NCBI GenBank assembly: GCA_022561215.1
Contig: JADFRQ010000001.1
Location: 62,001-126,000 of the forward strand
Origin: Chloroflexota bacterium
GTDB lineage: Bacteria; Chloroflexota; Anaerolineae; Anaerolineales; E44-bin32
Length of the DNA stretch: 64,000 bases
Reading direction: 5' to 3'
Shown here: in pieces, positions 1 to 64,000 of the stretch
Numbering within the stretch: the first letter of the stretch is position 1
How the letters are laid out: every line of letters starts with the position of its first letter
Position numbers and translations under genes: made by a program
The notes under the pieces: model-generated
Seen by the model: only the letters and a program-made list of their open reading frames with translations
Database searches by the model: none
What the model was told of the DNA's origin: nothing

Positions 1-1062
1 CCCAAGAACGCTCTCCTTTACCTCTCCAAAGTTGCCCATGTGTACGCCACGCTGGAGATGGGCGCCTCGCCGCAGATGAGCGAATGGCCCAATGTCGACA
101 TCATCCTCCAGAATAGCTTCTCGTACCACCGACATCAGGATCTCACAACGGTCACCAATTGTAGTGTCTCGAATAATGGTGTTAGGACCAACGACACAAT
201 CTTCGCCAATGGTCGTCGCCCCCTGGAGATGTGTATTCGGCAAAATTGTCGTATCGATGCCAATATTGACATGCGGGCCGATATAAACCGACGCTGAATC
301 GGTAATGCTGACACCGGAAAGCATCCATTTGCGGTTCACGCGGCGCTGTAAAGCTGCCTGCGCTTCCGCTAGATGATGGCGATTGTTAACTCCGATAATT
401 TCATCTTCGTCTTCGACTTCTGTCCATGCCACTTGATTTCCCTCCTCAACCGCTAATTGGACCATGTCGGTGAGATAGTACTCTCCTTTGGGCGATAGCG
501 GAAGCTGACTGAGATGACCCCATAACCATTCTGCCGAGAAGCAATATATGCCAACATTTAGTTCCTTAATGGTCATTTGCTCCTCGGAGGCATGCGCCTC
601 TTCTATGATGCCTTCGATGGCCCCCGACTCATTCCTCAGAATCCTGCCAAATCCTCTTGGTTGGGATGTTGTTGCGGTGAGGATCGTTAACGGTCCCGCG
701 TTTCGCCTCTGCATCTTAATTACCGCGCGAAGCGTGCCTGCAGTAAGCAGGGGCATATCGGCATAGAGCACCAAAACAAGCTGTGACTTGTCCTGTAGCT
801 CTTGCGCAGCCTGCATCACTGCATCGCCAGTACCAAGCCTATCGATCTGATTGACCAAATGGATATCTTTGGGAATAGAATCTTCGAGCAACGACCTTTC
901 GGGGCCGACCACCACATACGGAGGGCGCCCGGTCGCTTGGCGAGCTGCATCAATAGACCACATCAGCATCGGGATTCCACCAAGAGGGTGCAGAACTTTC
1001 GGCGTTTTCGACTTCATCCTCGTACCTAAACCAGCAGCGAGAATCAGTGCATCACAATTCAT
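1..1062 (-). CDS. glmU: GlmU, bifunctional UDP-GlcNAc pyrophosphorylase / GlcN-1-P acetyltransferase (3' end outside window)
   Basis: The first 354 codons are present; the C-terminus lies beyond base 1. The N-terminus reads MNCDALILAAGLGTRMKSK and continues PKVLHPLGG, the nucleotidyltransferase signature that binds UTP and GlcNAc-1-P. From about residue 250 the protein changes to hexapeptide (left-handed beta-helix) repeats such as VYIGPHVNIG and TTIGEDCVVG, ending near HMGNFGEVKES, where GlmU carries acetyltransferase residues. It makes UDP-GlcNAc for peptidoglycan in the cytosol. The ATG at 1062 has a GGAG Shine-Dalgarno 6 bases upstream. Typical GlmU is about 450 residues, so roughly 100 are missing. 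The domain order supports GlmU over a single-domain GlmU-like protein. Confidence 0.9.
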   Translation of the reverse strand, partial: MNCDALILAAGLGTRMKSKTPKVLHPLGGIPMLMWSIDAARQATGRPPYVVVGPERSLLEDSIPKDIHLVNQIDRLGTGDAVMQAAQELQDKSQLVLVLYADMPLLTAGTLRAVIKMQRRNAGPLTILTATTSQPRGFGRILRNESGAIEGIIEEAHASEEQMTIKELNVGIYCFSAEWLWGHLSQLPLSPKGEYYLTDMVQLAVEEGNQVAWTEVEDEDEIIGVNNRHHLAEAQAALQRRVNRKWMLSGVSITDSASVYIGPHVNIGIDTTILPNTHLQGATTIGEDCVVGPNTIIRDTTIGDRCEILMSVVREAILEDDVDIGPFAHLRRGAHLQRGVHMGNFGEVKESVLG

Positions 1063-1191
1063 CGGTTACTCCAACTTGAATCCAATCCTGTGCACCTGTG
1101 TGCATGCCTTTGATTCATGAATAATGTATTCAGGGGGGAGAAAAAAGATGTGGGAAAAGGTACGTCAGTGGAATTCAAAATATGTTCAAGG

Positions 1192-1262
1192 CTGGGGCGC
1201 CAGGATTCGAACCTAGATTAACGGATTCAAAGTCCGCTGTGCTGCCGTTACACCACGCCCCA
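1192..1262 (-). tRNA. tRNA-Gln (TTG)
   Basis: A cloverleaf on the minus strand has a 7-bp acceptor stem (TGGGGCG with CGCCCCA), an anticodon stem CGGAC/ATCCG around a TTTGAAT-type loop giving anticodon TTG, and the T-arm GGTTCGAATCC. The unusual T-A first acceptor pair is typical of glutamine tRNAs. The 3' CCA is not encoded. Confidence 0.92.
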
Positions 1263-1322
1263 CTTGTACCGGCATTTAAATCGAATGCCCCGAATTGTAA
1301 CACAAGCGATAATCGACGAGAC

Positions 1323-2366
1323 TTACTTTTTCTCAGAATCTTCGCTGGCGAGATCGTCGGAAACAAGGCCAAGTTTTTGGGCCTGTTCGTACGTTAGGGC
1401 CTCACCATCAATCTGTGTTTGCGCCCCGGATTCGGACACTGCCTCCTCCCAAAATTCATTGGCGTCTACCTTATCATCCTCCAAAGCGATGGATTCGATA
1501 TCAATTTCTGGTTCCCCGTCGTCTGCGCTGTCCTCCCAATCTTCGCTCCGATCCGCCATACGGGAAGGCATTGCCGCGCCCATCATAGACAGATAATCAA
1601 GTAAATCGCCCACTGCACGACGTCCGTAGTGCACAACAGTTCCCATTTGTCCGGGCGCCTGCTTTCCACGATAAATAATCAGCAAACCGTAATACGCACC
1701 CACATTCGTGAGATAAATGTCATGGGTATCGCCATCGAAGTATTGAAAATTTGTAGGCAAAAGGGATTCGAGCAAAGCACTGACCTTGAGCCCTGATCGA
1801 AACGCCGTCATCAGAGCAGGCAATGCAGCTTCTAAATTGAGATCGATTCCCTGATCACTCCGGGCGATGATATTGCCCCTATCGTCGAGCAGCATGATCG
1901 CTTCTGCCCCAAGATCGGCCTGCATTCTTGTGAGGCGGCCGATCATGCGATGCATCAATTCGTCAAATATTTTAACGGGAGAAGAAGGAATTTCAGAGAG
2001 AACCAGCGCGCGTTCCACGGCTTCCAAAAAGTAATTTGTCTTGATTGGCTTCGGGATAAACGCCACAACCCCAAGGGATTCCGCTCGTTCTCGTGCTTCC
2101 TCTGAGGGATGCCCGGTGATAATAATTGCTCTTGCACTGGGATTGAGTTCTCTGGCCTTCTCGATGAGTTCCAAACCCGTCATACCCGGCAATTTCAGAT
2201 CCGTTACCAATAAATCAATGGGGCCACGCATCAGCTCGGCAAGCGCCTCTTCACCCGATGGCACATCGACGACAACGTACTCGCGGCCAGAAAACTCGAG
2301 GCTCGAGCGTAACATCCTGCTTACCTGACGTTGATCGTCCACCAATAATATTCGCGAAGCGCTCAC
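1323..2366 (-). CDS. Response regulator with C-terminal roadblock/LC7-like domain
   Basis: Residues 1-125 form a receiver domain: ILLVDDQ holds the acidic pocket, LLVTDLKLPGMTGLELI carries the phosphoacceptor Asp, and FIPKPI carries the conserved Lys. Residues about 135-260 resemble a roadblock/LC7 (MglB-type) fold, seen in LGAEAIMLLDDRGNIIARS and the following predicted strands. The last 80 residues are acidic and low in complexity. There is no DNA-binding output domain, so output is probably by protein contact, for instance with a small GTPase. No histidine kinase or MglA-like GTPase lies nearby. The start is GTG at 2366 with AAGGA upstream. The receiver call is secure; the roadblock call rests on pattern resemblance. 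Confidence 0.75.
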   Translation of the reverse strand: MSASRILLVDDQRQVSRMLRSSLEFSGREYVVVDVPSGEEALAELMRGPIDLLVTDLKLPGMTGLELIEKARELNPSARAIIITGHPSEEARERAESLGVVAFIPKPIKTNYFLEAVERALVLSEIPSSPVKIFDELMHRMIGRLTRMQADLGAEAIMLLDDRGNIIARSDQGIDLNLEAALPALMTAFRSGLKVSALLESLLPTNFQYFDGDTHDIYLTNVGAYYGLLIIYRGKQAPGQMGTVVHYGRRAVGDLLDYLSMMGAAMPSRMADRSEDWEDSADDGEPEIDIESIALEDDKVDANEFWEEAVSESGAQTQIDGEALTYEQAQKLGLVSDDLASEDSEKK

Positions 2367-2405
2367 AGCTTTTCCTTAACCAGCTTTACACTCACAATTA
2401 TCGCG

Positions 2406-3410
2406 CTATTCAACTCTCCAGCAAGCCACAAAATGTTCTGGGGATACTTCGATAAATCTTGGTTTGCTCGCGGAGCAATGATCCATAACAGCAGGGCATC
2501 GAGGGTGAAATCTGCACCCCGCAGGTGGGGTCATTGCGCTGGGCAGTTCACCCCTGAGAATGATGCGCTGTCTGCGATAGGTGGGATTGGGGACCGGAAT
2601 TGCGGACATGAGCGCCTGGGTATAAGGATGAAGAGGATTGGCGAATAGTTCTCTCTTCGGGGCTAGCTCAACGATCTTCCCCAAATACATCACTGCCACG
2701 CGGTCGGCAATGTGTTCGACGACACCTAGATCATGGGCAATGAAGAGAATGGTCAGATTAAATTCATCTTGGAGATTTTTGAGGATATTCAACACCTGCG
2801 CCTGGATAGAAACATCCAATGCCGAGACCGGTTCATCGGCTACAATAAATTTTGGCTTTAGGGCAATAGCCCTGGCGATGCCAATGCGCTGCCGCTGACC
2901 GCCCGAAAATTCATGCGGAAACCTATTGAAATGGGTTTCTTCGAGACCCACTTTTTTCAATAGGTCGATGACGATTGCATACCTCTCATCCTTGTTGCGA
3001 ATGCCATGAATTCTTAATCCTTCACCTATTGATTCTCCGATCGTCATGCGCGGATCAAGCGCTGAGGAGGGATCCTGGAAGATGATTTGCATATTTCTGC
3101 GCATCTCCTTTAATTCCCCAGTTCCCAAATTCCCCAAATCGATCCCCTCGAAGTACACTGATCCGGAGGTGGGCTCCAGCAAGCGCAGCAGTGTATGACC
3201 CAGCGTTGTTTTTCCACAGCCCGATTCTCCTACCAAAGCGAGCGTTTCGCCTTTGCGGACTTGGAAATGTACCCCGTCAACGGCTTTCACCCACCCCACG
3301 ACACGTTGAGTAATCCCGCCACGAATTGGAAAATATTTAACCAAATTCTTGACCTCAACCAGCACATCACCATTGTGAATTTCGATTGAGTGGTCGCTCG
3401 GCTCGAACAT
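2406..3410 (-). CDS. oppF: Oligopeptide/dipeptide ABC transporter ATP-binding protein, OppF type (copy 1)
   Basis: Cytosolic ATPase that energises peptide import with OppD at an OppBC pore. Walker A is GESGCGKT, the ABC signature is [14 protein letters not shown], Walker B is FIVADEP and the H-loop is [10 protein letters not shown]. The C-terminal oligopeptide-binding-protein-type extension contains GCRFHPRCP, a Cys-rich motif that in this family can hold an Fe-S cluster. I prefer the ATG at 3410 (MFEPSDHS), with GAGGGA 6 bases upstream, to a TTG further upstream at 3443. It follows the oppD copy ending at 3464 and is probably co-transcribed. '[10 protein letters not shown]' near the N-terminus is typical of OppF. 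Confidence 0.88.
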
Positions 3411-3463
3411 ACATTCCCTCGTCTGGCAATGGATCAGATTCAATGAACAAATAAAGGAAGGGG

Positions 3464-4495
3464 CTACACGTCAATTGGCGCCCTGTGATCGTCCTTATCC
3501 TGGTATAACCAACAACGCACATAATGATCTGGCTTGATCTGGATTAAATCCGGCTCATATTCTGTACAAATTTGCAGTTCGTACTCAACACGCGATCTAC
3601 AGCGCGGTGCGAAACGGCATCCGGCAGGTAAATTAATCAAATTGGGGACATTTCCAGGAATAGCATTCAGACGCTCTGCAGATCTTCCCGGAATGGGCAT
3701 AGAAGCCATCAAACCGGTCGTGTAAGGGTGCATTGGCTTATCAAAAAGCGACACGACATTCGTTTGTTCCACGATAGCGCCGGCGTACATTACGGCGACA
3801 CGATCCGCCATCTCGGCAATGACACCGAGATCATGTGTGATCAAGATTACGGATGTGTTCCTACTCGTACGCAGTTCCCTCAGTAAGTCAAGAATTTGAG
3901 CTTGAATGGTGACATCGAGCGCCGTGGTTGGCTCGTCCGCGATGAGTAGCTCAGGAACTGTCGCCAGTGCCAGGGCAATCATCACGCGCTGAGCTTGTCC
4001 CACTGACAGCTCATGTGGATAAGCGTTAATTTTTTCCTCGGCATCCGAAATTCCTACCGTCTTGTAAAGCTCAATCGTGCGCTGCCAGGCTTCTTCTTTT
4101 TCCATCTTCCAATGAATCATTAGAACTTCCGCAACCTGAGCACCGCCCGTAAACACCGGATTCAGTCTCGAGAGCGGCTGCTGAAAGATCATGGAAATCC
4201 TTTTTCCTCGCAGATTGTTCATTTTCTCTTCGGTTAGTTCATGCAACGCGATTCCCTCAAAATACACTTCACCAGCGACAATTTTTCCCGGCTCTTCAAT
4301 CAGCCGCAATATGGATAATGCAGTTACAGTTTTTCCGCAGCCCGATTCACCCACCAATCCGAAGATTTCACCACTTCGGACATTAAGATCGACGCCATCT
4401 ACAGCCTTTACCACACCCTGTTCGGTGAAAAAATAAGTTTGCAGGCCGCGCACATCGAGCAAATAATCGGAGCGATCGAAAGAAGATATTGCCAC
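3464..4495 (-). CDS. oppD: Oligopeptide/dipeptide ABC transporter ATP-binding protein, OppD type (copy 1)
   Basis: Partner ATPase of the OppF just downstream. Walker A is GESGCGKT, the signature region [14 protein letters not shown] is slightly divergent from the usual SGGMRQR, Walker B is LLIADEP, and the switch is [13 protein letters not shown]. The C-terminal [12 protein letters not shown] includes the family Cys motif. The 343-residue length is normal. The start is GTG at 4495 with AAGGAGG about 11 bases upstream. The divergent signature (SVGQAQ) is visible directly and differs from copy 2 at 11763-12767, so the two pairs are paralogues, not recent duplicates. Confidence 0.87.
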
Positions 4496-5141
4496 CTGTA
4501 GAAGCCCTCCTTGCTATTTCTCTGATAATTCTACTCAATTGGCCTTGCGCTCGGCTGGAAACTGAACCAAACCTAGCCAATTTTCTGCATGTTGATCTGC
4601 AGCGTTACAAAGGGGCAATGTGCCTGGCATGCAGCGCCTACGTAAATATTTGTGCCCGTGATGAGGTAAAGTTGTTCAATTTCCCACCCATTTTCCACGC
4701 TGCTTTTGTTGCTGACATGCCACAGAAAGTGACTGGTAAACCTGAGTGACCAAATCTGAGATCTTCCGCCGATCCCAACCCGCGCAGCTCTGGTCTATTC
4801 AGGTAGCTTATCCGACCAACATTTTAGATGATCGAAAAGGTTGTCGTCCAAGAAAATGCTTGAACAGCAATAACGCGCGCGTAGAACTCGGGCTCGACAG
4901 TGCAGAAGCACGTACTAAACCCGGCTGACTGCAAGCAATAGAAAAAGGGAAACATTGCTCAACGAGGGGATATCAGTTTGTCACGCGTGCAAGATAGGGT
5001 AATAGGTATTGCAAGACGACCACGGGGTTATAGAGCGTATTCACGCATCTCTCGGCTGTTCAGGAAACCGAAACAACATGCGACTTTCTACAGCCACATG
5101 CCCGGGAGGTCAAATTTTTCTGCGCAATATGTGGGATTCAA
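4496..5141. other. Gene-free stretch upstream of oppD copy 1
   Basis: About 650 bases without a convincing coding region on either strand; the short open frames lack Shine-Dalgarno sequences and recognisable motifs. It should carry the promoter for the oppD/oppF pair, but I could not identify clear -35/-10 boxes, repeats or a terminator. Confidence 0.5.
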
Positions 5142-5489
5142 TTAAGCAACGCCCATTTGTAGTGACAATCGCTGCAGGATATCTTGCTTGGCCATTAATA
5201 TCATCAGATTGGACGATCGCGAGGTAGCGAATTCCGTCGATAACGAATACGTTAGTGGCTGATCCGCAGGCCCTATGAGGACATTGTCAACCAGCCAGTG
5301 CAGGAGCACCGGAAGAAGGCGTATTGCCTTCCATATCGCCGTTGGATCTCCGCCGAGAGAGGCCGCAGTTCGAAGCAAACGCTGCTTTTCACCCTCGCCC
5401 GGCTGGCTTACTGAAGAAATCCAGTTCTTAAGCATGCGACCAATCGTTGCATCCAAAGGATCCGCACCTTCTAATTCATGATAGTTCAT
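5142..5489 (-). CDS. Small hypothetical protein coupled to the ECF sigma factor
   Basis: This 115-residue protein's ATG overlaps the last 14 bases of the sigma factor gene, with GAGGTG 4 bases upstream, so translation is probably coupled. No HxxxCxxC zinc anti-sigma motif, signal peptide or clear membrane helix is visible. The centre (LLPVLLHWLVDN) is hydrophobic but short. By position it is a candidate anti-sigma or sigma-modulating protein, but nothing in the sequence proves this. A gene of unknown function is the safe reading. Confidence 0.55.
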   Translation of the reverse strand: MNYHELEGADPLDATIGRMLKNWISSVSQPGEGEKQRLLRTAASLGGDPTAIWKAIRLLPVLLHWLVDNVLIGPADQPLTYSLSTEFATSRSSNLMILMAKQDILQRLSLQMGVA

Positions 5490-6072
5490 ACAACACCTCT
5501 TTTGCGAAATCCTTCTGCAATCCTAACTTCCTTTTAAGGCTTTGACGCCCGTAATGCAACCTTGATTTAACTGTACCAACTGGGATTCCGAGAATTTTAG
5601 ATATTTCTTGTATAGGCATATCGTTTATATAGTAGGAGACAATCACCACACGTTGTGCATTGGGCAATGACGCGACGGCTTGCTGAACAATTTGCCATTC
5701 TTCGCTTACGCGCAATGAAGATTCCGAAGTGATGCTCCGTTCACGCGATAACCACTCCGCCATATCTTTGAGCGCCCTCCACCATCGCTTCCTACGTTTT
5801 ATCCATGTGTAGGCCAAATTCGTAGTCACTCGATATAGCCATGGTTCAAGTGGACGCTGGGGATCAATTCGATGCGCAAATCGGTGCAGGCGGAGAAATG
5901 TATCTTGCAAGAGATCTGCTGCTGCGCTCTCATCGGAAGTGACCGCCAACGCAGTGCGATATACCATTTGGCGATGGCGATCAAATAAATCCCCTAATGC
6001 CTCGAGATCTCCACCCTGAAGACGAAGTACAAGCTCTCGATCTCGAGTTTGACTGCCAGAGATTTTTCTCAA
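5476..6072 (-). CDS. ECF-family RNA polymerase sigma factor (1)
   Basis: This 198-residue protein has sigma-70 region 2 near residues 20-95 (DLFDRHRQMVYRTALAVTSD, then AAADLLQDTFLRLHRFAHR) and region 4 near 130-185 (VASLPNAQRVVIVSYYINDM, then IPVGTVKSRLHYGRQSLKRK). Regions 1 and 3 are absent, as in ECF factors. It directs RNA polymerase to a small regulon. The start is TTG at 6072 with GGTGAG 7 bases upstream. The small partner gene at 5142-5489 overlaps its 3' end. It lies between the ATPase and permease parts of the Opp region, all on the minus strand, but spacing gives no proof that it controls them. Confidence 0.9.
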   Translation of the reverse strand: MRKISGSQTRDRELVLRLQGGDLEALGDLFDRHRQMVYRTALAVTSDESAAADLLQDTFLRLHRFAHRIDPQRPLEPWLYRVTTNLAYTWIKRRKRWWRALKDMAEWLSRERSITSESSLRVSEEWQIVQQAVASLPNAQRVVIVSYYINDMPIQEISKILGIPVGTVKSRLHYGRQSLKRKLGLQKDFAKEVLYELS

Positions 6073-6561
6073 ATTGCACTCACCGAAATTCGATTATGCT
6101 CACCGCTCTGATAAAGTTCATTTGTTTTATCTTTGCAACCTTCTTGCAAGATCGATATCGCAATGTATTGATTTTACAATCCTGCGATGCCAACGTCAAT
6201 TGCCAAATACATCCAGCCGGCCGAGAAAAGCGGCAGTTTGCCGCGTTTCCCTGTCTTAGATGCTGGTGCGTAAGGACTGAAGCCTCTACGAATGTCTAGC
6301 AGCAGGTGAGTGGCTCTTTACTCGCCCCGCGGTGCCTATACCAACACCAGATGCGTGGATGGACGACTGGCAACGAGCTTTATATCGTTAGCGGCTGCCC
6401 ATATGCCCGGCTTATGCTTGAAGATTGACATGCCTGTCGCACCTATGATCTGAAAGAATCACGCATGCATCTTATTGACGTTTTGACGTCTATCAATTGA
6501 ACAATGTCTCTGCGAACTTTCAACATCTAGCAGTTCTCGCAACCCATCAATTCTTCTATAG
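6073..6561. other. Gene-free stretch upstream of ECF sigma factor 1
   Basis: About 490 bases between the sigma factor start and the terminator after oppC. I find no supported gene, RNA or repeat. It presumably contains the sigma operon promoter. Confidence 0.5.
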
Positions 6562-6598
6562 ATAAAACGCACCTCGTGAAAAAATTACGCGGTGCGTT
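6562..6598 (-). terminator. Rho-independent terminator after oppC
   Basis: Read on the minus strand, AACGCACC and GGTGCGTT form an 8-bp stem (6591-6598 with 6566-6573), with further pairing possible inside. It is followed by TTTTATC. It lies about 50 bases beyond the oppC stop codon and fits the end of the SBP-oppB-oppC transcript. Confidence 0.6.
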
Positions 6599-6646
6599 AG
6601 GCAATCTGAGAATCAAGCGCTTTGTTTCGCTCAAGTTAACAAATTT

Positions 6647-7591
6647 TCACTCGCGCCCACGCATCATCGGATCGAGGGCATCGCGGAGGCCATCACCGAA
6701 GAAATTAAAGGCGATCATGGTAAGCGTGATGGCGATTCCGGGTGCCAGGGCGAGATGGGGCAACGTTCGCATGGCCCGCCAACCCTCCGCTAACATCCCT
6801 CCCCAACTCGGCACAGGCGGTTTTACGCCCAAACCGATAAAGCTCAATGTTGATTCTACCAAAATGAGTCCCGGAATACTCAATGTCAGCCATATAACGA
6901 TGGGACCAATCGTGTTCGGTAGGAGATGCCGGGACATGATGCGAAATGGCGATGCCCCTAGGGCCACCGCGGCTTCTACAAATTCCTTCTCGCGCATCGA
7001 CAAGAATTGCCCGCGCACAAGGCGGGCGACATTAAGCCAGCTCACAAGCCCCAGGGCGACAAACAAACCCACCATGATCAGACCCGTACTCGAGTTCGGT
7101 GGAATAATAAGCATCATTAAGATAATAAACAACAGTGTCGGGAATCCGAACATGAGATCGACGAAACGCATCATCAGATCATCAACCCAGCCCCCAAAAT
7201 AGCCCGAAATTGCGCCATAGGTTACGCCGATCAGCATAGCAGTGAATGAACCTATAAAGGCTACGCCGAGAGAAACTCGTGATCCAAATATGATTCGCGT
7301 GAAAATATCTCTGCCCAGTTTGTCGGATCCAAAGAAATGTTCCGCAGATGGCGTTTCTCGAGTCGATTGAAAATTCGGTTCATCGCGCCCATAAGGCGTA
7401 ATCAACGGTGCAATTATTGCGGCAACCGCGAGGGCAATAATGTAAATGGCGGAGACTGTCGCCACCTTGTTCTTTAACAAGCGATTAAGTGTATCGCGCA
7501 CCATGCTGATTCTCGGTCGCTCCAGGATATCGGCATCGAGAATGATTTTCTCCGTGGGACCGAGCTGCTCGCCTCTTACCTCAACTGTCAT
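6647..7591 (-). CDS. oppC: Oligopeptide/dipeptide ABC transporter permease, OppC type
   Basis: Inner-membrane permease of about 314 residues. It has an N-terminal helix (SAIYIIALAVAAIIAPLI), the periplasmic FGSDKLGRDIFTRII segment typical of OppC/DppC, and five further membrane helices. The cytoplasmic EAA loop is EAAVALGASPFRIMSRHLLP, which contacts the OppD/F ATPases. I place the start at the ATG at 7591 (MTVEVRGE), because AGGAG lies 8 bases upstream; a TTG at 7621 also keeps the frame. It follows oppB by about 50 bases and is last in the SBP-oppB-oppC unit. Confidence 0.9.
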   Translation of the reverse strand: MTVEVRGEQLGPTEKIILDADILERPRISMVRDTLNRLLKNKVATVSAIYIIALAVAAIIAPLITPYGRDEPNFQSTRETPSAEHFFGSDKLGRDIFTRIIFGSRVSLGVAFIGSFTAMLIGVTYGAISGYFGGWVDDLMMRFVDLMFGFPTLLFIILMMLIIPPNSSTGLIMVGLFVALGLVSWLNVARLVRGQFLSMREKEFVEAAVALGASPFRIMSRHLLPNTIGPIVIWLTLSIPGLILVESTLSFIGLGVKPPVPSWGGMLAEGWRAMRTLPHLALAPGIAITLTMIAFNFFGDGLRDALDPMMRGRE

Positions 7592-7645
7592 AAACTTGGC
7601 TCCTATCGCAACTATCGACAATCAACAGTCGCATTTAACTTCAAA

Positions 7646-8605
7646 TTAGTAGCGGATCCTTGGATCGAGAACACCATAAAGAATATCGACGACAAGATTG
7701 GCGATGACGAGAACGCTTGAATAAATCAATATCGTACCCATGATGAGAGAGTAATCGCGATCGGTTACCGCCGTAATAAAAAATTTTCCGATTCCCGGTA
7801 TTGCAAATATAAGTTCAACAAAGAAGGTGCCCGTGAGCCATGCGGCCAGAAGAGGACCCAGGACCGTGATTACGGGGATTAACGAATTTGGCAATGCGTG
7901 GCGGGCCAAAACGAATCTTTCCTTCAATCCCTTCGCTCTGGCGGTGCGGATATAATCCTGCCCGAGGGTTTCCAAGACACTCGCGCGTGTCAATCTGGCG
8001 ATAAACGCCATCCCACCCGTTCCCAGTGTGATAACCGGCATCACCATTTGCTTCCAAGAATCACCCCAACCGTAAACTGGCAGCCAATGCAATGTCAAGG
8101 AAAAGAGCAGGATCATCAACAAGCCGAGCACAAAATTGGGGATGCTTATGCCCAATGTTGTAACCAACATTGCGGCATGATCGGGCAGCTTATTGCGATA
8201 GAGCGCAGAAACGACTCCCAGTGGAATTCCAACACCAACCGCTATAAAAAAAGATAAAAGTCCTAATTGCGCCGAAATCATAACCGGTGTGTTCAGAGGA
8301 TCATCCCAGAAATCATAGCCAAAAAGAAGCTGATTGACGGTGAAATCAATTTGTCGTAAGGAAGGGCCAAAATCAAATTGAAAGACCAGTTTGGTCATAT
8401 AGGTGATGTACTGCTCGACCGGCGGCCGATCGAGACCATACTCGGCCTCCAAGCGCCTCTGGATCTCAGGCGCGCGCGGCCTTCCGCCGGCATCAGAACC
8501 AAACGGCCCCCCTGGAACCAGCTGCATGAACGTAAAGGTGACAACAGAAATGAGGAAAATAACGATGATCGATCGCACCAATCGATTGACAATGAATGTG
8601 AACAT
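7646..8605 (-). CDS. oppB: Oligopeptide/dipeptide ABC transporter permease, OppB type
   Basis: This 319-residue integral membrane protein starts with the OppB-type helix MFTFIVNRLVRSIIVIFLIS followed by TFTFMQLVPGGPF. It has several later helices and the EAA-type loop TARAKGLKERFVLARHALPN. With OppC it forms the translocation pore. The ATG at 8605 has AAGGAG upstream. An insertion-like region of about 40 residues (YITYMTKLVFQFDFGPSLRQ and following) sits in the periplasmic part, as in many OppB proteins. It is co-oriented with the binding protein gene upstream and oppC downstream. Confidence 0.9.
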   Translation of the reverse strand: MFTFIVNRLVRSIIVIFLISVVTFTFMQLVPGGPFGSDAGGRPRAPEIQRRLEAEYGLDRPPVEQYITYMTKLVFQFDFGPSLRQIDFTVNQLLFGYDFWDDPLNTPVMISAQLGLLSFFIAVGVGIPLGVVSALYRNKLPDHAAMLVTTLGISIPNFVLGLLMILLFSLTLHWLPVYGWGDSWKQMVMPVITLGTGGMAFIARLTRASVLETLGQDYIRTARAKGLKERFVLARHALPNSLIPVITVLGPLLAAWLTGTFFVELIFAIPGIGKFFITAVTDRDYSLIMGTILIYSSVLVIANLVVDILYGVLDPRIRY

Positions 8606-8680
8606 GCCTGCTCCTTCAGCAACCCCATGCGCAGTGAAGACCTAATTCTTGGAAATGAAATATAAATAATGCCAATGAAG

Positions 8681-8715
8681 AATAGCTGTGTGACGCTAGG
8701 CGCCACACAGCTATT
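8681..8715 (-). other. Perfect intercistronic hairpin between binding protein gene and oppB
   Basis: The 12-base arms AATAGCTGTGTG (8681-8692) and CACACAGCTATT (8704-8715) are exact inverted copies with an 11-base loop. It lies 20 bases after the binding-protein stop codon and 76 bases before oppB. No strong T-run follows on the minus strand, so it is more likely an mRNA 3'-end stabiliser or attenuator than a full terminator. Such an element would let the binding protein be made in excess over the permeases. Confidence 0.6.
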
Positions 8716-8734
8716 TGATCAAAGGAGGGGCAGT

Positions 8735-10555
8735 CTAGAAACCACCACCACCGATGACGTTACATTCTTCGAGCGTAGCCAAGTAGGTTGCCCACTCGAC
8801 GTTAACCGTGCGGACATCGATACCCAAATTCGACTCCCACATGGCCTCAACCGCTTCCAAAATTTCCTGGTTGGTGCCACCTTTGTTGTACCAGAGCTCG
8901 ATGGTGATCGAGCCAGCATCCTCGATTCCTTCCGCGTTCATGTACTCGTTGAGGTAGCCCATGGCTGCATCTAAATCGAATACATAGCCCACAGCATCCC
9001 CCTGAAAACCGAAGATTTCAGGCGGGATTATGCCGGTAGCATCTAGTTTCCAAGGAGTCTGGGAGACATTGTCGATGATCGAACGTTTGTCAATCGCCGA
9101 AGCAAGCGCCCTGCGGAACGAGATATTATCCGTGTGCCGGGCGGATGTATTGAGACCCATGTAGTACACGCCTGGTCGTGGGGTGACGATAAATTCATCC
9201 GTTCCCACCAACCTGGGGATGTCTTCCGACGGCATGCCTGCAGCGTTATAGTCAAGCTCCCCATTTTCGAAAGCTGCTAATGCGGTGGCAGGTTCCTGGA
9301 TAATGGATACTTCGATTCTCTCAATCTGGACATTGGCTGCGTCCCAATAGAGCGGATTCTTTTCGAAGACCAAGTTACTGCCAGGATTTCGCTCAACGAG
9401 CACATAGGCGCCGTTGCTGACGAAGTTGCCGGGCTGGGTCCAGGCATCGCCGTGTAAACCAATCACATCCAAACGTACGGGGTGGAAGGTGCTGAAGGCC
9501 AGGATGCTGTCGAAGTAGGACAGCGCGTCCGTCAACGTCACCTGGAGGGTGAAGTCATCCAAGGCGACGACCGCCTCGAGTACATCGGTGTCACCGGAGT
9601 TGTAGTCCGCTGCACCGACGATGTCGAACATCACGTAGGCATAGTCATTTGCCAGATCTGGGCTAAGCAGTCGGCTTATTCCATCGACAAAGTGTTGTGC
9701 GGTTACCGGCACGCCATCTGACCACATGGCATCTTCGCGTAGATGAATCGTGAACACGGTGCCATCATCCGACACATCGAAGCTCGTCGCGGCAAGGGGT
9801 GAAATCGTCCCATCCGCATTGAACTTGTAGGGAGCATCGATCAATTGATAGATCATGAACGACGAAGTCGTATCCGTCGAGCGCTGAATATCCAGCGTAG
9901 GAATCGCAGCGCCGACGGCAGTTCGGAATGTGGTTGCGCCAGTATTGAAGCTCCACTGTGCAAGACGGGGAGCGCCAAATGGTGCGAAAATAAATTCCAC
10001 ATCCGTGGAAACCAGCGTCGTGCGATCGTAGTGCTGGATGGGAATGACGGCCACAACATCTTCTACAACGATCTTTTCTGCTTCCTGCCAGGTAGCGGCA
10101 CGGCTTTCCAGATCGGTGTTGCGGTAAGCGGACTCGGTCAAAGCCTCAAACTGTTCTACAAGCTCTGGGTAGTTGTGCTGCCAGAAGGTGTATTGGAAGT
10201 CCGAGTTTGGACCAAAAACGGTGTCCACTATGTTTCCTGCATCTGCCCAGTCCATTACCCAGCCCATGCGGTAGGCGTTGTAGGAGCATTCTGCGGATCG
10301 GGAAGTGCTGAGCTCGGATTGCAGATCACCGATGTTATCGTTGAGTTCCGATAGTTCGGACTCAAGTCCGGCGATCGCTTCATCGCTCAAGCCACCCGAC
10401 GATTGTGCATCAGCAAGCTCTGCTTCGAGTGCTGCGATGCGATCTTGCGCTGCTGTATCAACAACAGGCTCCGCTGCTCCACCACCGCATGCCGCCAACA
10501 GAAAGCTGGTCATGATAATGGCTGAGACGAGGTATTGCCATCTCTTTTTAGACAT
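8735..10555 (-). CDS. Oligopeptide-binding lipoprotein (SBP family 5) with circularly permuted domain order
   Basis: A 606-residue lipoprotein with a signal peptide ending LLAAC (lipidated Cys23) and a predicted coiled coil at about 36-86 (heptads such as ALEAELADAQ). Residues 91-201 then contain what is normally the C-terminal end of a family-5 binding protein (YRMGWVMDWADAGNIVDTVF; AEKIVVEDVVAVIPI). Only after residue 208 comes the usual N-terminal start (TLDIQRSTDTTSS), running to the normal penultimate segment SNLGIDVRTVNVEWATYL. The gene ends soon after at ECNVIGGGGF. The order is therefore permuted, with the dipeptide EC at both breakpoints (residues 89-90 and 597-598). It should deliver peptides to OppBC encoded just downstream. 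Function is likely retained, since the frame is open throughout. Confidence 0.85.
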   Translation of the reverse strand: MSKKRWQYLVSAIIMTSFLLAACGGGAAEPVVDTAAQDRIAALEAELADAQSSGGLSDEAIAGLESELSELNDNIGDLQSELSTSRSAECSYNAYRMGWVMDWADAGNIVDTVFGPNSDFQYTFWQHNYPELVEQFEALTESAYRNTDLESRAATWQEAEKIVVEDVVAVIPIQHYDRTTLVSTDVEFIFAPFGAPRLAQWSFNTGATTFRTAVGAAIPTLDIQRSTDTTSSFMIYQLIDAPYKFNADGTISPLAATSFDVSDDGTVFTIHLREDAMWSDGVPVTAQHFVDGISRLLSPDLANDYAYVMFDIVGAADYNSGDTDVLEAVVALDDFTLQVTLTDALSYFDSILAFSTFHPVRLDVIGLHGDAWTQPGNFVSNGAYVLVERNPGSNLVFEKNPLYWDAANVQIERIEVSIIQEPATALAAFENGELDYNAAGMPSEDIPRLVGTDEFIVTPRPGVYYMGLNTSARHTDNISFRRALASAIDKRSIIDNVSQTPWKLDATGIIPPEIFGFQGDAVGYVFDLDAAMGYLNEYMNAEGIEDAGSITIELWYNKGGTNQEILEAVEAMWESNLGIDVRTVNVEWATYLATLEECNVIGGGGF

Positions 10556-10761
10556 ACTCTATTCTCTCCTCTTTCTTTCTGATTCGATTTGAACGTTCCT
10601 GACGTATTTTCGTGAATTTGAACGCCAAATTTTTCCTGCAAGATCTACTGTGGGTACGCACCACCTCCTTCTCTTTGGCGATTATTTAACTTCCTTTACT
10701 GCCTTTATTTTACATTCGAAATGACTGCAAACGAAAATCAATTTTGCGTCACTTTCCAAAA

Positions 10762-11766
10762 CTAAACTTGCAGACGTTCTTCGGCTGCGAAACATGCAAT
10801 ATCATGCCTCGGAAGCAAATCCTTTAATTGGGGCTCTTCTTCAAAACAACGATCAAAAGCTATGGGACAGCGAGTATTGAAGTTGCAGCCCGTTGGCGGA
10901 TCTGCCGGGCTCGGCAGATCACCTTCCAAAATGATGCGCTGCCTCTGATCCTCAACAATCGGGTCCGGCACAGGCACTGCGGATAAGAGCGCTTGTGTAT
11001 AGGGATGCTGCGGGTTGTCGTAAATGTCTTCAATCGACCCCAGTTCAACGATCTTCCCCAAATACATGACGGCCACACGATCGCAGATATAACGTACCAT
11101 GCTCAGGTCATGGGTAATAAATAAATAGGTAAGGTCAAATTCATCCTGTAAATCCTCAAGCAAGTTGACAACCTGGGCTTGAATGGAAACGTCAAGTGCA
11201 GAGATTGGTTCGTCGGCAACAATAAATGAGGGATTTAAGGCAAGGGCGCGCGCGATCCCAATTCGCTGGCGCTGCCCGCCTGAAAATTCGTGTGGATAAC
11301 GCGTGCCCAGTAAGGGATTAAGGCCGACACGCTCCAAGAGCTGCGCAACGCGTTGGTCGAGCTCTGTCCCCCTGGCAATTTTATGGATGATAAACGGCTC
11401 ACCCACAATCGCATTCACCGTCATGCGAGGATTGAGTGAGGAATAGGGATCCTGAAAAATGATTTGCATCCGGGCCCGCATACTTCTCAGATCATGTCCA
11501 CTGAGCCCTGAGAGATCAGTCCCCTCGAAGAGAACCGTGCCCGAAGTTGGCTTATGCAAATTTAATATTGTCCGACCAAGCGTGGATTTGCCGCATCCAC
11601 TTTCACCTACGAGGCCAAGCGTTTCCCCTTTAATGATCTGAAGCGTGACATCGTCAACAGCACGAACATTGCCAACAACTCTACGCAATAAACCTTGGGT
11701 GACGGGAAAATATTTCTTGAGATTGGTTATTTCGACCATTGCCTGATTTCCATTATCGGACATCAT
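10762..11766 (-). CDS. oppF: Oligopeptide/dipeptide ABC transporter ATP-binding protein, OppF type (copy 2)
   Basis: A 334-residue ATPase with Walker A GESGCGKS, signature [19 protein letters not shown], Walker [15 protein letters not shown] and switch [14 protein letters not shown]. The C-terminal GCNFNTRCP motif follows. The [19 protein letters not shown] start is typical of OppF. Its ATG overlaps the oppD copy 2 stop (ATGATG), so the two are translationally coupled. It ends about 200 bases before the permuted binding-protein gene, so this pair, rather than copy 1, may belong to the adjacent OppBC pore. Confidence 0.9.
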
Positions 11767-12767
11767 CCCAGCACCTCATGCGTTGCTGCCTCATGCACAT
11801 CCACCCAACAGGCAATTTCGTGACCGGGTGCAATTTCTAAAAGAGGTGGATTTTCAGCCACACATTTCTCAATTGAGAAGGGACAGCGCACATAGAACGG
11901 ACACCCTTTTGGGAGCATCGTAAGATCAGGAGGCCGGCCTACGATCGGAATTAATCGCGAGCCGGACTCTCGTTTATCTACCCTGGGGAGAGAATTAAGC
12001 AACCCCAATGTGTAGGGGTGGCGAGGGTCAGCGAAGACGCGATGTTTGCTAGCTCTCTCAACGATAAAACCAGCATACATTACCATTAAGCGCTCTGCTA
12101 ACCCTGCCATGATGCCCAAATCATGCGTAATCCAGATAATCGCCATTCCCAGCCGTTCCCGCAACCTCCCCACGAGATCAAGTATCTGAGCCTGGATGGT
12201 CACATCCAAGGCTGTTGTGGGCTCATCTGCAATGAGTATGCTCGGAGCGCAAGAAAGAGCCATAGCGATCATGGCTCTTTGACGCATTCCTCCGGAAAAT
12301 TCGTGTGGATAGGAATTAAGGCGATCGGAAGCTTGCGGGATCCCCACCAGATCGAGCATCTCCGCCGCACGTTCTCGAGCTTGCTCTCCATGCATATCCA
12401 TATGCAGGTTTAGCGCCTCGGTGATTTGTTTGCCGATTGTCATTACGGGATTAAGCGATGTCATTGGATCTTGGAATATAATCGCAATCTCCCCACCGCG
12501 AATCTTGCGCATTTCATCTTCGGATATCTTTAGCAGATCGGTACCCTGATATAGGATTTCCCCTCCTGCAATTTCACCGGGAGGTGTGGGGATTAAGCGC
12601 ATAATCGATAATGCATGCACACTTTTCCCACAGCCGCTCTCCCCGACGATCCCAATTGTCTCACCCTCATGCAAGTCGTACGATACACCATTAACGGCAT
12701 GCACCGTCCCGTCGTCCGTGTGAAAGCGCGTAACAAGATTAACTAATTCAAGGATTTTGGGGGGCAA
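11763..12767 (-). CDS. oppD: Oligopeptide/dipeptide ABC transporter ATP-binding protein, OppD type (copy 2)
   Basis: A 334-residue ATPase with Walker A GESGCGKS, signature [14 protein letters not shown], Walker [15 protein letters not shown] and switch [13 protein letters not shown]. The C-terminal [11 protein letters not shown] is the family Cys motif. The start is TTG at 12767 with GAGGAG 8 bases upstream. It is first of the oppD-oppF pair and overlaps oppF by 4 bases. Its canonical signature motif contrasts with the divergent one in copy 1. Confidence 0.9.
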
Positions 12768-12769
12768 AT

Positions 12770-12952
12770 CTATCTCTCCTCTTTAAAATATAGACAGGAT
12801 AGGATTCCGACCTGAAGTTTATCTGCGCCAGGAGGCTGCTCCTGACAGTCCACTTCATACAGGAGCTTCGGCGTTCTCCCCAGGACAGTCTCAATCGCTT
12901 CGAACAAGTTGCGATCCGCGTCTCGATGAACGATTGTCTCCCTCCCGACCAT
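12770..12952 (-). CDS. Possible small protein upstream of oppD copy 2
   Basis: A 60-codon frame from an ATG at 12952 ends in a TAG embedded in the Shine-Dalgarno region of oppD, which would suit translational coupling. The product (MVGRETIVHRDADRNLF at its start) is hydrophilic with no recognised motif. No ribosome binding site precedes it. It may be chance or the end of a decayed gene. Confidence 0.25.
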   Translation of the reverse strand: MVGRETIVHRDADRNLFEAIETVLGRTPKLLYEVDCQEQPPGADKLQVGILSCLYFKEER

Positions 12953-14123
12953 AAATTATATCTTAAGGCAGTTTGCCGTCAATTATAGATCCTGCTAGGC
13001 GAATCAAAGGCTGACGGCCTACAATTTATCTGCCGACAGATTGCGAATTTGCCTGGACAAAAGCGCTGGCACCAACTGGAATTCTTTAAAAGTACAGCGT
13101 ATGCACGCGGTGTGCAGCTGGTTGCCCGTACACATGAGCGGATTGCCGAACGGCATAATTAAGTCACCTTGTTCTTGCCCCAGGCAGTCGCGATACCCAG
13201 CGTTGTGCATTTTATTGCGCCTGTTCCTTGTCAGCGACCATTTTATATACTCTATTATCGCCGCACTGGTTCAATTGTTTCCGCGCTCTTTCCCGCGCAT
13301 GAGCCCCCAAACCCATCCCTGGCTCGTGCCACACCTTGGCTTGGTACGCCTTAGCTTTATATTTGCTGCATTTGGCGAGGTGGGCGGTTTGCATTTTATG
13401 CAAAATCCTATCCTTCCCTCCGCAGGTGATGATACTTGGAGGATAATTATCATTTATGGTGTAGGTGCCGGGGAGGATCAATTGGCGCGCATCGACGCGA
13501 GATCCGCGCTTTCCACGATGTTCGACAAGAGTGCACACAATATCGGGGGGAGAACCGACAATCTTTTTGGCTGGCGCTTCTTCTTCAACGGCTCGCGGGG
13601 GAGAGGATGGGAAATTCCAGTCGATGATTCGTATTCTGGATTGGCCATCACGCGGTTGGGCGATGAGTTATCGGGATCGACGATCGATACTCGAGATCAT
13701 CTCGATCCAGGTTTAATTAAGGAAGCTGGCGAGACCATTGCTCTCTTTCTCATGACCTTGAGTTCCAAGTAAGCGCAAGAAAATGCGTCCTGAGGTGCGA
13801 CCCGATGCAAATAGTGGCGCGTTTCCCCGCACAAGGGTGAAAGACCTGCGCCCCTTTACCCGAATGGCGTAATTCCCAATAGGAACGTCGCAAATTCTCA
13901 GCGGTGTCGAGGTCCCACATTACAAGGAGGGTTCCCCTGGTTGATTAAGGTGCGATCCCAAATGGACCATGCTTCAAATTTTTAGGCAATAAACCGATAT
14001 TTGTCACTTCACCGTAATCTGTTCACTGGTGCGAGGGCGACCGGTTCGAGCTTGCGCACACGTCGCCCTTAAAGCTGATTCTCAAATCAGGGAAAATCGA
14101 GAGGTAGCGCTATTGGGGCCGCC
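12953..14123. other. Stretch without an intact gene, possibly holding decayed coding sequence
   Basis: About 1.2 kb between oppD copy 2 and the second binding protein. A 243-codon plus-strand frame (13041-13772) has no recognisable domain. The minus strand from about 13920 to 13720 reads protein-like (IRVKGRRSFTLVRGNAPLF) but has no start and soon meets stops in all frames. I read this as relics, not as a working gene. An 8-bp stem AGGGCGAC/GTCGCCCT with a 20-base loop lies at about 14034-14069. Confidence 0.35.
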
Positions 14124-16049
14124 CTACTCGTTCTCACAGCGATCACCTGCTGCATACTGCTCGATATTCCATAACACACTAAAAGAAGTCGGATCCGGAT
14201 CAGGACCGCATATTTCAATTCCAAAAATCACGATACGCGGCCGGTTAAAAAGCGGGATGGAGGGAATTTGGGCGCGAAAAATCCGTTGTGTATCTTCGAT
14301 CGCTTTTTGATAGATTTCCCCTCCCGGGGGGGATAAGAGTTGGGTTCGACAGGCGCGATCATAATCTAAGTCACGAAAACCGGTGGCATTAATCCCAAAA
14401 AGGTTATCTACCGTTGGCACTTCAAATCCTGCGAACATCTCGCAGGGGGGACTGGCATAAACCGGCCACGCCCAACCTACGGTTTCAAACCTTCCCCCGA
14501 ATATTGGTCCATTGGGCCACGGTTCAAATAATTCGCTCGAATCTCCAAATTCAGGCATGAAACCAATCCCACAATTGGCAAGATCCTCTTGAATTTTTTT
14601 CGTTAAGACCTCGTGCAGGGCACCGCCAGTGGTTAAGAATTTGACTTCGAAAGGGGTGCCATCTCGGATGCCGAAAATTGCGTTGGCAGTACGTGGAGAG
14701 GAGGGATCATCGTCGTCATCGATCCATCCGATTTCCTCCAGCAGCCTATTCGCCTGTGCAACAGAGAGTGCGGTAAGAGAGGGATCATCAACATACAAAG
14801 GATGAGTGGATGGAAGATAGGAATCAGGCACGGGTGAGAGACCAAACAGAAGTTCGTCCACGATACCTTGGCGATCAATGCAGGCTTCAAATGCCCGGCG
14901 GGCTCTGAGATCGCTAAATGCCCGGGAGCCTTCTGCACCTAACGTATTGAAATCAATGCGCTCCATCACAGCACCCGGCTGAGACTTAATCTGAAGACGA
15001 TTGTTTGCCGCAAGGTCAAGGGCGCTGGGCCAGAACGTAAAGGGAAATGCGGATTCATCAAGCACATCGCATTCCCCAGTTAACACTTGCTCGAGTGCAG
15101 ATACATAGTCAGATCCCAGAAACCGAAATCTCAAAAGATCAAAAAAGGGCAAATCCTCACCAGAGCGGAAGTAGCTCTGCGATTTGACCAGAACAATTTC
15201 TTTCCCGGACTCCCATGATTGGATGATGTACGGACCCCATCCGAGAGGAGTTCTAGCAGCTTCGACATTTACGAGTAGTTCCGAGGCAGCGAATTGCCCT
15301 AGAATATGCTCGGGAAGGGGTGACCAAAAATTCGATTCAAATTCAGGATCAAGAAACCCGGGGATACCAACCCATTGCGTTCGAAGCTTATCCTGAGCAG
15401 TGTAACTACTCGTACGCTGCACAAGATATTTTGTGGTGGGTGTATTCGTATCGCCATCCATTTTAAATGAAAAGACAGAATCGCTTGCCTTGAGTTCCTC
15501 ACCATCCGACCAGCGAACATCGGGAAGGAGCTCGAACTCGGCTACGATGCGATCCATCGCAACATCACCCTCCGTATAAAACGTGATGCAATCGGGATCG
15601 GAACAATCAGAGGGCAGATAAGGTTTCCGCGATGCCAATCGATCAGGGACGAGGGTTTGCGGATTAAGGTAAACCTGCCCGTCACTTACGATGACACTTT
15701 CAACGCGCGCGCCGCCGTTATCAAATGAAGGGAGCGAGGCCAAAATTACAGGCTCATATCGATGGGAGCGCAAATCGATGGGACCATCATACAAAGCCTG
15801 AAGGATGGTATCCGCCTCCGGCCGCGTGTTGGCGTAGAGATAGAGAGAGCTAGGCTCTCTTCCCAAACACACCACCAAGGTTCTAGGAGGCGAGGTGGGA
15901 ATGAGGGTGGGAGCAATAATCTTGGGGGTATTTGTCGCCGCGGGGACATTGGTAAGGGGAATCTCGATTTCCGGGGATGTTCCGCAAGCTGCCAGCACGA
16001 ATACACCTATTATTGGAAACGCTAGTACAGTGATGGGTGACGCACGCAT
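14124..16049 (-). CDS. Extracellular peptide-binding lipoprotein, SBP family 5 (second)
   Basis: A 641-residue protein with signal peptide ending FVLAACG (lipidated Cys at about 22), then a Pro/Thr-rich linker (TNVPAATNTPKIIAPTLIPT) common in cell-surface lipoproteins. The family-5 core begins near residue 55 (TLVVCLGREPSSLYLYANTR) and includes VRWSDGEELKASDSVFSF, GPYIIQSWESG and RRAFEACIDRQGIVDELLFG. It ends with IPSIPLFNRPRIVIFG. Several Cys pairs (for example DCSDPDC) suggest disulphides. Here the domain order is normal, unlike the binding protein at 8735-10555. It probably captures peptides or another solute for an Opp-type importer. Substrate cannot be read from the sequence. Confidence 0.85.
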   Translation of the reverse strand: MRASPITVLAFPIIGVFVLAACGTSPEIEIPLTNVPAATNTPKIIAPTLIPTSPPRTLVVCLGREPSSLYLYANTRPEADTILQALYDGPIDLRSHRYEPVILASLPSFDNGGARVESVIVSDGQVYLNPQTLVPDRLASRKPYLPSDCSDPDCITFYTEGDVAMDRIVAEFELLPDVRWSDGEELKASDSVFSFKMDGDTNTPTTKYLVQRTSSYTAQDKLRTQWVGIPGFLDPEFESNFWSPLPEHILGQFAASELLVNVEAARTPLGWGPYIIQSWESGKEIVLVKSQSYFRSGEDLPFFDLLRFRFLGSDYVSALEQVLTGECDVLDESAFPFTFWPSALDLAANNRLQIKSQPGAVMERIDFNTLGAEGSRAFSDLRARRAFEACIDRQGIVDELLFGLSPVPDSYLPSTHPLYVDDPSLTALSVAQANRLLEEIGWIDDDDDPSSPRTANAIFGIRDGTPFEVKFLTTGGALHEVLTKKIQEDLANCGIGFMPEFGDSSELFEPWPNGPIFGGRFETVGWAWPVYASPPCEMFAGFEVPTVDNLFGINATGFRDLDYDRACRTQLLSPPGGEIYQKAIEDTQRIFRAQIPSIPLFNRPRIVIFGIEICGPDPDPTSFSVLWNIEQYAAGDRCENE

Positions 16050-16145
16050 TAAAAAATCACTCCCTGGGCTGCCGCATGTTTCTAGATCAGCACTCCCTTT
16101 GAATTATCTGGCTAAAGTTCAGGGCGCAGCCTCGTTATCCGAGAA

Positions 16146-16883
16146 CTATGGTCCCTTATGGTTCAGTTTCTCCAAGAATACTCGGTCTTCATCGCTCAGC
16201 TCGATTGCCCGCAACAGATCAGGGCGTCGATGAAGTGTTCTGCGCAATGAATCTTCATGCCGCCATGCTTCAATCCGGGCATGATCACCGGAACGCAATA
16301 TTTCGGGCACAAGCCAGCCACGAAAGTCTGCCGGACGAGTATAGTGGGCGTGTTCCAATAGTCCTCTGGCGTAGGTATCCTGCGTTGCCGCCAATTCATC
16401 CCCCAAGACCCCGGGGAGCAAGCGTGCAGTCGCATCAATGACCAGCAGAGCAGGAATTTCCCCCCCTGTTAATACATAATCACCGACGGACACCTCATCG
16501 GTGGCGAGGTGTTGGCGCACGCGCTCGTCCACTCCCTCGTAACGACCACAGATTAATGCAAGACGTTTTTGTTTCGAATAGTCTTTTGCCACAGATTGCT
16601 TGAAAGGCCGCCCCTGAGGCGTAAGGAGAACGATGCGCACGGAATTCAGGTCCTCGCCAAGAACTGCCTCCAGCGCGGAAAAAATTGGCTCCGGTTTCAT
16701 CACCATTCCCCCGCCTCCCCCGAATGGCACATCATCCGTGGTTCGATGTTTATCCGCGGCATAGTCACGAATGTTATGCAGGCGGACATCGATTAAGTCA
16801 GCCTGGCGAGCGCGTCCTAAGATGCTTGTCTGCACATATTCTTGCATTACTTCAGGAAATAAACTGAATACGTCGAAGCGCAT
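16146..16883 (-). CDS. trmD: tRNA (guanine-N1)-methyltransferase
   Basis: A 245-residue SPOUT methyltransferase that makes m1G37 in tRNAs with G at position 36, using S-adenosylmethionine and preventing frameshifts. Diagnostic pieces are MRFDVFSLFPEVMQEY at the N-terminus, DDVPFGGGGGMVMKPEPIF, LICGRYEGVDERV, and the knot segment YVLTGGEIPALLVIDA with RLLPGVLGDE. The length is normal. It is not with rpsP, rimM or rplS, its frequent neighbours. The next gene downstream on the same strand is the second binding protein. Confidence 0.95.
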   Translation of the reverse strand: MRFDVFSLFPEVMQEYVQTSILGRARQADLIDVRLHNIRDYAADKHRTTDDVPFGGGGGMVMKPEPIFSALEAVLGEDLNSVRIVLLTPQGRPFKQSVAKDYSKQKRLALICGRYEGVDERVRQHLATDEVSVGDYVLTGGEIPALLVIDATARLLPGVLGDELAATQDTYARGLLEHAHYTRPADFRGWLVPEILRSGDHARIEAWRHEDSLRRTLHRRPDLLRAIELSDEDRVFLEKLNHKGP

Positions 16884-17137
16884 TTCAACATTCCTTCAAC
16901 ATTTTAAATCTTCGTTTTCTCCATTGGAGCATTCCGCATTGGAAAATGAAACATTAACGAAACCACGAGGTCAATTTTATCCTGCGAACCAACATTGTAA
17001 AGCACGAATCCCTAGATCAGGGTATCTCATAGGCGCAATGCGATCCGCTTTGACTGAATATACAATTTTGCGATTAAACCAAAGGAAGCCGCAAGTTGTA
17101 AGGAAAAGCTCGAGAGGGTGTTCGATTGATTTAGAAA
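16884..17137. other. Spacer upstream of trmD
   Basis: No gene, tRNA or repeat recognised. It should carry the trmD promoter, which I could not define. Confidence 0.4.
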
Positions 17138-17275
17138 TTGGATCTTGACAACAACGCATTCATATATGAGGGAATTGCGACGGTGAAGGCCGTCAATCCA
17201 CGTTGGATAAACTATCTCATCTTAGTCAAAGTCAGTGACAAGTGGCTTCTTGCCAATGCCCCTTCTACAGAGAAC
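17138..17275 (+). pseudogene. Possible remnant of a lumazine-binding-like / NTF2-like protein
   Basis: The frame reads YEGIATVKAVNPRWINYLIL followed by VKVSDKWLLAN. This resembles the C-terminal end of small NTF2-like proteins of the 'putative lumazine-binding' type, in which a W-x-x-Y-L-x-L-x-K stretch is followed by G-K-W-x-I-x-N. No N-terminal part is found upstream, where stops occur, and after the motif the frame drifts into GC-rich sequence with a GGTCCTT/AAGGACC hairpin near 17318-17334. It is either a decayed fragment or a chance match. Confidence 0.3.
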
Positions 17276-17547
17276 CGGATGACCTTCGACAGCGGACCCC
17301 GCCCGCTTAGGCCCAGGGTCCTTCGGAAGGACCGGGTGTCAACTGGTGAGTTGCTTTGCGGCAGGAAGTAGCGGATGATTGGGGCGTGCCTTGCGGGCCG
17401 CTGCCAGCTCCGTCTCATGAAAATGGCCAATGACGGAGGCGATTACATCGCTCAGTTTTCCCTGCGCTGGCTTGTCAACAAGCAACTTGAGGAAGTCTCT
17501 ACGACGGATGAATTGCTGTCAACTATAATTAGAGGGGTTCTGACGGT

Positions 17548-18138
17548 TTGATATCAGTTGAAGGTGATCCTATCAGGCCGGGACTTTTACGCGGAGGAAG
17601 AAGCATAAAATCATTTCGCGCGATTGGTTCGGACTTAAGGATAAGATCGGCGCTGCGGTTTGTTGGCGCAGCGACTCTCCTTGCACTTGTCAGCTGTGAA
17701 CAGGCGCCTGTCCAGCCAACTCCGACAATGTCGCTGGACCAGCAACTGCTCGTTCAAGGGCGCACGGTTTACGAAGATTACTGCATAACCTGTCACGGCA
17801 AGACTGGGGCTGGAATCGAGGAAGCGCGCTCGCGCTTCCCTGAATCTCACCAAACATGCGAGCGATGCCACTACCGGTCACTTCCGCGAACCCCACAGGA
17901 TTTAGGTGATTCCTTCTCCATTGGAAACCCCCCAGAATTGAAGGGTCTCAGTGACTCCGGGAGGTTCGCTTCCCGCATTGCGGTCTACAACCTCATCCGC
18001 GCCACCATGCCGCGTTGGGCACCAGGCAGCCTCTCAGATGAGGAATATGTTGCCCTTTCTTACTACCTTTGGGACGAGCTCGGAGCTGTATCGGGGTCTA
18101 CGGAACCGGCGGCGATTGGGGGAGGCGGCCCTCCATAG
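17548..18138 (+). CDS. Cytochrome c lipoprotein with two CxxCH motifs
   Basis: A 196-residue electron carrier. A lipobox LALVSC (Cys50) suggests export and anchoring to the outer face of the membrane. The main haem site is CITCH (79-83) in the classical context GRTVYEDYCITCHG. A second CxxCH, CERCH (104-108), suggests a second haem or a structural metal site. ATMPRW near residue 151 supplies a candidate Met ligand. The C-terminus is Gly/Pro-rich. The start appears to be TTG at 17548; no ATG precedes the signal peptide, so the true start may be slightly different. No oxidase, reductase or cytochrome c maturation genes are adjacent, so its partner is unknown. Confidence 0.8.
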   Translation: MISVEGDPIRPGLLRGGRSIKSFRAIGSDLRIRSALRFVGAATLLALVSCEQAPVQPTPTMSLDQQLLVQGRTVYEDYCITCHGKTGAGIEEARSRFPESHQTCERCHYRSLPRTPQDLGDSFSIGNPPELKGLSDSGRFASRIAVYNLIRATMPRWAPGSLSDEEYVALSYYLWDELGAVSGSTEPAAIGGGGPP

Positions 18139-18423
18139 TTCGGGGACTGGCTTCCAAATCACAGCAATGGGCCTGCCAGCGGAACGTCTATCCCGAATTG
18201 CATGTTCTCTCCATGAGGGATAACAGCGCCATGGTGTAAGTAAACTGGGTCTCTAGAGGCAAGGATGGCGAGGTCATTTGGGACTTCTGGGATTCTTACT
18301 ACTGGATTCGGGTGGATGGTGAATTGAAGAGCCTCGGGGATACGGTCCATGACGGCGAGTAATGCAGCGGAACCCCTCGTACCGCTCGGTGAAGCCGGAA
18401 TGCGCTGAATCAAGGCGGACCAA

Positions 18424-18930
18424 CTAAGAGGATTTAAGCGTTGTCATCCACACCTCCAATGCCTTCTTGGTAGCGTGAAACGCAATTTCAGGAAGCTCAT
18501 GCGCGGCGAAAAAGGCGGCCTCATCCGCATCATCACCCGCGAGCAACTCGCCCTCCTCCAACTCTGCATAATACATGATCACGATATCCGCACCATGTCG
18601 ATGTTCGCTCCCGGTGAAAATGTCGAGCAATCGGACGATGCGTACAGTTAAACCCGTTTCTTCGCGGCATTCGCGAATTGCCGCAAGTTGTGGGTCTTCC
18701 CCAGCATTCACGAAACCCGCAGGCAGCGTCCACTGCCCAATATGCGGTGCCATTGTTCGGCGCACGAGTAGTACGCGTGATTCTTCTGAAACCAATACTC
18801 CCGCCGCTACCTTAGGATCTTCAAAGAATATTTGATCACAGGATGCGCAGTAGGGCCGTTGGCGTCCATCAGCCAGTTTTTGGTGGAGCAATTTTCCACA
18901 TTGAGGGCAATGCTTAAACGTCGTTTTCAC
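18424..18930 (-). CDS. NUDIX hydrolase with N-terminal zinc ribbon
   Basis: This 168-residue protein starts with a four-Cys zinc ribbon (HCPQCGKLLHQK, then PYCASC), followed by a NUDIX domain. The Nudix box runs from GFVNAGEDPQLAAIRE into CREETGL and matches Gx5Ex7REUxEExGU, except that the Gly-to-Glu spacing should be checked by alignment. The layout resembles NudC-type NADH pyrophosphatases in having a ribbon but is shorter, so the substrate is uncertain. The start is GTG at 18930, six bases after the anti-sigma stop, so it is probably the third gene of the sigma/anti-sigma operon. No Shine-Dalgarno is evident, which fits coupling. Confidence 0.85.
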   Translation of the reverse strand: MKTTFKHCPQCGKLLHQKLADGRQRPYCASCDQIFFEDPKVAAGVLVSEESRVLLVRRTMAPHIGQWTLPAGFVNAGEDPQLAAIRECREETGLTVRIVRLLDIFTGSEHRHGADIVIMYYAELEEGELLAGDDADEAAFFAAHELPEIAFHATKKALEVWMTTLKSS

Positions 18931-18935
18931 AACAA

Positions 18936-19838
18936 TTAGAGTGTACGTCGCAGAATAAACGCAGCGGCTGCAAAGAGAAGGGCGGCAAATGCGGAGGCCA
19001 CTTCCGCAATTCGCAGGAGAAGATTTCTATCCTCAGGCTCTGTGACGTCGGTTGTGGTGGATGATCGCACGGAGGCGTCTTCGGCCAACTCCAGATCCGC
19101 TGCCGGGGGAGGGGTGCTGGGGGGTAATGTGGGCTGGGCTGTCGGAGTAGTCACTCCCGAATCTGCTGCGGTCCCCGTGGAGATGATGGCTGAACGCTCC
19201 GCGGCGGCCCCCGTGGGGATGCTGACGGCACTCTCCCCTTCGGTTGGGCATTCCCGACAGGCGGTTTGCGTGAGTTCAATCTGCTCTGTATTCGCGCCAA
19301 AGGCGGGATCACTCTCGAAGAACCGCGAACTCGTTGGTGTGGGTAAAACCTGATCATCGGCGTCTTCATTTGCCAGCTCTGCAGGCTGTTCAGCGACCGC
19401 ATCCGCCTTAGTGATTAATTCCTCGGACGCCGATTCATCCAAGAGCTGAGCATCCATTGCCAGGTCTTCGGGCAATCCGCTTGCCGCCAATGGCGCAGCA
19501 AAGCGGCTTTCTCCAACTTGATCAAACAGAAAAGCGTCAGCTCCCACCAATGCTGCAAAAGCAACTGTAGCGATGAGGCTGGCCACGCGGAAGAAGGGAT
19601 AGAATCCTCGACCTTTAATTTCTCCCGCCATTGCACGCGTAAGCGTAAAATTATGCGGAGGAGAAACGCGTGGGAGCCCCACCAATAGTTTTTTCGTTTT
19701 TTCAAACTCTAGAAGAGCGGCGCGCAGGGTTGGATCGGATTGCAAACGAAATTCGAACTTTTTCATTTCCTTTGGCGAAAGTTCTTGATCCAAATACGCG
19801 GAAAGTTTCTCGATGTCGCGCTGGCGAAGATGTTTCAT
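18936..19838 (-). CDS. Anti-sigma factor, membrane-anchored
   Basis: A 300-residue protein whose first 70 residues resemble the anti-sigma N-terminal domain (RDIEKLSAYLDQELSPKEM, then FEFRLQSDPTLRAALLEFE). The zinc-binding HxxxCxxC is absent. A first membrane helix lies at about 84-106 (VASLIATVAFAALVGADAFL). A long Ala/Thr/Pro-rich external segment follows, and then a C-terminal helix (IAEVASAFAALLFAAAAFIL). The ATG overlaps the sigma factor stop by 4 bases. It is inferred to hold the sigma factor at 19835-20461 until an envelope signal releases it. Two membrane segments make an external sensor loop of roughly 160 residues. Confidence 0.75.
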   Translation of the reverse strand: MKHLRQRDIEKLSAYLDQELSPKEMKKFEFRLQSDPTLRAALLEFEKTKKLLVGLPRVSPPHNFTLTRAMAGEIKGRGFYPFFRVASLIATVAFAALVGADAFLFDQVGESRFAAPLAASGLPEDLAMDAQLLDESASEELITKADAVAEQPAELANEDADDQVLPTPTSSRFFESDPAFGANTEQIELTQTACRECPTEGESAVSIPTGAAAERSAIISTGTAADSGVTTPTAQPTLPPSTPPPAADLELAEDASVRSSTTTDVTEPEDRNLLLRIAEVASAFAALLFAAAAFILRRTL

Positions 19839-20461
19839 CCAACTACCTCATCTTCAAGACGAAGTGATGAAGGCAAAAGTTCCCCGAATTGTCGTAGACA
19901 ATCTCTCAAATTTGCTCGGGCGCGTGCCAGACGGCTTTTCACGGTGCCTAGCGGACGATCGATCACTTTGGAAACCTCTTTATAATCAAACCCTTCCACA
20001 TCCACAAGCACGATCACAAGCTTAAATTCTGGAGATAAATCAGCAATGCATTGCTCAATGGCATGGATAAGCTCACTGCGCTCCGCCTCAGCCTCGGGCT
20101 CAATTTCATGCATGCCCAATGGTTCGAAACCATCCGATTCACTTCCATCGGCAAATTCTGACAGCGCTTCGAGCGAGGTTTCCGGACGCCTTCTGCGTTT
20201 GCGCAGTTCATCGTAACAAGCGTTGGTCACGATACGCAGCACCCAAGATCGAAATGACCCCCCGCGAAAACGCTTGATGTTGCGATAGGCAGAAATAAAT
20301 GCTTCCTGTGTTGCGTCGGCGGCCGAATCCTGATCCCCCATAATTCGATAGGCAACGTTAAATGCAATACTTTGATGTTCCATGATCAAGCGGTTAAATG
20401 CTTCTAGATCGCCGCGCTGCGCTGCGCGGATTGAGGAGGATTCATCGTCCATGCGCCCCAT
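19835..20461 (-). CDS. ECF-family RNA polymerase sigma factor (2)
   Basis: Sigma region 2 is seen in FNRLIMEHQSIAFNVAYRIM and DATQEAFISAYRNIKRFRGG, and region 4 in LSPEFKLVIVLVDVEGFDYK and IDRPLGTVKSRLARARANLR. A longer frame opens at 20554, but the ATG at 20461 (MGRMDDES) has AAGGA just upstream and removes an unlikely 31-residue extension. The product is about 208 residues, normal for the family. Gene order sigma, anti-sigma, NUDIX with overlaps implies one operon. It is a separate system from the sigma factor at 5476-6072. Confidence 0.9.
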   Translation of the reverse strand: MGRMDDESSSIRAAQRGDLEAFNRLIMEHQSIAFNVAYRIMGDQDSAADATQEAFISAYRNIKRFRGGSFRSWVLRIVTNACYDELRKRRRRPETSLEALSEFADGSESDGFEPLGMHEIEPEAEAERSELIHAIEQCIADLSPEFKLVIVLVDVEGFDYKEVSKVIDRPLGTVKSRLARARANLRDCLRQFGELLPSSLRLEDEVVG

Positions 20462-20655
20462 AATATCCTTGGGGCAATGCAGATGCAAGAATAAAATTAA
20501 GGGAGAGGTGAAGTGAAAATAGGATGAAACAGACCAATCGAATTTTGAGGACATTCTCGAGTGCCGCAGATTTGGCCTCCGCCTGAAAAGAATGGAGGGC
20601 GCGCACCATGTTCGCAGGACGTGCGCTTAAACTGCATTGCGGATAAATATTTCAG

Positions 20656-20860
20656 AAAGTGGCCAGGTATGGAAACCTGGCCTACGCTTGGATGATCGAC
20701 TATAAGACAGCGGCCGGGATCGGAATCCTGGCCTACGCTTGGATGATTGACGCTAAGAAAGCGGCCGGGGTCGGAAACCTGGCCTACGCTTGGATGATTG
20801 ACGCTAAGAAAGCGGCCGGGGTCGGAAACCTGGCCTACGCTTGGATCATCGCAACGACCT
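20656..20860 (+). repeat. 51-bp tandem repeat led by a CAGGT/ACCTG palindrome
   Basis: The unit begins GGAAACCTGGCCTACGCTTG and recurs about every 51 bases, near 20671, 20722, 20773 and 20824. The second and third copies are almost identical and the last is partial. The period is a multiple of three, so a 75-codon frame runs through it, but no gene context supports translation. The array starts with the palindrome GGCCAGGT-ATGGAA-ACCTGGCC (20661-20682), related to one at 49265-49286. Confidence 0.8.
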
Positions 20861-20946
20861 GGGTTTTGCGGCGGGTCTCATCCTGAACGCAGTTCATGCT
20901 CCCTCCCGGCAAATGCGAGGTACGCTCAATGAATTCGCGATCGCAC

Positions 20947-21639
20947 TTATTTCATCTGATCGACCCTGATAAGCCACTGATGCAGAGGGTGCATGGCTGC
21001 ACAGTATTCGAAGCATCGATCGACAAGATCCGGCGACATTAATTGTTCTGCGATAATGGTCGGTGATTTAGACCATAGGCCCTTGTAGCGAAGCAGATGT
21101 GCGCGTTTATGTTCGGGATCATATCCACGAGGGACACGCGCATATTGCTCTCCTGCAACCTCACTCCCCGATTCTTCTACTTCCTTAATGGCCTTGCTTA
21201 ATTCGCGGCCCATACGCTCGTCATCAACCGCTTCCCGGTAGGTGGTGAGGAAGGATTTGTCAAAATGATGATTGCCCCCATAAATTCCTCCTTCGCGGGC
21301 ATCCATATGGAAGAAATAGCCCGGATTTTCCATTTTCTTCCCTATCCCTTCCCAGAAGACGATTCCAAGGTGGGTTTTGTAGGGGGTTTTATCTTTGCTG
21401 AAACGGATGTCGCGATAGATACGTATGATGGATCCGTTATTTGCGCGTGAATCAGATTGAATCGCAGGCGATAAGAACCGCAATCGATCTCCCAATTCCT
21501 CGACAAATGCTTGCGCGGGCTCGACAATATTTTCGATGTAGGTGGCCTTATTTTCATTAAACCATGTACGGTTATTATTAACTCCGAGTTGCTTATAAAA
21601 GGATAAACCTTCCTTCGGAAATCCGCTAAACTGGCCCAT
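20947..21639 (-). CDS. DUF2461 family protein
   Basis: This 230-residue protein matches the TIGR02453/DUF2461 family by its series of motifs: FYKQLGVNNNRTWFNENKA, IYRDIRFSKDKTPYKTHLGI, and GYFFHMDAREGGIYGGNHHF. The biochemical role of the family is not established. No signal peptide or membrane helix is present, so it is presumably cytosolic. It stands alone between the repeat array and the CDP-alcohol phosphatidyltransferase gene, both of which may be separate transcription units. The start codon at 21639 gives the family's normal N-terminus. Confidence 0.85.
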   Translation of the reverse strand: MGQFSGFPKEGLSFYKQLGVNNNRTWFNENKATYIENIVEPAQAFVEELGDRLRFLSPAIQSDSRANNGSIIRIYRDIRFSKDKTPYKTHLGIVFWEGIGKKMENPGYFFHMDAREGGIYGGNHHFDKSFLTTYREAVDDERMGRELSKAIKEVEESGSEVAGEQYARVPRGYDPEHKRAHLLRYKGLWSKSPTIIAEQLMSPDLVDRCFEYCAAMHPLHQWLIRVDQMK

Positions 21640-21725
21640 AGGGTCTCCCTCACTTCTTCAATCTTTTAATCGTTCACGCAGAGATTTGTCACTTGTTTAA
21701 CCAAATTCGAATATCGAATTGGCTG

Positions 21726-22409
21726 TCATTGCAGATTTTTTCCTTCATCGACGGCGCGCCAATACAATGCCTGTCTGGTCGTATTCGAGATAAACAAAAA
21801 AAGTTCTATTGCGGCGATGATCATGATTAGGAAATCAAAGACCGTGGTAGAAATCAGGCCCAGATCAAGAGTGGGGTTTCCAGCGAAAAAAATCCATGTA
21901 TTGATACCGATCACAACCAGGCGTGCTTCTGTAGGGCCAATCTTGGAATAGGAGATTTTAAATTGTCCACTCACAAAGGCGCCTACATAGGACAATATGG
22001 ACATCCCCAGATAACCAATACAAGCCACCAGTGCAATTTCCATGCGCACGAAAGGGGACAAACCCATTCCCACAAACACGATCACCATGCTGAAGGAATC
22101 CACCGTATGATCCACAAAGAATCCGAAGTGCGGTCGTTCCATTTTTCGGAAGCGCGCCAATGTACCATCGAGGCTGTCCCCAAACCAATTGATCACAAAT
22201 CCCAGACTTGCCAACCAGAGGTAGATGGGATCAAGATTTGTGAGCCAATACCCCACAAAAGTGAGAATCGATCCGCCTACTCCTATCAATGTGAGTATAT
22301 CCGGGTGCATCCAGGCAGGCATTCGCGCCGCGAGCCATTGCAAGGTAGGCCGCTCGAGAGGCCCGAGCAGCATGTCATGCACGCGCTCATGTTTTTCAAT
22401 TTCGCTCAT
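21726..22409 (-). CDS. CDP-alcohol phosphatidyltransferase family membrane protein
   Basis: A 227-residue multi-pass membrane protein with the family signature D-x2-D-G-x2-A-R-x8-G-x3-D-x3-D, seen as DSLDGTLARFRKMERPHFG then FFVDHTVD. The aspartates bind the metal and the CDP group. It makes a phospholipid by displacing CMP from a CDP-linked substrate with an alcohol. The acceptor (inositol phosphate, glycerol phosphate or other) cannot be told from the sequence. About six membrane helices are visible, for example LTLIGVGGSILTFVGYWLTN. It stands alone; the start is ATG or near, at 22409. Confidence 0.85.
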   Translation of the reverse strand: MSEIEKHERVHDMLLGPLERPTLQWLAARMPAWMHPDILTLIGVGGSILTFVGYWLTNLDPIYLWLASLGFVINWFGDSLDGTLARFRKMERPHFGFFVDHTVDSFSMVIVFVGMGLSPFVRMEIALVACIGYLGMSILSYVGAFVSGQFKISYSKIGPTEARLVVIGINTWIFFAGNPTLDLGLISTTVFDFLIMIIAAIELFLFISNTTRQALYWRAVDEGKNLQ

Positions 22410-23236
22410 ATCCGTCCCTCCATATCCGTGCCGCTAAAAGACGTTAGCTTGAACGCAAGTCTCAATCTGAAAATTCCCTGCAGGCTTTTTACCGCGCAAA
22501 TAAACTCGTTGATAAGAACGGAATCCGTTGATCGCGCTAGGATAGGCCTTCAACTCACGATCCTGAAAATTATTTTCAATAGCAAAATCAAGCTCAAGAT
22601 AATTAGGGAACGTTCGATCCGTTGCAGAACAAAATCCAACCGAACCCAAGAATTTCCGTGGACTGCAGAAGACCAAACTTCTCCATTGCTAAATCCAGCA
22701 TAAATAGGTCCGGGGAAATCTATCGGCCGTGCCTAAGGCGTATGATTAAGGGATGGGGTCGTCCTCCGCTTAGTTCTTGCCACCACTTTCCAGCCCCAAA
22801 GCGAAGGACACCTGCGTGAGCATTGTACTTGACTTGCTGAGTGCCTATGGGTGTCTGCGAAGGCCAGCATTCCTTCAATGGGTCGATCTTTCGAACGGCG
22901 TGACCATATTTTTCCCACCCTCGGCATCGATGATTAGGGCCCGTTTTCATCACTGCGAGGTTTAACCCTTTTAAACGGGCGAGGTTATGGCGGCATTGGT
23001 GACGAGCTACGACTGTAGGACGCAGAGTAAATGGGTAAGGGCATGATCGGAAAGTAGGATTTTACCTAACGAAGTAGATACCCGACAACGTTGGCTTACG
23101 CGCGGCATGGTTTTTATCGGCTTTCTGAACCAATCTGCTCCGTTTCGCTGTGCGTGACCTTTTTGACCTAGGTACGGTTTTCCGATCACCTGATTCCTGG
23201 CCCTTGCTTACTAATCCTTATCCTTAAACGAAAAGC
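22410..23236. other. Gene-free stretch between phosphatidyltransferase gene and 5S rRNA
   Basis: About 830 bases. Short frames on both strands show no recognised family. The part next to 5S should hold the end of the rRNA transcript, but I see no clear hairpin plus T-run. Confidence 0.4.
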
Positions 23237-23356
23237 TCCTTGGCGATGACCTACTCTCCCAGGCCGTCTCCAGCCAAGTACCATCGGTGCTAACGGGCTT
23301 AACTTCCGGGTTCGGTATGGGACCGGGTGTACCCCCGCCGCTCTGCTCACCAAGGA
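23237..23356 (-). rRNA. 5S rRNA
   Basis: On the minus strand the sequence contains the conserved 5S core CCCATACCGAACCCGGAAGT and GATGGTACTTGGCTGGAGAC. The ends pair as CTTGGTGAGC with GATCGCCAAG-like sequence (CCTTGGTG/CGCCAAGG). It is the last gene of the rRNA operon. The ends are estimated to a few bases. Confidence 0.92.
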
Positions 23357-23394
23357 GCAAATTCACAAACGTATGAAAAGATGTACTGAATAGC

Positions 23395-23465
23395 TGATTT
23401 AGAAATCAGGTCGCAGGGATCAGGAGTTCTTTCCTGATTACTGATCAACTGATTACCAATTTCGG
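23395..23465. repeat. Degenerate CTGATT/ATCAGG-type repeat in the 23S-5S spacer
   Basis: The spacer reads as interspersed ATCAGG and CTGATTAC elements, for example CCTGATTACTGATCAACTGA. It belongs to the same degenerate 7-bp family as tracts near 29165, 30275 and 49108. Confidence 0.55.
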
Positions 23466-23505
23466 CGTCCGAAGGACGCTTGAAGGACGTCAAGTTCTCC
23501 GCACC

Positions 23506-26504
<2,999 letters not shown>

Positions 26505-26628
26505 ATACGTGATGCGGAGAAATTGACGTTCTTCATTTGCAGTGATCAGGGATTCGTTACCGGTAATCCGGAGCGTTCTAACAACGCCCGATCACCAATA
26601 ACTTTTCACCAATCACTGACTTTCGCAG

Positions 26629-26648
26629 CTATTCAGTTGTTAAGGTAC
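26629..26648 (-). promoter_or_regulatory. boxA-like leader before 23S
   Basis: The minus strand reads GTACCTTAACAACTGAATAG, containing TTAACAA, the core of rRNA boxA antitermination sites (E. coli consensus TGCTCTTTAACAA). An identical 20-base copy precedes 16S at 28845-28864. Confidence 0.65.
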
Positions 26649-26906
26649 ATAACAAGTTGAGAAACTTTCTCAACCCGGCGACTCTTTCGCCAAATTTGGC
26701 GGCTTACCGCCGATTTTAGCGGCTTTATCGCCCAGGATCGCGGCCTACGCATTATTCGTTAAGCGGCAACCCTTGGCGCTAAAACCCTGGTTAATCATTA
26801 CGACCCGACACGTGGCCGGGTCGCTCCGACAGGTGCCGTTGATTTCGCTATTTAGTTCTTGGATCCAGAATCTCTCCGCAAATGGAACTCGCTCTTTCTG
26901 CTCAGG

Positions 26907-26979
26907 TGGAGATGAGGGGACTCGAACCCCTGGCCCCTGCCTTGCAAAGGCAGTGCTCTCCCAGCTGAGCTACATCCCC
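26907..26979 (-). tRNA. tRNA-Ala (TGC)
   Basis: Cloverleaf in the 16S-23S spacer. The acceptor is GGGGATG with CATCTCC, the anticodon loop CTTTGCAAG gives TGC, and the T-arm is GGGGTTCGAGTCCCC. The discriminator is A, and CCA is not encoded. The position next to tRNA-Ile is the classic rRNA spacer arrangement. Confidence 0.95.
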
Positions 26980-27030
26980 AGAGAGCTTTCAGCATTCAGC
27001 AAGTACAAATTCTTCAAAGCTGATGGCTGA

Positions 27031-27107
27031 TGGTGGGCCTTCCAGGATTCGAACCTGGGACCTTTCCCTTATCAGAGGAACGCTCTAACCAACTGAGCTA
27101 AAGGCCC
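27031..27107 (-). tRNA. tRNA-Ile (GAT)
   Basis: Cloverleaf in the 16S-23S spacer. The acceptor is GGGCCTT with AAGGCCC, the anticodon is GAT in a CTGATAA loop, and the T-arm is CAGGTTCGAATCCTG. The 3' CCA is encoded (27031-27033), unlike every other tRNA in the window. Confidence 0.95.
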
Positions 27108-27231
27108 GCGTACCTAAACAGCTGAAAAGTGATAGGAAACCTGCAAACCTAGGATCTAACGCATCCACACCAGGGATGCGATTTCCGGTTGATAGAGATA
27201 GAACATTGGCCCTCGGGCCAACACTCGTTTC

Positions 27232-28748
<1,517 letters not shown>

Positions 28749-28844
28749 AGAATTCTTCCATAACATGAGCTCGTGTCAAAGACACTTTCCCATGTATGGT
28801 TTATTCAGATTTACTAAACCCAAGGTTATTTGGGCTTCCTATCA

Positions 28845-28864
28845 CTATTCAGTTGTTAAGGTAC
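28845..28864 (-). promoter_or_regulatory. boxA-like leader before 16S
   Basis: The minus strand reads GTACCTTAACAACTGAATAG about 100 bases upstream of 16S. It is identical to the element before 23S. It is inferred to bind the NusB/NusE antitermination complex. Confidence 0.65.
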
Positions 28865-29056
28865 GTTTCATTGACCGGGCGCTATCTTAACACTTGCCCT
28901 ATTCTCGGTCAAGGGCGGGGATAGAAATGGCCGATGCTAACGATCCACATCGGCTCGGTTGGAAGACCTGCCAGGCATTTGCCCCGGTCTCTTCCCCCGC
29001 TCAATTGTAAGAGTCTTCCCGTTGTGACGGGCGAGACCTACAGTGTTATTGCCTTC

Positions 29057-29084
29057 ATTATAAACTCTGGCCGAAGGAAGTCAA
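29057..29084 (-). promoter_or_regulatory. rRNA operon promoter
   Basis: On the minus strand TTGACT (29084-29079) and a perfect TATAAT (29062-29057) are separated by 16 bases. It lies about 310 bases upstream of 16S, consistent with a long rRNA leader. This is the strongest sigma-70-type promoter seen in the window. Confidence 0.8.
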
Positions 29085-29164
29085 GAGAAAGTAAGGAGGA
29101 GATAAAATAAAAAGGGAAGTGAAACTTAAAATGCAATAAGTAAAATCGTGAAATGTGCCTTGAA

Positions 29165-29300
29165 GAAATCAGGGAACAGAAAATAGGAGCCAGGTCACTT
29201 TTTTACGCATTTACACGCCAAAAGGTGACAGATTACGGGCTCCTGGTTCCTGATCCCCTAATTACCGATTCCTGATTTCTGCTCCCACATATCACCTATC
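29165..29300. repeat. Degenerate 7-bp tandem motif tract
   Basis: The tract contains ATCAGGGAACAG, GGCTCCTGGTTCCTGATCCC and GATTCCTGATTTCTG, that is RTTCCTG-like units at 7-base steps. It lies between the rRNA promoter and recR and holds no gene. Confidence 0.55.
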
Positions 29301-29324
29301 CCTTATTACTTCTGCCTTTGTCGC

Positions 29325-29930
29325 CTACATTTCTTGTCGTCCGTCGAGCGCTTGAGAAATGGTGTTTGCGTCCGCGTACTCCAAATCACCCCCCGATGGC
29401 AATCCGCGGGCCAGGCGCGTTACTCGCACTGGAATACCTTCCACTCTTCTTTTTAAGAACATGGCCGTAGCCTCCCCTTCCATAGTGGGGTTCATGGCCA
29501 ATATAATTTCCTTGAAACCCTCACGCGATAATCGGGCGATAAGCTCATCAATTCTTAAATCATCGGGCCCAACACCTTCAACCGGAGAGATGGCGCCATG
29601 CAGCACATGATAACGACCATGATAGCGCGACGTTTTTTCAATGGCGATTACATCGAGGGGCTCTTCCACAACACAAATCAGGTCCGCGTCGCGTGTCTCA
29701 TCCTGGCATAAGTTGCATGGATCGATCCCCGCTGCGGTGATATTGAAACAATTGGAGCAGAACCCAGTTCCCCGACGCATATCCTGCAATGCCCGGGCGA
29801 GTTCAAGTGCCTCGGCCTCCGCGGAGCGCAGCAAGAAAAATGTAAGGCGCGAGGCCGTCTTGGGCCCTATTCCAGGAAGCCGAGCAAACGCATCGATTAA
29901 TCGCTCGACCGGAAGCGGCATAATCCTCAT
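29325..29930 (-). CDS. recR: Recombination mediator RecR
   Basis: A 201-residue DNA repair protein that works with RecO/RecF in loading RecA. It has an N-terminal helix-hairpin-helix (LPGIGPKTASRLTFFLL), a four-Cys zinc finger (CSNCFNITAAGIDPCNLC) and a Toprim domain (DLICVVEEPLDVIAIE; EIILAMNPTMEGEATAMFL). The C-terminus VTRLARGLPSGGDLEYADAN is diagnostic. The start is ATG at 29930, overlapping the ebfC stop by 4 bases; an internal ATG at 29921 also fits. It forms the usual dnaX-ebfC-recR order. Confidence 0.96.
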   Translation of the reverse strand: MRIMPLPVERLIDAFARLPGIGPKTASRLTFFLLRSAEAEALELARALQDMRRGTGFCSNCFNITAAGIDPCNLCQDETRDADLICVVEEPLDVIAIEKTSRYHGRYHVLHGAISPVEGVGPDDLRIDELIARLSREGFKEIILAMNPTMEGEATAMFLKRRVEGIPVRVTRLARGLPSGGDLEYADANTISQALDGRQEM

Positions 29931-30253
29931 CGTTCAATTCCGGGAACACTCATCCCAGAAGAAAGCGGACTCAAGCGCCGCGCGGCTAGAAGCTGGGAAT
30001 CGCGGATGGCTTGATTAACCGCGAGCATCACCAAATCCTGCCACATCGCCAGGTCACCGTCTTGAACAAGATCTGCAGATATTTCGATGGCGAGGCACTC
30101 CTGCGTCCCACTCATCTTTACTTTTACCGCTCCACCCCCCGCACTCGCCTCGATTGATTCTTCTGCGAGATCTGTTTGCGCTTGCTGCAATTGAGCCTGC
30201 AATTGCTGAATTTGGCCCAACATATCATTACCCATATTTTTGCGTTTCGTCAT
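29927..30253 (-). CDS. ebfC: YbaB/EbfC family nucleoid-associated protein
   Basis: A DNA-binding dimer of about 108 residues that commonly lies between dnaX and recR. MLGQIQQLQAQLQQAQTDLA forms the N-terminal helix, and IEASAGGGAVKVKMSGTQEC is the family core. I prefer the ATG at 30253 (MTKRKNMG), with GGAG 7 bases upstream, to the GTG at 30265. It overlaps recR by 4 bases. The 3' end reads slightly longer than typical. Confidence 0.9.
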   Translation of the reverse strand: MTKRKNMGNDMLGQIQQLQAQLQQAQTDLAEESIEASAGGGAVKVKMSGTQECLAIEISADLVQDGDLAMWQDLVMLAVNQAIRDSQLLAARRLSPLSSGMSVPGIER

Positions 30254-30269
30254 TGTTTGCTCCACTATA

Positions 30270-30421
30270 AGGTTTGAGACTGGAGATTGGAGACTGGGGA
30301 AAAGGTAATCAGCTATAGTAGTAAATCAGTAACACGGAACCTGAGCCCTGTTCCCTGATTCCATATCCCTGCTTCCGTCCAATCACTTATTCCCTGTTAA
30401 TCGTTACGCATTCCGCTCTAT
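30270..30421. repeat. Degenerate 7-bp tandem motif tract between ebfC and dnaX
   Basis: Clear 7-base units GAGACTG-GAGATTG-GAGACTG occur at about 30277-30297, followed by looser units such as CCCTGTTCCCTGATTCC. It splits the otherwise compact dnaX-ebfC-recR group. Confidence 0.6.
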
Positions 30422-31993
30422 CTAATTTTCCGGAGGAGCTTTTTCAACATCAACCACATGCGCTCCAAAATCTCGCACGGCAGTTGCGACCATGCCGCCT
30501 TCTTCCACATCCGGGGGATCCTCCCCGCGCTGCTCTGCAGCCCGCATGCTGCTCAATAAAACGCAGCGCAATTGTATCGAATGGCCCAGCACCTGCTGCA
30601 ACGCCCTCTGAGCATTGGCAATATTTTGATCTTTTTCCATTTTCTCTCGTAGCAAATCACTGCGAAATCCGAGCGTGAGTACCCCATCTTCAAGGCCGAT
30701 GGGGCTGCCTGAATTTAATAATGCTTGTGTGCGCGGGTCAAACCCGCGCGTTGTTTTAAGTATTTCCTTCCACAGCCTGCGAACTTCCGCATAGTCTGAT
30801 TGGGTAGTCTGCATCACGGTGGCTGTCGGCAATTCCGGGGGTATCTCCGCGCGGGGCTGGCGATCGGCTAATGGTGGGTCGGCTTCGGGCAATGTGGGAT
30901 TTGAATTGCTCCCTTCTCCAATCCTCAGCACTTCAAGAAACGCCAGTTCTAGCTCCAGACTTGGAATCCATGTTTGTCGCCGTTCCAGAGCGGCCTTATT
31001 GAAGGCCTTAATTGCGCTTAGCAATTTTTCCAGGCTAAACAACTTGGCTGCAGCAATCATAGCTTCGCGTATGTCATTCGAAGCTTCGATCAACTCCATG
31101 TTCCCCATTTTTGCCAACAATACTCCCCGCAGATGATCTACCATTTCACGGGCGAACTGGCGCGAATCTGCGCCACGATTAAGCGCAGCGTTAATGGTCT
31201 GCAGCCCGAGTTTCGCATCCTGCTCGGTCAGTGCGCTTACGAGCTTCTGCACTGCCTCGCCAGATACCGTGCCTAAAACGGCACGCGCATGGACCAGCGT
31301 CACAAGTTCGCCGCTCGATGATAAGAGATCGAGCAATGAAATCGCATCGCGCAAGCTCCCGGTCGCCTGACGAGCAATGAGTTCAATCGCCGAATCCTCA
31401 ATCTGAAGACCAACCTCTTCGCTCTTCTCCTTGATATATTCCTTGATCGTTGAAACACTGATTCGACGGAATTCGTGTCGTTGGCAACGTGATAAGACAG
31501 TAGATGGAATTTTATGTACTTCGGTTGTTGCCAGGATAAAGATCGCGTGCGCCGGCGGTTCTTCCAAGGTTTTTAGCAGCGCGTTAAATGCTGCCGTCGA
31601 TAACATATGGACTTCGTCAATAATATATACCTTGTACCTTCCCTCGTTTGGAGAGAAATGTATTTTTTCCCGGAGGTCGCGTACGTCTTCAACGCTGGTA
31701 TTGGAGGCTGCATCAATCTCGATGAGATCCAAGAATCGGCTTTGATTTACAGCCTCACAAGGCGAACATGTATTATCTGGTCTTTGCGAGAACGTCTCAG
31801 CGAGGCAATTTACAGCTTTGGCCAAAAGGCGTGCGGTTGTTGTCTTTCCTGTGCCCCTCGGGCCGGCAAAAAGGTAGGCATGCGAAATTCGCTCGTTCTT
31901 TATGGCCGAGCGTAAGGTTTTGATCACATGTTCCTGCCCTACTACCTCATCCCAGGTTTTAGGCCTCCACCTCAGATATAGGGCTTGAGACAT
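30422..31993 (-). CDS. dnaX: DNA polymerase III subunit gamma/tau
   Basis: A clamp-loader ATPase of about 523 residues. YLRWRPKTWDEVVGQEHVIK is the classical N-terminus, Walker A is GPRGTGKTTTARLLAKAVNC, the DExx box is YIIDEVHML, and the SRC motif is STVLSRCQRHEF. A Cys group (CLAETFSQRPDNTCSPC) matches the zinc module. The C-terminal third is the gamma/tau linker and polymerase-contacting region. The ATG at 31993 has GAGGTG 6 bases upstream and is preferred to a GTG at 32002. It is first in the dnaX-ebfC-recR unit. Confidence 0.95.
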   Translation of the reverse strand: MSQALYLRWRPKTWDEVVGQEHVIKTLRSAIKNERISHAYLFAGPRGTGKTTTARLLAKAVNCLAETFSQRPDNTCSPCEAVNQSRFLDLIEIDAASNTSVEDVRDLREKIHFSPNEGRYKVYIIDEVHMLSTAAFNALLKTLEEPPAHAIFILATTEVHKIPSTVLSRCQRHEFRRISVSTIKEYIKEKSEEVGLQIEDSAIELIARQATGSLRDAISLLDLLSSSGELVTLVHARAVLGTVSGEAVQKLVSALTEQDAKLGLQTINAALNRGADSRQFAREMVDHLRGVLLAKMGNMELIEASNDIREAMIAAAKLFSLEKLLSAIKAFNKAALERRQTWIPSLELELAFLEVLRIGEGSNSNPTLPEADPPLADRQPRAEIPPELPTATVMQTTQSDYAEVRRLWKEILKTTRGFDPRTQALLNSGSPIGLEDGVLTLGFRSDLLREKMEKDQNIANAQRALQQVLGHSIQLRCVLLSSMRAAEQRGEDPPDVEEGGMVATAVRDFGAHVVDVEKAPPEN

Positions 31994-32274
31994 CACGAAC
32001 ACCTCGCGGAAAATGGGTTAAATTGAATCGGCTGAGTATCTTTCAACGAAAAATTTATCGAAAAAGATTGAGGCTTGCATGAAGCTGCGAGTTTATCAGA
32101 GGCAGTTGATAGACGCAAGATTTAGTACCTTTTGGATGGGTATTTACCTCCGATTAAGCCTATACAATCCAGTGGATAAGATCGCTATCGCCACCAGATC
32201 GGCGAAACAGCCAGAGCTGATCTAATGTTATAATAAATGAGAATGCACGATATTCGTTTCTGTTGGAGGATTGT

Positions 32275-32451
32275 ATGAATCTTGGTGGGCCAGAACTAAT
32301 CGTAGTCTTGCTGATCTTGGTATTGCTGTTTGGGGTGGGCCGCGTGAGCAAAATTGGGGGGGAATTGGGAAAAGGAATCCGCGAATTTCGACAAGGACTC
32401 CAGGGCGCTGATGATAGCAAAGAAACCACCGAGATTGACTCAAGCGACTGA
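32275..32451 (+). CDS. tatA: Twin-arginine translocase subunit TatA/E
   Basis: This 58-residue protein has one membrane helix (ELIVVLLILVLLFGVG) followed by an amphipathic helix (VSKIGGELGKGIREFRQG) and an acidic tail, the TatA/E plan. It exports folded proteins with TatC, which is not in this window. The ATG at 32275 has GGAGGA about 5 bases upstream; a TTG at 32263 is less likely. It reads opposite to dnaX. Confidence 0.9.
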   Translation: MNLGGPELIVVLLILVLLFGVGRVSKIGGELGKGIREFRQGLQGADDSKETTEIDSSD

Positions 32452-32761
32452 CACCGGGATATAGTGAACCGCAACTACTAATTAATCATCGTTCGATTCT
32501 GTAAGGATTTTGATTCCTTTTTCATGTTCCCCGTATCATTACGCCGCACCCATTTGCAAGTATCTCGCCTACCCGGAATGAATGCTTGAAGCGCGGAACC
32601 CTCACCAAGCTACGGCAAACGGCCAATCACCAGTACGGAGCGCGCTTTGAGCAGGTATTTTTTCGCGGCCTGCATTGGGATAGATTGCTTTAGACCGTCC
32701 TGTCGCACGAGAAAGACAATACCATCTCCAATGAAGTCCGAAGAGCAATTTCCGGGATAAT

Positions 32762-33511
32762 CTATTCTCCCGTTATACGAAATGTGGATTGAATTCTTCC
32801 GCTTGAATCCAGCAGCGTGAGCTCTGTACCAGGAGTCAGGATCGCTTGATCCAGCCCCCAATAAAGATCAATGGGAGTATCCTCGCCAACCGCGATATTG
32901 AGATTAAATGCCCCGGCATGCAAGGTGAACGCCGGGAAAATATAGGTATGTCCCTCTCCATCATCCAGGCGCCAATCTTGCATGATTGCGATGCCACCAC
33001 TATTCAAAAATCGAATTGCCTCGCGTTCCAGGTCACCCGCACCTGCAATCCCCATTATCTGGACATTGGAGGGTTCCACTTCCGGAGTTGCGGTGGCCGT
33101 TGGTGTAAGTGCTGCACTCGCTCTCCTCTCCTCATACACCTCAATCCATTCCGCCGAAGGAACGATGAGTGTTTGGCCGACGGATAGATCATCAGGATTG
33201 GCTAATCCGTTTGCAGCCATCAGCGCATTCATAGACAACTCAAGCTCTATGGCAATTGCCAGGAGTGTATCGCCCACCTGTACCACGTAAACATTTGGTG
33301 TTGGAGAAGGCGGAAGAGTTGCCGTCGCTGTTGGAAGAAGGATGGCAATTTCAGTAGCGATGTTTTTTGTGGGGGTTGGAATGAGTTGAGGCGGTGTAGG
33401 CCTGCGGCTCCAAAAAAAGAGAACCACTAGGACTGCAGCAATGGAGATGGCTGCATTTAATGCAAGATAGGGAAGATAAATTCGCCATGTAGATCGTTTT
33501 ACACTTCCCAT
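32762..33511 (-). CDS. LysM protein with C-terminal lamin-tail-like domain, membrane anchored
   Basis: About 249 residues from the ATG at 33511. A longer frame to 33655 adds an unlikely N-terminus and crosses repeat-like sequence. One membrane helix (YLALNAAISIAAVLVVLFFW) is followed by a Thr/Pro linker, a LysM domain (VYVVQVGDTLLAIAIELELS, then NPDDLSVGQTLIVPS) that should bind peptidoglycan or chitin-like glycans, and another TPTATATPE linker. The last 100 residues (REAIRFLNSGGIAIMQDWRL, then LLDSSGRIQSTFRI) look like a lamin-tail (LTD) Ig fold. The cell-surface location is inferred. The LTD call is from pattern only. Confidence 0.75.
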   Translation of the reverse strand: MGSVKRSTWRIYLPYLALNAAISIAAVLVVLFFWSRRPTPPQLIPTPTKNIATEIAILLPTATATLPPSPTPNVYVVQVGDTLLAIAIELELSMNALMAANGLANPDDLSVGQTLIVPSAEWIEVYEERRASAALTPTATATPEVEPSNVQIMGIAGAGDLEREAIRFLNSGGIAIMQDWRLDDGEGHTYIFPAFTLHAGAFNLNIAVGEDTPIDLYWGLDQAILTPGTELTLLDSSGRIQSTFRITGE

Positions 33512-33524
33512 CGCGGGAGTGTAG

Positions 33525-33750
33525 CATAGGAAATTGGAAAGTGACAAATGATCGCTGAGCGAAGAGAAGCGATAATGCGTTACTGCGTAAAATGGGCTAA
33601 TAAGTAGGGACGAATAATCAGGTGATGATACTCTAAAATCGTTTCCCGAGAGCAACCGGGTTACTAATCCCGGATCCCTGATTACTCATTTCTCCCATCG
33701 ACCCATCATCCTATCAACCGGTCCCTAATATTGGAGTTCCAGCTACAATA
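33525..33750. repeat. Spacer with CTGATTACTCATT-type repeat units
   Basis: Upstream of the LysM gene the sequence contains GGATCCCTGATTACTCATTT and nearby ATCAGGTGATGA, looser members of the 7-base family. No gene is evident. Confidence 0.4.
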
Positions 33751-33755
33751 AATGC

Positions 33756-34235
33756 ATGCCTTTCCTAATCGACGGCCACAATCTTATCGGGCGCATGGCG
33801 GAGATCGATCTTCATGATCCTGATAAAGAAATGATCCTGATCAAAAAATTGGAGAAATTCCTTGCGAAGAATAGAAAGCGCGCCTTCATTTATTTTGACC
33901 GCCGGGCGCCGGGTTCGAGGCCAAGTTATTCGATAGGGCGACTTAAGATAAGGTTTATCTCTCACCCACGGACCGCAGATTCGGCCATCGAAAGCAAACT
34001 GCTTAAACTTCAAAAGGAAGCCAAGAATTATACGGTCGTCTCTTCCGATAGTGAGGTGGTTAATTTTGCGCGCAGCAGGGGCGCACAAGTTCTGCGCAGT
34101 GAAGAATTCGCGGAGCAATTGATTGCCGGACCGGCCTCCCCTTCGATTGACGAGAAATCTGAACGCGCAGTCTCGCCCGAAGAAGTTTCCTACTGGGAAA
34201 ACATATTCCTGGGCTCGGGAGAGGATGAGGGTTAA
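33756..34235 (+). CDS. YacP-like NYN-domain protein
   Basis: This 159-residue protein of the PIN/NYN nuclease-like fold has an N-terminal FLIDGHNLIGRM carrying the first acidic residue. FIYFDRRAPGS, the Asp in RTADSAIESKL, and VVSSDSEVVNFARSRGAQVL carry the rest of the metal-binding acidic set. YacP family members associate with ribonuclease maturation or RNA turnover. The function here is inferred from fold. The C-terminal 35 residues are acidic. It stands alone on the plus strand, directly upstream of a candidate structured RNA. Confidence 0.85.
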   Translation: MPFLIDGHNLIGRMAEIDLHDPDKEMILIKKLEKFLAKNRKRAFIYFDRRAPGSRPSYSIGRLKIRFISHPRTADSAIESKLLKLQKEAKNYTVVSSDSEVVNFARSRGAQVLRSEEFAEQLIAGPASPSIDEKSERAVSPEEVSYWENIFLGSGEDEG

Positions 34236-34283
34236 TTCTTTAAGCTTAAAATTTATGAAAATTGATCTAACTAGTGCTAAAAT

Positions 34284-34440
34284 ACTTGCATAACAATCCG
34301 GATTGTACCCTTATTGGTTATCCGGATACGTTTTAGGGGAACCACCCTTCCGACCCTGTGCCCCCCCTGCACAGACGGCAGGACCCCGAATCTCACAGAG
34401 CCGCCGGATAAGCCCCCCAAATCCGGCGGTTCGTCTTATT
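34284..34440 (+). ncRNA. Candidate structured RNA, 6S-like rod with terminal terminator
   Basis: A TAAAAT box (34278-34283) precedes a non-coding segment that can fold into one long rod. TTATCCGG (34318-34325) pairs with CCGGATAA (34404-34411), enclosing a large bubble. Then come GGGG/CCCC, CCTTCCG with CGGCAGG, and CTGTGC/GCACAG around a C-rich loop. A competing 3' hairpin CCGCCGGAT/ATCCGGCGG (34401-34429) is followed by TTCGTCTTATTAATTT, as in a terminator. No gene lies downstream on this strand, so it is not a leader. A rod with a central bubble and a separate terminator fits 6S RNA in outline, but I see no primary-sequence match. Confidence 0.45.
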
Positions 34441-34442
34441 AA
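34400..34442 (+). terminator. Terminator-like hairpin ending the candidate RNA
   Basis: GCCGCCGGAT and ATCCGGCGGT form a 10-bp GC-rich stem with an 11-base loop, followed by a T-rich stretch TCGTCTTATTAATTT. It could end either the candidate RNA or the YacP-like gene 165 bases upstream. Confidence 0.6.
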
Positions 34443-34493
34443 TTTATTCTCTGAAAAGTGGTGCTGCGCCGCACAACGTCGAGGAATTAAAGG

Positions 34494-35384
34494 TTATCGC
34501 CAAGATCCAAAATCAGGTGGGAAATAAAGCAAGATGATGCTGATATCTCTTCTCGCACCAGCACGCTCTGCTTTGAGCAACAGAGCATCGCACGCAAGTT
34601 GAGGATCTTTTAGCTTATTAACAATCCCCTTGATATCTTCATCGCCAAGCGAATCGGAAAGCGCAGCCGATGTCAGCAGAATATAGCCGTCCCTCGGAAC
34701 TGGCCGAGAGAAGATATGTGAATTCTGATCGTCGTTTACGTGATTGGAATTTGATTCTTGATCAGCTAATTTGTTTACGCTTCCTATAAGGGTTGCCTTA
34801 TCCGTCGGATGTGGCGTGATTTGTTCGATATGAATTCGATCGATAATGTATGCACGCGTATTCCCTCGATGACCCAATATAAGTATCTCTGCAAATAGAA
34901 AACCCGCTGTCATCGAGAGATGCGCATTCTCATCGAGGCGTGCAACGGCCTCCTGGGCGACGCTAAATCCGCTTTTTACGGCGTCCTGGAATGGCAAAGT
35001 ATCACCACTGCTGTCTAATGCCAGCAGATTGATAATCGCGCCGCGAATGATCCATTCCGAAAAAACTTTGATCGCCAGATCACTGATTTTTGGATTGGTT
35101 CGGCTTCCGTTGCCTTCAGCGACCCCAATCAAGCCAAAATCGGGAAGGACATTGTGCCCATCCGAGTTACCTAACAGAGTATAAAGCGCAACTTGGTCGG
35201 AAGACCTGGAATCCTCCGATGAAATTCCGAATCCCATGGTAATGTGTCTTCTTCCCTCGCCAGATAATGCCTGCGCGAGCAATTTAGAGGATAGGGGAAT
35301 GGTCTTTTCGTCGCTATAAGCCTTTTTTTGTCTGGGGCCTAAGGCTCTCCGGATTCTTCGGGACAACCTGTCGATAAAACTCAT
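34494..35384 (-). CDS. PP2C-like protein lacking metal-binding residues (probable pseudophosphatase)
   Basis: About 296 residues from the ATG at 35384, which has GGAGAG upstream. The order of segments follows the PP2C fold: LIGVAEGNGSRTN in place of VADGxGG, MTAGFLFAEILILGHRGNTR then AYII in place of the GDSR strand, YILLTSAALSDSLGDEDI in place of CSDGLTD, and ARRDISIILLYF in place of GxDNITV. The metal-binding aspartates are replaced at several of these positions. Catalysis is therefore unlikely, and it may bind or sense a phosphoprotein. No membrane helix is visible. It lies just upstream of, and divergent from, the nonribosomal peptide genes. Confidence 0.65.
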   Translation of the reverse strand: MSFIDRLSRRIRRALGPRQKKAYSDEKTIPLSSKLLAQALSGEGRRHITMGFGISSEDSRSSDQVALYTLLGNSDGHNVLPDFGLIGVAEGNGSRTNPKISDLAIKVFSEWIIRGAIINLLALDSSGDTLPFQDAVKSGFSVAQEAVARLDENAHLSMTAGFLFAEILILGHRGNTRAYIIDRIHIEQITPHPTDKATLIGSVNKLADQESNSNHVNDDQNSHIFSRPVPRDGYILLTSAALSDSLGDEDIKGIVNKLKDPQLACDALLLKAERAGARRDISIILLYFPPDFGSWR

Positions 35385-35740
35385 GTGCTCTCCATTCGTC
35401 ACGCAGTGATTGTAGTCCAATCAAATTAAATGAAAAGAGGGCCCCCGCAAATTAATCTATAATTTTGTATAACTGCATACACGCGAGTGCGCGGCTTTCT
35501 GCTTTGCTCCAATGAAAAACTTCAAGCACCGCAGCAGGTCGATCTTCATCGCATGGAAACTGACTGCGGAAAAGTTACTCGAATGATTGCCCGCAAAATC
35601 CGCGCTTGCACTTCTTCCCAGCAGCAAGCTAGCTCGTTTTGAGCTACAGCATATGTTGCCTTTTTCCGTAAGAGGTGCATTAGGCGCAGAGCAAACTGAA
35701 AGAGATCGGCGGGTGAGATGCCAAATAGAATGATGAGCAA
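35385..35740. other. Divergent spacer before the peptide synthetase locus
   Basis: About 350 bases between the PP2C-like gene and the phosphopantetheinyl transferase gene. No supported gene is present. It should hold promoters for both directions, but none was clear enough to place. Confidence 0.4.
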
Positions 35741-36454
35741 ATGAATTTTCAGCCACAGGTAAAGATTCCTAACCTTGCGGCCAATGAGGTACATGTTTGG
35801 CTTGTCAGGGTAAGCGAGGAAGGCGAAGATCACCTTTCCGATTCTGAAATCTCGCGCGCTTTACGATATCGCAAGAAAATCGATAGGCTCAGGTACCGCA
35901 TTGGCCGCAGCGCAGTGCGAAAAATAATGAGCGGCTACCTTTCCCTTGAGCCAAGCAAGATCCATATTATGCTTGACCAGCATGGGAAACCGATGCTCTC
36001 AAAAAAATTTCATTCCCCAGTCATTGATTTCAATTTAAGCCATTCCAATGAACTTATTCTTATTGCATTTGCACGTGCGCGCCGCGTGGGAATTGATATT
36101 GAACATATCCGATCTTTTCCGGATTTAGCTCGCCTGGTAAGTCGTTATTTTACTGAAAAGGAATCACTCACGATCAGGAGCATTCCCAGGCCAGAACAAA
36201 CTTCTGCGTTTTTTAGCGGATGGACTCGTAAGGAGGCATTGCTCAAAGCAATCGGCAGAGGATTACAAATCCCACTTAACACCTTTGAAGTTACCTTGGA
36301 TCCGGACGAGGAAAAACCCCACCTATCTCTTCCTCCGGCGCTTAACCGAGGGGCACATTGGGAATTAATTTCATTCTCTCCCGCAGAAGAATACATCGCT
36401 GCGCTGGCAGTGGAAGGACGAGGTTGGAATACAAAATCCTACAGGTTCGCGTAG
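35741..36454 (+). CDS. 4'-phosphopantetheinyl transferase, Sfp type
   Basis: This 237-residue enzyme moves phosphopantetheine from CoA onto a Ser of carrier domains. Key motifs are NLSHSNELILIAFA, VGIDIEHIRSFPDLARL with the metal-binding Asp/Glu, and FFSGWTRKEALLKAIGRGLQ with W-x-R-K-E-A-x-x-K. The size and two-half structure match Sfp rather than the shorter AcpS. It lies 130 bases upstream of two genes whose products carry carrier domains (Ser551 and Ser1519), which are its likely targets. The start is ATG at 35741 with a weak ribosome site. Confidence 0.92.
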   Translation: MNFQPQVKIPNLAANEVHVWLVRVSEEGEDHLSDSEISRALRYRKKIDRLRYRIGRSAVRKIMSGYLSLEPSKIHIMLDQHGKPMLSKKFHSPVIDFNLSHSNELILIAFARARRVGIDIEHIRSFPDLARLVSRYFTEKESLTIRSIPRPEQTSAFFSGWTRKEALLKAIGRGLQIPLNTFEVTLDPDEEKPHLSLPPALNRGAHWELISFSPAEEYIAALAVEGRGWNTKSYRFA

Positions 36455-36587
36455 GGTGTAGAGTTGCTTTCGCCGCACTGCGTCTTTCGCTGAATTCGTA
36501 TTATTTCTAATCGTCGATGAAATTAGGTCGCTGCAACCCCTTCGAGTATGTTAATATAGCCAGCGTCGAATCGGAGAGCCTCGTAAC

Positions 36588-38387
36588 GTGCGTGCAACCA
36601 TAGAACAAATCCTTAACACCCATAAAAGTCAATCGCCGGATGCACTCGCCATTACGGCGCCCGATGGTTTCGCACTCACGTATGCGGGACTTCATCGTCA
36701 TGTAGTTGCTATCGCCACTCAGATTGCCGATGCTGGATATGGAAGTAATGATCGCATTGCTTGTATTTTGCCCAATGGCCCCGAACTGGCGATTACATTC
36801 CTGGGGATTTCGTCCTGCGCGACTTTTGCTCCGCTCAACCCGGCATATACCGAAAGCGAGCTCGAGTACTATCTCACGGACTTGGCCGCAAGTGCAATTG
36901 TGATGGCTCCCAATGGTGATTCGCCATCAAGGACTGTCGCCCGAAAATTGAAAATTCCGGTTATCGATTCGGTGGTCAATTCAGGTGACGAGTTAGAACA
37001 AGGGACGCCCGCCAATCGTCTTCCGGTATTTTCGGACCCCGATGACATTGCCCTTGTTCTGCATACTTCAGGCACAACATCAAAACCAAAGATCGTCCCC
37101 TTAAAAGTTCAAAATCTCCTTGATTCGGCCGAAAATATTGCGAAGACATTACGCTTGAATTCCGCCGATATCTGCCTGAATGTGATGCCTCTATTTCATA
37201 TTCACGGTTTATGTGCCGCGATTCTGGCAACCATCACATCCGGGGGGACCGTGGTCTGCACGGAGGGGTTCTCTGCTGCGCACTTTATGGATTGGCTCCT
37301 GTTGCAGCGCGCCACTTGGTACACTGCCGTGCCTTCGATGCATCAGTCGATATTAGCACATAAATCGAGCGTGCAAACGCCGACCAACGAGATAAAATTG
37401 CGATTTATCCGCTCATCATCAGCCCCTCTGCCCCCGAACGTAATGCAAGGATTAGAAGAATACTTCGATGTTCCCGTGATTGAAGCGTATGGTATGACGG
37501 AAGCGGCCCATCAAATGACGAGCAATCCGCTTCCTCCGTTGGAAAGAAAAGCTGGCTCCGTCGGCATTGCCTCCCATATAGATGTCGCCATCATGTCCAT
37601 TGAAGGGGAAGATTTTCTGCCCATGAATGAACCAGGTGAGATCGTCATTAAAGGTTCCAGTGTAATAACGGCCTATTCGAACAATCAACAAGCGAACCGC
37701 GATGCTTTTGTACAGAAATGGTTCCGCACCGGCGATTTAGGGTACCTTGATAGCGACGGCTACCTCTTCATAACTGGCCGAATAAAGGAAATCATCAATC
37801 GAGGAGGGGAGAAAATTTCACCACGCGAAGTTGAGGAAACGCTGCTGCATCATCCGGCTGTGCGGCAGGTGGTCGCTTTCGCCATTCCCCACGAGACGCT
37901 GGGTGAGGAAATAGCGGTAGCTGTGGTTGTTCAAGATAAGAACGTATCTTCGAAAGAACTCCAGAAATTCGTCGATCTCCACCTGGCGCAATTCAAAGTC
38001 CCCCGACAAGTCATCTTCCTGGATGAAATACCTAAGGGACCCACAGGGAAAGTCCAAAGAATTGGTCTGGCAGAAAAATTGGGCTTGGATGAGATTCGCG
38101 TGGAGGAACAGCGAAAAGATGATAACTATATTGCTCCGCGTAATCCCGTTGAGGAAAGAATTGTGGAAATTTGGCAAGAGGTGTTGGGAATACGTCAGAT
38201 CAGCGTGCATCATAGGTTTTTGGATCTCGGGGGAGATTCACTTTCAGCAATGCGCCTAGTATCCTTAATTCGAGATAGACATGATATCGAACTATCGCTA
38301 ATTGATTTTTTCGACGCAGGGACGGTTGCAGAACAAGCGCATATAATGCAAGAATTGCTGCTCCAAGAAATAGACAATTCTGTCTAG
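36588..38387 (+). CDS. Acyl-adenylating enzyme (AAE3/oxalyl-CoA synthetase-like) fused to a carrier domain
   Basis: 599 residues. The ANL adenylation domain spans about 1-510: LHTSGTTSKPKIVPL (P-loop near 160), MPLFHIHGLCAAILATI, IEAYGMTEAAHQMTSNPLPP, WFRTGDLGYLDSDGYLFITG and the catalytic-Lys region IPKGPTGKVQR. The HIHG and MTEAAHQM motifs resemble plant AAE3/yeast Pcs60 acyl-CoA ligases rather than amino-acid A domains. A carrier domain follows, with DLGGDSLSAM holding the pantetheinyl Ser551. It probably activates a carboxylic acid and hands it to the condensation domains of the NRPS 36 bases downstream. The acid is unknown. The start is GTG at 36588 with GGAG about 10 bases upstream. Confidence 0.88.
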   Translation: MRATIEQILNTHKSQSPDALAITAPDGFALTYAGLHRHVVAIATQIADAGYGSNDRIACILPNGPELAITFLGISSCATFAPLNPAYTESELEYYLTDLAASAIVMAPNGDSPSRTVARKLKIPVIDSVVNSGDELEQGTPANRLPVFSDPDDIALVLHTSGTTSKPKIVPLKVQNLLDSAENIAKTLRLNSADICLNVMPLFHIHGLCAAILATITSGGTVVCTEGFSAAHFMDWLLLQRATWYTAVPSMHQSILAHKSSVQTPTNEIKLRFIRSSSAPLPPNVMQGLEEYFDVPVIEAYGMTEAAHQMTSNPLPPLERKAGSVGIASHIDVAIMSIEGEDFLPMNEPGEIVIKGSSVITAYSNNQQANRDAFVQKWFRTGDLGYLDSDGYLFITGRIKEIINRGGEKISPREVEETLLHHPAVRQVVAFAIPHETLGEEIAVAVVVQDKNVSSKELQKFVDLHLAQFKVPRQVIFLDEIPKGPTGKVQRIGLAEKLGLDEIRVEEQRKDDNYIAPRNPVEERIVEIWQEVLGIRQISVHHRFLDLGGDSLSAMRLVSLIRDRHDIELSLIDFFDAGTVAEQAHIMQELLLQEIDNSV

Positions 38388-38423
38388 CGAATCACAATCC
38401 AGACGATATTTACAAAATTAATT

Positions 38424-41400
38424 GTGCGAGGAAATGTGGAAGACAATAGTAGGCGGGCGGCGAGTTGGGATGATTTGTCGGCTGAGGAGCGAATGTATCT
38501 TGAAGGCCGACTGAAAAATCGTCCTGGCACGGCCATCAATTCAAGCAGCTTGAAGAAACGGCCGACTCCTGATTCTGCCCCGCTAGCTTTTGGCCAAGAA
38601 CAGCTCTTCTTTCTCGACCAGTTACACCCTGGATCTGCAGCGTACAATCGTCGTTGGGGTCTCGAACTTGTCGGGAAATTAAATCGTACGGCTTTGATGG
38701 ACAGCATTCTTGAGCTCGTAAAGCGACACGAGGTCCTGCGAATAAATGTTGCGGTCGTCGAGGGACGTTCCCGGGCCATCATCCATCCGTATCAATCATT
38801 CGAGGTGCCCTTTACAGATTTTTCTTCATCTTCGAGCAAAGTGGCGAGTTACCAGGCCCATGATTTCGCAGTTAAGGAATCACAACGCCACTTCAATTTA
38901 AGCAGTGATCGGCTTTTTCGGCCTCATTTGATCCGCATTGAGCCAACACACCACGTGCTCCTGCTCAACACACATCATATAATATTTGATGGATGGTCTG
39001 AGCGGATCTTTTTTCGCCAGCTCGCAAATTTCTACAATAGCTATCAATCCAATCACATTCCATCGGATCCATTTCCGCCCCTACAATTTCCAGATTTTGC
39101 ACACTTTCAGAGGAATAAAGTTTCAGGAGATCATCTCCAAAGCCTGAGCCGCTATTGGAAGAAACGCCTCCAAGACGGAGCGCCGTTCTTGAAACTGGCC
39201 ACAGATTATCCCCGACCCGCCTATCGAACGACACGCGGCGAGCGTATTTCGATGCATCTGTCTGCCCAGACAACTAATTCCCTGAAAGATTTGAGCCGTG
39301 CTACGGATGCAACACTCTTTATGACGCTGTTTGCAGCCTTCACTGTTCTGCTCTCAAAACTTTCCTCTCAGGATGACATCCTTGCCGGGGCAATTATTGC
39401 CGGTCGGAACTATGCCCAGCTGGAAGAAGTGATTGGTTTCTTCGCCAATACCCTCGTGCTGCGGACAGACCTTTCTGATGATCCCTCATTCTCACACCTC
39501 CTTCGACAGGTTCGAGAAACTTCTCTTGAGGCATATGACCATCAAGACATGCCCTTTGAAACCTTGGTTGAAATTTTAAATCCGCCTCGCAACCCATCCT
39601 ATACCCCGCTAATTCAAGCGACAATGCAATTAAGAAATTTGCCCGAATTCGAAGGCAAGCTTACGGGCATTCAAGTTAATAATTACGATTTGGGTTATCG
39701 TGAAGCGATATTCGATCTCAATCTGGGCATTGATGAGACCGCAGCAGGATTATCTTGCAAACTTCTTTACAACAACGATCTTTTTAGCGAATCCACTGCA
39801 AAGCGTATACTCCAGCAATATAAGAAGATAATAAATGTCGTAATTAGCAATCCCGGCACCGTTCTGTCGACAATTATCGACAACATACTCTCAATGGAGC
39901 AAACGAGCGATAGTCAAATTTTACGACCTCGATCAAGCAAGCGAGTTTCAGAAACAAATTTGACACCGACACAATTACTTATGTGGACTGGTCAAAAGTT
40001 CCGACCTACTATTCCCCTATACAACCTGACATACGCTTTTACAATTCACGATCGACTCAATCCTCAAGCCTTTCGAGATGCATTTGGCACTTTGCTGTCT
40101 AAAAGCGATGCACTCCGAACCATAATTGAGGAAAAAGATTACGTTCCACATCAGAAAACCAGGACCAACTTAAAATTCGAGTTGCCAATCATTGATTTGT
40201 CCAATGAGAGGGATGCGGATGGTGCCGCGCAAGACTGGATAGAAGCGCATTATCAAAAAGTTTTTAATTTTGAAGAACGATTGTTCAACACGGCCTTACT
40301 AAAAATTACTGACGAACGCTGGATTTGGTATCTGAATCTCCATCATATTCTTTTCGACTTCAAGAGCATCGAATTGATCTTCCGCCGGATGGAGGAATAT
40401 TACAAATTAGCTTTGCAAGGGGATCTAATAAATATCCCGGAATTGCCTGCCTTTAGAGATTTTACGCATTGGGAAAAATCTATCCGATCGTCCCCTGATT
40501 ATCCCAGGATTGAGGCGTATTGGGATCAAAAATTTGCGCAGGGCATGGAACCCCTATCCTTTTATGGTCACCGTGCAATAAAAAGATCTACTATCGTACA
40601 TCGAAAATTTCTCATCCTGGGAGTTGAGCGGACCAAGAAATTGCGGCAGATGGCCGAGTCTCTCTTCTTTACCAAGACAAAAGATGCATCTCTTCTCAAT
40701 ATCTTTGTTGCGCTTCTCTTTGCTTTCATTCATCGATCAACCGGGATTCAAGACCTGTCCATCGCCATCCCGTTTCACAACAGAAGTAATGAGAAATTTA
40801 GGGAAACAATTGGGTTGTTAATGGAAATGCTCATCTTCAGAGTTAGCATCGAGCCCACAGATACTTTCAGCAGCTTAATTAAAAAAGTTACACTTGAAGC
40901 TTTGGAGACCCTCAAATACCGTAATTATCCAATGGCTAATACTTTATCCAAACGGGTCTACGAAGTTTATTTAAACTTTATGACTCCCGTTTTCTCTGAT
41001 TTTCTTGGTGCCGATGTAAATGTTGCGGATAAATACCGCGGCCATGACGAAGATTCCCTGGCAATCCAAATTCAGGATTACGAGGGGACTGGATCGTTGA
41101 AGATGCAGTTCGATTTTCATGGGGATGTCTTCCGGATAGACGATGAGAAAAGATCACTGGATCATTTTGAGCGGATTTTAGACGCCTTCCTAGAGAACCC
41201 GGATCAAAAGCTCAATCAAGTTGACCTTCTTTCGCTGGAGGAAAGAGAGCAAGTTCTCAGTGCGCCGAATGATACAGGTGCATATTTTCCGGAGAGCGCC
41301 ACAATTATTGAGCTGTTCGAAGAACAGGTACAGAAGACTCCTGAAAATACTGCCGTTTCCAGGGCCGGAGATTTAATCACCTACGCTGAACTAAATTCAA

Positions 41401-43928
41401 AAGCAAATCAGGTGGCCCATCGCCTGCGTGCGCAGTCCATGCTCCCGGATGACCGCGTAGGCCTCTACATCGATCGATCCATTGAAATGCTGATCGGCTT
41501 GCTCGGGATTCTGAAGGCGGGAGCGGCTTATCTCCCCATTGATCCCACCTTTCCATTGCCGCGTATTGATTTTATCCTTCAAGATTCGGGCGCAAACATC
41601 GTTTTAACCCACTCAAGCTTAAAATCCAACCTGGCAAATAAGAAGCTGACTGTTTTATGTCTTGACGATTGGGGGAATTTTTCGCCTGAAAGTGTTGAGA
41701 ATCCATCAATGACTGTCGGCCCCGAAAACCTTGCCTATGTTATTTACACTTCTGGATCAACCGGCAAGCCCAAAGGCGTCATGATTGAGCACCGTTCTTT
41801 GGTCAATTTCACGCATTGGGCGCGTGAAGCATGGTCCCTGGAAGAGCAAGATCGCGTTCTGCAATTCACATCCTTAAGCTGGGACGCCCACATCGAGGAA
41901 ATATTTCCCACTTTATCCTCTGGTGCAGCGATTGTTTTACGCACCCCTGAGATGATCGAGACCTTCACCAGCTTTTTGGACCTTAGTCGGGACTGGGGAA
42001 TTACCATGTGGGATTTGCCAACCTCTTATTGGCATGAGCTGACCCAGGCCATCATCGCAGATCAGCTTCCTATTCCACCAAGCCTGCGGCGTGTCGTAAT
42101 CGGCGGCCAACAAGCCAATCGCGCCCAAGTTCAAGAATGGAAAACGGTGATTAGAAAGGAAATACGACTGTTCAATTGTTATGGCCTTTCGGAAACAACC
42201 TCCATTGCAACGCAATTTGATTTTGCCGATGAAGAGAAAGATCATTCTGGGGAAGTGTCCATTGGAACGCCGATTCAAAATGTCCAGGTCTACGTCCTTG
42301 ATCAACACATGAACCCGCTCCCGAGAGGGTTGACAGGTGAAGTTTGGATTGGCGGCGCTGGCCTTGCGCGTGGCTACATCAATCGACCGGAGTTGAACAG
42401 CAGCCTTTTTGCAGCCAATCCTTTCCGAAATTCATCAGGCGATCGCATCTTCAAAACCGGGGATCTTGCCAGATACTTACCGGGTGGAAACCTGGAGTTC
42501 ATGGGGCGGGCGGATCAACAAGTCAAAATCCGTGGCTATCGGATCGAGCTTGGCGAAATTGAAGTTGCGCTTTCCAGGCACCCTGCTGTACGTGAAACTG
42601 CAGTGCTTGCACGCGGCGCAATCAATCGACCATCCGGCAGCGATGCCGACGAAAAACGACTCGTTGCTTATGTCGTTTCCGATAGCAGCTATCGGTCCGA
42701 CCTATCACGCGCAGAATTCCAAGATTTCCTGCACAGAACATTGCCGGATTTTATGGTTCCATATATCTATGTGATGCTGGACGACCTGCCAATGACGGCA
42801 ACAGGAAAAATTGACCGCCAGGCGCTGCCTGATCCGGAGGGACAAGCGCTTGCCATGGGTTCGTCCTTTCAGGCGCCTTCGAACGACATCGAGTGGCGGC
42901 TCGCTGCTATTTGGGAAGACGTTTTAGGTGTGAAACCAATCGGCGTGATGGATAACTTCTTTGATCTAGGCGGGCACTCTCTCCTTGCGGTGCGCCTTTT
43001 CTCGGTGATTGAGAAGGAAATTGGTGCCAATTTACCTTTGATGACCTTGTTTGAATCGCCGACCATCGCCCATCAGGCGAGCTATCTGCACGGTGAGCTT
43101 TCCGATGATGAAACACATTGGGTCGTAGAAATAACGCGCACTGGCACCAGGCCTCCATTTTTCTGCATCTCCCCTTCGGTGGTCGACATCATTACGTATC
43201 GTGATCTCTCGCGGAACATGGGGCCTGATCAGCCTTTTTATGCTTTGTACTCGGATCGCCTGGGGTTATGGCAAAAAGGGAAGGAATATTTGGAGGACAT
43301 CGCGAAGGAATTTACGACAAAAATTCGCGAGATTTCGCCAGAAGGCCCTTACTTGCTCGGGGGCTATTCCGCTGGCGGCCATATTGCCCTGGCCATCGCT
43401 CAGCAGCTCACACGCGAAGATGGGCGTGTTGCTCTTGTCGTCTTGTTCGACACATTTGGACCCGATTATCCCTTGCCCTTGCCGTGGGTCACGCCGCGAA
43501 TCATGCGCTTATTAAGGCTCATTCGAAGGATCGAAAGTTATTTCTGGAAATTTAGAATTCTCGATTGGGAGAGAAGAATAAAGTATCTGCGGCTGCCGAA
43601 AATACAATCCTGGCTTTTTGATCGCTATGGCGAAACGAAAAATAGCGAGATGGGAATCAGCTTGCATGAAAAAATTTTTGACAGCTCGATTCGCAGTAAA
43701 TCTCATTTTAAAGCTTATTCCGGCGATGCATTATTAGTGCGCGCAGAAAAAGGCATGCTGGGAATTCGCAAGGATCCGGGGATGGGCTGGGACAGTGTAT
43801 TTACTGGAAATTTTGACATCAGCATGGTTCCCGGAAATCATGAAGATATTTTATTCGGTCCGCGATCCGCGATTGTGGCCAAGCAGCTCAACAAGCGTAT
43901 TACCGCTGCTCTGGCAAGACTTCATTAG
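38424..43928 (+). CDS. Nonribosomal peptide synthetase, C-C-A-T-TE
   Basis: 1834 residues. Condensation domain 1 covers about 55-480 (HHIIFDGWS, His pair 184-185). Condensation domain 2 covers about 510-940 (HHILFDFKS at 640-648, with Phe in place of the usual Gly). Adenylation covers about 950-1450: YTSGSTGKPKGVMIE near 1109, YGLSETT, TGDLARYLPGGNLEFMGR and TGKIDRQ. The carrier domain has DLGGHSLLAV with Ser1519. The thioesterase covers about 1570-1834 with GGYSAGGH (Ser1649), a downstream Asp in LFDTFGP, and His in PGNHEDI. Read against the GrsA scheme, the pocket residues are D-A-E-S-V-G-C-S-I-K, and Glu suggests a basic amino acid. A GTG at 38436 with GAGGA just upstream is an alternative start. 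No transporter gene adjoins. Confidence 0.93.
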   Translation: MRGNVEDNSRRAASWDDLSAEERMYLEGRLKNRPGTAINSSSLKKRPTPDSAPLAFGQEQLFFLDQLHPGSAAYNRRWGLELVGKLNRTALMDSILELVKRHEVLRINVAVVEGRSRAIIHPYQSFEVPFTDFSSSSSKVASYQAHDFAVKESQRHFNLSSDRLFRPHLIRIEPTHHVLLLNTHHIIFDGWSERIFFRQLANFYNSYQSNHIPSDPFPPLQFPDFAHFQRNKVSGDHLQSLSRYWKKRLQDGAPFLKLATDYPRPAYRTTRGERISMHLSAQTTNSLKDLSRATDATLFMTLFAAFTVLLSKLSSQDDILAGAIIAGRNYAQLEEVIGFFANTLVLRTDLSDDPSFSHLLRQVRETSLEAYDHQDMPFETLVEILNPPRNPSYTPLIQATMQLRNLPEFEGKLTGIQVNNYDLGYREAIFDLNLGIDETAAGLSCKLLYNNDLFSESTAKRILQQYKKIINVVISNPGTVLSTIIDNILSMEQTSDSQILRPRSSKRVSETNLTPTQLLMWTGQKFRPTIPLYNLTYAFTIHDRLNPQAFRDAFGTLLSKSDALRTIIEEKDYVPHQKTRTNLKFELPIIDLSNERDADGAAQDWIEAHYQKVFNFEERLFNTALLKITDERWIWYLNLHHILFDFKSIELIFRRMEEYYKLALQGDLINIPELPAFRDFTHWEKSIRSSPDYPRIEAYWDQKFAQGMEPLSFYGHRAIKRSTIVHRKFLILGVERTKKLRQMAESLFFTKTKDASLLNIFVALLFAFIHRSTGIQDLSIAIPFHNRSNEKFRETIGLLMEMLIFRVSIEPTDTFSSLIKKVTLEALETLKYRNYPMANTLSKRVYEVYLNFMTPVFSDFLGADVNVADKYRGHDEDSLAIQIQDYEGTGSLKMQFDFHGDVFRIDDEKRSLDHFERILDAFLENPDQKLNQVDLLSLEEREQVLSAPNDTGAYFPESATIIELFEEQVQKTPENTAVSRAGDLITYAELNSKANQVAHRLRAQSMLPDDRVGLYIDRSIEMLIGLLGILKAGAAYLPIDPTFPLPRIDFILQDSGANIVLTHSSLKSNLANKKLTVLCLDDWGNFSPESVENPSMTVGPENLAYVIYTSGSTGKPKGVMIEHRSLVNFTHWAREAWSLEEQDRVLQFTSLSWDAHIEEIFPTLSSGAAIVLRTPEMIETFTSFLDLSRDWGITMWDLPTSYWHELTQAIIADQLPIPPSLRRVVIGGQQANRAQVQEWKTVIRKEIRLFNCYGLSETTSIATQFDFADEEKDHSGEVSIGTPIQNVQVYVLDQHMNPLPRGLTGEVWIGGAGLARGYINRPELNSSLFAANPFRNSSGDRIFKTGDLARYLPGGNLEFMGRADQQVKIRGYRIELGEIEVALSRHPAVRETAVLARGAINRPSGSDADEKRLVAYVVSDSSYRSDLSRAEFQDFLHRTLPDFMVPYIYVMLDDLPMTATGKIDRQALPDPEGQALAMGSSFQAPSNDIEWRLAAIWEDVLGVKPIGVMDNFFDLGGHSLLAVRLFSVIEKEIGANLPLMTLFESPTIAHQASYLHGELSDDETHWVVEITRTGTRPPFFCISPSVVDIITYRDLSRNMGPDQPFYALYSDRLGLWQKGKEYLEDIAKEFTTKIREISPEGPYLLGGYSAGGHIALAIAQQLTREDGRVALVVLFDTFGPDYPLPLPWVTPRIMRLLRLIRRIESYFWKFRILDWERRIKYLRLPKIQSWLFDRYGETKNSEMGISLHEKIFDSSIRSKSHFKAYSGDALLVRAEKGMLGIRKDPGMGWDSVFTGNFDISMVPGNHEDILFGPRSAIVAKQLNKRITAALARLH

Positions 43929-44087
43929 GTTTTATGGGATAGCTGCCGGCGTACGAAGGAGCTCAGTTCGGGATAACTTGCTGCGCGAATGACAAAGCGG
44001 GGTTGGCGCGGCGACCACGGTGGCTTTTTTCTTGGCCCAATTGGTAGACAGCATCCAACCACTTCTTATCTCAAGTTCAATAAAAAA
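43929..44087. other. Spacer after NRPS
   Basis: No gene or terminator hairpin recognised between the NRPS stop and the tRNA. Confidence 0.3.
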
Positions 44088-44160
44088 TGGGCCCGGCAGG
44101 ATTCGAACCTGCGACCAACCGGTTATGAGCCGGACGCTCTCACCGCTGAGCTACGGGCCC
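44088..44160 (-). tRNA. tRNA with CAT anticodon (elongator Met or lysidine Ile2)
   Basis: The acceptor is GGGCCCG/CGGGCCC, the anticodon stem CCGGC/ACCGG encloses TCATA giving CAT, and the T-arm is CAGGTTCGAATCCTG. The variable loop TTGGTCGC resembles tRNA-Ile2, but the sequence alone does not separate elongator Met from Ile2. It is not initiator-like, because the first acceptor pair is a full match. CCA is not encoded. Confidence 0.9.
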
Positions 44161-44313
44161 TGCGATCCCATTTTAGCCGATGGATAACGGTCAGCAAAGA
44201 TCAAGCAAATATTTAACATTAAGATGGGTCAAATTGGTTGCGCCCCCAAGAGCCATTTGACCTTTCGCCGAAATCAAATCTATCAAATAGGAGCGCGCTT
44301 GGAGACTATCGTG

Positions 44314-44385
44314 AGCGGGCGACGGGATTCGAACCCGTGAATGTCAGCTTGGAAGGCTGATGCCTTACCACTTGGCGACGCCCGC
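44314..44385 (-). tRNA. tRNA-Gly (TCC)
   Basis: The acceptor is GCGGGCG/CGCCCGC, the anticodon is TCC in a CTTCCAA loop, and the T-arm is CGGGTTCGAATCCCG. The discriminator is T, as usual for glycine. CCA is not encoded. Confidence 0.93.
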
Positions 44386-44488
44386 TGGGGAATCATTCTA
44401 CCGCTACGAAAAGTAGTGGTCAAGCGATCATCGTTTCGCCAACGAACATCCCGTGCAATGTAGCCCCCGGAAATAAACTGTGCTGGAA

Positions 44489-44809
44489 TCAGAATAGGGG
44501 TACCTGCAAATCGTCCTTGGCTGATGTGTCGTCTCCCGCCAAAATATCATTTTCAGGATCGTGGTGAATGGGAGCCGTCACTTCAAAATCACCCTCGATA
44601 TCCCTTGGTTTCCCCGCCACAAGTCGTAATCCCTGTTTCAGGTAAAGAATCAATGCCGCTCGATCGAGAAGTTGAATGTCGTGCCAAATTAATCCGTTGC
44701 GCCGGTAGGCCTGGACGAGCTGTACTTTGCCATCTTTCTCGTAACGGGCGGCAACCACGACAAGGTCGATTTCCTTTCTCGCAGCACGCGAAATTCGTAT
44801 CCCTCGCAT
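44489..44809 (-). CDS. Hypothetical protein
   Basis: This 106-residue soluble protein begins MRGIRISRAARKEIDLVVVA, runs through a predicted beta-rich core (YEKDGKVQLVQAYRRNGLIW; LDRAALILYLKQGLRLVAG) and has an acidic tail. It lies between tRNA-Gly and tRNA-Pro on the same strand. No known domain is recognised. Coding is supported by a normal start with GAAGG upstream and balanced composition. Confidence 0.6.
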   Translation of the reverse strand: MRGIRISRAARKEIDLVVVAARYEKDGKVQLVQAYRRNGLIWHDIQLLDRAALILYLKQGLRLVAGKPRDIEGDFEVTAPIHHDPENDILAGDDTSAKDDLQVPLF

Positions 44810-44845
44810 CGCACCTTCCTTTGAGTTAGGGGTTATGATAAACAG

Positions 44846-44918
44846 TCGGGGTGGGCGGACTTGAACCGCCGACCTCCGCGTCCCAAACGCGGCGCGCTTC
44901 CATCTGCGCTACACCCCG
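44846..44918 (-). tRNA. tRNA-Pro (TGG)
   Basis: The acceptor is CGGGGTG/CACCCCG, the anticodon stem CCGCG/CGCGG encloses TTTGGGA giving TGG, and the T-arm is GGCGGTTCAAGTCCGCC. CCA is not encoded. Confidence 0.94.
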
Positions 44919-44968
44919 GCTACGAAAGTATAAAACTCGGCCTTTTCAAGGTCAAGGAGATTGCTGGC

Positions 44969-45763
44969 ATGGATACTGTAGAACTCACAAGAAATGCCGG
45001 GGGAATAGGCATTCTCACGCTAAATCGACCGCACGTGCGCAATGCATTAAATTGGAACGCAATGGAAAAATTTGCAGAAATAATCGATCGCATCAGCGGT
45101 GACAAAGAAATGAGGGCATTAATTATCACGGGCTCGGGCGGAGCTTTTTGCGCTGGCGGAGACCTGTATGAATTGGATAATTATATGACCCGCGAAGATG
45201 GCTCAAGGTTGGCAACGATAATGGGCGGTGCACTCAAACGTCTCGAAAATCTTCCCTTTCCTTCGCTTGCGGCAATGGAGGGACCTGCGATCGGTGGCGG
45301 TGCTGAAATTGCCCTAGCTTGCGATTTGCGAGTCATGGCAGAGAGGGCCGTAATTGGCCTGGTACACATTCGGTTGGCTATCATGCCGGCCTGGGGTGGC
45401 GGTCAACGTCTCCTGCACCTCATCGGCTATACGCGGGCGATGGAATGGCTCGTCGGGGGTCGAATTATTTCTTCCATTGAGGCGCATGCCGCCGGGTTGG
45501 CAAACCGATTAGTACCCGATGGCCGAGCATTTGAGCATACTCTTGAACTGGCAGAATCCATCACCAAACATGCACGCCAGGCTGTTACGGTCATAAAATC
45601 AATTTTGCGCGCGGGGATCGATTTGCCTGCTGATGAAGCGGAAAGGTATGAACGCGAAAAATTTCCAGATATCTGGGCTGCAGCAGAACATGTAGAAGCG
45701 TCAAGACGTTTTGTGGAGAAAAAAGTAAAGCAGCAAGAAATGATTAGTTTGCTTAGCTCGTAG
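44969..45763 (+). CDS. Enoyl-CoA hydratase/isomerase (crotonase) family protein
   Basis: 264 residues from the ATG at 44969, which has AAGGAG 9 bases upstream; the frame is open further upstream but overlaps tRNA-Pro. The oxyanion hole is formed by ALIITGSGGAFCAGGDLYEL and MEGPAIGGGAEIALACDLRV, both crotonase hallmarks. The usual two catalytic Glu positions are not both obvious: ahead of the second loop VIGLVHIRLAIMPAWGG there is no clear Glu, so the reaction may differ from hydration. It may act on fatty-acid or related acyl-CoAs in the cytosol. It is not clearly in an operon. It lies 1 kb after the NRPS, but a link to that pathway is speculative. Confidence 0.85.
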   Translation: MDTVELTRNAGGIGILTLNRPHVRNALNWNAMEKFAEIIDRISGDKEMRALIITGSGGAFCAGGDLYELDNYMTREDGSRLATIMGGALKRLENLPFPSLAAMEGPAIGGGAEIALACDLRVMAERAVIGLVHIRLAIMPAWGGGQRLLHLIGYTRAMEWLVGGRIISSIEAHAAGLANRLVPDGRAFEHTLELAESITKHARQAVTVIKSILRAGIDLPADEAERYEREKFPDIWAAAEHVEASRRFVEKKVKQQEMISLLSS

Positions 45764-46056
45764 GCAAAGACTTATTAGCGTAATTCACCTTGCTCCATTA
45801 TGAGTTGCACGATTACTCCGCCATTTTGGTGGAGTTTTGTCATCTCAGCCCGGGAGAAATACCGGGTAGACTGGCGTTTCAAGATTATCTATCAAACACT
45901 TCAGGTTATGCTTGAAGAGCGTAGAAGCCTTAGCGTGAGGCTGTCATCCCAGGAAAATCCCGAAGAGATAACTACCTCTCCCATTTTCGTGCGAACCGTT
46001 GCTCCCGACGATCGGCTACGGGCGCAATCACGCTCGTCGCAGTGGGCGTGGGACTG
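45764..46056. other. Spacer between enoyl-CoA hydratase and lexA
   Basis: An 89-codon plus-strand frame (45800-46069) runs into lexA from the other strand, has no recognised motif, and is not called. No terminator was located. Confidence 0.35.
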
Positions 46057-46719
46057 CTACTTCATTTGACGGATGACCAGCAGCACCTTGCCCTGCACTT
46101 GCAAATGCTCAGGATTTTCAACATAAATCGGATCCATGGTTGGGTTTGCTGGTTGCAGTCGAATGCGGTCCCCTTCCCTATAAATATGCTTGAGGGTTGT
46201 TTCTTCCTTATCTTTTAGCCAAACGGCTACCATATCCCCATTGCGCCATTCTGGTTCATGTTTCATCACGACGATATCGCCGTCATTAATCATGGCGTCA
46301 ATCATAGAATCCCCTTGAACTTCCAGGGCAAAAAGGCCCTCCGCATTGGAAGGGATCAGCTCGCGTGTCAGCTCGATGGCGTCTTCCACACCAAACATCG
46401 GGGAATCGGTGCCAGGAAGCGGTACCGGTTCACTAGCGAAGATTCGTCCGACAAGCGGCACACGAATCGTCTCCACGATCTGCCGTGAGACCTGGGCGAA
46501 CTTATCCGTCAGCCGCAGACCCCGCGATACATTTTTATCCCGGCTCAAATAACCCTCATCGACCAGGCGATTGAGGTTATAGTTTACGACCGAGGTTGAA
46601 GAAATCCCGACATTGCTCCCGATCTCTCGAATCGACGGTGGATAACCAGACTCCGCAGAAAATTCTTCGATAAAAGTAAGCATCCGCTGCTGACGATCGG
46701 ATAATTTTCCCTTTACCAC
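46057..46719 (-). CDS. lexA: LexA repressor
   Basis: SOS repressor. The N-terminal winged helix reads LSDRQQRMLTFIEEFSAESG and PPSIREIGSNVGISSTSVVN; the C-terminal serine peptidase holds the Ser in GDSMIDAMINDGDIVVM and the Lys in ETTLKHIYR. The start is best placed at the GTG at 46719, with GGGAGG 5 bases upstream, giving 220 residues and the canonical N-terminus. A longer frame to a TTG at 46779 would add 20 residues without a ribosome site. The self-cleavage site region is VGRIFASEPVPL, so Ala-Ser replaces the usual Ala-Gly. The promoter carries an SOS box, so it represses itself. Confidence 0.95.
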   Translation of the reverse strand: MVKGKLSDRQQRMLTFIEEFSAESGYPPSIREIGSNVGISSTSVVNYNLNRLVDEGYLSRDKNVSRGLRLTDKFAQVSRQIVETIRVPLVGRIFASEPVPLPGTDSPMFGVEDAIELTRELIPSNAEGLFALEVQGDSMIDAMINDGDIVVMKHEPEWRNGDMVAVWLKDKEETTLKHIYREGDRIRLQPANPTMDPIYVENPEHLQVQGKVLLVIRQMK

Positions 46720-46796
46720 ACCCGCCTCCCTTCGATCTCGAATCCATTCGGCGTCTTCCATCAAATATTCGCGTGCCAATGCGCACGTTTGTTCGT

Positions 46797-46825
46797 ATTC
46801 TATAGGAACATACGTTCTATGTCAA
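46797..46825 (-). promoter_or_regulatory. lexA promoter with embedded SOS box
   Basis: On the minus strand TTGACA (46825-46820) and TAGAAT (46802-46797) are 17 bases apart. Between them GAAC-GTAT-GTTC (46806-46817) matches the Gram-positive SOS box core CGAACRNRYGTTYG except for the outer bases. LexA binding here would block its own transcription. Confidence 0.85.
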
Positions 46826-46932
46826 GGCGAACCCCAATCAAGAAATAAACGCCCATCGGCTTAGCGATCAAGATATGATCTAAGGATATGTCATGTACAA
46901 TTCCTTGAATCATAGAGAGGAGTTGATTTCCA

Positions 46933-47505
46933 CTGGACGAATTAAAACTTCGGATACTTGCGGACGGGAAGAATTTAGGCGATGGGATCCTGAAAGTGGA
47001 TGGTTTCATTAACCACCAGGTGGATCCACAGCTTATGGATCAGTGCGGACAAAAACTAGCCCGGAGATTTAGGCGAATAGGCTCAACCAAGATCCTGACG
47101 GCTGAGATTTCTGGCATTGCACCGGCAGTTTCGACTGCCTTCCACCTTGGCCTTCCCGTTGTATACGCTAGAAAATCTAAGCCCATTACCATGCCCGATC
47201 AAATTTACCTGACTCTCACGCCTTCCCATACCAAAGGACGCATTGTCGAACTCATCGTATCGCCCGAGTATTTGGGCCCAGATGAAAACATTCTAATAAT
47301 TGACGACTTCCTTGCCTCCGGTCAGACAATCATGGGATTGGTACGCTTGATCCATGCTTCGGGATCACAACTTGTTGGCATAGGTGTGTTGATCGAAAAA
47401 CGATTTGAGGGTGGCCAGAAATTGTTCTCCGACTTGGATGTTCCCATAGAATCATTAGCGGTAATCACGGATATGTCCGAAGGAAAAATCATCTTTGCAT
47501 CCTAA
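46933..47505 (+). CDS. xpt: Xanthine phosphoribosyltransferase
   Basis: A 190-residue enzyme that joins xanthine to PRPP to give XMP, in purine salvage. The PRPP-binding loop is [15 protein letters not shown], and the N-terminal [15 protein letters not shown] is family-typical. The homologous frame extends upstream of the first GTG (46996) without a stop, with no ATG, GTG or TTG. It reaches a CTG at 46933 that gives [20 protein letters not shown], matching the expected N-terminus and length (189-194). GAGGAG lies 9-10 bases before the CTG, so this is the likely start. It overlaps guaA by 11 bases. Confidence 0.9.
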
Positions 47506-49042
47506 GAACATTGATAGCATTGCAATCCTCGATTTTGGGTCGCAGTATGCAAAGCTAATCGCACGGCGTGTGCGCGAGGCAAATGTTTATTGTGAACTCT
47601 TTCCCTATACATCCAGCTCGCAGGAAGTGATGGCCCTTGAACCGAAGGGAATAATCCTCTCCGGTGGACCGGCTTCCGTCTATGAGCAAAATTCGCCGAG
47701 AATACCCGACTATGTTTTCGACTCAAAAACCCCCATTCTGGGGATTTGTTATGGCATGCAAGCACTCACTCACCAATTAGGCGGCAAGGTTACACCGGCA
47801 TCAAAACGAGAGTATGGGTCCGCCATAGTTAAGGTCCACATGGATAACTCCCTGCTATCTCCCCCAGAGATGGAAGTATGGATGTCCCATGGGGATAAAA
47901 TCGATAAACCACCCGATGGCTATGAAACCATTGCAAGCTCAGAAAATTCCCCTTATGTCGCCATCGCTGATTTTGAAAATAAACGATTTGGTATTCAGTT
48001 TCACCCTGAGGTTCTTCACACACCAAGAGGTGCGGAAATATTGAAGGCTTTCGTCGCAGATATTTGTGGCGCCAAACAATCCTGGACCCCTCCCTCCATC
48101 ATCGAAGATGCGCTTGAACGTATTAGGGATCAAGTTGGAGATCATCAGGTTATTGCCGGGGTCAGCGGCGGTGTCGATTCGAGTGTTGCCGCTACATTGG
48201 TCCACCGTGCAGTAGGGGATCAGCTAACCTGCATATTCATCGACACGGGGATGATGCGTGCAGGTGAAGCAGAAGAGGTGGTTGAGACATTCAAACAAAT
48301 ACTTGGATCCAAATTAATTGCCGTAAACGCTGCGGAATCATTCCTTGAGGCTTTGTCTCGTATAAATGATCCTGAAAAGAAGCGCAAGATTATTGGCGAG
48401 AAATTTATCCGCCACTTCGAGGAAGTAGCCGCTCAAGTAAGCGATGTGCAATACCTGGTCCAGGGCACCATCTATCCTGATGTAGTTGAATCAAGTGCTC
48501 CGGATCGCACGATTTCCGCGCGCATAAAAACACACCATAACGTCGGTGGTTTACCTTCCGATATGAAATTTACCCTTGTTGAGCCCTTGCGTTATCTCTT
48601 CAAAGATGAGGTACGCAAGCTTGGGACTGCGTTGGGGATGCCGGATAATGTCATCTGGCGCCAACCCTTTCCCGGTCCGGGATTGGCTGTTCGTTGCCTT
48701 GGTGAAATAACCTTGGCGCGATTGGAGACGTTGCGCCAAGCTGATAAGATCGTGGTCGATGAGCTCGGTCAGGCGAATCTCTTAAAAGAAGCGACTGCCC
48801 AGGCGTTTGCAGTATTGCTCCCGGTAAAAACTGTTGGAGTGATGGGCGATCAACGCACGTATGGACATACCATCGCAGTCCGGGCAGTCACGAGTGAAGA
48901 TTTCATGACGGCGGATTGGGCGCGCCTCCCCTATGACGTATTGGCGCGTATAAGCAATCGCATTGTGAATGAAGTCGCGGGCATCAACAGAGTCGTTTAC
49001 GATATTTCCAGCAAACCCCCTGCAACAATTGAATGGGAATGA
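47495..49042 (+). CDS. guaA: GMP synthase (glutamine-hydrolysing)
   Basis: A 515-residue enzyme that aminates XMP, the product of the xpt gene just upstream, to GMP. It has a class I glutamine amidotransferase domain with the nucleophile Cys in [15 protein letters not shown] and His-Glu in [11 protein letters not shown]. The ATP-pyrophosphatase domain has a [16 protein letters not shown]-loop. The dimerisation domain ends in [12 protein letters not shown], the classical C-terminus. The start is TTG at 47495, overlapping xpt, so the two are translated together. The operon links salvage of xanthine directly to GMP. Confidence 0.97.
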
Positions 49043-49462
49043 TCGTCCCCATGTAAGTCCCGCGCTATCCAACTTCATTTCATAACTTTCGCCTGGGTAC
49101 TTAGAATCGAGTAATCAGTGATCAGTAATCAGACAATCAGGCAAGTGGTCTTGCAAACTAAGCAAATATTCCTCCCGACTCGACTTACTTGCCCTCGGGT
49201 ACTGATTCCTGTTACCCATTGCCTGTTTCCCTGATTCCTGAAATAACAGGACCATCAACAACTGGGGCAGGTATTGATACCTGCCCTACAGTAGAGTGTC
49301 GCTGAAAACTGACCGCCTATTGCTGATCGCTGAGTGCTTGCCGGGTTGACAGACCGACTTAATTCCCTTTCCTCGTTCCCCGTTTACAGCTCCCTGATCT
49401 CTATTCACTGCTCTCTTATCCCCATTCACCAATTGACTTATCAAATGATCCTTAATAAAAAA
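49043..49462. repeat. Intergenic tract of 7-bp ATCAG/CTGATT repeats with a CAGGTAT palindrome
   Basis: The tract contains TAATCAG-TGATCAG-TAATCAG units (about 49112-49132) and later CCTGTTTCCCTGATTCCTGA. At 49265-49286, GGGCAGGTAT-TG-ATACCTGCCC is a perfect palindrome followed by TAC, related to the element at 20661-20682. No gene is seen. Confidence 0.7.
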
Positions 49463-49493
49463 GGCCCTCCCGCAAAAGGAATGCGGGAGGGCC
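49463..49493 (-). terminator. Rho-independent terminator
   Basis: GGCCCTCCCGCA and TGCGGGAGGGCC form a 12-bp stem around a short loop. On the minus strand it is followed by TTTTTTATTAAGG. It ends transcription of the small membrane protein gene at 49609-49782. Confidence 0.9.
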
Positions 49494-49608
49494 AGCCGGA
49501 GGGAGGCTAAGAGGGGGGTCCCAATTTTTTAGTTGGGTTCCTCTTGGCCCATGTATAAACAAGGAGAAGAAGACTTTATGCCACTAGCAATTCTTTGCTT
49601 CGGGGTTA

Positions 49609-49782
49609 TTACGCCCAAAGTTGCCAGACTTGCCAGAGCAACCAAGCTTCGATCGCAAGAACGGCCACAAATCCTACCAACAAAATCGCACGAATGAACC
49701 GTTCGCCAGCGCTTAGCGAGGTCCTAATACCTTCCCGAGTAGCGCTTGGTTTGTAATACAAATGCCGATCTGGACTGACCAT
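49609..49782 (-). CDS. Small single-pass membrane protein
   Basis: 57 residues from the ATG at 49782 (MVSPDRHLYYKP); a TTG at 49809 would add 9 residues. A basic N-terminal half (ATREGIRTSLSAGERFIR) precedes one membrane helix (AILLVGFVAVLAIEAWLLWQ), ending in WQLWA. AAGGAG lies about 12 bases upstream, and the strong terminator at 49463-49493 lies about 115 bases downstream, so it is probably a real, separately transcribed gene. The function is unknown. The topology predicts a cytoplasmic N-terminus. Confidence 0.55.
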   Translation of the reverse strand: MVSPDRHLYYKPSATREGIRTSLSAGERFIRAILLVGFVAVLAIEAWLLWQVWQLWA

Positions 49783-49902
49783 TCTTGGCTTTGTCTCCTT
49801 CCACCACAATCAGGATACATTAGATTGCCATTTCCGGTTTCATTTGTAAGGAATCTGCAAACTAGTTTCCCTCCAGCTCCGCTGCCATGCTAAAATCTGA
49901 CC

Positions 49903-51768
49903 ATGCCTCGCCCAGCCTATAACATGCCTGCAAAGGTCATTCTCATCACCCTCGCAATCCTGCTCCTCCACGGCTGGGCATCCGCTCAGAGCAGCGCAAA
50001 TTTACGCGCATCCGCGCCCATCATTGATCAGTTTCCTACCGTCGAAATTTCTCTTTCGTTGACCGATGCCAATGGCATGCACGTCCCCGATTTGGACCCA
50101 AACAACTTTCTGGTATTGGAGGATGGAAATCCAATACACGGTGCTGTGATCGAGGAGCGCCTGGTGGGGACGAGACAAATTTTTGTCATCAACACCACAA
50201 GAAGCCTGCGAGCTCGCGATGCATTCGGCTTGACACGTTTCGACTACGTGCGCCAGTCCCTGCTCGAATGGTGGAGCCAATCCGAACCTTCAGCGATAGG
50301 CCTGGATGATCTCAGCCTAATTACCTTGGAAAGGCCACTTGTCGTTCATAGCTCTATGGCAGCAGAATTGGCTGCAGCGTTGCAAAGTTTTGAGCCAGAA
50401 TTTCGGGATGAGCCGTCAAAATTTGATTTGCTGCTCCAGGCGATGGATTACACGGCCGATCCAGCCCCTCGATTAGGAATGCCTATCCACATGTTTTTTA
50501 TTACTTCCCTGATCCTGCGCCCGGAAGAAATTCCGCTTGCGGAGACGATCGCAAAAGCCAAAGAACGTGGAATCACAATTTTCCCGATTTTAGTCGGACC
50601 CGAAGAATTGCTCGAGTACGCGGAAGTCGAAGATATTCGTTTATTGGGCACGGAAACTGGGGGCGAAATGATTTTTTACGACAGCGAAAATGGTCTCTCG
50701 TTTCTCGCGGATCGAATGGTTTCACAACGCACCCAATACAATCTTACCTACACATCTCGCGCCAACACCTCAGGAACACACAGCATCCAAATACAAGTGA
50801 CGGAAGCAAATATTGACGTACTTTCCAATCAGCAAAGCTTTACCCTTGAAATCGCACCTCCACAGGTCACACTGCTTCAACCACCCGAGAAGATTGCTCG
50901 CCAAACTGAAGATCCTTCGCTTCCGCTGGAAGCATTTCCCCCATTGTCCCAGGAATTAAAATCGTTTGTGACCTATCCCGATGGTCACCCGCGGACGATT
51001 GTTTCCAGCCGTTTGCTCGTCGATGGCGAAATAGTTGATGAAAATCTTGCGCCACCATTTGACCGCTTCGAATGGGATCTCCAAGCGTATGTCGTGTCAG
51101 GTTCGCACGTTCTCCAGGTAATTGTTGAGGATAGTCTCAATCTTGAAGGCAAGTCCGAGCAAGTTCAGGTAATTATCGAAGTAATCGAACCGCCCCGAGG
51201 CCTTTCCGCTTTGGATCCTGCACTGGGAACCATTCTAGTCATTGCGGGTGCACTCGCCGTTGGAAGCATGCTATCAGTCGTACTATTTTCAATCGTCCGC
51301 CAGCGGGATTCTCCGCGGACATCCTTTCAACGCGTGGGCCGCAGCAAGCAAAAAAACAAACAGCGCGTATCGCTGCGTTCAAAAAGCGATGGATTCCTGG
51401 CGGAAGCTAAATTGGAAGCGGCTTCTCCATCTGCGGTCTCGTTTTTACTCGTAGGCACCGATATTGTACTTGGCCGTGACGGGTCACTTTCCGCAGTTCA
51501 TTTAGACGATCCATCTTTGAACGGTCTGCACGCGCGCCTGACCCGCCTTGCCAACGGCGACTATCTTCTGCGCGATCAGGACTCAATCAGTGGTACCTGG
51601 GTAAACTATTCTGAAGTCCCTAAGGATGGTAAAGTTCTCCATCACGGCGATATGATCCACCTTGGCCGCGTCGCTTACCGCTTTTACTTTGTAAATCCCC
51701 CCTCACCGAGGGATATCCGAGTTGCGCTTGAGAAAGATCAGTCTGAACAAAAATTGCGCGAACAGTAG
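49903..51768 (+). CDS. Membrane protein with VWA-like extracellular and FHA intracellular domains
   Basis: 621 residues with a signal peptide (VILITLAILLLHGWASAQ). A VWA-like region covers about 85-290, with the MIDAS start FVINTTRSLRARD lacking the usual DxSxS Asp. Ig-like segments follow (VTLLQPPEKI; VSGSHVLQVIVEDS). A membrane helix lies near 430-455 (GTILVIAGALAVGSMLSVVL), and then a C-terminal cytosolic FHA domain (IVLGRDGSLSAVHL; LNGLHARLTRLANGDYLLRD; SISGTWVNYSEV). The FHA domain binds phosphothreonine. A PP2C phosphatase gene starts 19 bases after its stop, suggesting the pair reports external contacts through Ser/Thr phosphorylation. No kinase gene is in the window. Confidence 0.8.
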   Translation: MPRPAYNMPAKVILITLAILLLHGWASAQSSANLRASAPIIDQFPTVEISLSLTDANGMHVPDLDPNNFLVLEDGNPIHGAVIEERLVGTRQIFVINTTRSLRARDAFGLTRFDYVRQSLLEWWSQSEPSAIGLDDLSLITLERPLVVHSSMAAELAAALQSFEPEFRDEPSKFDLLLQAMDYTADPAPRLGMPIHMFFITSLILRPEEIPLAETIAKAKERGITIFPILVGPEELLEYAEVEDIRLLGTETGGEMIFYDSENGLSFLADRMVSQRTQYNLTYTSRANTSGTHSIQIQVTEANIDVLSNQQSFTLEIAPPQVTLLQPPEKIARQTEDPSLPLEAFPPLSQELKSFVTYPDGHPRTIVSSRLLVDGEIVDENLAPPFDRFEWDLQAYVVSGSHVLQVIVEDSLNLEGKSEQVQVIIEVIEPPRGLSALDPALGTILVIAGALAVGSMLSVVLFSIVRQRDSPRTSFQRVGRSKQKNKQRVSLRSKSDGFLAEAKLEAASPSAVSFLLVGTDIVLGRDGSLSAVHLDDPSLNGLHARLTRLANGDYLLRDQDSISGTWVNYSEVPKDGKVLHHGDMIHLGRVAYRFYFVNPPSPRDIRVALEKDQSEQKLREQ

Positions 51769-51787
51769 ATAAATTGAGGCCGATTGC

Positions 51788-52885
51788 ATGATAGCCAATC
51801 AACATCCCCATTTAGACGTCGGATCGGCAAGCCACCCAGGTGAAAAAAGAGAAATTAACGAAGATCGTTACATCGTGGCTTCCTACCGCATCCAAAAGGA
51901 TTCGACCCCGGTCTTGCTTGCTATCGTTGCCGACGGAATAGGCGGACATCAGGCCGGAGAAGTTGCCTCGGAAATAGCCGTCGAAGCCATGGTCGAAACC
52001 GTAATGGAAGAAGGCGTCAATGATCCGATAAAAACACTGCGCGCAGCAGTGCTGGCCGCGGGGACATCCGTATTCGGCGCAGCACAACAATCCTCCGATT
52101 TTTATGGCATGGGATCGACGGCGGTTATTGCGTGCATTGTTGGGAAAAGACTCTACACGGCGCATGTTGGCGACAGCCGCATTTATCTTTACCGCCGACA
52201 GCGTCTACGACTAATTAGCAAAGATCATACATGGATCCAGGAAGCAATTGAACATAAAATTATCAAACCCCAGGAGGCGGCCGATCATCCCAATGCGCAC
52301 ATGCTGCAACGCGCAATCGGAAGTTCTGAACCACCAGAAGCAGATTTCCGGATGCGTTTATCCGATCGCGAAAATGATTCGGATAGTGAAAACAACCAGG
52401 GTTTGCTGCTAAACTCAGGCGAAAAAATCCTGCTTTGCACGGATGGATTGACCGATCTCGTAAAAGATGAAGAAATAGAACTTGCCCTCGCTGAGCAATC
52501 GCCGGATGATGCTGCGCAATCCTTAATCACGCTCGCCCGCGCAAGGGGGGGACACGATAATATAACCGTAGTGATCCTGGCTGTTCCCGAGAAATGGCTA
52601 TCTCCGGAATCGTCAAGAAGAAGGAGAGTCTTCTTTTTCAGCGCGATTTTGATTCTATCATTCGTGGTTGTGATCGCGGTGGCAATGCTTCTTAGCTGGC
52701 AACTGGGTTGGATACCGTGGCCTTTGGAATCAATCGGCTCCCCAACACAAGTCGAATCCGCAGCACCCCTCATAGATCCTACGCTTGAACCTGAACCCGA
52801 GATTGAAAACAATTCTTTATGGCTGGCAGAACAATCCGTTCTTACCTACCACGCAAGCCCACCTCCGCAATCTCTAAATGCCTAA
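51788..52885 (+). CDS. PP2C-family Ser/Thr protein phosphatase, membrane anchored
   Basis: This 365-residue protein has a complete PP2C domain at about 10-260: REINEDRYIVA, IVADGIGGHQAGEVASEIAV, MGSTAVIACIVGKRLYTAHV then GDSRIYLYR, ILLCTDGLTDLVKDEEIELA and GGHDNITVVILAV. All metal-binding Asp positions are present, so it should be active on phospho-Ser/Thr proteins. A membrane helix follows (FFFSAILILSFVVVIAVAML), with a short external tail. The ATG at 51788 has GAGG upstream. It is co-transcribed with the FHA protein gene before it. The counteracting kinase is not in view. Confidence 0.92.
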   Translation: MIANQHPHLDVGSASHPGEKREINEDRYIVASYRIQKDSTPVLLAIVADGIGGHQAGEVASEIAVEAMVETVMEEGVNDPIKTLRAAVLAAGTSVFGAAQQSSDFYGMGSTAVIACIVGKRLYTAHVGDSRIYLYRRQRLRLISKDHTWIQEAIEHKIIKPQEAADHPNAHMLQRAIGSSEPPEADFRMRLSDRENDSDSENNQGLLLNSGEKILLCTDGLTDLVKDEEIELALAEQSPDDAAQSLITLARARGGHDNITVVILAVPEKWLSPESSRRRRVFFFSAILILSFVVVIAVAMLLSWQLGWIPWPLESIGSPTQVESAAPLIDPTLEPEPEIENNSLWLAEQSVLTYHASPPPQSLNA

Positions 52886-53868
52886 GCGCGATTTATCAAC
52901 GTGACGCCTGCTAAGATTGCAAATCCCCTCATCAACGCGCTTATCGTCATTCTCTCGCCAAGGAGTGGCCAGGCGATAAGCATCGTCACGAAAGGCTCGA
53001 TATATAAGAACGCTCCTGCCTGAACAGCATCGATCTTCTGCAGTCCTGAATACCAGAATATGTAGGCCAGACCTGAAGAGGCAACCCCGAGGAACAACAG
53101 CGCCCAAAGCGCTTCTCTACCAAGTTGCGCATAACCCGTCCATCCTCCGTCAGCAGCCAGCCAAACAATGGATAACAGCCATCCGAAGCCAATAACCAGC
53201 AGCATAGACTGCTGTCCATCGCGCGCTGGAGTTGGATCTGGGGATCCCTTTCTTTCTTCTTCCACCGCCAAGAGCGTCTTGCGACTTATCACCGTAAAAA
53301 TCGCCCAGTTGAGCGAACTCAGAATGAACTAAATATCACCGATGCTCACTTGTTGGAATCCACTCGTCATCCCCCGACTTAACACCACAATCGCGCCCGC
53401 TCCGGCGATGAAAATTCCCAATGACCGCCTTCTGCCGAGCCGCTCACCAAGCACGAGTTTGCTCAGCAGCGCAACATAGACAGGGATCGTGGTGACCATC
53501 CAGGCTCCATTCGTCGCCTGTGCCGTTTTCAAGCCTGTTGTCTGGAGCCATTGATGGACGGCGACTCCAAAAAATCCCAAAACTGCGAAAATAGGAACGT
53601 CTTTGCGGCTAAATGACCTCAGCGCAGTTTTTGGGCCTACGATGAGCCAAATTACGACGAAGCCTATGCCAAATCTTGCAACCGTGAGCGCAGCGGGAGA
53701 GAGAATGCGCAGCGCAATCTTTGAGGCGATAAAGGAAGCACCCCAGAACACCGCGGTCAAGGTAAGTCCTAAATAAGTTTTCCAGAGCTTCAGGTATTCA
53801 CCTCCACTCTGGGTTGCGGCGGACTGCAATCCCGAGACACGCAAAAGAGTGAAGATGCCCCGCAGCAA
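52882..53868 (-). pseudogene. EamA/DMT-family transporter interrupted by one in-frame amber codon
   Basis: The first part (53868-53332) encodes five helices (YLGLTLTAVFWGASFIASKI at the start), and the second part (53328-52882) the remainder (FVTMLIAWPLLGERM near the end). Both are in the same frame, separated only by TAG at 53329-53331 in the sequence GDI-stop-FILSSLNWAIFTVISRK, a normal EamA junction. With the stop ignored, the protein would be 328 residues with ten helices, the standard DMT size. It is a nonsense mutation, a sequencing error, or less likely a read-through site. The family exports metabolites. The 3' end overlaps the PP2C gene's end by 4 bases. Confidence 0.85.
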
Positions 53869-53971
53869 GCTGCACCGTAGCTAACCCATAATGACCCATT
53901 GTCTAAATCCTATTCAGGTATGCGTGAGCCGAGTGGGCCGCGCGATTTATTGGATTGGATGTTATTCGTTG

Positions 53972-55045
53972 CTAGCGCGAAATTTCGATGTGTTTGATAA
54001 ACCGATCTACTCCACCCAAGCGATATTTATAAACCTCATCCCCTCGCATAAAGTCCAGCGCTTCGCGTCCATTTTCTGCCGCCCATCGAATGGTATAGCC
54101 CAGCAATACCCAGCCTGGCGAAAGAGCATGATAGGCAGGCAAAATGCCTGAGTTGTAGACCCATATCCTGTTGCCGTAGTCGAAATTCATGCTTACCGCG
54201 GCTGGCTGATCACCGATATCTAAAAAGGTTAACATCAGCCAATTATTTTTAAGCCCTGCGCGGATCAACGCGCGGATATTCGACCTCATCGCTGAAGATA
54301 GAAAAGCTGCTTTTTTCGGGTCGTAGGCCATGAGGCGCAAATAGGCATCGGTTTCCTTTTCGATGTCATCTGTATGGTTCACGATGCGAAATCGAATGCC
54401 TTCAGGCTGCGCATCCATGCGCCGCATTTTGCGCTTCAATTCGTGCCGCTGTTTCTTGTCTAAGGAGCTCAAATAACCACTCCATCCTGCATCGAGGGTG
54501 ATCAAGGGACAAGGCTGCAGGAGCTTCTCTCTCACTTTCCATCCATGGCCCTCAGCCTCCACGCGCAGCAGGTCTGTGGTCTCCGACCAGTCGGGCAGGT
54601 TGTACAAATCAAGTTTGCTCCATTCCAATTCATCATATTTTCCCAATTCATCCAATAGCAGTCGAATGAAGTGCGCGCTGCTCTCCTTGCGGACGATTAA
54701 ATCTAGGTAATCGGCTATCTCGACGCTCCCGATAAACATCAATACCGGATCACCTTCTTCGTTATACGTGCGGAAAAGAGGAGCAATTGCTGCAAGATGC
54801 CCTTGTTCATCCCGGGCGATAATGATGCGTAGGTCCCCCGATTTCCATTCACCACCCCCAAGGGTTTCCCACCAGACACGAAGGAACTCATGCCGTAAAA
54901 AGGGAACATCCATTGTTGATTTAGGGACCAGCTGGTTCCATTCAGATTCCAACGCCTGAAATGCCTCTCGGTCCTTAATTAAGTCAAGCTGCATGCAATG
55001 GGATCCTTCCGATTCAATCTGAGATTCTACCAGCCCACGCGCCAT
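53972..55045 (-). CDS. GNAT-superfamily acyltransferase, FemAB/CelD-like
   Basis: 357 residues from 55045, or 340 from the ATG at 54994 (MQLDLIKDREAFQALESEWN), which has AAGGA upstream and begins at the conserved part. The sequence shows the double GNAT fold: FLRHEFLRVWWETLGGGEW, LDKKQRHELKRKMRRM, YLRLMAYDPKKAAFLSSAM, and WVLLGYTIRWAAENG then ALDFMRGDEVYKYRLG. Relatives act in polysaccharide or cell-wall modification. The donor and acceptor cannot be read from sequence. It stands divergent from the beta-propeller gene at 55084. Confidence 0.8.
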   Translation of the reverse strand: MARGLVESQIESEGSHCMQLDLIKDREAFQALESEWNQLVPKSTMDVPFLRHEFLRVWWETLGGGEWKSGDLRIIIARDEQGHLAAIAPLFRTYNEEGDPVLMFIGSVEIADYLDLIVRKESSAHFIRLLLDELGKYDELEWSKLDLYNLPDWSETTDLLRVEAEGHGWKVREKLLQPCPLITLDAGWSGYLSSLDKKQRHELKRKMRRMDAQPEGIRFRIVNHTDDIEKETDAYLRLMAYDPKKAAFLSSAMRSNIRALIRAGLKNNWLMLTFLDIGDQPAAVSMNFDYGNRIWVYNSGILPAYHALSPGWVLLGYTIRWAAENGREALDFMRGDEVYKYRLGGVDRFIKHIEISR

Positions 55046-55083
55046 GAATTGCAGCTACCAGGGCCTCACAGTACAATAATCGC

Positions 55084-57198
55084 ATGCCGGATACCTATGA
55101 AGCCGATGTTGCCTTAATTCATATTGCTGGTGGCAGCAGTCGCACGACTCCACCACCTGGAAGCATCGCGCAATCTGCGCCGCGTCGTGCGGCGCGGGGA
55201 CGGTCAGACGATTTATTCTTTCTGAATCTCACGCTCCTGCCTGATCAATCGGGGGCACCAGGATTATGCGCTCACTTGGCACAGCTTGGAGCCGATTCAT
55301 ATTTTGGGACTCCTGGTTCGATAACTGCCGGAATGCGCCACGCGGCTTCAATCATTAACGATCGTTTAATGGATGCAAATGAGGGAGAGATTGCAGATAC
55401 AAAATTACAGGGACATCTATTCATCGGCGTTTTGCGAGGCAAAGATATTTACATTTCCCAATCCGGCAATGGGCATGCCATTTTGGTACGACCGGGTCTT
55501 GTTTCCCTGCTTTCCGCCGAAAATAATCCCGTCCCACCTTTAGGGCTTGCATCAACCTCTCCCATTCGCTTCTATCACACACAAGTTCAGCCGCATGACC
55601 TCATTATTTTAGCCAATCTCCAACCTCCTTTCTGGACAGACCCGACCCTTTCACAACTTGCCGGACTTAATCCTTCTCAAGCTGTGGATCGTCTTACCGG
55701 CGAACTATCACAAGATTTGAGCGGGTTGGTTATTGGTATTGCAGCCTCGGGCACCGAAGTCGGATCACCGGTGATAAAACCGGCGGCGCTGCAATCCGGA
55801 CTTAAGAACGCACAGAGCTCCCAGATTGAAAGGGAGGCTGAGGTGACATCTCTTGCAAAACCACCATCCAAACTGCACATTTCAGTGCGAAATTTTCGAA
55901 GGCGTATGCGTCTCATCTTCTCGGGAATTGGTTATTCTCTGGCAAAGATTATGGCGAGATTATCTCCTGGTTTAGCAGAACCATCGCCGGGATCTTACTC
56001 ACCACGCGTGTTAGCGATCACTGCCTTGGTTGTGCCTTTGATTGTTGTATTCATTGCGAGCATAATTTACTTCCAACGCGGTCGTGGCCAACAATTCCAA
56101 TTAAACATGGCCGATGCGCGCGCCTCGATCGCTGTCGCTGAGAGCAAAGAAATTCCCGAAGATGCACGCGAGGATTGGCTTATTGCACAATTCTATATCG
56201 AACTCGCCGCCAAGTATGGGAGCGACGAAGAATACTTAATCTTACAAGATAGAATTCTAAATGCACTCGATGCATTGGATCGAATTTCTCGGTTGGGATT
56301 TCAGCCGGTTGTCAGCGGGGGATTTGGACCTGATGCTGAGATTACGGCAATCGCAGCAACAAGCACAGAATTGTATGTCCTCGATTCACGTAAACGATCA
56401 TTATGGCATCTTTGGGCCACGAGCCAGGGTTTTGAAATCGATGGCGATTTCCAATGCCTGGATGACAGCGCTAATTCGGGTGCGATTACTAACCCAGTAG
56501 GAATTAGTATCCAACCCGCACCAAGCGCTCTCAATGCAGAGAGCATTCTTGCCATTGATAAGGACGGCAATATTGTTTATTGTGCACCCGATCGCTTGCC
56601 GATATCAAGTACACTTACTCCGCCCAATATAGGCTGGGGACAGATTACGACGTTCAAGATATACAGCAATTTTCTTTATGTCTTGGACAGCGAGAAGAAT
56701 TCGGTTTGGATCTATGATTCGAACAATGGAATTGTTGGTGGGAACCCAACCCTTTATTTCGTTGATTTTGTACCCGACTTAAGCGAAACGATTGACATGG
56801 CCATCACCCAGGAGGGCTTATTCCTTCTCTTCGCAGACGGCCGCGTCGATCAATGTCATCGCGCCAATGTTGCTAGTCTTGCTTCAGGCGAACAGTCCCA
56901 AGAAGTTTGCACGCAGGTGACGTTCACGGATGATCGAAAAGAAAATGGCGCAACGAACCGTATTCCCAATGCGACTGCGGCACACATCCTTTTTTCCCCA
57001 CCTCCGGAACCTTCACTATATTTCCTTGATTCGCAATCGCGCGGGATATTTCAATACAGCACGGGGATGATTTATCAAGGTCAATATCAAGCTACAGCAG
57101 CGTTTGAAAAGGAGTTAACGGCCATAGCACTGGGCCCGCCGAACGACCTCTTCGTCGCGGCTGGCAGCCAAGTGTTTCACGCCTTCCTAAACCGATGA
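55084..57198 (+). CDS. PP2C-like / beta-propeller membrane protein
   Basis: This 704-residue protein has an N-terminal region (about 40-230) that follows PP2C/SpoIIE-like order (LQGHLFIGVLRGKDIYISQS then GNGHAILVRPG; HDLIILANL) but lacks the catalytic Asp set, with GN in place of GD. A membrane helix lies near 310-330 (ITALVVPLIVVFIASIIYFQ). The C-terminal 370 residues look like an NHL/YncE-type beta-propeller with repeated blades (ELYVLDSRKRSLWHLW; FLYVLDSEKNSVWIYD; SLYFLDSQSRGIFQYS). It could sense outside signals through the propeller and affect the phosphatase-like domain. It lies 2.2 kb after the FHA-PP2C pair. Confidence 0.7.
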   Translation: MPDTYEADVALIHIAGGSSRTTPPPGSIAQSAPRRAARGRSDDLFFLNLTLLPDQSGAPGLCAHLAQLGADSYFGTPGSITAGMRHAASIINDRLMDANEGEIADTKLQGHLFIGVLRGKDIYISQSGNGHAILVRPGLVSLLSAENNPVPPLGLASTSPIRFYHTQVQPHDLIILANLQPPFWTDPTLSQLAGLNPSQAVDRLTGELSQDLSGLVIGIAASGTEVGSPVIKPAALQSGLKNAQSSQIEREAEVTSLAKPPSKLHISVRNFRRRMRLIFSGIGYSLAKIMARLSPGLAEPSPGSYSPRVLAITALVVPLIVVFIASIIYFQRGRGQQFQLNMADARASIAVAESKEIPEDAREDWLIAQFYIELAAKYGSDEEYLILQDRILNALDALDRISRLGFQPVVSGGFGPDAEITAIAATSTELYVLDSRKRSLWHLWATSQGFEIDGDFQCLDDSANSGAITNPVGISIQPAPSALNAESILAIDKDGNIVYCAPDRLPISSTLTPPNIGWGQITTFKIYSNFLYVLDSEKNSVWIYDSNNGIVGGNPTLYFVDFVPDLSETIDMAITQEGLFLLFADGRVDQCHRANVASLASGEQSQEVCTQVTFTDDRKENGATNRIPNATAAHILFSPPPEPSLYFLDSQSRGIFQYSTGMIYQGQYQATAAFEKELTAIALGPPNDLFVAAGSQVFHAFLNR

Positions 57199-57268
57199 TG
57201 CCAATTTTGACATCCTCCAGAGTCATCGCTACAATGTTAATCTATGCACCCTATGAGGAGGTCGAAAA

Positions 57269-58402
57269 TTGAGTCGCTGGGCTCGTAAGTATGTGATTGG
57301 CCTGACTGGCAATGTAGCCACCGGAAAGAGCGTCGTGCGCAAGATGTTGGAGCATCTCGGCGCTTACGGAATTGATGCCGATGCCTTATCGCACCGCGCG
57401 ATGGCGAAGAGCGCTCCGGGATACGCGTTGGTCGTCGAAACTTTCGGTGCTTGGATCCTTGATGCTGAGGAGGAAATCGATCGAAACCGCCTCGCTAAGG
57501 TCGTCTTCTCCGATCCCGAAGCACTCACCAAACTTGAAAGCATAGTCCATCCTCTGGTTGAACATGCAATCGATTTGCTCATCCGCAGGTCAACACAATC
57601 GGTCATTGTTATAGAAGCCATAAAACTATTGGAATCGAATCTCGCTTCTGGATGCGATACGGTTTGGGTGGTTAATGCCCCCGAATCGCTGCAAATATCG
57701 AGATTAATGCATAAGCGTAATTTTTCAGAAGCGGGTGCATTGCAGCGGGTGCAAGTGCAGGAAAGTCAGGCGGGGAAGCTGCAGGCGGCGAAAATCGTAA
57801 TCCACAACGACGGCAATTTCGATAACGCGTGGGAGCAAGTCCAAGCGGCGTGGGTCGAACTTCCAAAACCCGCAGAACCCCTGCTCCCACCACCGCCGCC
57901 TTCTCGACCAGGCGAGATCACAGTCCGCCGAGGCCGACCCCAGGATGCAGACGAAATCGCGCGCTTTATCACGCGTGTGACCCATGGCCGACGCCGGATG
58001 ATGCGCCAGGACGTCATGGCTGCTTTTGGCGAAAAAGCTTATCTCATGATCCAACGTGATAACAAACTCGCCGGTGTGACGGGCTGGCAGGTTGAAAATT
58101 TGATTACCAGAATTGACGAACTTTATTTCGAGGCCGGTCTTCCCCTCGATCAGACGATCCCCGCCCTCATGCAAACGCTTGAAGAGGCTTCGATGGAGCT
58201 CCAAAGTGAAGCTTCGCTCTTGTTTTTGCCACCGGTTTTGGCGCAACACGTGAGCACCTGGCGCGCTGTGGGTTACAAGCCGGCGACGATTCAGGGGTTG
58301 GGTGTGCGCGCATGGCAGGAGGCGGCGATTGAGTCCATGCCGCGTGGCGCTTCACTGTGGTTCAAGCGCCTGAGAGAGGACCGTATATTAAAACCGCTTT
58401 AA
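57269..58402 (+). CDS. coaE: Dephospho-CoA kinase fused to a GNAT-like domain
   Basis: 377 residues. Residues 1-200 are CoaE: IGLTGNVATGKSVVRKML is the P-loop, IDADALSHRAM binds dephospho-CoA, and VIEAIKLLESNLASGCDTVW is typical, though here LLE replaces the usual LL(F/Y)E. The last step of CoA synthesis would be performed here. A Pro-rich linker (LLPPPPPSRPG) joins a C-terminal GNAT-like half (ITVRRGRPQDADEIARFITR; LAGVTGWQVENLITRIDELY; WRAVGYKPATI). The domains may have distinct roles. The start is TTG at 57269 with GAGGAGGT 6 bases upstream. Typical CoaE is about 200 residues. Confidence 0.88.
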   Translation: MSRWARKYVIGLTGNVATGKSVVRKMLEHLGAYGIDADALSHRAMAKSAPGYALVVETFGAWILDAEEEIDRNRLAKVVFSDPEALTKLESIVHPLVEHAIDLLIRRSTQSVIVIEAIKLLESNLASGCDTVWVVNAPESLQISRLMHKRNFSEAGALQRVQVQESQAGKLQAAKIVIHNDGNFDNAWEQVQAAWVELPKPAEPLLPPPPPSRPGEITVRRGRPQDADEIARFITRVTHGRRRMMRQDVMAAFGEKAYLMIQRDNKLAGVTGWQVENLITRIDELYFEAGLPLDQTIPALMQTLEEASMELQSEASLLFLPPVLAQHVSTWRAVGYKPATIQGLGVRAWQEAAIESMPRGASLWFKRLREDRILKPL

Positions 58403-59282
58403 TTTGGCCTTGTATTTATTGTGAGCCTAGCCCAAATTATATGCTCTGGCCGTTCAGACTGATTTGGTCGGTCAAGCCTGAGATCGTACTTGCCATTCGA
58501 AACATTGAGTGGCTCAACTCGATGGATTTAGCGGCAGAGTCCTCTTAGATCTGGGCAAGTAAAAAACTCGCGAACGCAGACGAAGGAGCGTTTGCAATCG
58601 AGTCGACAACCCCGAACGAGAATGAGGTGGCTTCTAGGCCAGCAACCGCTACCCTGCAATTGATCCGAAATTCTATGCCCACACTTGCATAGCCTCCGAC
58701 ACCAACATCCACACGCACTTGCGCCGATGAGCTAGCCAAGCATGGCTCAGCCGTAGACTTTTGATTCCAGCTCAAGATTAGCCTGCGGACCTCCGTAGGA
58801 AGCTCCATCACGAAGCGAATACATGCGCGAAACCCCCTGCTCCGGCTGAGGGGTTAAGATATCGCCCAAGATGGCTTACAGAGTTTCTTTGTGCATCATA
58901 AAGCGCGAAATTGATAAGCCGAACGGGTGGGTGCGAAGTCGTTTTACCAATCGCGCAAATAGAATCCCGTACGGCGGCCCTCGCTTATAAGTAATTGCGG
59001 AGTCGGATCATTCGGGGGCACTCGTCTGGGATGATGCTTGACGGGCTCTGCACAATCCCGAAAGCCAAAGCCCATCATCCAGCGTCGAAGACCTCTCTCC
59101 CAACGTGCAATGGTACCGATGTACCTCGCCACCGCATACCAAAGTACTCTGGTATCGAATGTTACTTCCCTTTATAAAAGTAACAACGGCCCTCGCCGGA
59201 GGGGTGCCGACAACTCTCACGCAGCATTTTTCGAATTGGTCGCCATCGTGCCAGACCTTGGATCTCCGGTCGCGACGTAGCG
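58403..59282. other. Gene-free stretch between CoaE fusion and SLH remnant
   Basis: About 880 bases with only short frames. An 88-codon minus-strand frame (58545-58811) lacks motifs and is not supported. No RNA or repeat was recognised. Confidence 0.4.
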
Positions 59283-59452
59283 TCTTTGGAATATTTGCGG
59301 AGGTGGGGTTGGACTTCTGGTCTGCGTGCTGGAGCGCGGCAGCTGGATTGATCTCGGCTTGTGGCGAGAATCCGCTGCGCTTCTGTCCGGATGAGCCGCG
59401 GACGCGAGCCGTGGCGGCCCAAATGCTGTTTCAAGCCAAAGATTTTTCGTAG
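59283..59452 (+). pseudogene. Decayed SLH domain copy
   Basis: The frame reads GIFAEVGLDFWSACWSAAAG then CGENPLRFCPDEPRTRAVAA and ends QAKDFS-stop. It is closely similar at DNA level to the third SLH repeat of the next gene (60092-60262), for example GGAATATTTGCGGA and GAGAATCCGCTGCGCTTCTG in both. Nothing upstream provides a start, signal peptide or other SLH repeats, so it is a leftover of a duplicated SLH gene. Confidence 0.7.
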
Positions 59453-59486
59453 CAGTACACAGGGAAACATACAGCGTGGAGTTGGT

Positions 59487-61691
59487 ATGTCGGCGAAAAA
59501 GATATGCGAGATTTTGTTCTTCTGGATACTGACATTTACAGGACCAGGACCAGAAACCGTTCAAGCCATCGGTTCCGACTCAGTTAGCTTAAGGTCGGGG
59601 ACTTCCTCCCTCACAATTTCCACCACAACTGCTGCGGCGTCTGAAGAGATTTCAATTTCGAATGTCATCGCTCCTACTGCCCCAACCCTGCCGCCCAATC
59701 AAACCTTCGCCGATGTGCCGATAGATCACGAATTTTACGATGTGATCGAAGCCCTCTACCAAGCTGGCTACACTGCTGGCTGCCAGGTTGACCCGCTTCT
59801 CTACTGCCCGGAACAGGCCATGATCCGTGCCGAGAGTGCCGTCTTTGTTCAAAGAGGCGTGCATGGAGCTGAGATCATTCCGCCTGATCCCACCTCGCAG
59901 ATATTCGCCGACCTGGCTATTGGCAGCTGGGCAGCCAAGTGGGTCACACAGCTCTACAACGATGGCTTCACGGCCGGCTGCGGCGAGGCACCGCTGGTGT
60001 ATTGCCCGTGGCAAGGACACACGCGCACGGAGGGGACGGTGTTCTACCTGCGCATGTTGAACGGGGCGGACTACTTGCCGCCGGAGCCGTTGGGAATATT
60101 TGCGGACGTGGCGTTGGACTTCTGGGGTGCGGACTGGATCGAGGCCGCTTACAACATCGGGCTGATCCTGGTCTGCGGCGAGAATCCGCTGCGCTTCTGC
60201 CCCGATGAGCCGCTGACACGAGCAATGGCAGCCTACATGATGGTTCAAGCCAAGGGCTTAACCATGCTCTGCACAAGCTGTCCGCCAGACTGCGGCACAT
60301 GTTCAATGGTTCGAGTAAAGTTTACCCCCTCGAGTGAAGACTTCGCGAACCCTGAAAGGGGTTTTATGCGGCAGGTCCAGATTTGGCCTGATGCAACTGA
60401 CCCAGTTTGGGGACTTACCCACCCGCGTCAACCCTCCGATACCTTAGTCTGGATCTATTTTCGGCTGGATAACTATCGGTCAAAGCCGTTGGACGCGGCG
60501 GGATTGACACGCATAAGCGCCGCCTTCGATACCGCACGGACGGCTGGGATCAAAGTTGTTATTCGTTTCATCTACAACTGGGGCAGCGGTGGTTCGTGGT
60601 CTCCAGACCCGAGCACTTGGGCACCGGATGCGACACTACCTCAGGTACTGCAGCACATCAAGCAACTTACTCCCCTTCTTGAAGAACACAGTGACGTCAT
60701 TGCCGTATTACAAGCTGGCTTTGTGGGGCATTGGGGGGAATGGCACAGCTCCAAGAACGATCTGACCTCGGCCGAAAATCAAAAAGCTATTCTCGATGCA
60801 CTGATAGACGCACTTCCAACTGAGCGAATGCTTCAATTGCGCTACCCTAGAGATAAAAATACCCATTACGCTGGACCCTTATCCGAGGCAGCTGCCTTCT
60901 CTGGGGAGGCGGAAGCGCGCATTGGGCATCACAATGATTGCTTCCTGGCGAACAAAGATGATTCGGGAACATACCGCTCAGCACCAAGAGGCAGCCCCTC
61001 AGACGAGATCATCGCCTACTGGATGGACTTTATCACGCAAGAGGGGCGATTTACACCAGTGGGGGGTGAAGCCTGCAACGAAGGCAACGCAGATGTTACC
61101 CCTCGCTCTATGTGTCCTACAGCACTACAGGAGCTTGAGATGCTGCACTGGTCTTTCATCAACAACGGCTACAACAAGGCGGTGCTCGACGGTTGGGCCG
61201 CTGACGGCTGTATGGACACGATTCGCCTTCGGCTGGGGTATCGCCTAGTTCTGACCGAAGCGCTCGTGCCAAGCGTGCTGCCCCCTGGAAGCGCTTTTGA
61301 CCTTGAGGTTAGTTTGAGAAACGATGGCTACGCCGCGATGTTCAACGCGCGTCCGGTGTTTGTTGTGCTCGACGGTGCTGGTTTGCGCTATACGGCCAGG
61401 CTTCAAAACGTTGATCCCCGCCGTTGGGAATCGGGCACCTCTACCACCATTAACGTGCGTTTGCAACTACCCGCAGGTCTTGCGGACGGATCCTACCGGC
61501 TCAGTCTCTGGTTGCCCGACCAAGCCAGCTCTCTGCAAAATTCCCCAAAATACACAGTTCGCTTCGCAAATACCGACGTTTGGGAGGCCAGCAGTGGGCT
61601 GAACATACTGACCACCAATTTCACAGTCGTCACCGACGCACAAGGAATTGACGACCGAAGAGCTCTCGAACTACGAGAATTGGCAAAATAG
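59487..61691 (+). CDS. SLH-domain surface protein with DUF4874/DUF4832 region
   Basis: 734 residues from the ATG at 59487 (GGAG upstream). The signal peptide is ICEILFFWILTFTGPGPETV. Three SLH domains follow at about 70-255 (TFADVPIDHEFYDVIEALYQ; IFADLAIGSWAAKWVTQLYN; IFADVALDFWGADWIEAAYN), which bind cell-wall polymer and hold the protein on the surface. The region after KFTPSSEDFANPERGFMRQV matches DUF4874 (glycoside-hydrolase-like barrel; WIYFRLDNYR, VVIRFIYNWG, GFVGHWGEWHSS). The C-terminal part matches DUF4832 (GHHNDCFLANKDDSGTYRS). It is a likely carbohydrate-active or ligand-binding surface enzyme. The substrate is not known. Confidence 0.88.
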   Translation: MSAKKICEILFFWILTFTGPGPETVQAIGSDSVSLRSGTSSLTISTTTAAASEEISISNVIAPTAPTLPPNQTFADVPIDHEFYDVIEALYQAGYTAGCQVDPLLYCPEQAMIRAESAVFVQRGVHGAEIIPPDPTSQIFADLAIGSWAAKWVTQLYNDGFTAGCGEAPLVYCPWQGHTRTEGTVFYLRMLNGADYLPPEPLGIFADVALDFWGADWIEAAYNIGLILVCGENPLRFCPDEPLTRAMAAYMMVQAKGLTMLCTSCPPDCGTCSMVRVKFTPSSEDFANPERGFMRQVQIWPDATDPVWGLTHPRQPSDTLVWIYFRLDNYRSKPLDAAGLTRISAAFDTARTAGIKVVIRFIYNWGSGGSWSPDPSTWAPDATLPQVLQHIKQLTPLLEEHSDVIAVLQAGFVGHWGEWHSSKNDLTSAENQKAILDALIDALPTERMLQLRYPRDKNTHYAGPLSEAAAFSGEAEARIGHHNDCFLANKDDSGTYRSAPRGSPSDEIIAYWMDFITQEGRFTPVGGEACNEGNADVTPRSMCPTALQELEMLHWSFINNGYNKAVLDGWAADGCMDTIRLRLGYRLVLTEALVPSVLPPGSAFDLEVSLRNDGYAAMFNARPVFVVLDGAGLRYTARLQNVDPRRWESGTSTTINVRLQLPAGLADGSYRLSLWLPDQASSLQNSPKYTVRFANTDVWEASSGLNILTTNFTVVTDAQGIDDRRALELRELAK

Positions 61692-62158
61692 ATAATCTAA
61701 AAGACAATCACCTCATGGTGCCGAGTCAAAACAATCTGCAGCGGTCAATTTATTGGGAATATGAAAACTCAAGGAGACCCACGTCCTGCATCCGTTCAAC
61801 TGCGAACTCTCACTCGCGGAAACGTCCATCTCACCAGCCGATTGTATGCGGAGAATCAGGATGAGAACGCATGGGATCAGATTATGGCGGTTCCAAGCCG
61901 GGTTTTCGGCAAACCATCGGTGCTCTAAAATTGCAAGTTCCATTCTGTGGCAATCAAATTTAATTTGAATTGCATGAATTGATAGGTAAAAGCATCAGAT
62001 AGTTGCATTCGGCATTGCGCTGTTTCACCAACCAATTGGTTTTTACTACGGTGATCATGTGACTACGTTACGTGCCGGACTGTTGGTCCTGAGGGTAGGA
62101 CCGACTGGAGCTGATAGAAGGATCCCGTTCAAGCTTTACTGCATATCAAAGCCTGATT
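61692..62158. other. Gene-free stretch before rsgA
   Basis: About 470 bases between two convergent genes. No convincing coding frame, RNA or terminator hairpin is seen. Confidence 0.4.
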
Positions 62159-63079
62159 TTAGGAATCCTTTTCTTCCTCGCCCAGCCGCATGCGTGTGTA
62201 GGAATCATAGCGCTCCGGGCTGATTTTTCCTTGTTCAACGGCTTCGATCACAGCACATCCAGGCTCGTGAATATGGGTGCAGTCACTGAACTCGCAATCA
62301 GCGACAAGATCCCTGATTTCACGAAAATAGGCATCGAGCTCTGCAGGTTCGATATCCCAGAGTCCAAGAGCTCTTAATCCTGGTGTATCCGCGATGTAGC
62401 CTCCGTCTTCTAAGGGGACGAGCACCGGCACTACCGTTGTATGAACTCCCTTTCCTGTGACATCACTAACTTCCTTCGTTCGACGGCTAAATCCGGGTTG
62501 AATCACGTTCAGCAAGCTCGTTTTTCCTACTCCCGAGGGCCCGGCAAAAACCGAGATTTTATCCTTGAGTACCTTCCTGAGCTTGGCCACTCCCTTGCCA
62601 GAAATAGCAGATGTGTAATGCACGGGATAGCCAATATTCTTGTATTCACCAAATTCGGCGTATGCGCTGGGCGGTTTTACGAGGTCAATTTTGTTCGCGC
62701 AAATGATGGTGGGGATTTCTTCGCGCTCCGTCATCACCAAGAAGCGATCCAGCAATCGAAAATTAGGATCTGGCTCGGCGCAGGCAAACATAATCACCGC
62801 TTGATCAAGATTGGCGACCAACACTTGTTCCACATCTCGCCCAGGTGATTTGCGCGAGAGTACTCGCGTTCGCTCCATAACTTCGTGAATAAGGGCAGAT
62901 TTACCGGGTTGCAGCCGAAGGAGAACCCTGTCACCCAGGGCCGCAATATCCGTCCCTAGGCGTTCCTTCTTCAGGCGGCCGCGTAGCTGAGCGACAATGG
63001 GTCCCTGACTCGTTTGGACGGTGAAGAATCCTGATTGTGCTTTTATGATGAGGCCGGGGATCTCTTCGACTTCAGTCAA
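62159..63079 (-). CDS. rsgA: Ribosome small subunit-dependent GTPase A
   Basis: A 306-residue circularly permuted GTPase that matures the 30S subunit. The N-terminal OB fold is GLIIKAQSGFFTVQTSQG. The G4 motif (IICANKIDLVKP) comes before G1 (VFAGPSGVGKTSLLN), and G3 is IADTPGLRALGLW, the order expected of RsgA. The C-terminal zinc knuckle is CEFSDCTHIHEPGC. The start is TTG at 63079, three bases after the stop of the transpeptidase gene, so the two are co-transcribed. Confidence 0.95.
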   Translation of the reverse strand: MTEVEEIPGLIIKAQSGFFTVQTSQGPIVAQLRGRLKKERLGTDIAALGDRVLLRLQPGKSALIHEVMERTRVLSRKSPGRDVEQVLVANLDQAVIMFACAEPDPNFRLLDRFLVMTEREEIPTIICANKIDLVKPPSAYAEFGEYKNIGYPVHYTSAISGKGVAKLRKVLKDKISVFAGPSGVGKTSLLNVIQPGFSRRTKEVSDVTGKGVHTTVVPVLVPLEDGGYIADTPGLRALGLWDIEPAELDAYFREIRDLVADCEFSDCTHIHEPGCAVIEAVEQGKISPERYDSYTRMRLGEEEKDS

Positions 63080-63082
63080 TGA

Positions 63083-64000
63083 TCAACTTTCTTCCGTGGC
63101 CTCGGGTTGCAGATCTTCGGGATCTGGCGTTGGGGTTTGTGTGGCCGGCACACCAATCCTCGATTCCCAACGATAAAGCGTTTGAGGTTTTCCAAAGAAA
63201 TAGGATTCTACAACTCGACGAAAAATAGGCGCGGCCCAGGTAGAACCCTCCCCTTTAAATTCCACGATCACCACGACGGCGATATCCGGTTTGTCCTCTC
63301 GCTCCTCGAACGTGTATCCGGCAAACCAGGCGTGCGAGTCAGTAAAATCCCCAGTGGTTGCCGTGCCAGTCTTCCCCGCAGTTTTAATACTGAGGGTGAA
63401 TGGGTAACGGAGTACTAGTCGAGCAGTTCCCTCAGGACTGCTGGTTACCATAAACATGGCCTCTTGAATCGCATCCAGGGTTTCGGCACTCAGCGGCAGT
63501 TCGGCTTGGGCATCAGGTTGAAAGTCGACCACTACCTCACCTTCCGCACTTTGAATTCTGTTGATTAATTGCGGACGATACAGCGTGCCGCCGTTGCCGA
63601 TCGCAGCGATGTAGCGGGCAACCTGAATAGGCGTGACCGTAAGGAAACTCTGGCCAATCGCCAGCTCAACCACATCCTGCGGGCCCCAACTAGCCCCGAA
63701 TCTTTCCAATTTTGTCGCCGGATCGGGAATCAACCCCGCCTCATCACCAATTTCGAAATCCGTTGCTTTCCCGAGCCCAAATCCTGCCGCCATATCTGAA
63801 ATTGCCGTTTCAAAGCCTTCGTTGAAGAGCTCGAGCCCAATCTGATAAAAGTAGGTGTTGCAGGAGCGTTCCAATGCCTGCACAAGTGTGATGTCGCCGC
63901 GCGCCGGAAGCCCTCGCTCGTATCGCCAATCATAGAGTGTAATGCTCGACAGACCATTCCACTCCAGAGGGCAATCCCTTATCGTATCGCGTTGGAACAA
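63083..64000 (-). CDS. Penicillin-binding protein 2-type transpeptidase, C-terminal part (5' end outside window)
   Basis: The 305 residues that reach the window edge form the distal half of a class B PBP. The SxN motif is LERSCNTYFYQIGLEL, and KTG is KTAGKTGTATTGDF. GQSFLTVTPIQVARYIAAIG is typical of MrdA/PBP2. The catalytic SxxK should lie upstream, outside the window. The enzyme cross-links peptidoglycan during growth in the periplasmic space. The C-terminus is acidic with TPTPDPED. The first visible residues are internal, so no start codon is given. Confidence 0.88.
   Translation of the reverse strand: MFQRDTIRDCPLEWNGLSSITLYDWRYERGLPARGDITLVQALERSCNTYFYQIGLELFNEGFETAISDMAAGFGLGKATDFEIGDEAGLIPDPATKLERFGASWGPQDVVELAIGQSFLTVTPIQVARYIAAIGNGGTLYRPQLINRIQSAEGEVVVDFQPDAQAELPLSAETLDAIQEAMFMVTSSPEGTARLVLRYPFTLSIKTAGKTGTATTGDFTDSHAWFAGYTFEEREDKPDIAVVVIVEFKGEGSTWAAPIFRRVVESYFFGKPQTLYRWESRIGVPATQTPTPDPEDLQPEATEES

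Follow-up and report, generated by a model that had tools for sequence, protein, structure and literature searches.

A conserved circular permutant of an OppA-type binding lipoprotein in a Chloroflexota Opp operon

Results

The stretch of DNA analysed here (the window, 64,000 nucleotides from a Chloroflexota bacterium) carries an Opp operon on its minus strand. Its genes encode an OppD-type ATPase (11763..12767), an OppF-type ATPase (10762..11766), a family-5 (OppA-like) substrate-binding lipoprotein of 606 residues (8735..10555), an OppB-type permease (7646..8605) and an OppC-type permease (6647..7621). The ATPases and permeases flank the binding-protein gene as the remaining four components of an importer and give it the two-permease, two-ATPase association of Opp/Dpp systems. 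The order OppD-OppF-SBP-OppB-OppC also surrounds the permuted genes of L039, L134 and L135, the context is partial in L038 and L136, and OppF likewise adjoins the gene of L011, a relative with normal chain order. Between the binding-protein gene and oppB lies a strong hairpin (8681-8715; 16-nt arms, 94% complementary, 3-nt loop), possibly a terminator or an mRNA-stability element that raises the binding protein over the permease. The operon is flanked on one side by a sigma factor gene overlapped by a small partner (5142-6072) and on the other by another family-5 binding protein, 641 residues long and in normal order (14124-16049); homologues of the sigma factor and of this other binding protein likewise adjoin the operon of L039. 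Elsewhere in the window (36588-43928) a small NRPS cluster encodes an adenylation-carrier protein and, after it, a condensation-adenylation-carrier-thioesterase protein of 1834 residues.

The binding-protein frame, whose limits had been given correctly in a preliminary description along with Glu-Cys dipeptides at residues 89-90 and 597-598, starts with ATG downstream of AGGAG and was characterized by Pfam and by PDB, profile and rotation alignments. All of its parts are on the minus strand. A signal peptide (10487..10555) ends in the lipobox LAAC (Cys23), recognized by its motif, and L039 shares this N-terminus. Residues 34-86 (10298..10456) form a spacer between the lipid anchor and the core. 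The preliminary description had seen a coiled coil here; AlphaFold2 predicts a two-helix hairpin (residues 34-53 and 58-86, pLDDT about 77-95 for the most part). The helical spacer is restricted to the window protein and its two nearest relatives, and the remaining proteins of this cut type instead possess the extended linker usual in Chloroflexota lipoproteins. The core begins at Cys90 (10286..10288) with segment Y (residues 90-205; 9941..10288), which closes a normal family-5 protein (OppA 418-511; profile positions 400-516). A seam of residues 205-209 (9929..9943), placed by alignment with normal-order relatives and almost free of linker, then joins the old C-terminus to the old N-terminus, and segment X (residues 206-598; 8762..9940), which opens a normal family-5 protein (OppA 32-414; positions 2-334 of 368 in SBP_bac_5), follows. 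The protein ends with Cys598 and the tail NVIGGGGF (8738..8764), a C-terminus of the form CN[AV]IGGGGF-stop that is common to it and its two nearest relatives.

The only Pfam domain found in the window protein is SBP_bac_5 (PF00496), with an E-value of 1.4e-66 and a score of 225.6 bits (cut-off 32.4); this match and full-length homologues that are all family-5 proteins argue against the Type I/cluster B (MglB) fold. Because the match covers just residues 251-595 (profile positions 2-334 of 368), it hides the rotation of the chain. Searches of the PDB with phmmer reveal it: residues 220-595 align with residues 32-414 of Bacillus subtilis OppA (8are) and residues 91-191 with 418-511 of the same chain, an exact seam that leaves just three OppA residues uncovered between the two matches, and in a second OppA structure (9rd1) residues 215-595 align with 20-404 and 91-183 with 408-492. 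On a 519-position profile built solely from normal-order relatives, the window protein reads 400-516 and then 5-406, with no core segment missing. In a rotation scan of the core against three normal-order relatives the best cut was at residue 213/214. Against L098 the score was 1211 at that cut, compared with 914 without rotation and a median of 880, and the unrotated alignment was discarded as distinctly poorer; once rotated, the window protein matches L098 over its whole length (50% identity, 494 aligned residues). The canonical family-5 chain order is thus absent and a full-length match requires rotation, while the complementary profile ranges indicate that all ancestral segments are kept in rotated order with the old termini joined. 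The permutation claimed in the preliminary description, including its assignment of residues 91-201 as the closing segment, is borne out by the OppA matches, the profile order and the rotation scan, and by these alignments the window protein is a family-5 member by descent, but permuted.

AlphaFold2 modelled the permuted chain with a mean pLDDT of 90.9 and a pTM of 0.81, from an alignment in which the seven permuted proteins were combined with normal relatives split into X and Y pieces; pLDDT fell below 50 only in the signal region, at residues 85-88 and in the last three residues. The model resembles MppA, OppA and DppE, and superposes on open MppA (4toz_B) with a Z score of 30.2 and an rmsd of 2.3 over 394 aligned residues (VIA-align). 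Structure aligners follow chain order and the comparison therefore covers residues 204-606, so that segment Y is placed on the basis of sequence and of model confidence. Within that range (Z about 30) the predicted fold is OppA-like, which suggests that it is kept despite the new termini. A protein with another arrangement, the type-E permutant L171, gave an acceptable model from 16 sequences (pLDDT 78.3, pTM 0.75).

A search of Chloroflexota genomes for the same arrangement, which we call type A, found it in seven, including that of the window, spread over four family-level groups. The order is shared with L039 from an Anaerolineales MAG (65% identity over residues 1-606), L038 from a Chloroflexi MAG (69% over 27-606) and, at lower identity, L092-L095. 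Among the three nearest proteins differences at third codon positions are about 2.5 times as frequent as at first and second positions. Calculated for the entire gene, dN/dS comes to about 0.05-0.15, or about 0.09-0.15 where it is computable, dS being close to saturation. Judged from these substitution patterns, the window gene and its nearest relatives are under purifying selection.

The position of the cut coincides with a pair of cysteines. In the normal-order proteins L011, L097 and L098 the corresponding region reads LDxCNN[ST]KE[ED]LAACEFNAYRMGW, with two cysteines around a nine-residue loop (Cys-x9-Cys), and similar Cys-loop-Cys arrangements of varying loop length occur in L099-L102, L105, L107, L012, L081 and L114, all of normal order, and in L096, which is permuted elsewhere. 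The window protein terminates in LEECNVIGGGGF directly before its stop codon and its core starts with SAECSYNAYRMGW. In the rotated alignment Cys598 and Cys90 superpose on the two ancestral cysteines, the first having become the C-terminal end of the permuted protein and the second its N-terminal end, and both are present in all seven proteins cut at this site (7/7). The two Glu-Cys dipeptides had previously been read as the scar of a tandem duplication. That reading is refuted: the ancestral cysteine pair explains the dipeptides, no direct DNA repeat joins the two junctions in the window gene, and the glutamate is not conserved, with QC, GC and SC in relatives. Since the chain is cut inside a cysteine-bounded loop and both cysteines are kept, a Cys90-Cys598 disulfide could still join the ends, and from the conservation of the pair it probably staples the new termini of the window protein. 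The cut lies near OppA residues 405-408, which we take to be in domain III; on that placement the lipid anchor would join the protein at its second lobe and not at domain I.

A query that spans the seam from old C-terminus to old N-terminus picks up permutants regardless of where they are cut. With this query and the ranges on the 519-column profile we distinguished at least six cut regions in family-5 binding proteins: about 97-131 (types B and E), 195-201 (type C), 250-283 (type G), 351-355 (type F), 400-407 (type A, the window gene) and 439-446 (type D). Among the matches listed, a seam-spanning match occurred in at least about 60 of the 400 Chloroflexota genomes sampled and in at least 11 of 199 Bacillota genomes, the latter including L173-L176, cut at 351-353, and L182, cut at about 277; the seam profile was derived from Chloroflexota permutants, so these counts are lower bounds and other phyla are possibly under-counted. 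With the same profile, and again among the matches listed, none of 200 Pseudomonadota genomes had a permutant. The single seam-spanning match there was rejected, as a stop separates two adjacent genes. Three of the Chloroflexota carriers (G798, G927 and G982) are listed as single-contig genomes.

Several of these proteins have unusual architectures. L127, L129, L130 and L131 (G438, G469, G501 and G478) place an amino-acid-type binding domain, SBP_bac_3 (PF00497), ahead of a circularly permuted SBP_bac_5 within one lipoprotein, an assignment made by Pfam scan for L127 and L130 and by common layout for L129 and L131. Type C permutants form the N-terminal part of very long frames in L108, L124 and L125 (G666, G629 and G692), and the frame of L124 also holds DUF11, CARDB and TIG domains, a surface-protein context in which a binding protein is unusual. 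Type F occurs in Chloroflexota in L145, L146, L151 and L157, and in the last three of these the signal is twin-arginine-like (RRDF); the genomes of the hosts (f77, 1.8-2.1 Mb) are listed as single contigs.

A 120-row tree, calculated with all proteins in canonical order, requires at least 11 changes of arrangement and at least eight changes between normal and permuted order, seven of them forced by well-supported branches. In this tree type B L096 groups with type A (98% SH-aLRT), a grouping that is weak in a more careful subfamily tree, and type G L182 groups with type D (100%). Larger trees place the trio L011, L097 and L098 as the normal-order branch closest to the A group; the subfamily tree leaves open the branching order of trio and A group, and monophyly of the A type is neither shown nor rejected there (p-AU 0.307). 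On the strength of these trees, the window gene is one of several independent permutations of family-5 proteins.

Two loci display arrangements relevant to how permutation might arise. In L148 (G063:C1, 1-3645) two family-5 genes of normal order, which share 68% identity, follow one another in the same frame; one TAA separates them, and its loss would fuse both genes. L121 (G252:C7:24000-31000, 1089-5009, minus strand) is a 1307-residue frame with two type-D units, 92% identical, joined by low-complexity linkers rich in Ala, Val and Glu; as it belongs to cut type D, it is not a direct intermediate for the window gene.

Discussion

We conclude that the window gene encodes a genuine, conserved circular permutant of an OppA-type lipoprotein. 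It is highly probable that this protein is the binding protein of the Opp importer encoded around it, that its chain was opened within a cysteine-bounded loop and that it represents one of several permutations in the family. The low dN/dS, the Opp operon and the confident AlphaFold2 model support the suggestion of the preliminary description that the lipoprotein is intact, and it is probably functional.

Could the changed order be spurious? The window genome is a draft of 126 contigs and tandem binding-protein genes exist in the phylum (L148), so a tandem pair or strain variants might have been stitched together in the wrong order during assembly or binning. We regard this as barely credible: the same order recurs at 65-69% identity in two assemblies with different contig naming (NODE and k87) and at lower identity in four further genomes, conservation extends to the reading frame, the seam and both cysteines, and the junctions are not linked by any DNA repeat. 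The order in seven genomes, together with purifying selection and the Opp operon, argues against an assembly error. The changed order and the odd tail GGGGF could also mark the decaying remnant of a duplicated gene that is open by chance, but this is scarcely more probable, since dN/dS is low, the tail is nearly invariant in three species, the core is complete (profile 400-516 plus 5-406), the operon is intact and the model is confident.

Two further alternatives accept the gene as real and differ in its structure or history. In a domain-swapped dimer segment Y would complete the core of a neighbouring molecule, an arrangement that may come more easily when the seam is short and the new ends are exposed, and that has been solved for a family-5 relative (8qlh); the confident monomer model (pTM 0.81) and a cysteine pair that would favour intramolecular closure make it quite improbable for the window protein. 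Somewhat less remote, though still unlikely, is a history in which the gene split within the Cys loop, the halves functioned while joined by the disulfide, and they were later fused again in the opposite order. The cut falls exactly between two conserved cysteines able to hold such halves together, yet separate X and Y genes did not come up incidentally in any of the genomes seen, whereas tandem genes and a tandem-fused double do exist in the phylum and clades with different cuts adjoin, the pattern expected if a single fused double had been trimmed in different ways.

We favor a model in which permutation arose in an ancestor common to the related Chloroflexota. The alignments show the ancestral C-terminus fused to the N-terminus and the chain reopened inside the second-lobe loop, which probably came about by way of a tandem-fused duplicate that was later trimmed. 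For the window gene, duplication followed by trimming is plausible. The duplication model of permutation predicts tandem or fused intermediates (PMC3320104), and differential trimming of a tandem-fused double is expected to yield neighbouring permutants with different cuts; L148 and L121 fit this route without proving it for the window gene. In the permuted protein a Cys90-Cys598 disulfide would close the gap and restore the ancestral covalent connection, in which case the core should fold and close on peptide as OppA does, and peptide binding by the window protein can be anticipated from the model. The lipid anchor and hairpin spacer would enter at the second-lobe loop and not at the canonical N-terminus. 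We lean slightly towards a broader proposal in which permutation has recurred in Chloroflexota and some Bacillota, at six or more places, through differently trimmed fused doubles, with the disulfide loop having made the cut in the window gene harmless.

In whole-core sequence, fold and Opp operon context the window protein is like OppA, MppA and DppA (family 5, cluster C, PF00496), and it has a lipoprotein signal of the kind common among monoderm bacteria; unlike OppA, MppA and DppA it has its closing segment first and its anchor at the second-lobe loop. PDB sequence searches with permutants of types A, E, F and G found no solved permuted family-5 structure, the best matches being canonical chains that align in pieces, and in the open-licence literature we found no paper on a permuted family-5 binding protein. 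Within these searches, we found no previous description of a natural circular permutant among the peptide-type (family-5) proteins. The nearest case is TpMglB-2 (Tp0684), a sugar-binding lipoprotein of Treponema pallidum that is circularly permuted and has been classified as "Type Ic / Cluster Bc" (PMC4990184). Like the window protein it is a natural permuted lipoprotein of an ABC importer, and it still binds ligand (PMC4990184). However, TpMglB-2 has a Type I/cluster B fold and its permuted part is poorly conserved and may derive from another gene (PMC4990184), whereas the window protein is of the peptide type, with a permuted part 41-50% identical to normal-order subfamily relatives, and the family-5 proteins have several cut sites within one family. 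Textbook examples of natural permutation, for which duplication intermediates have been proposed, are saposin/swaposin and permuted DNA methyltransferases (PMC3320104); these have other folds, and the candidate intermediates described here are tandem or fused binding-protein genes.

The authors of the TpMglB-2 study raised the possibility that permutation is an adaptation to membrane anchoring (PMC4990184). The window protein and many of the other permutants are lipoproteins. Binding proteins of Pseudomonadota are mostly free in the periplasm. No lipobox is present in the Bacillota type F proteins or, L122 excepted, in the single type D proteins, and re-anchoring thus cannot account for all permutations and is weakened as a general cause. 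Our data therefore point both ways, with the lipoprotein permutants and the lack of a permutant among the matches listed for 200 Pseudomonadota genomes in favor of the anchoring idea and the lipobox-free permutants opposed to it.

Judged across our alignments and trees, permutation recurs within the family-5 binding proteins, which was unexpected. In Pfam and NCBIfam the permutants pass as ordinary or partial binding proteins and their rotation goes unnoticed, a warning for annotation and structure pipelines. The cut in the Cys loop suggests an evolutionary rule, that a chain may be opened where a disulfide already holds its ends, and by the same token a design trick for biosensors built from binding proteins. 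Here a single family contains several permutations of independent origin alongside close relatives in normal order, genes in tandem and a fused double, so that the succession of events, like the choice of cut sites that are tolerated, becomes directly testable. If our proposal of recurrent permutation is correct, these proteins would constitute a natural permutant series of one fold, and the series could reveal which openings of the chain evolution has accepted and whether the moved membrane tether is the selected feature.
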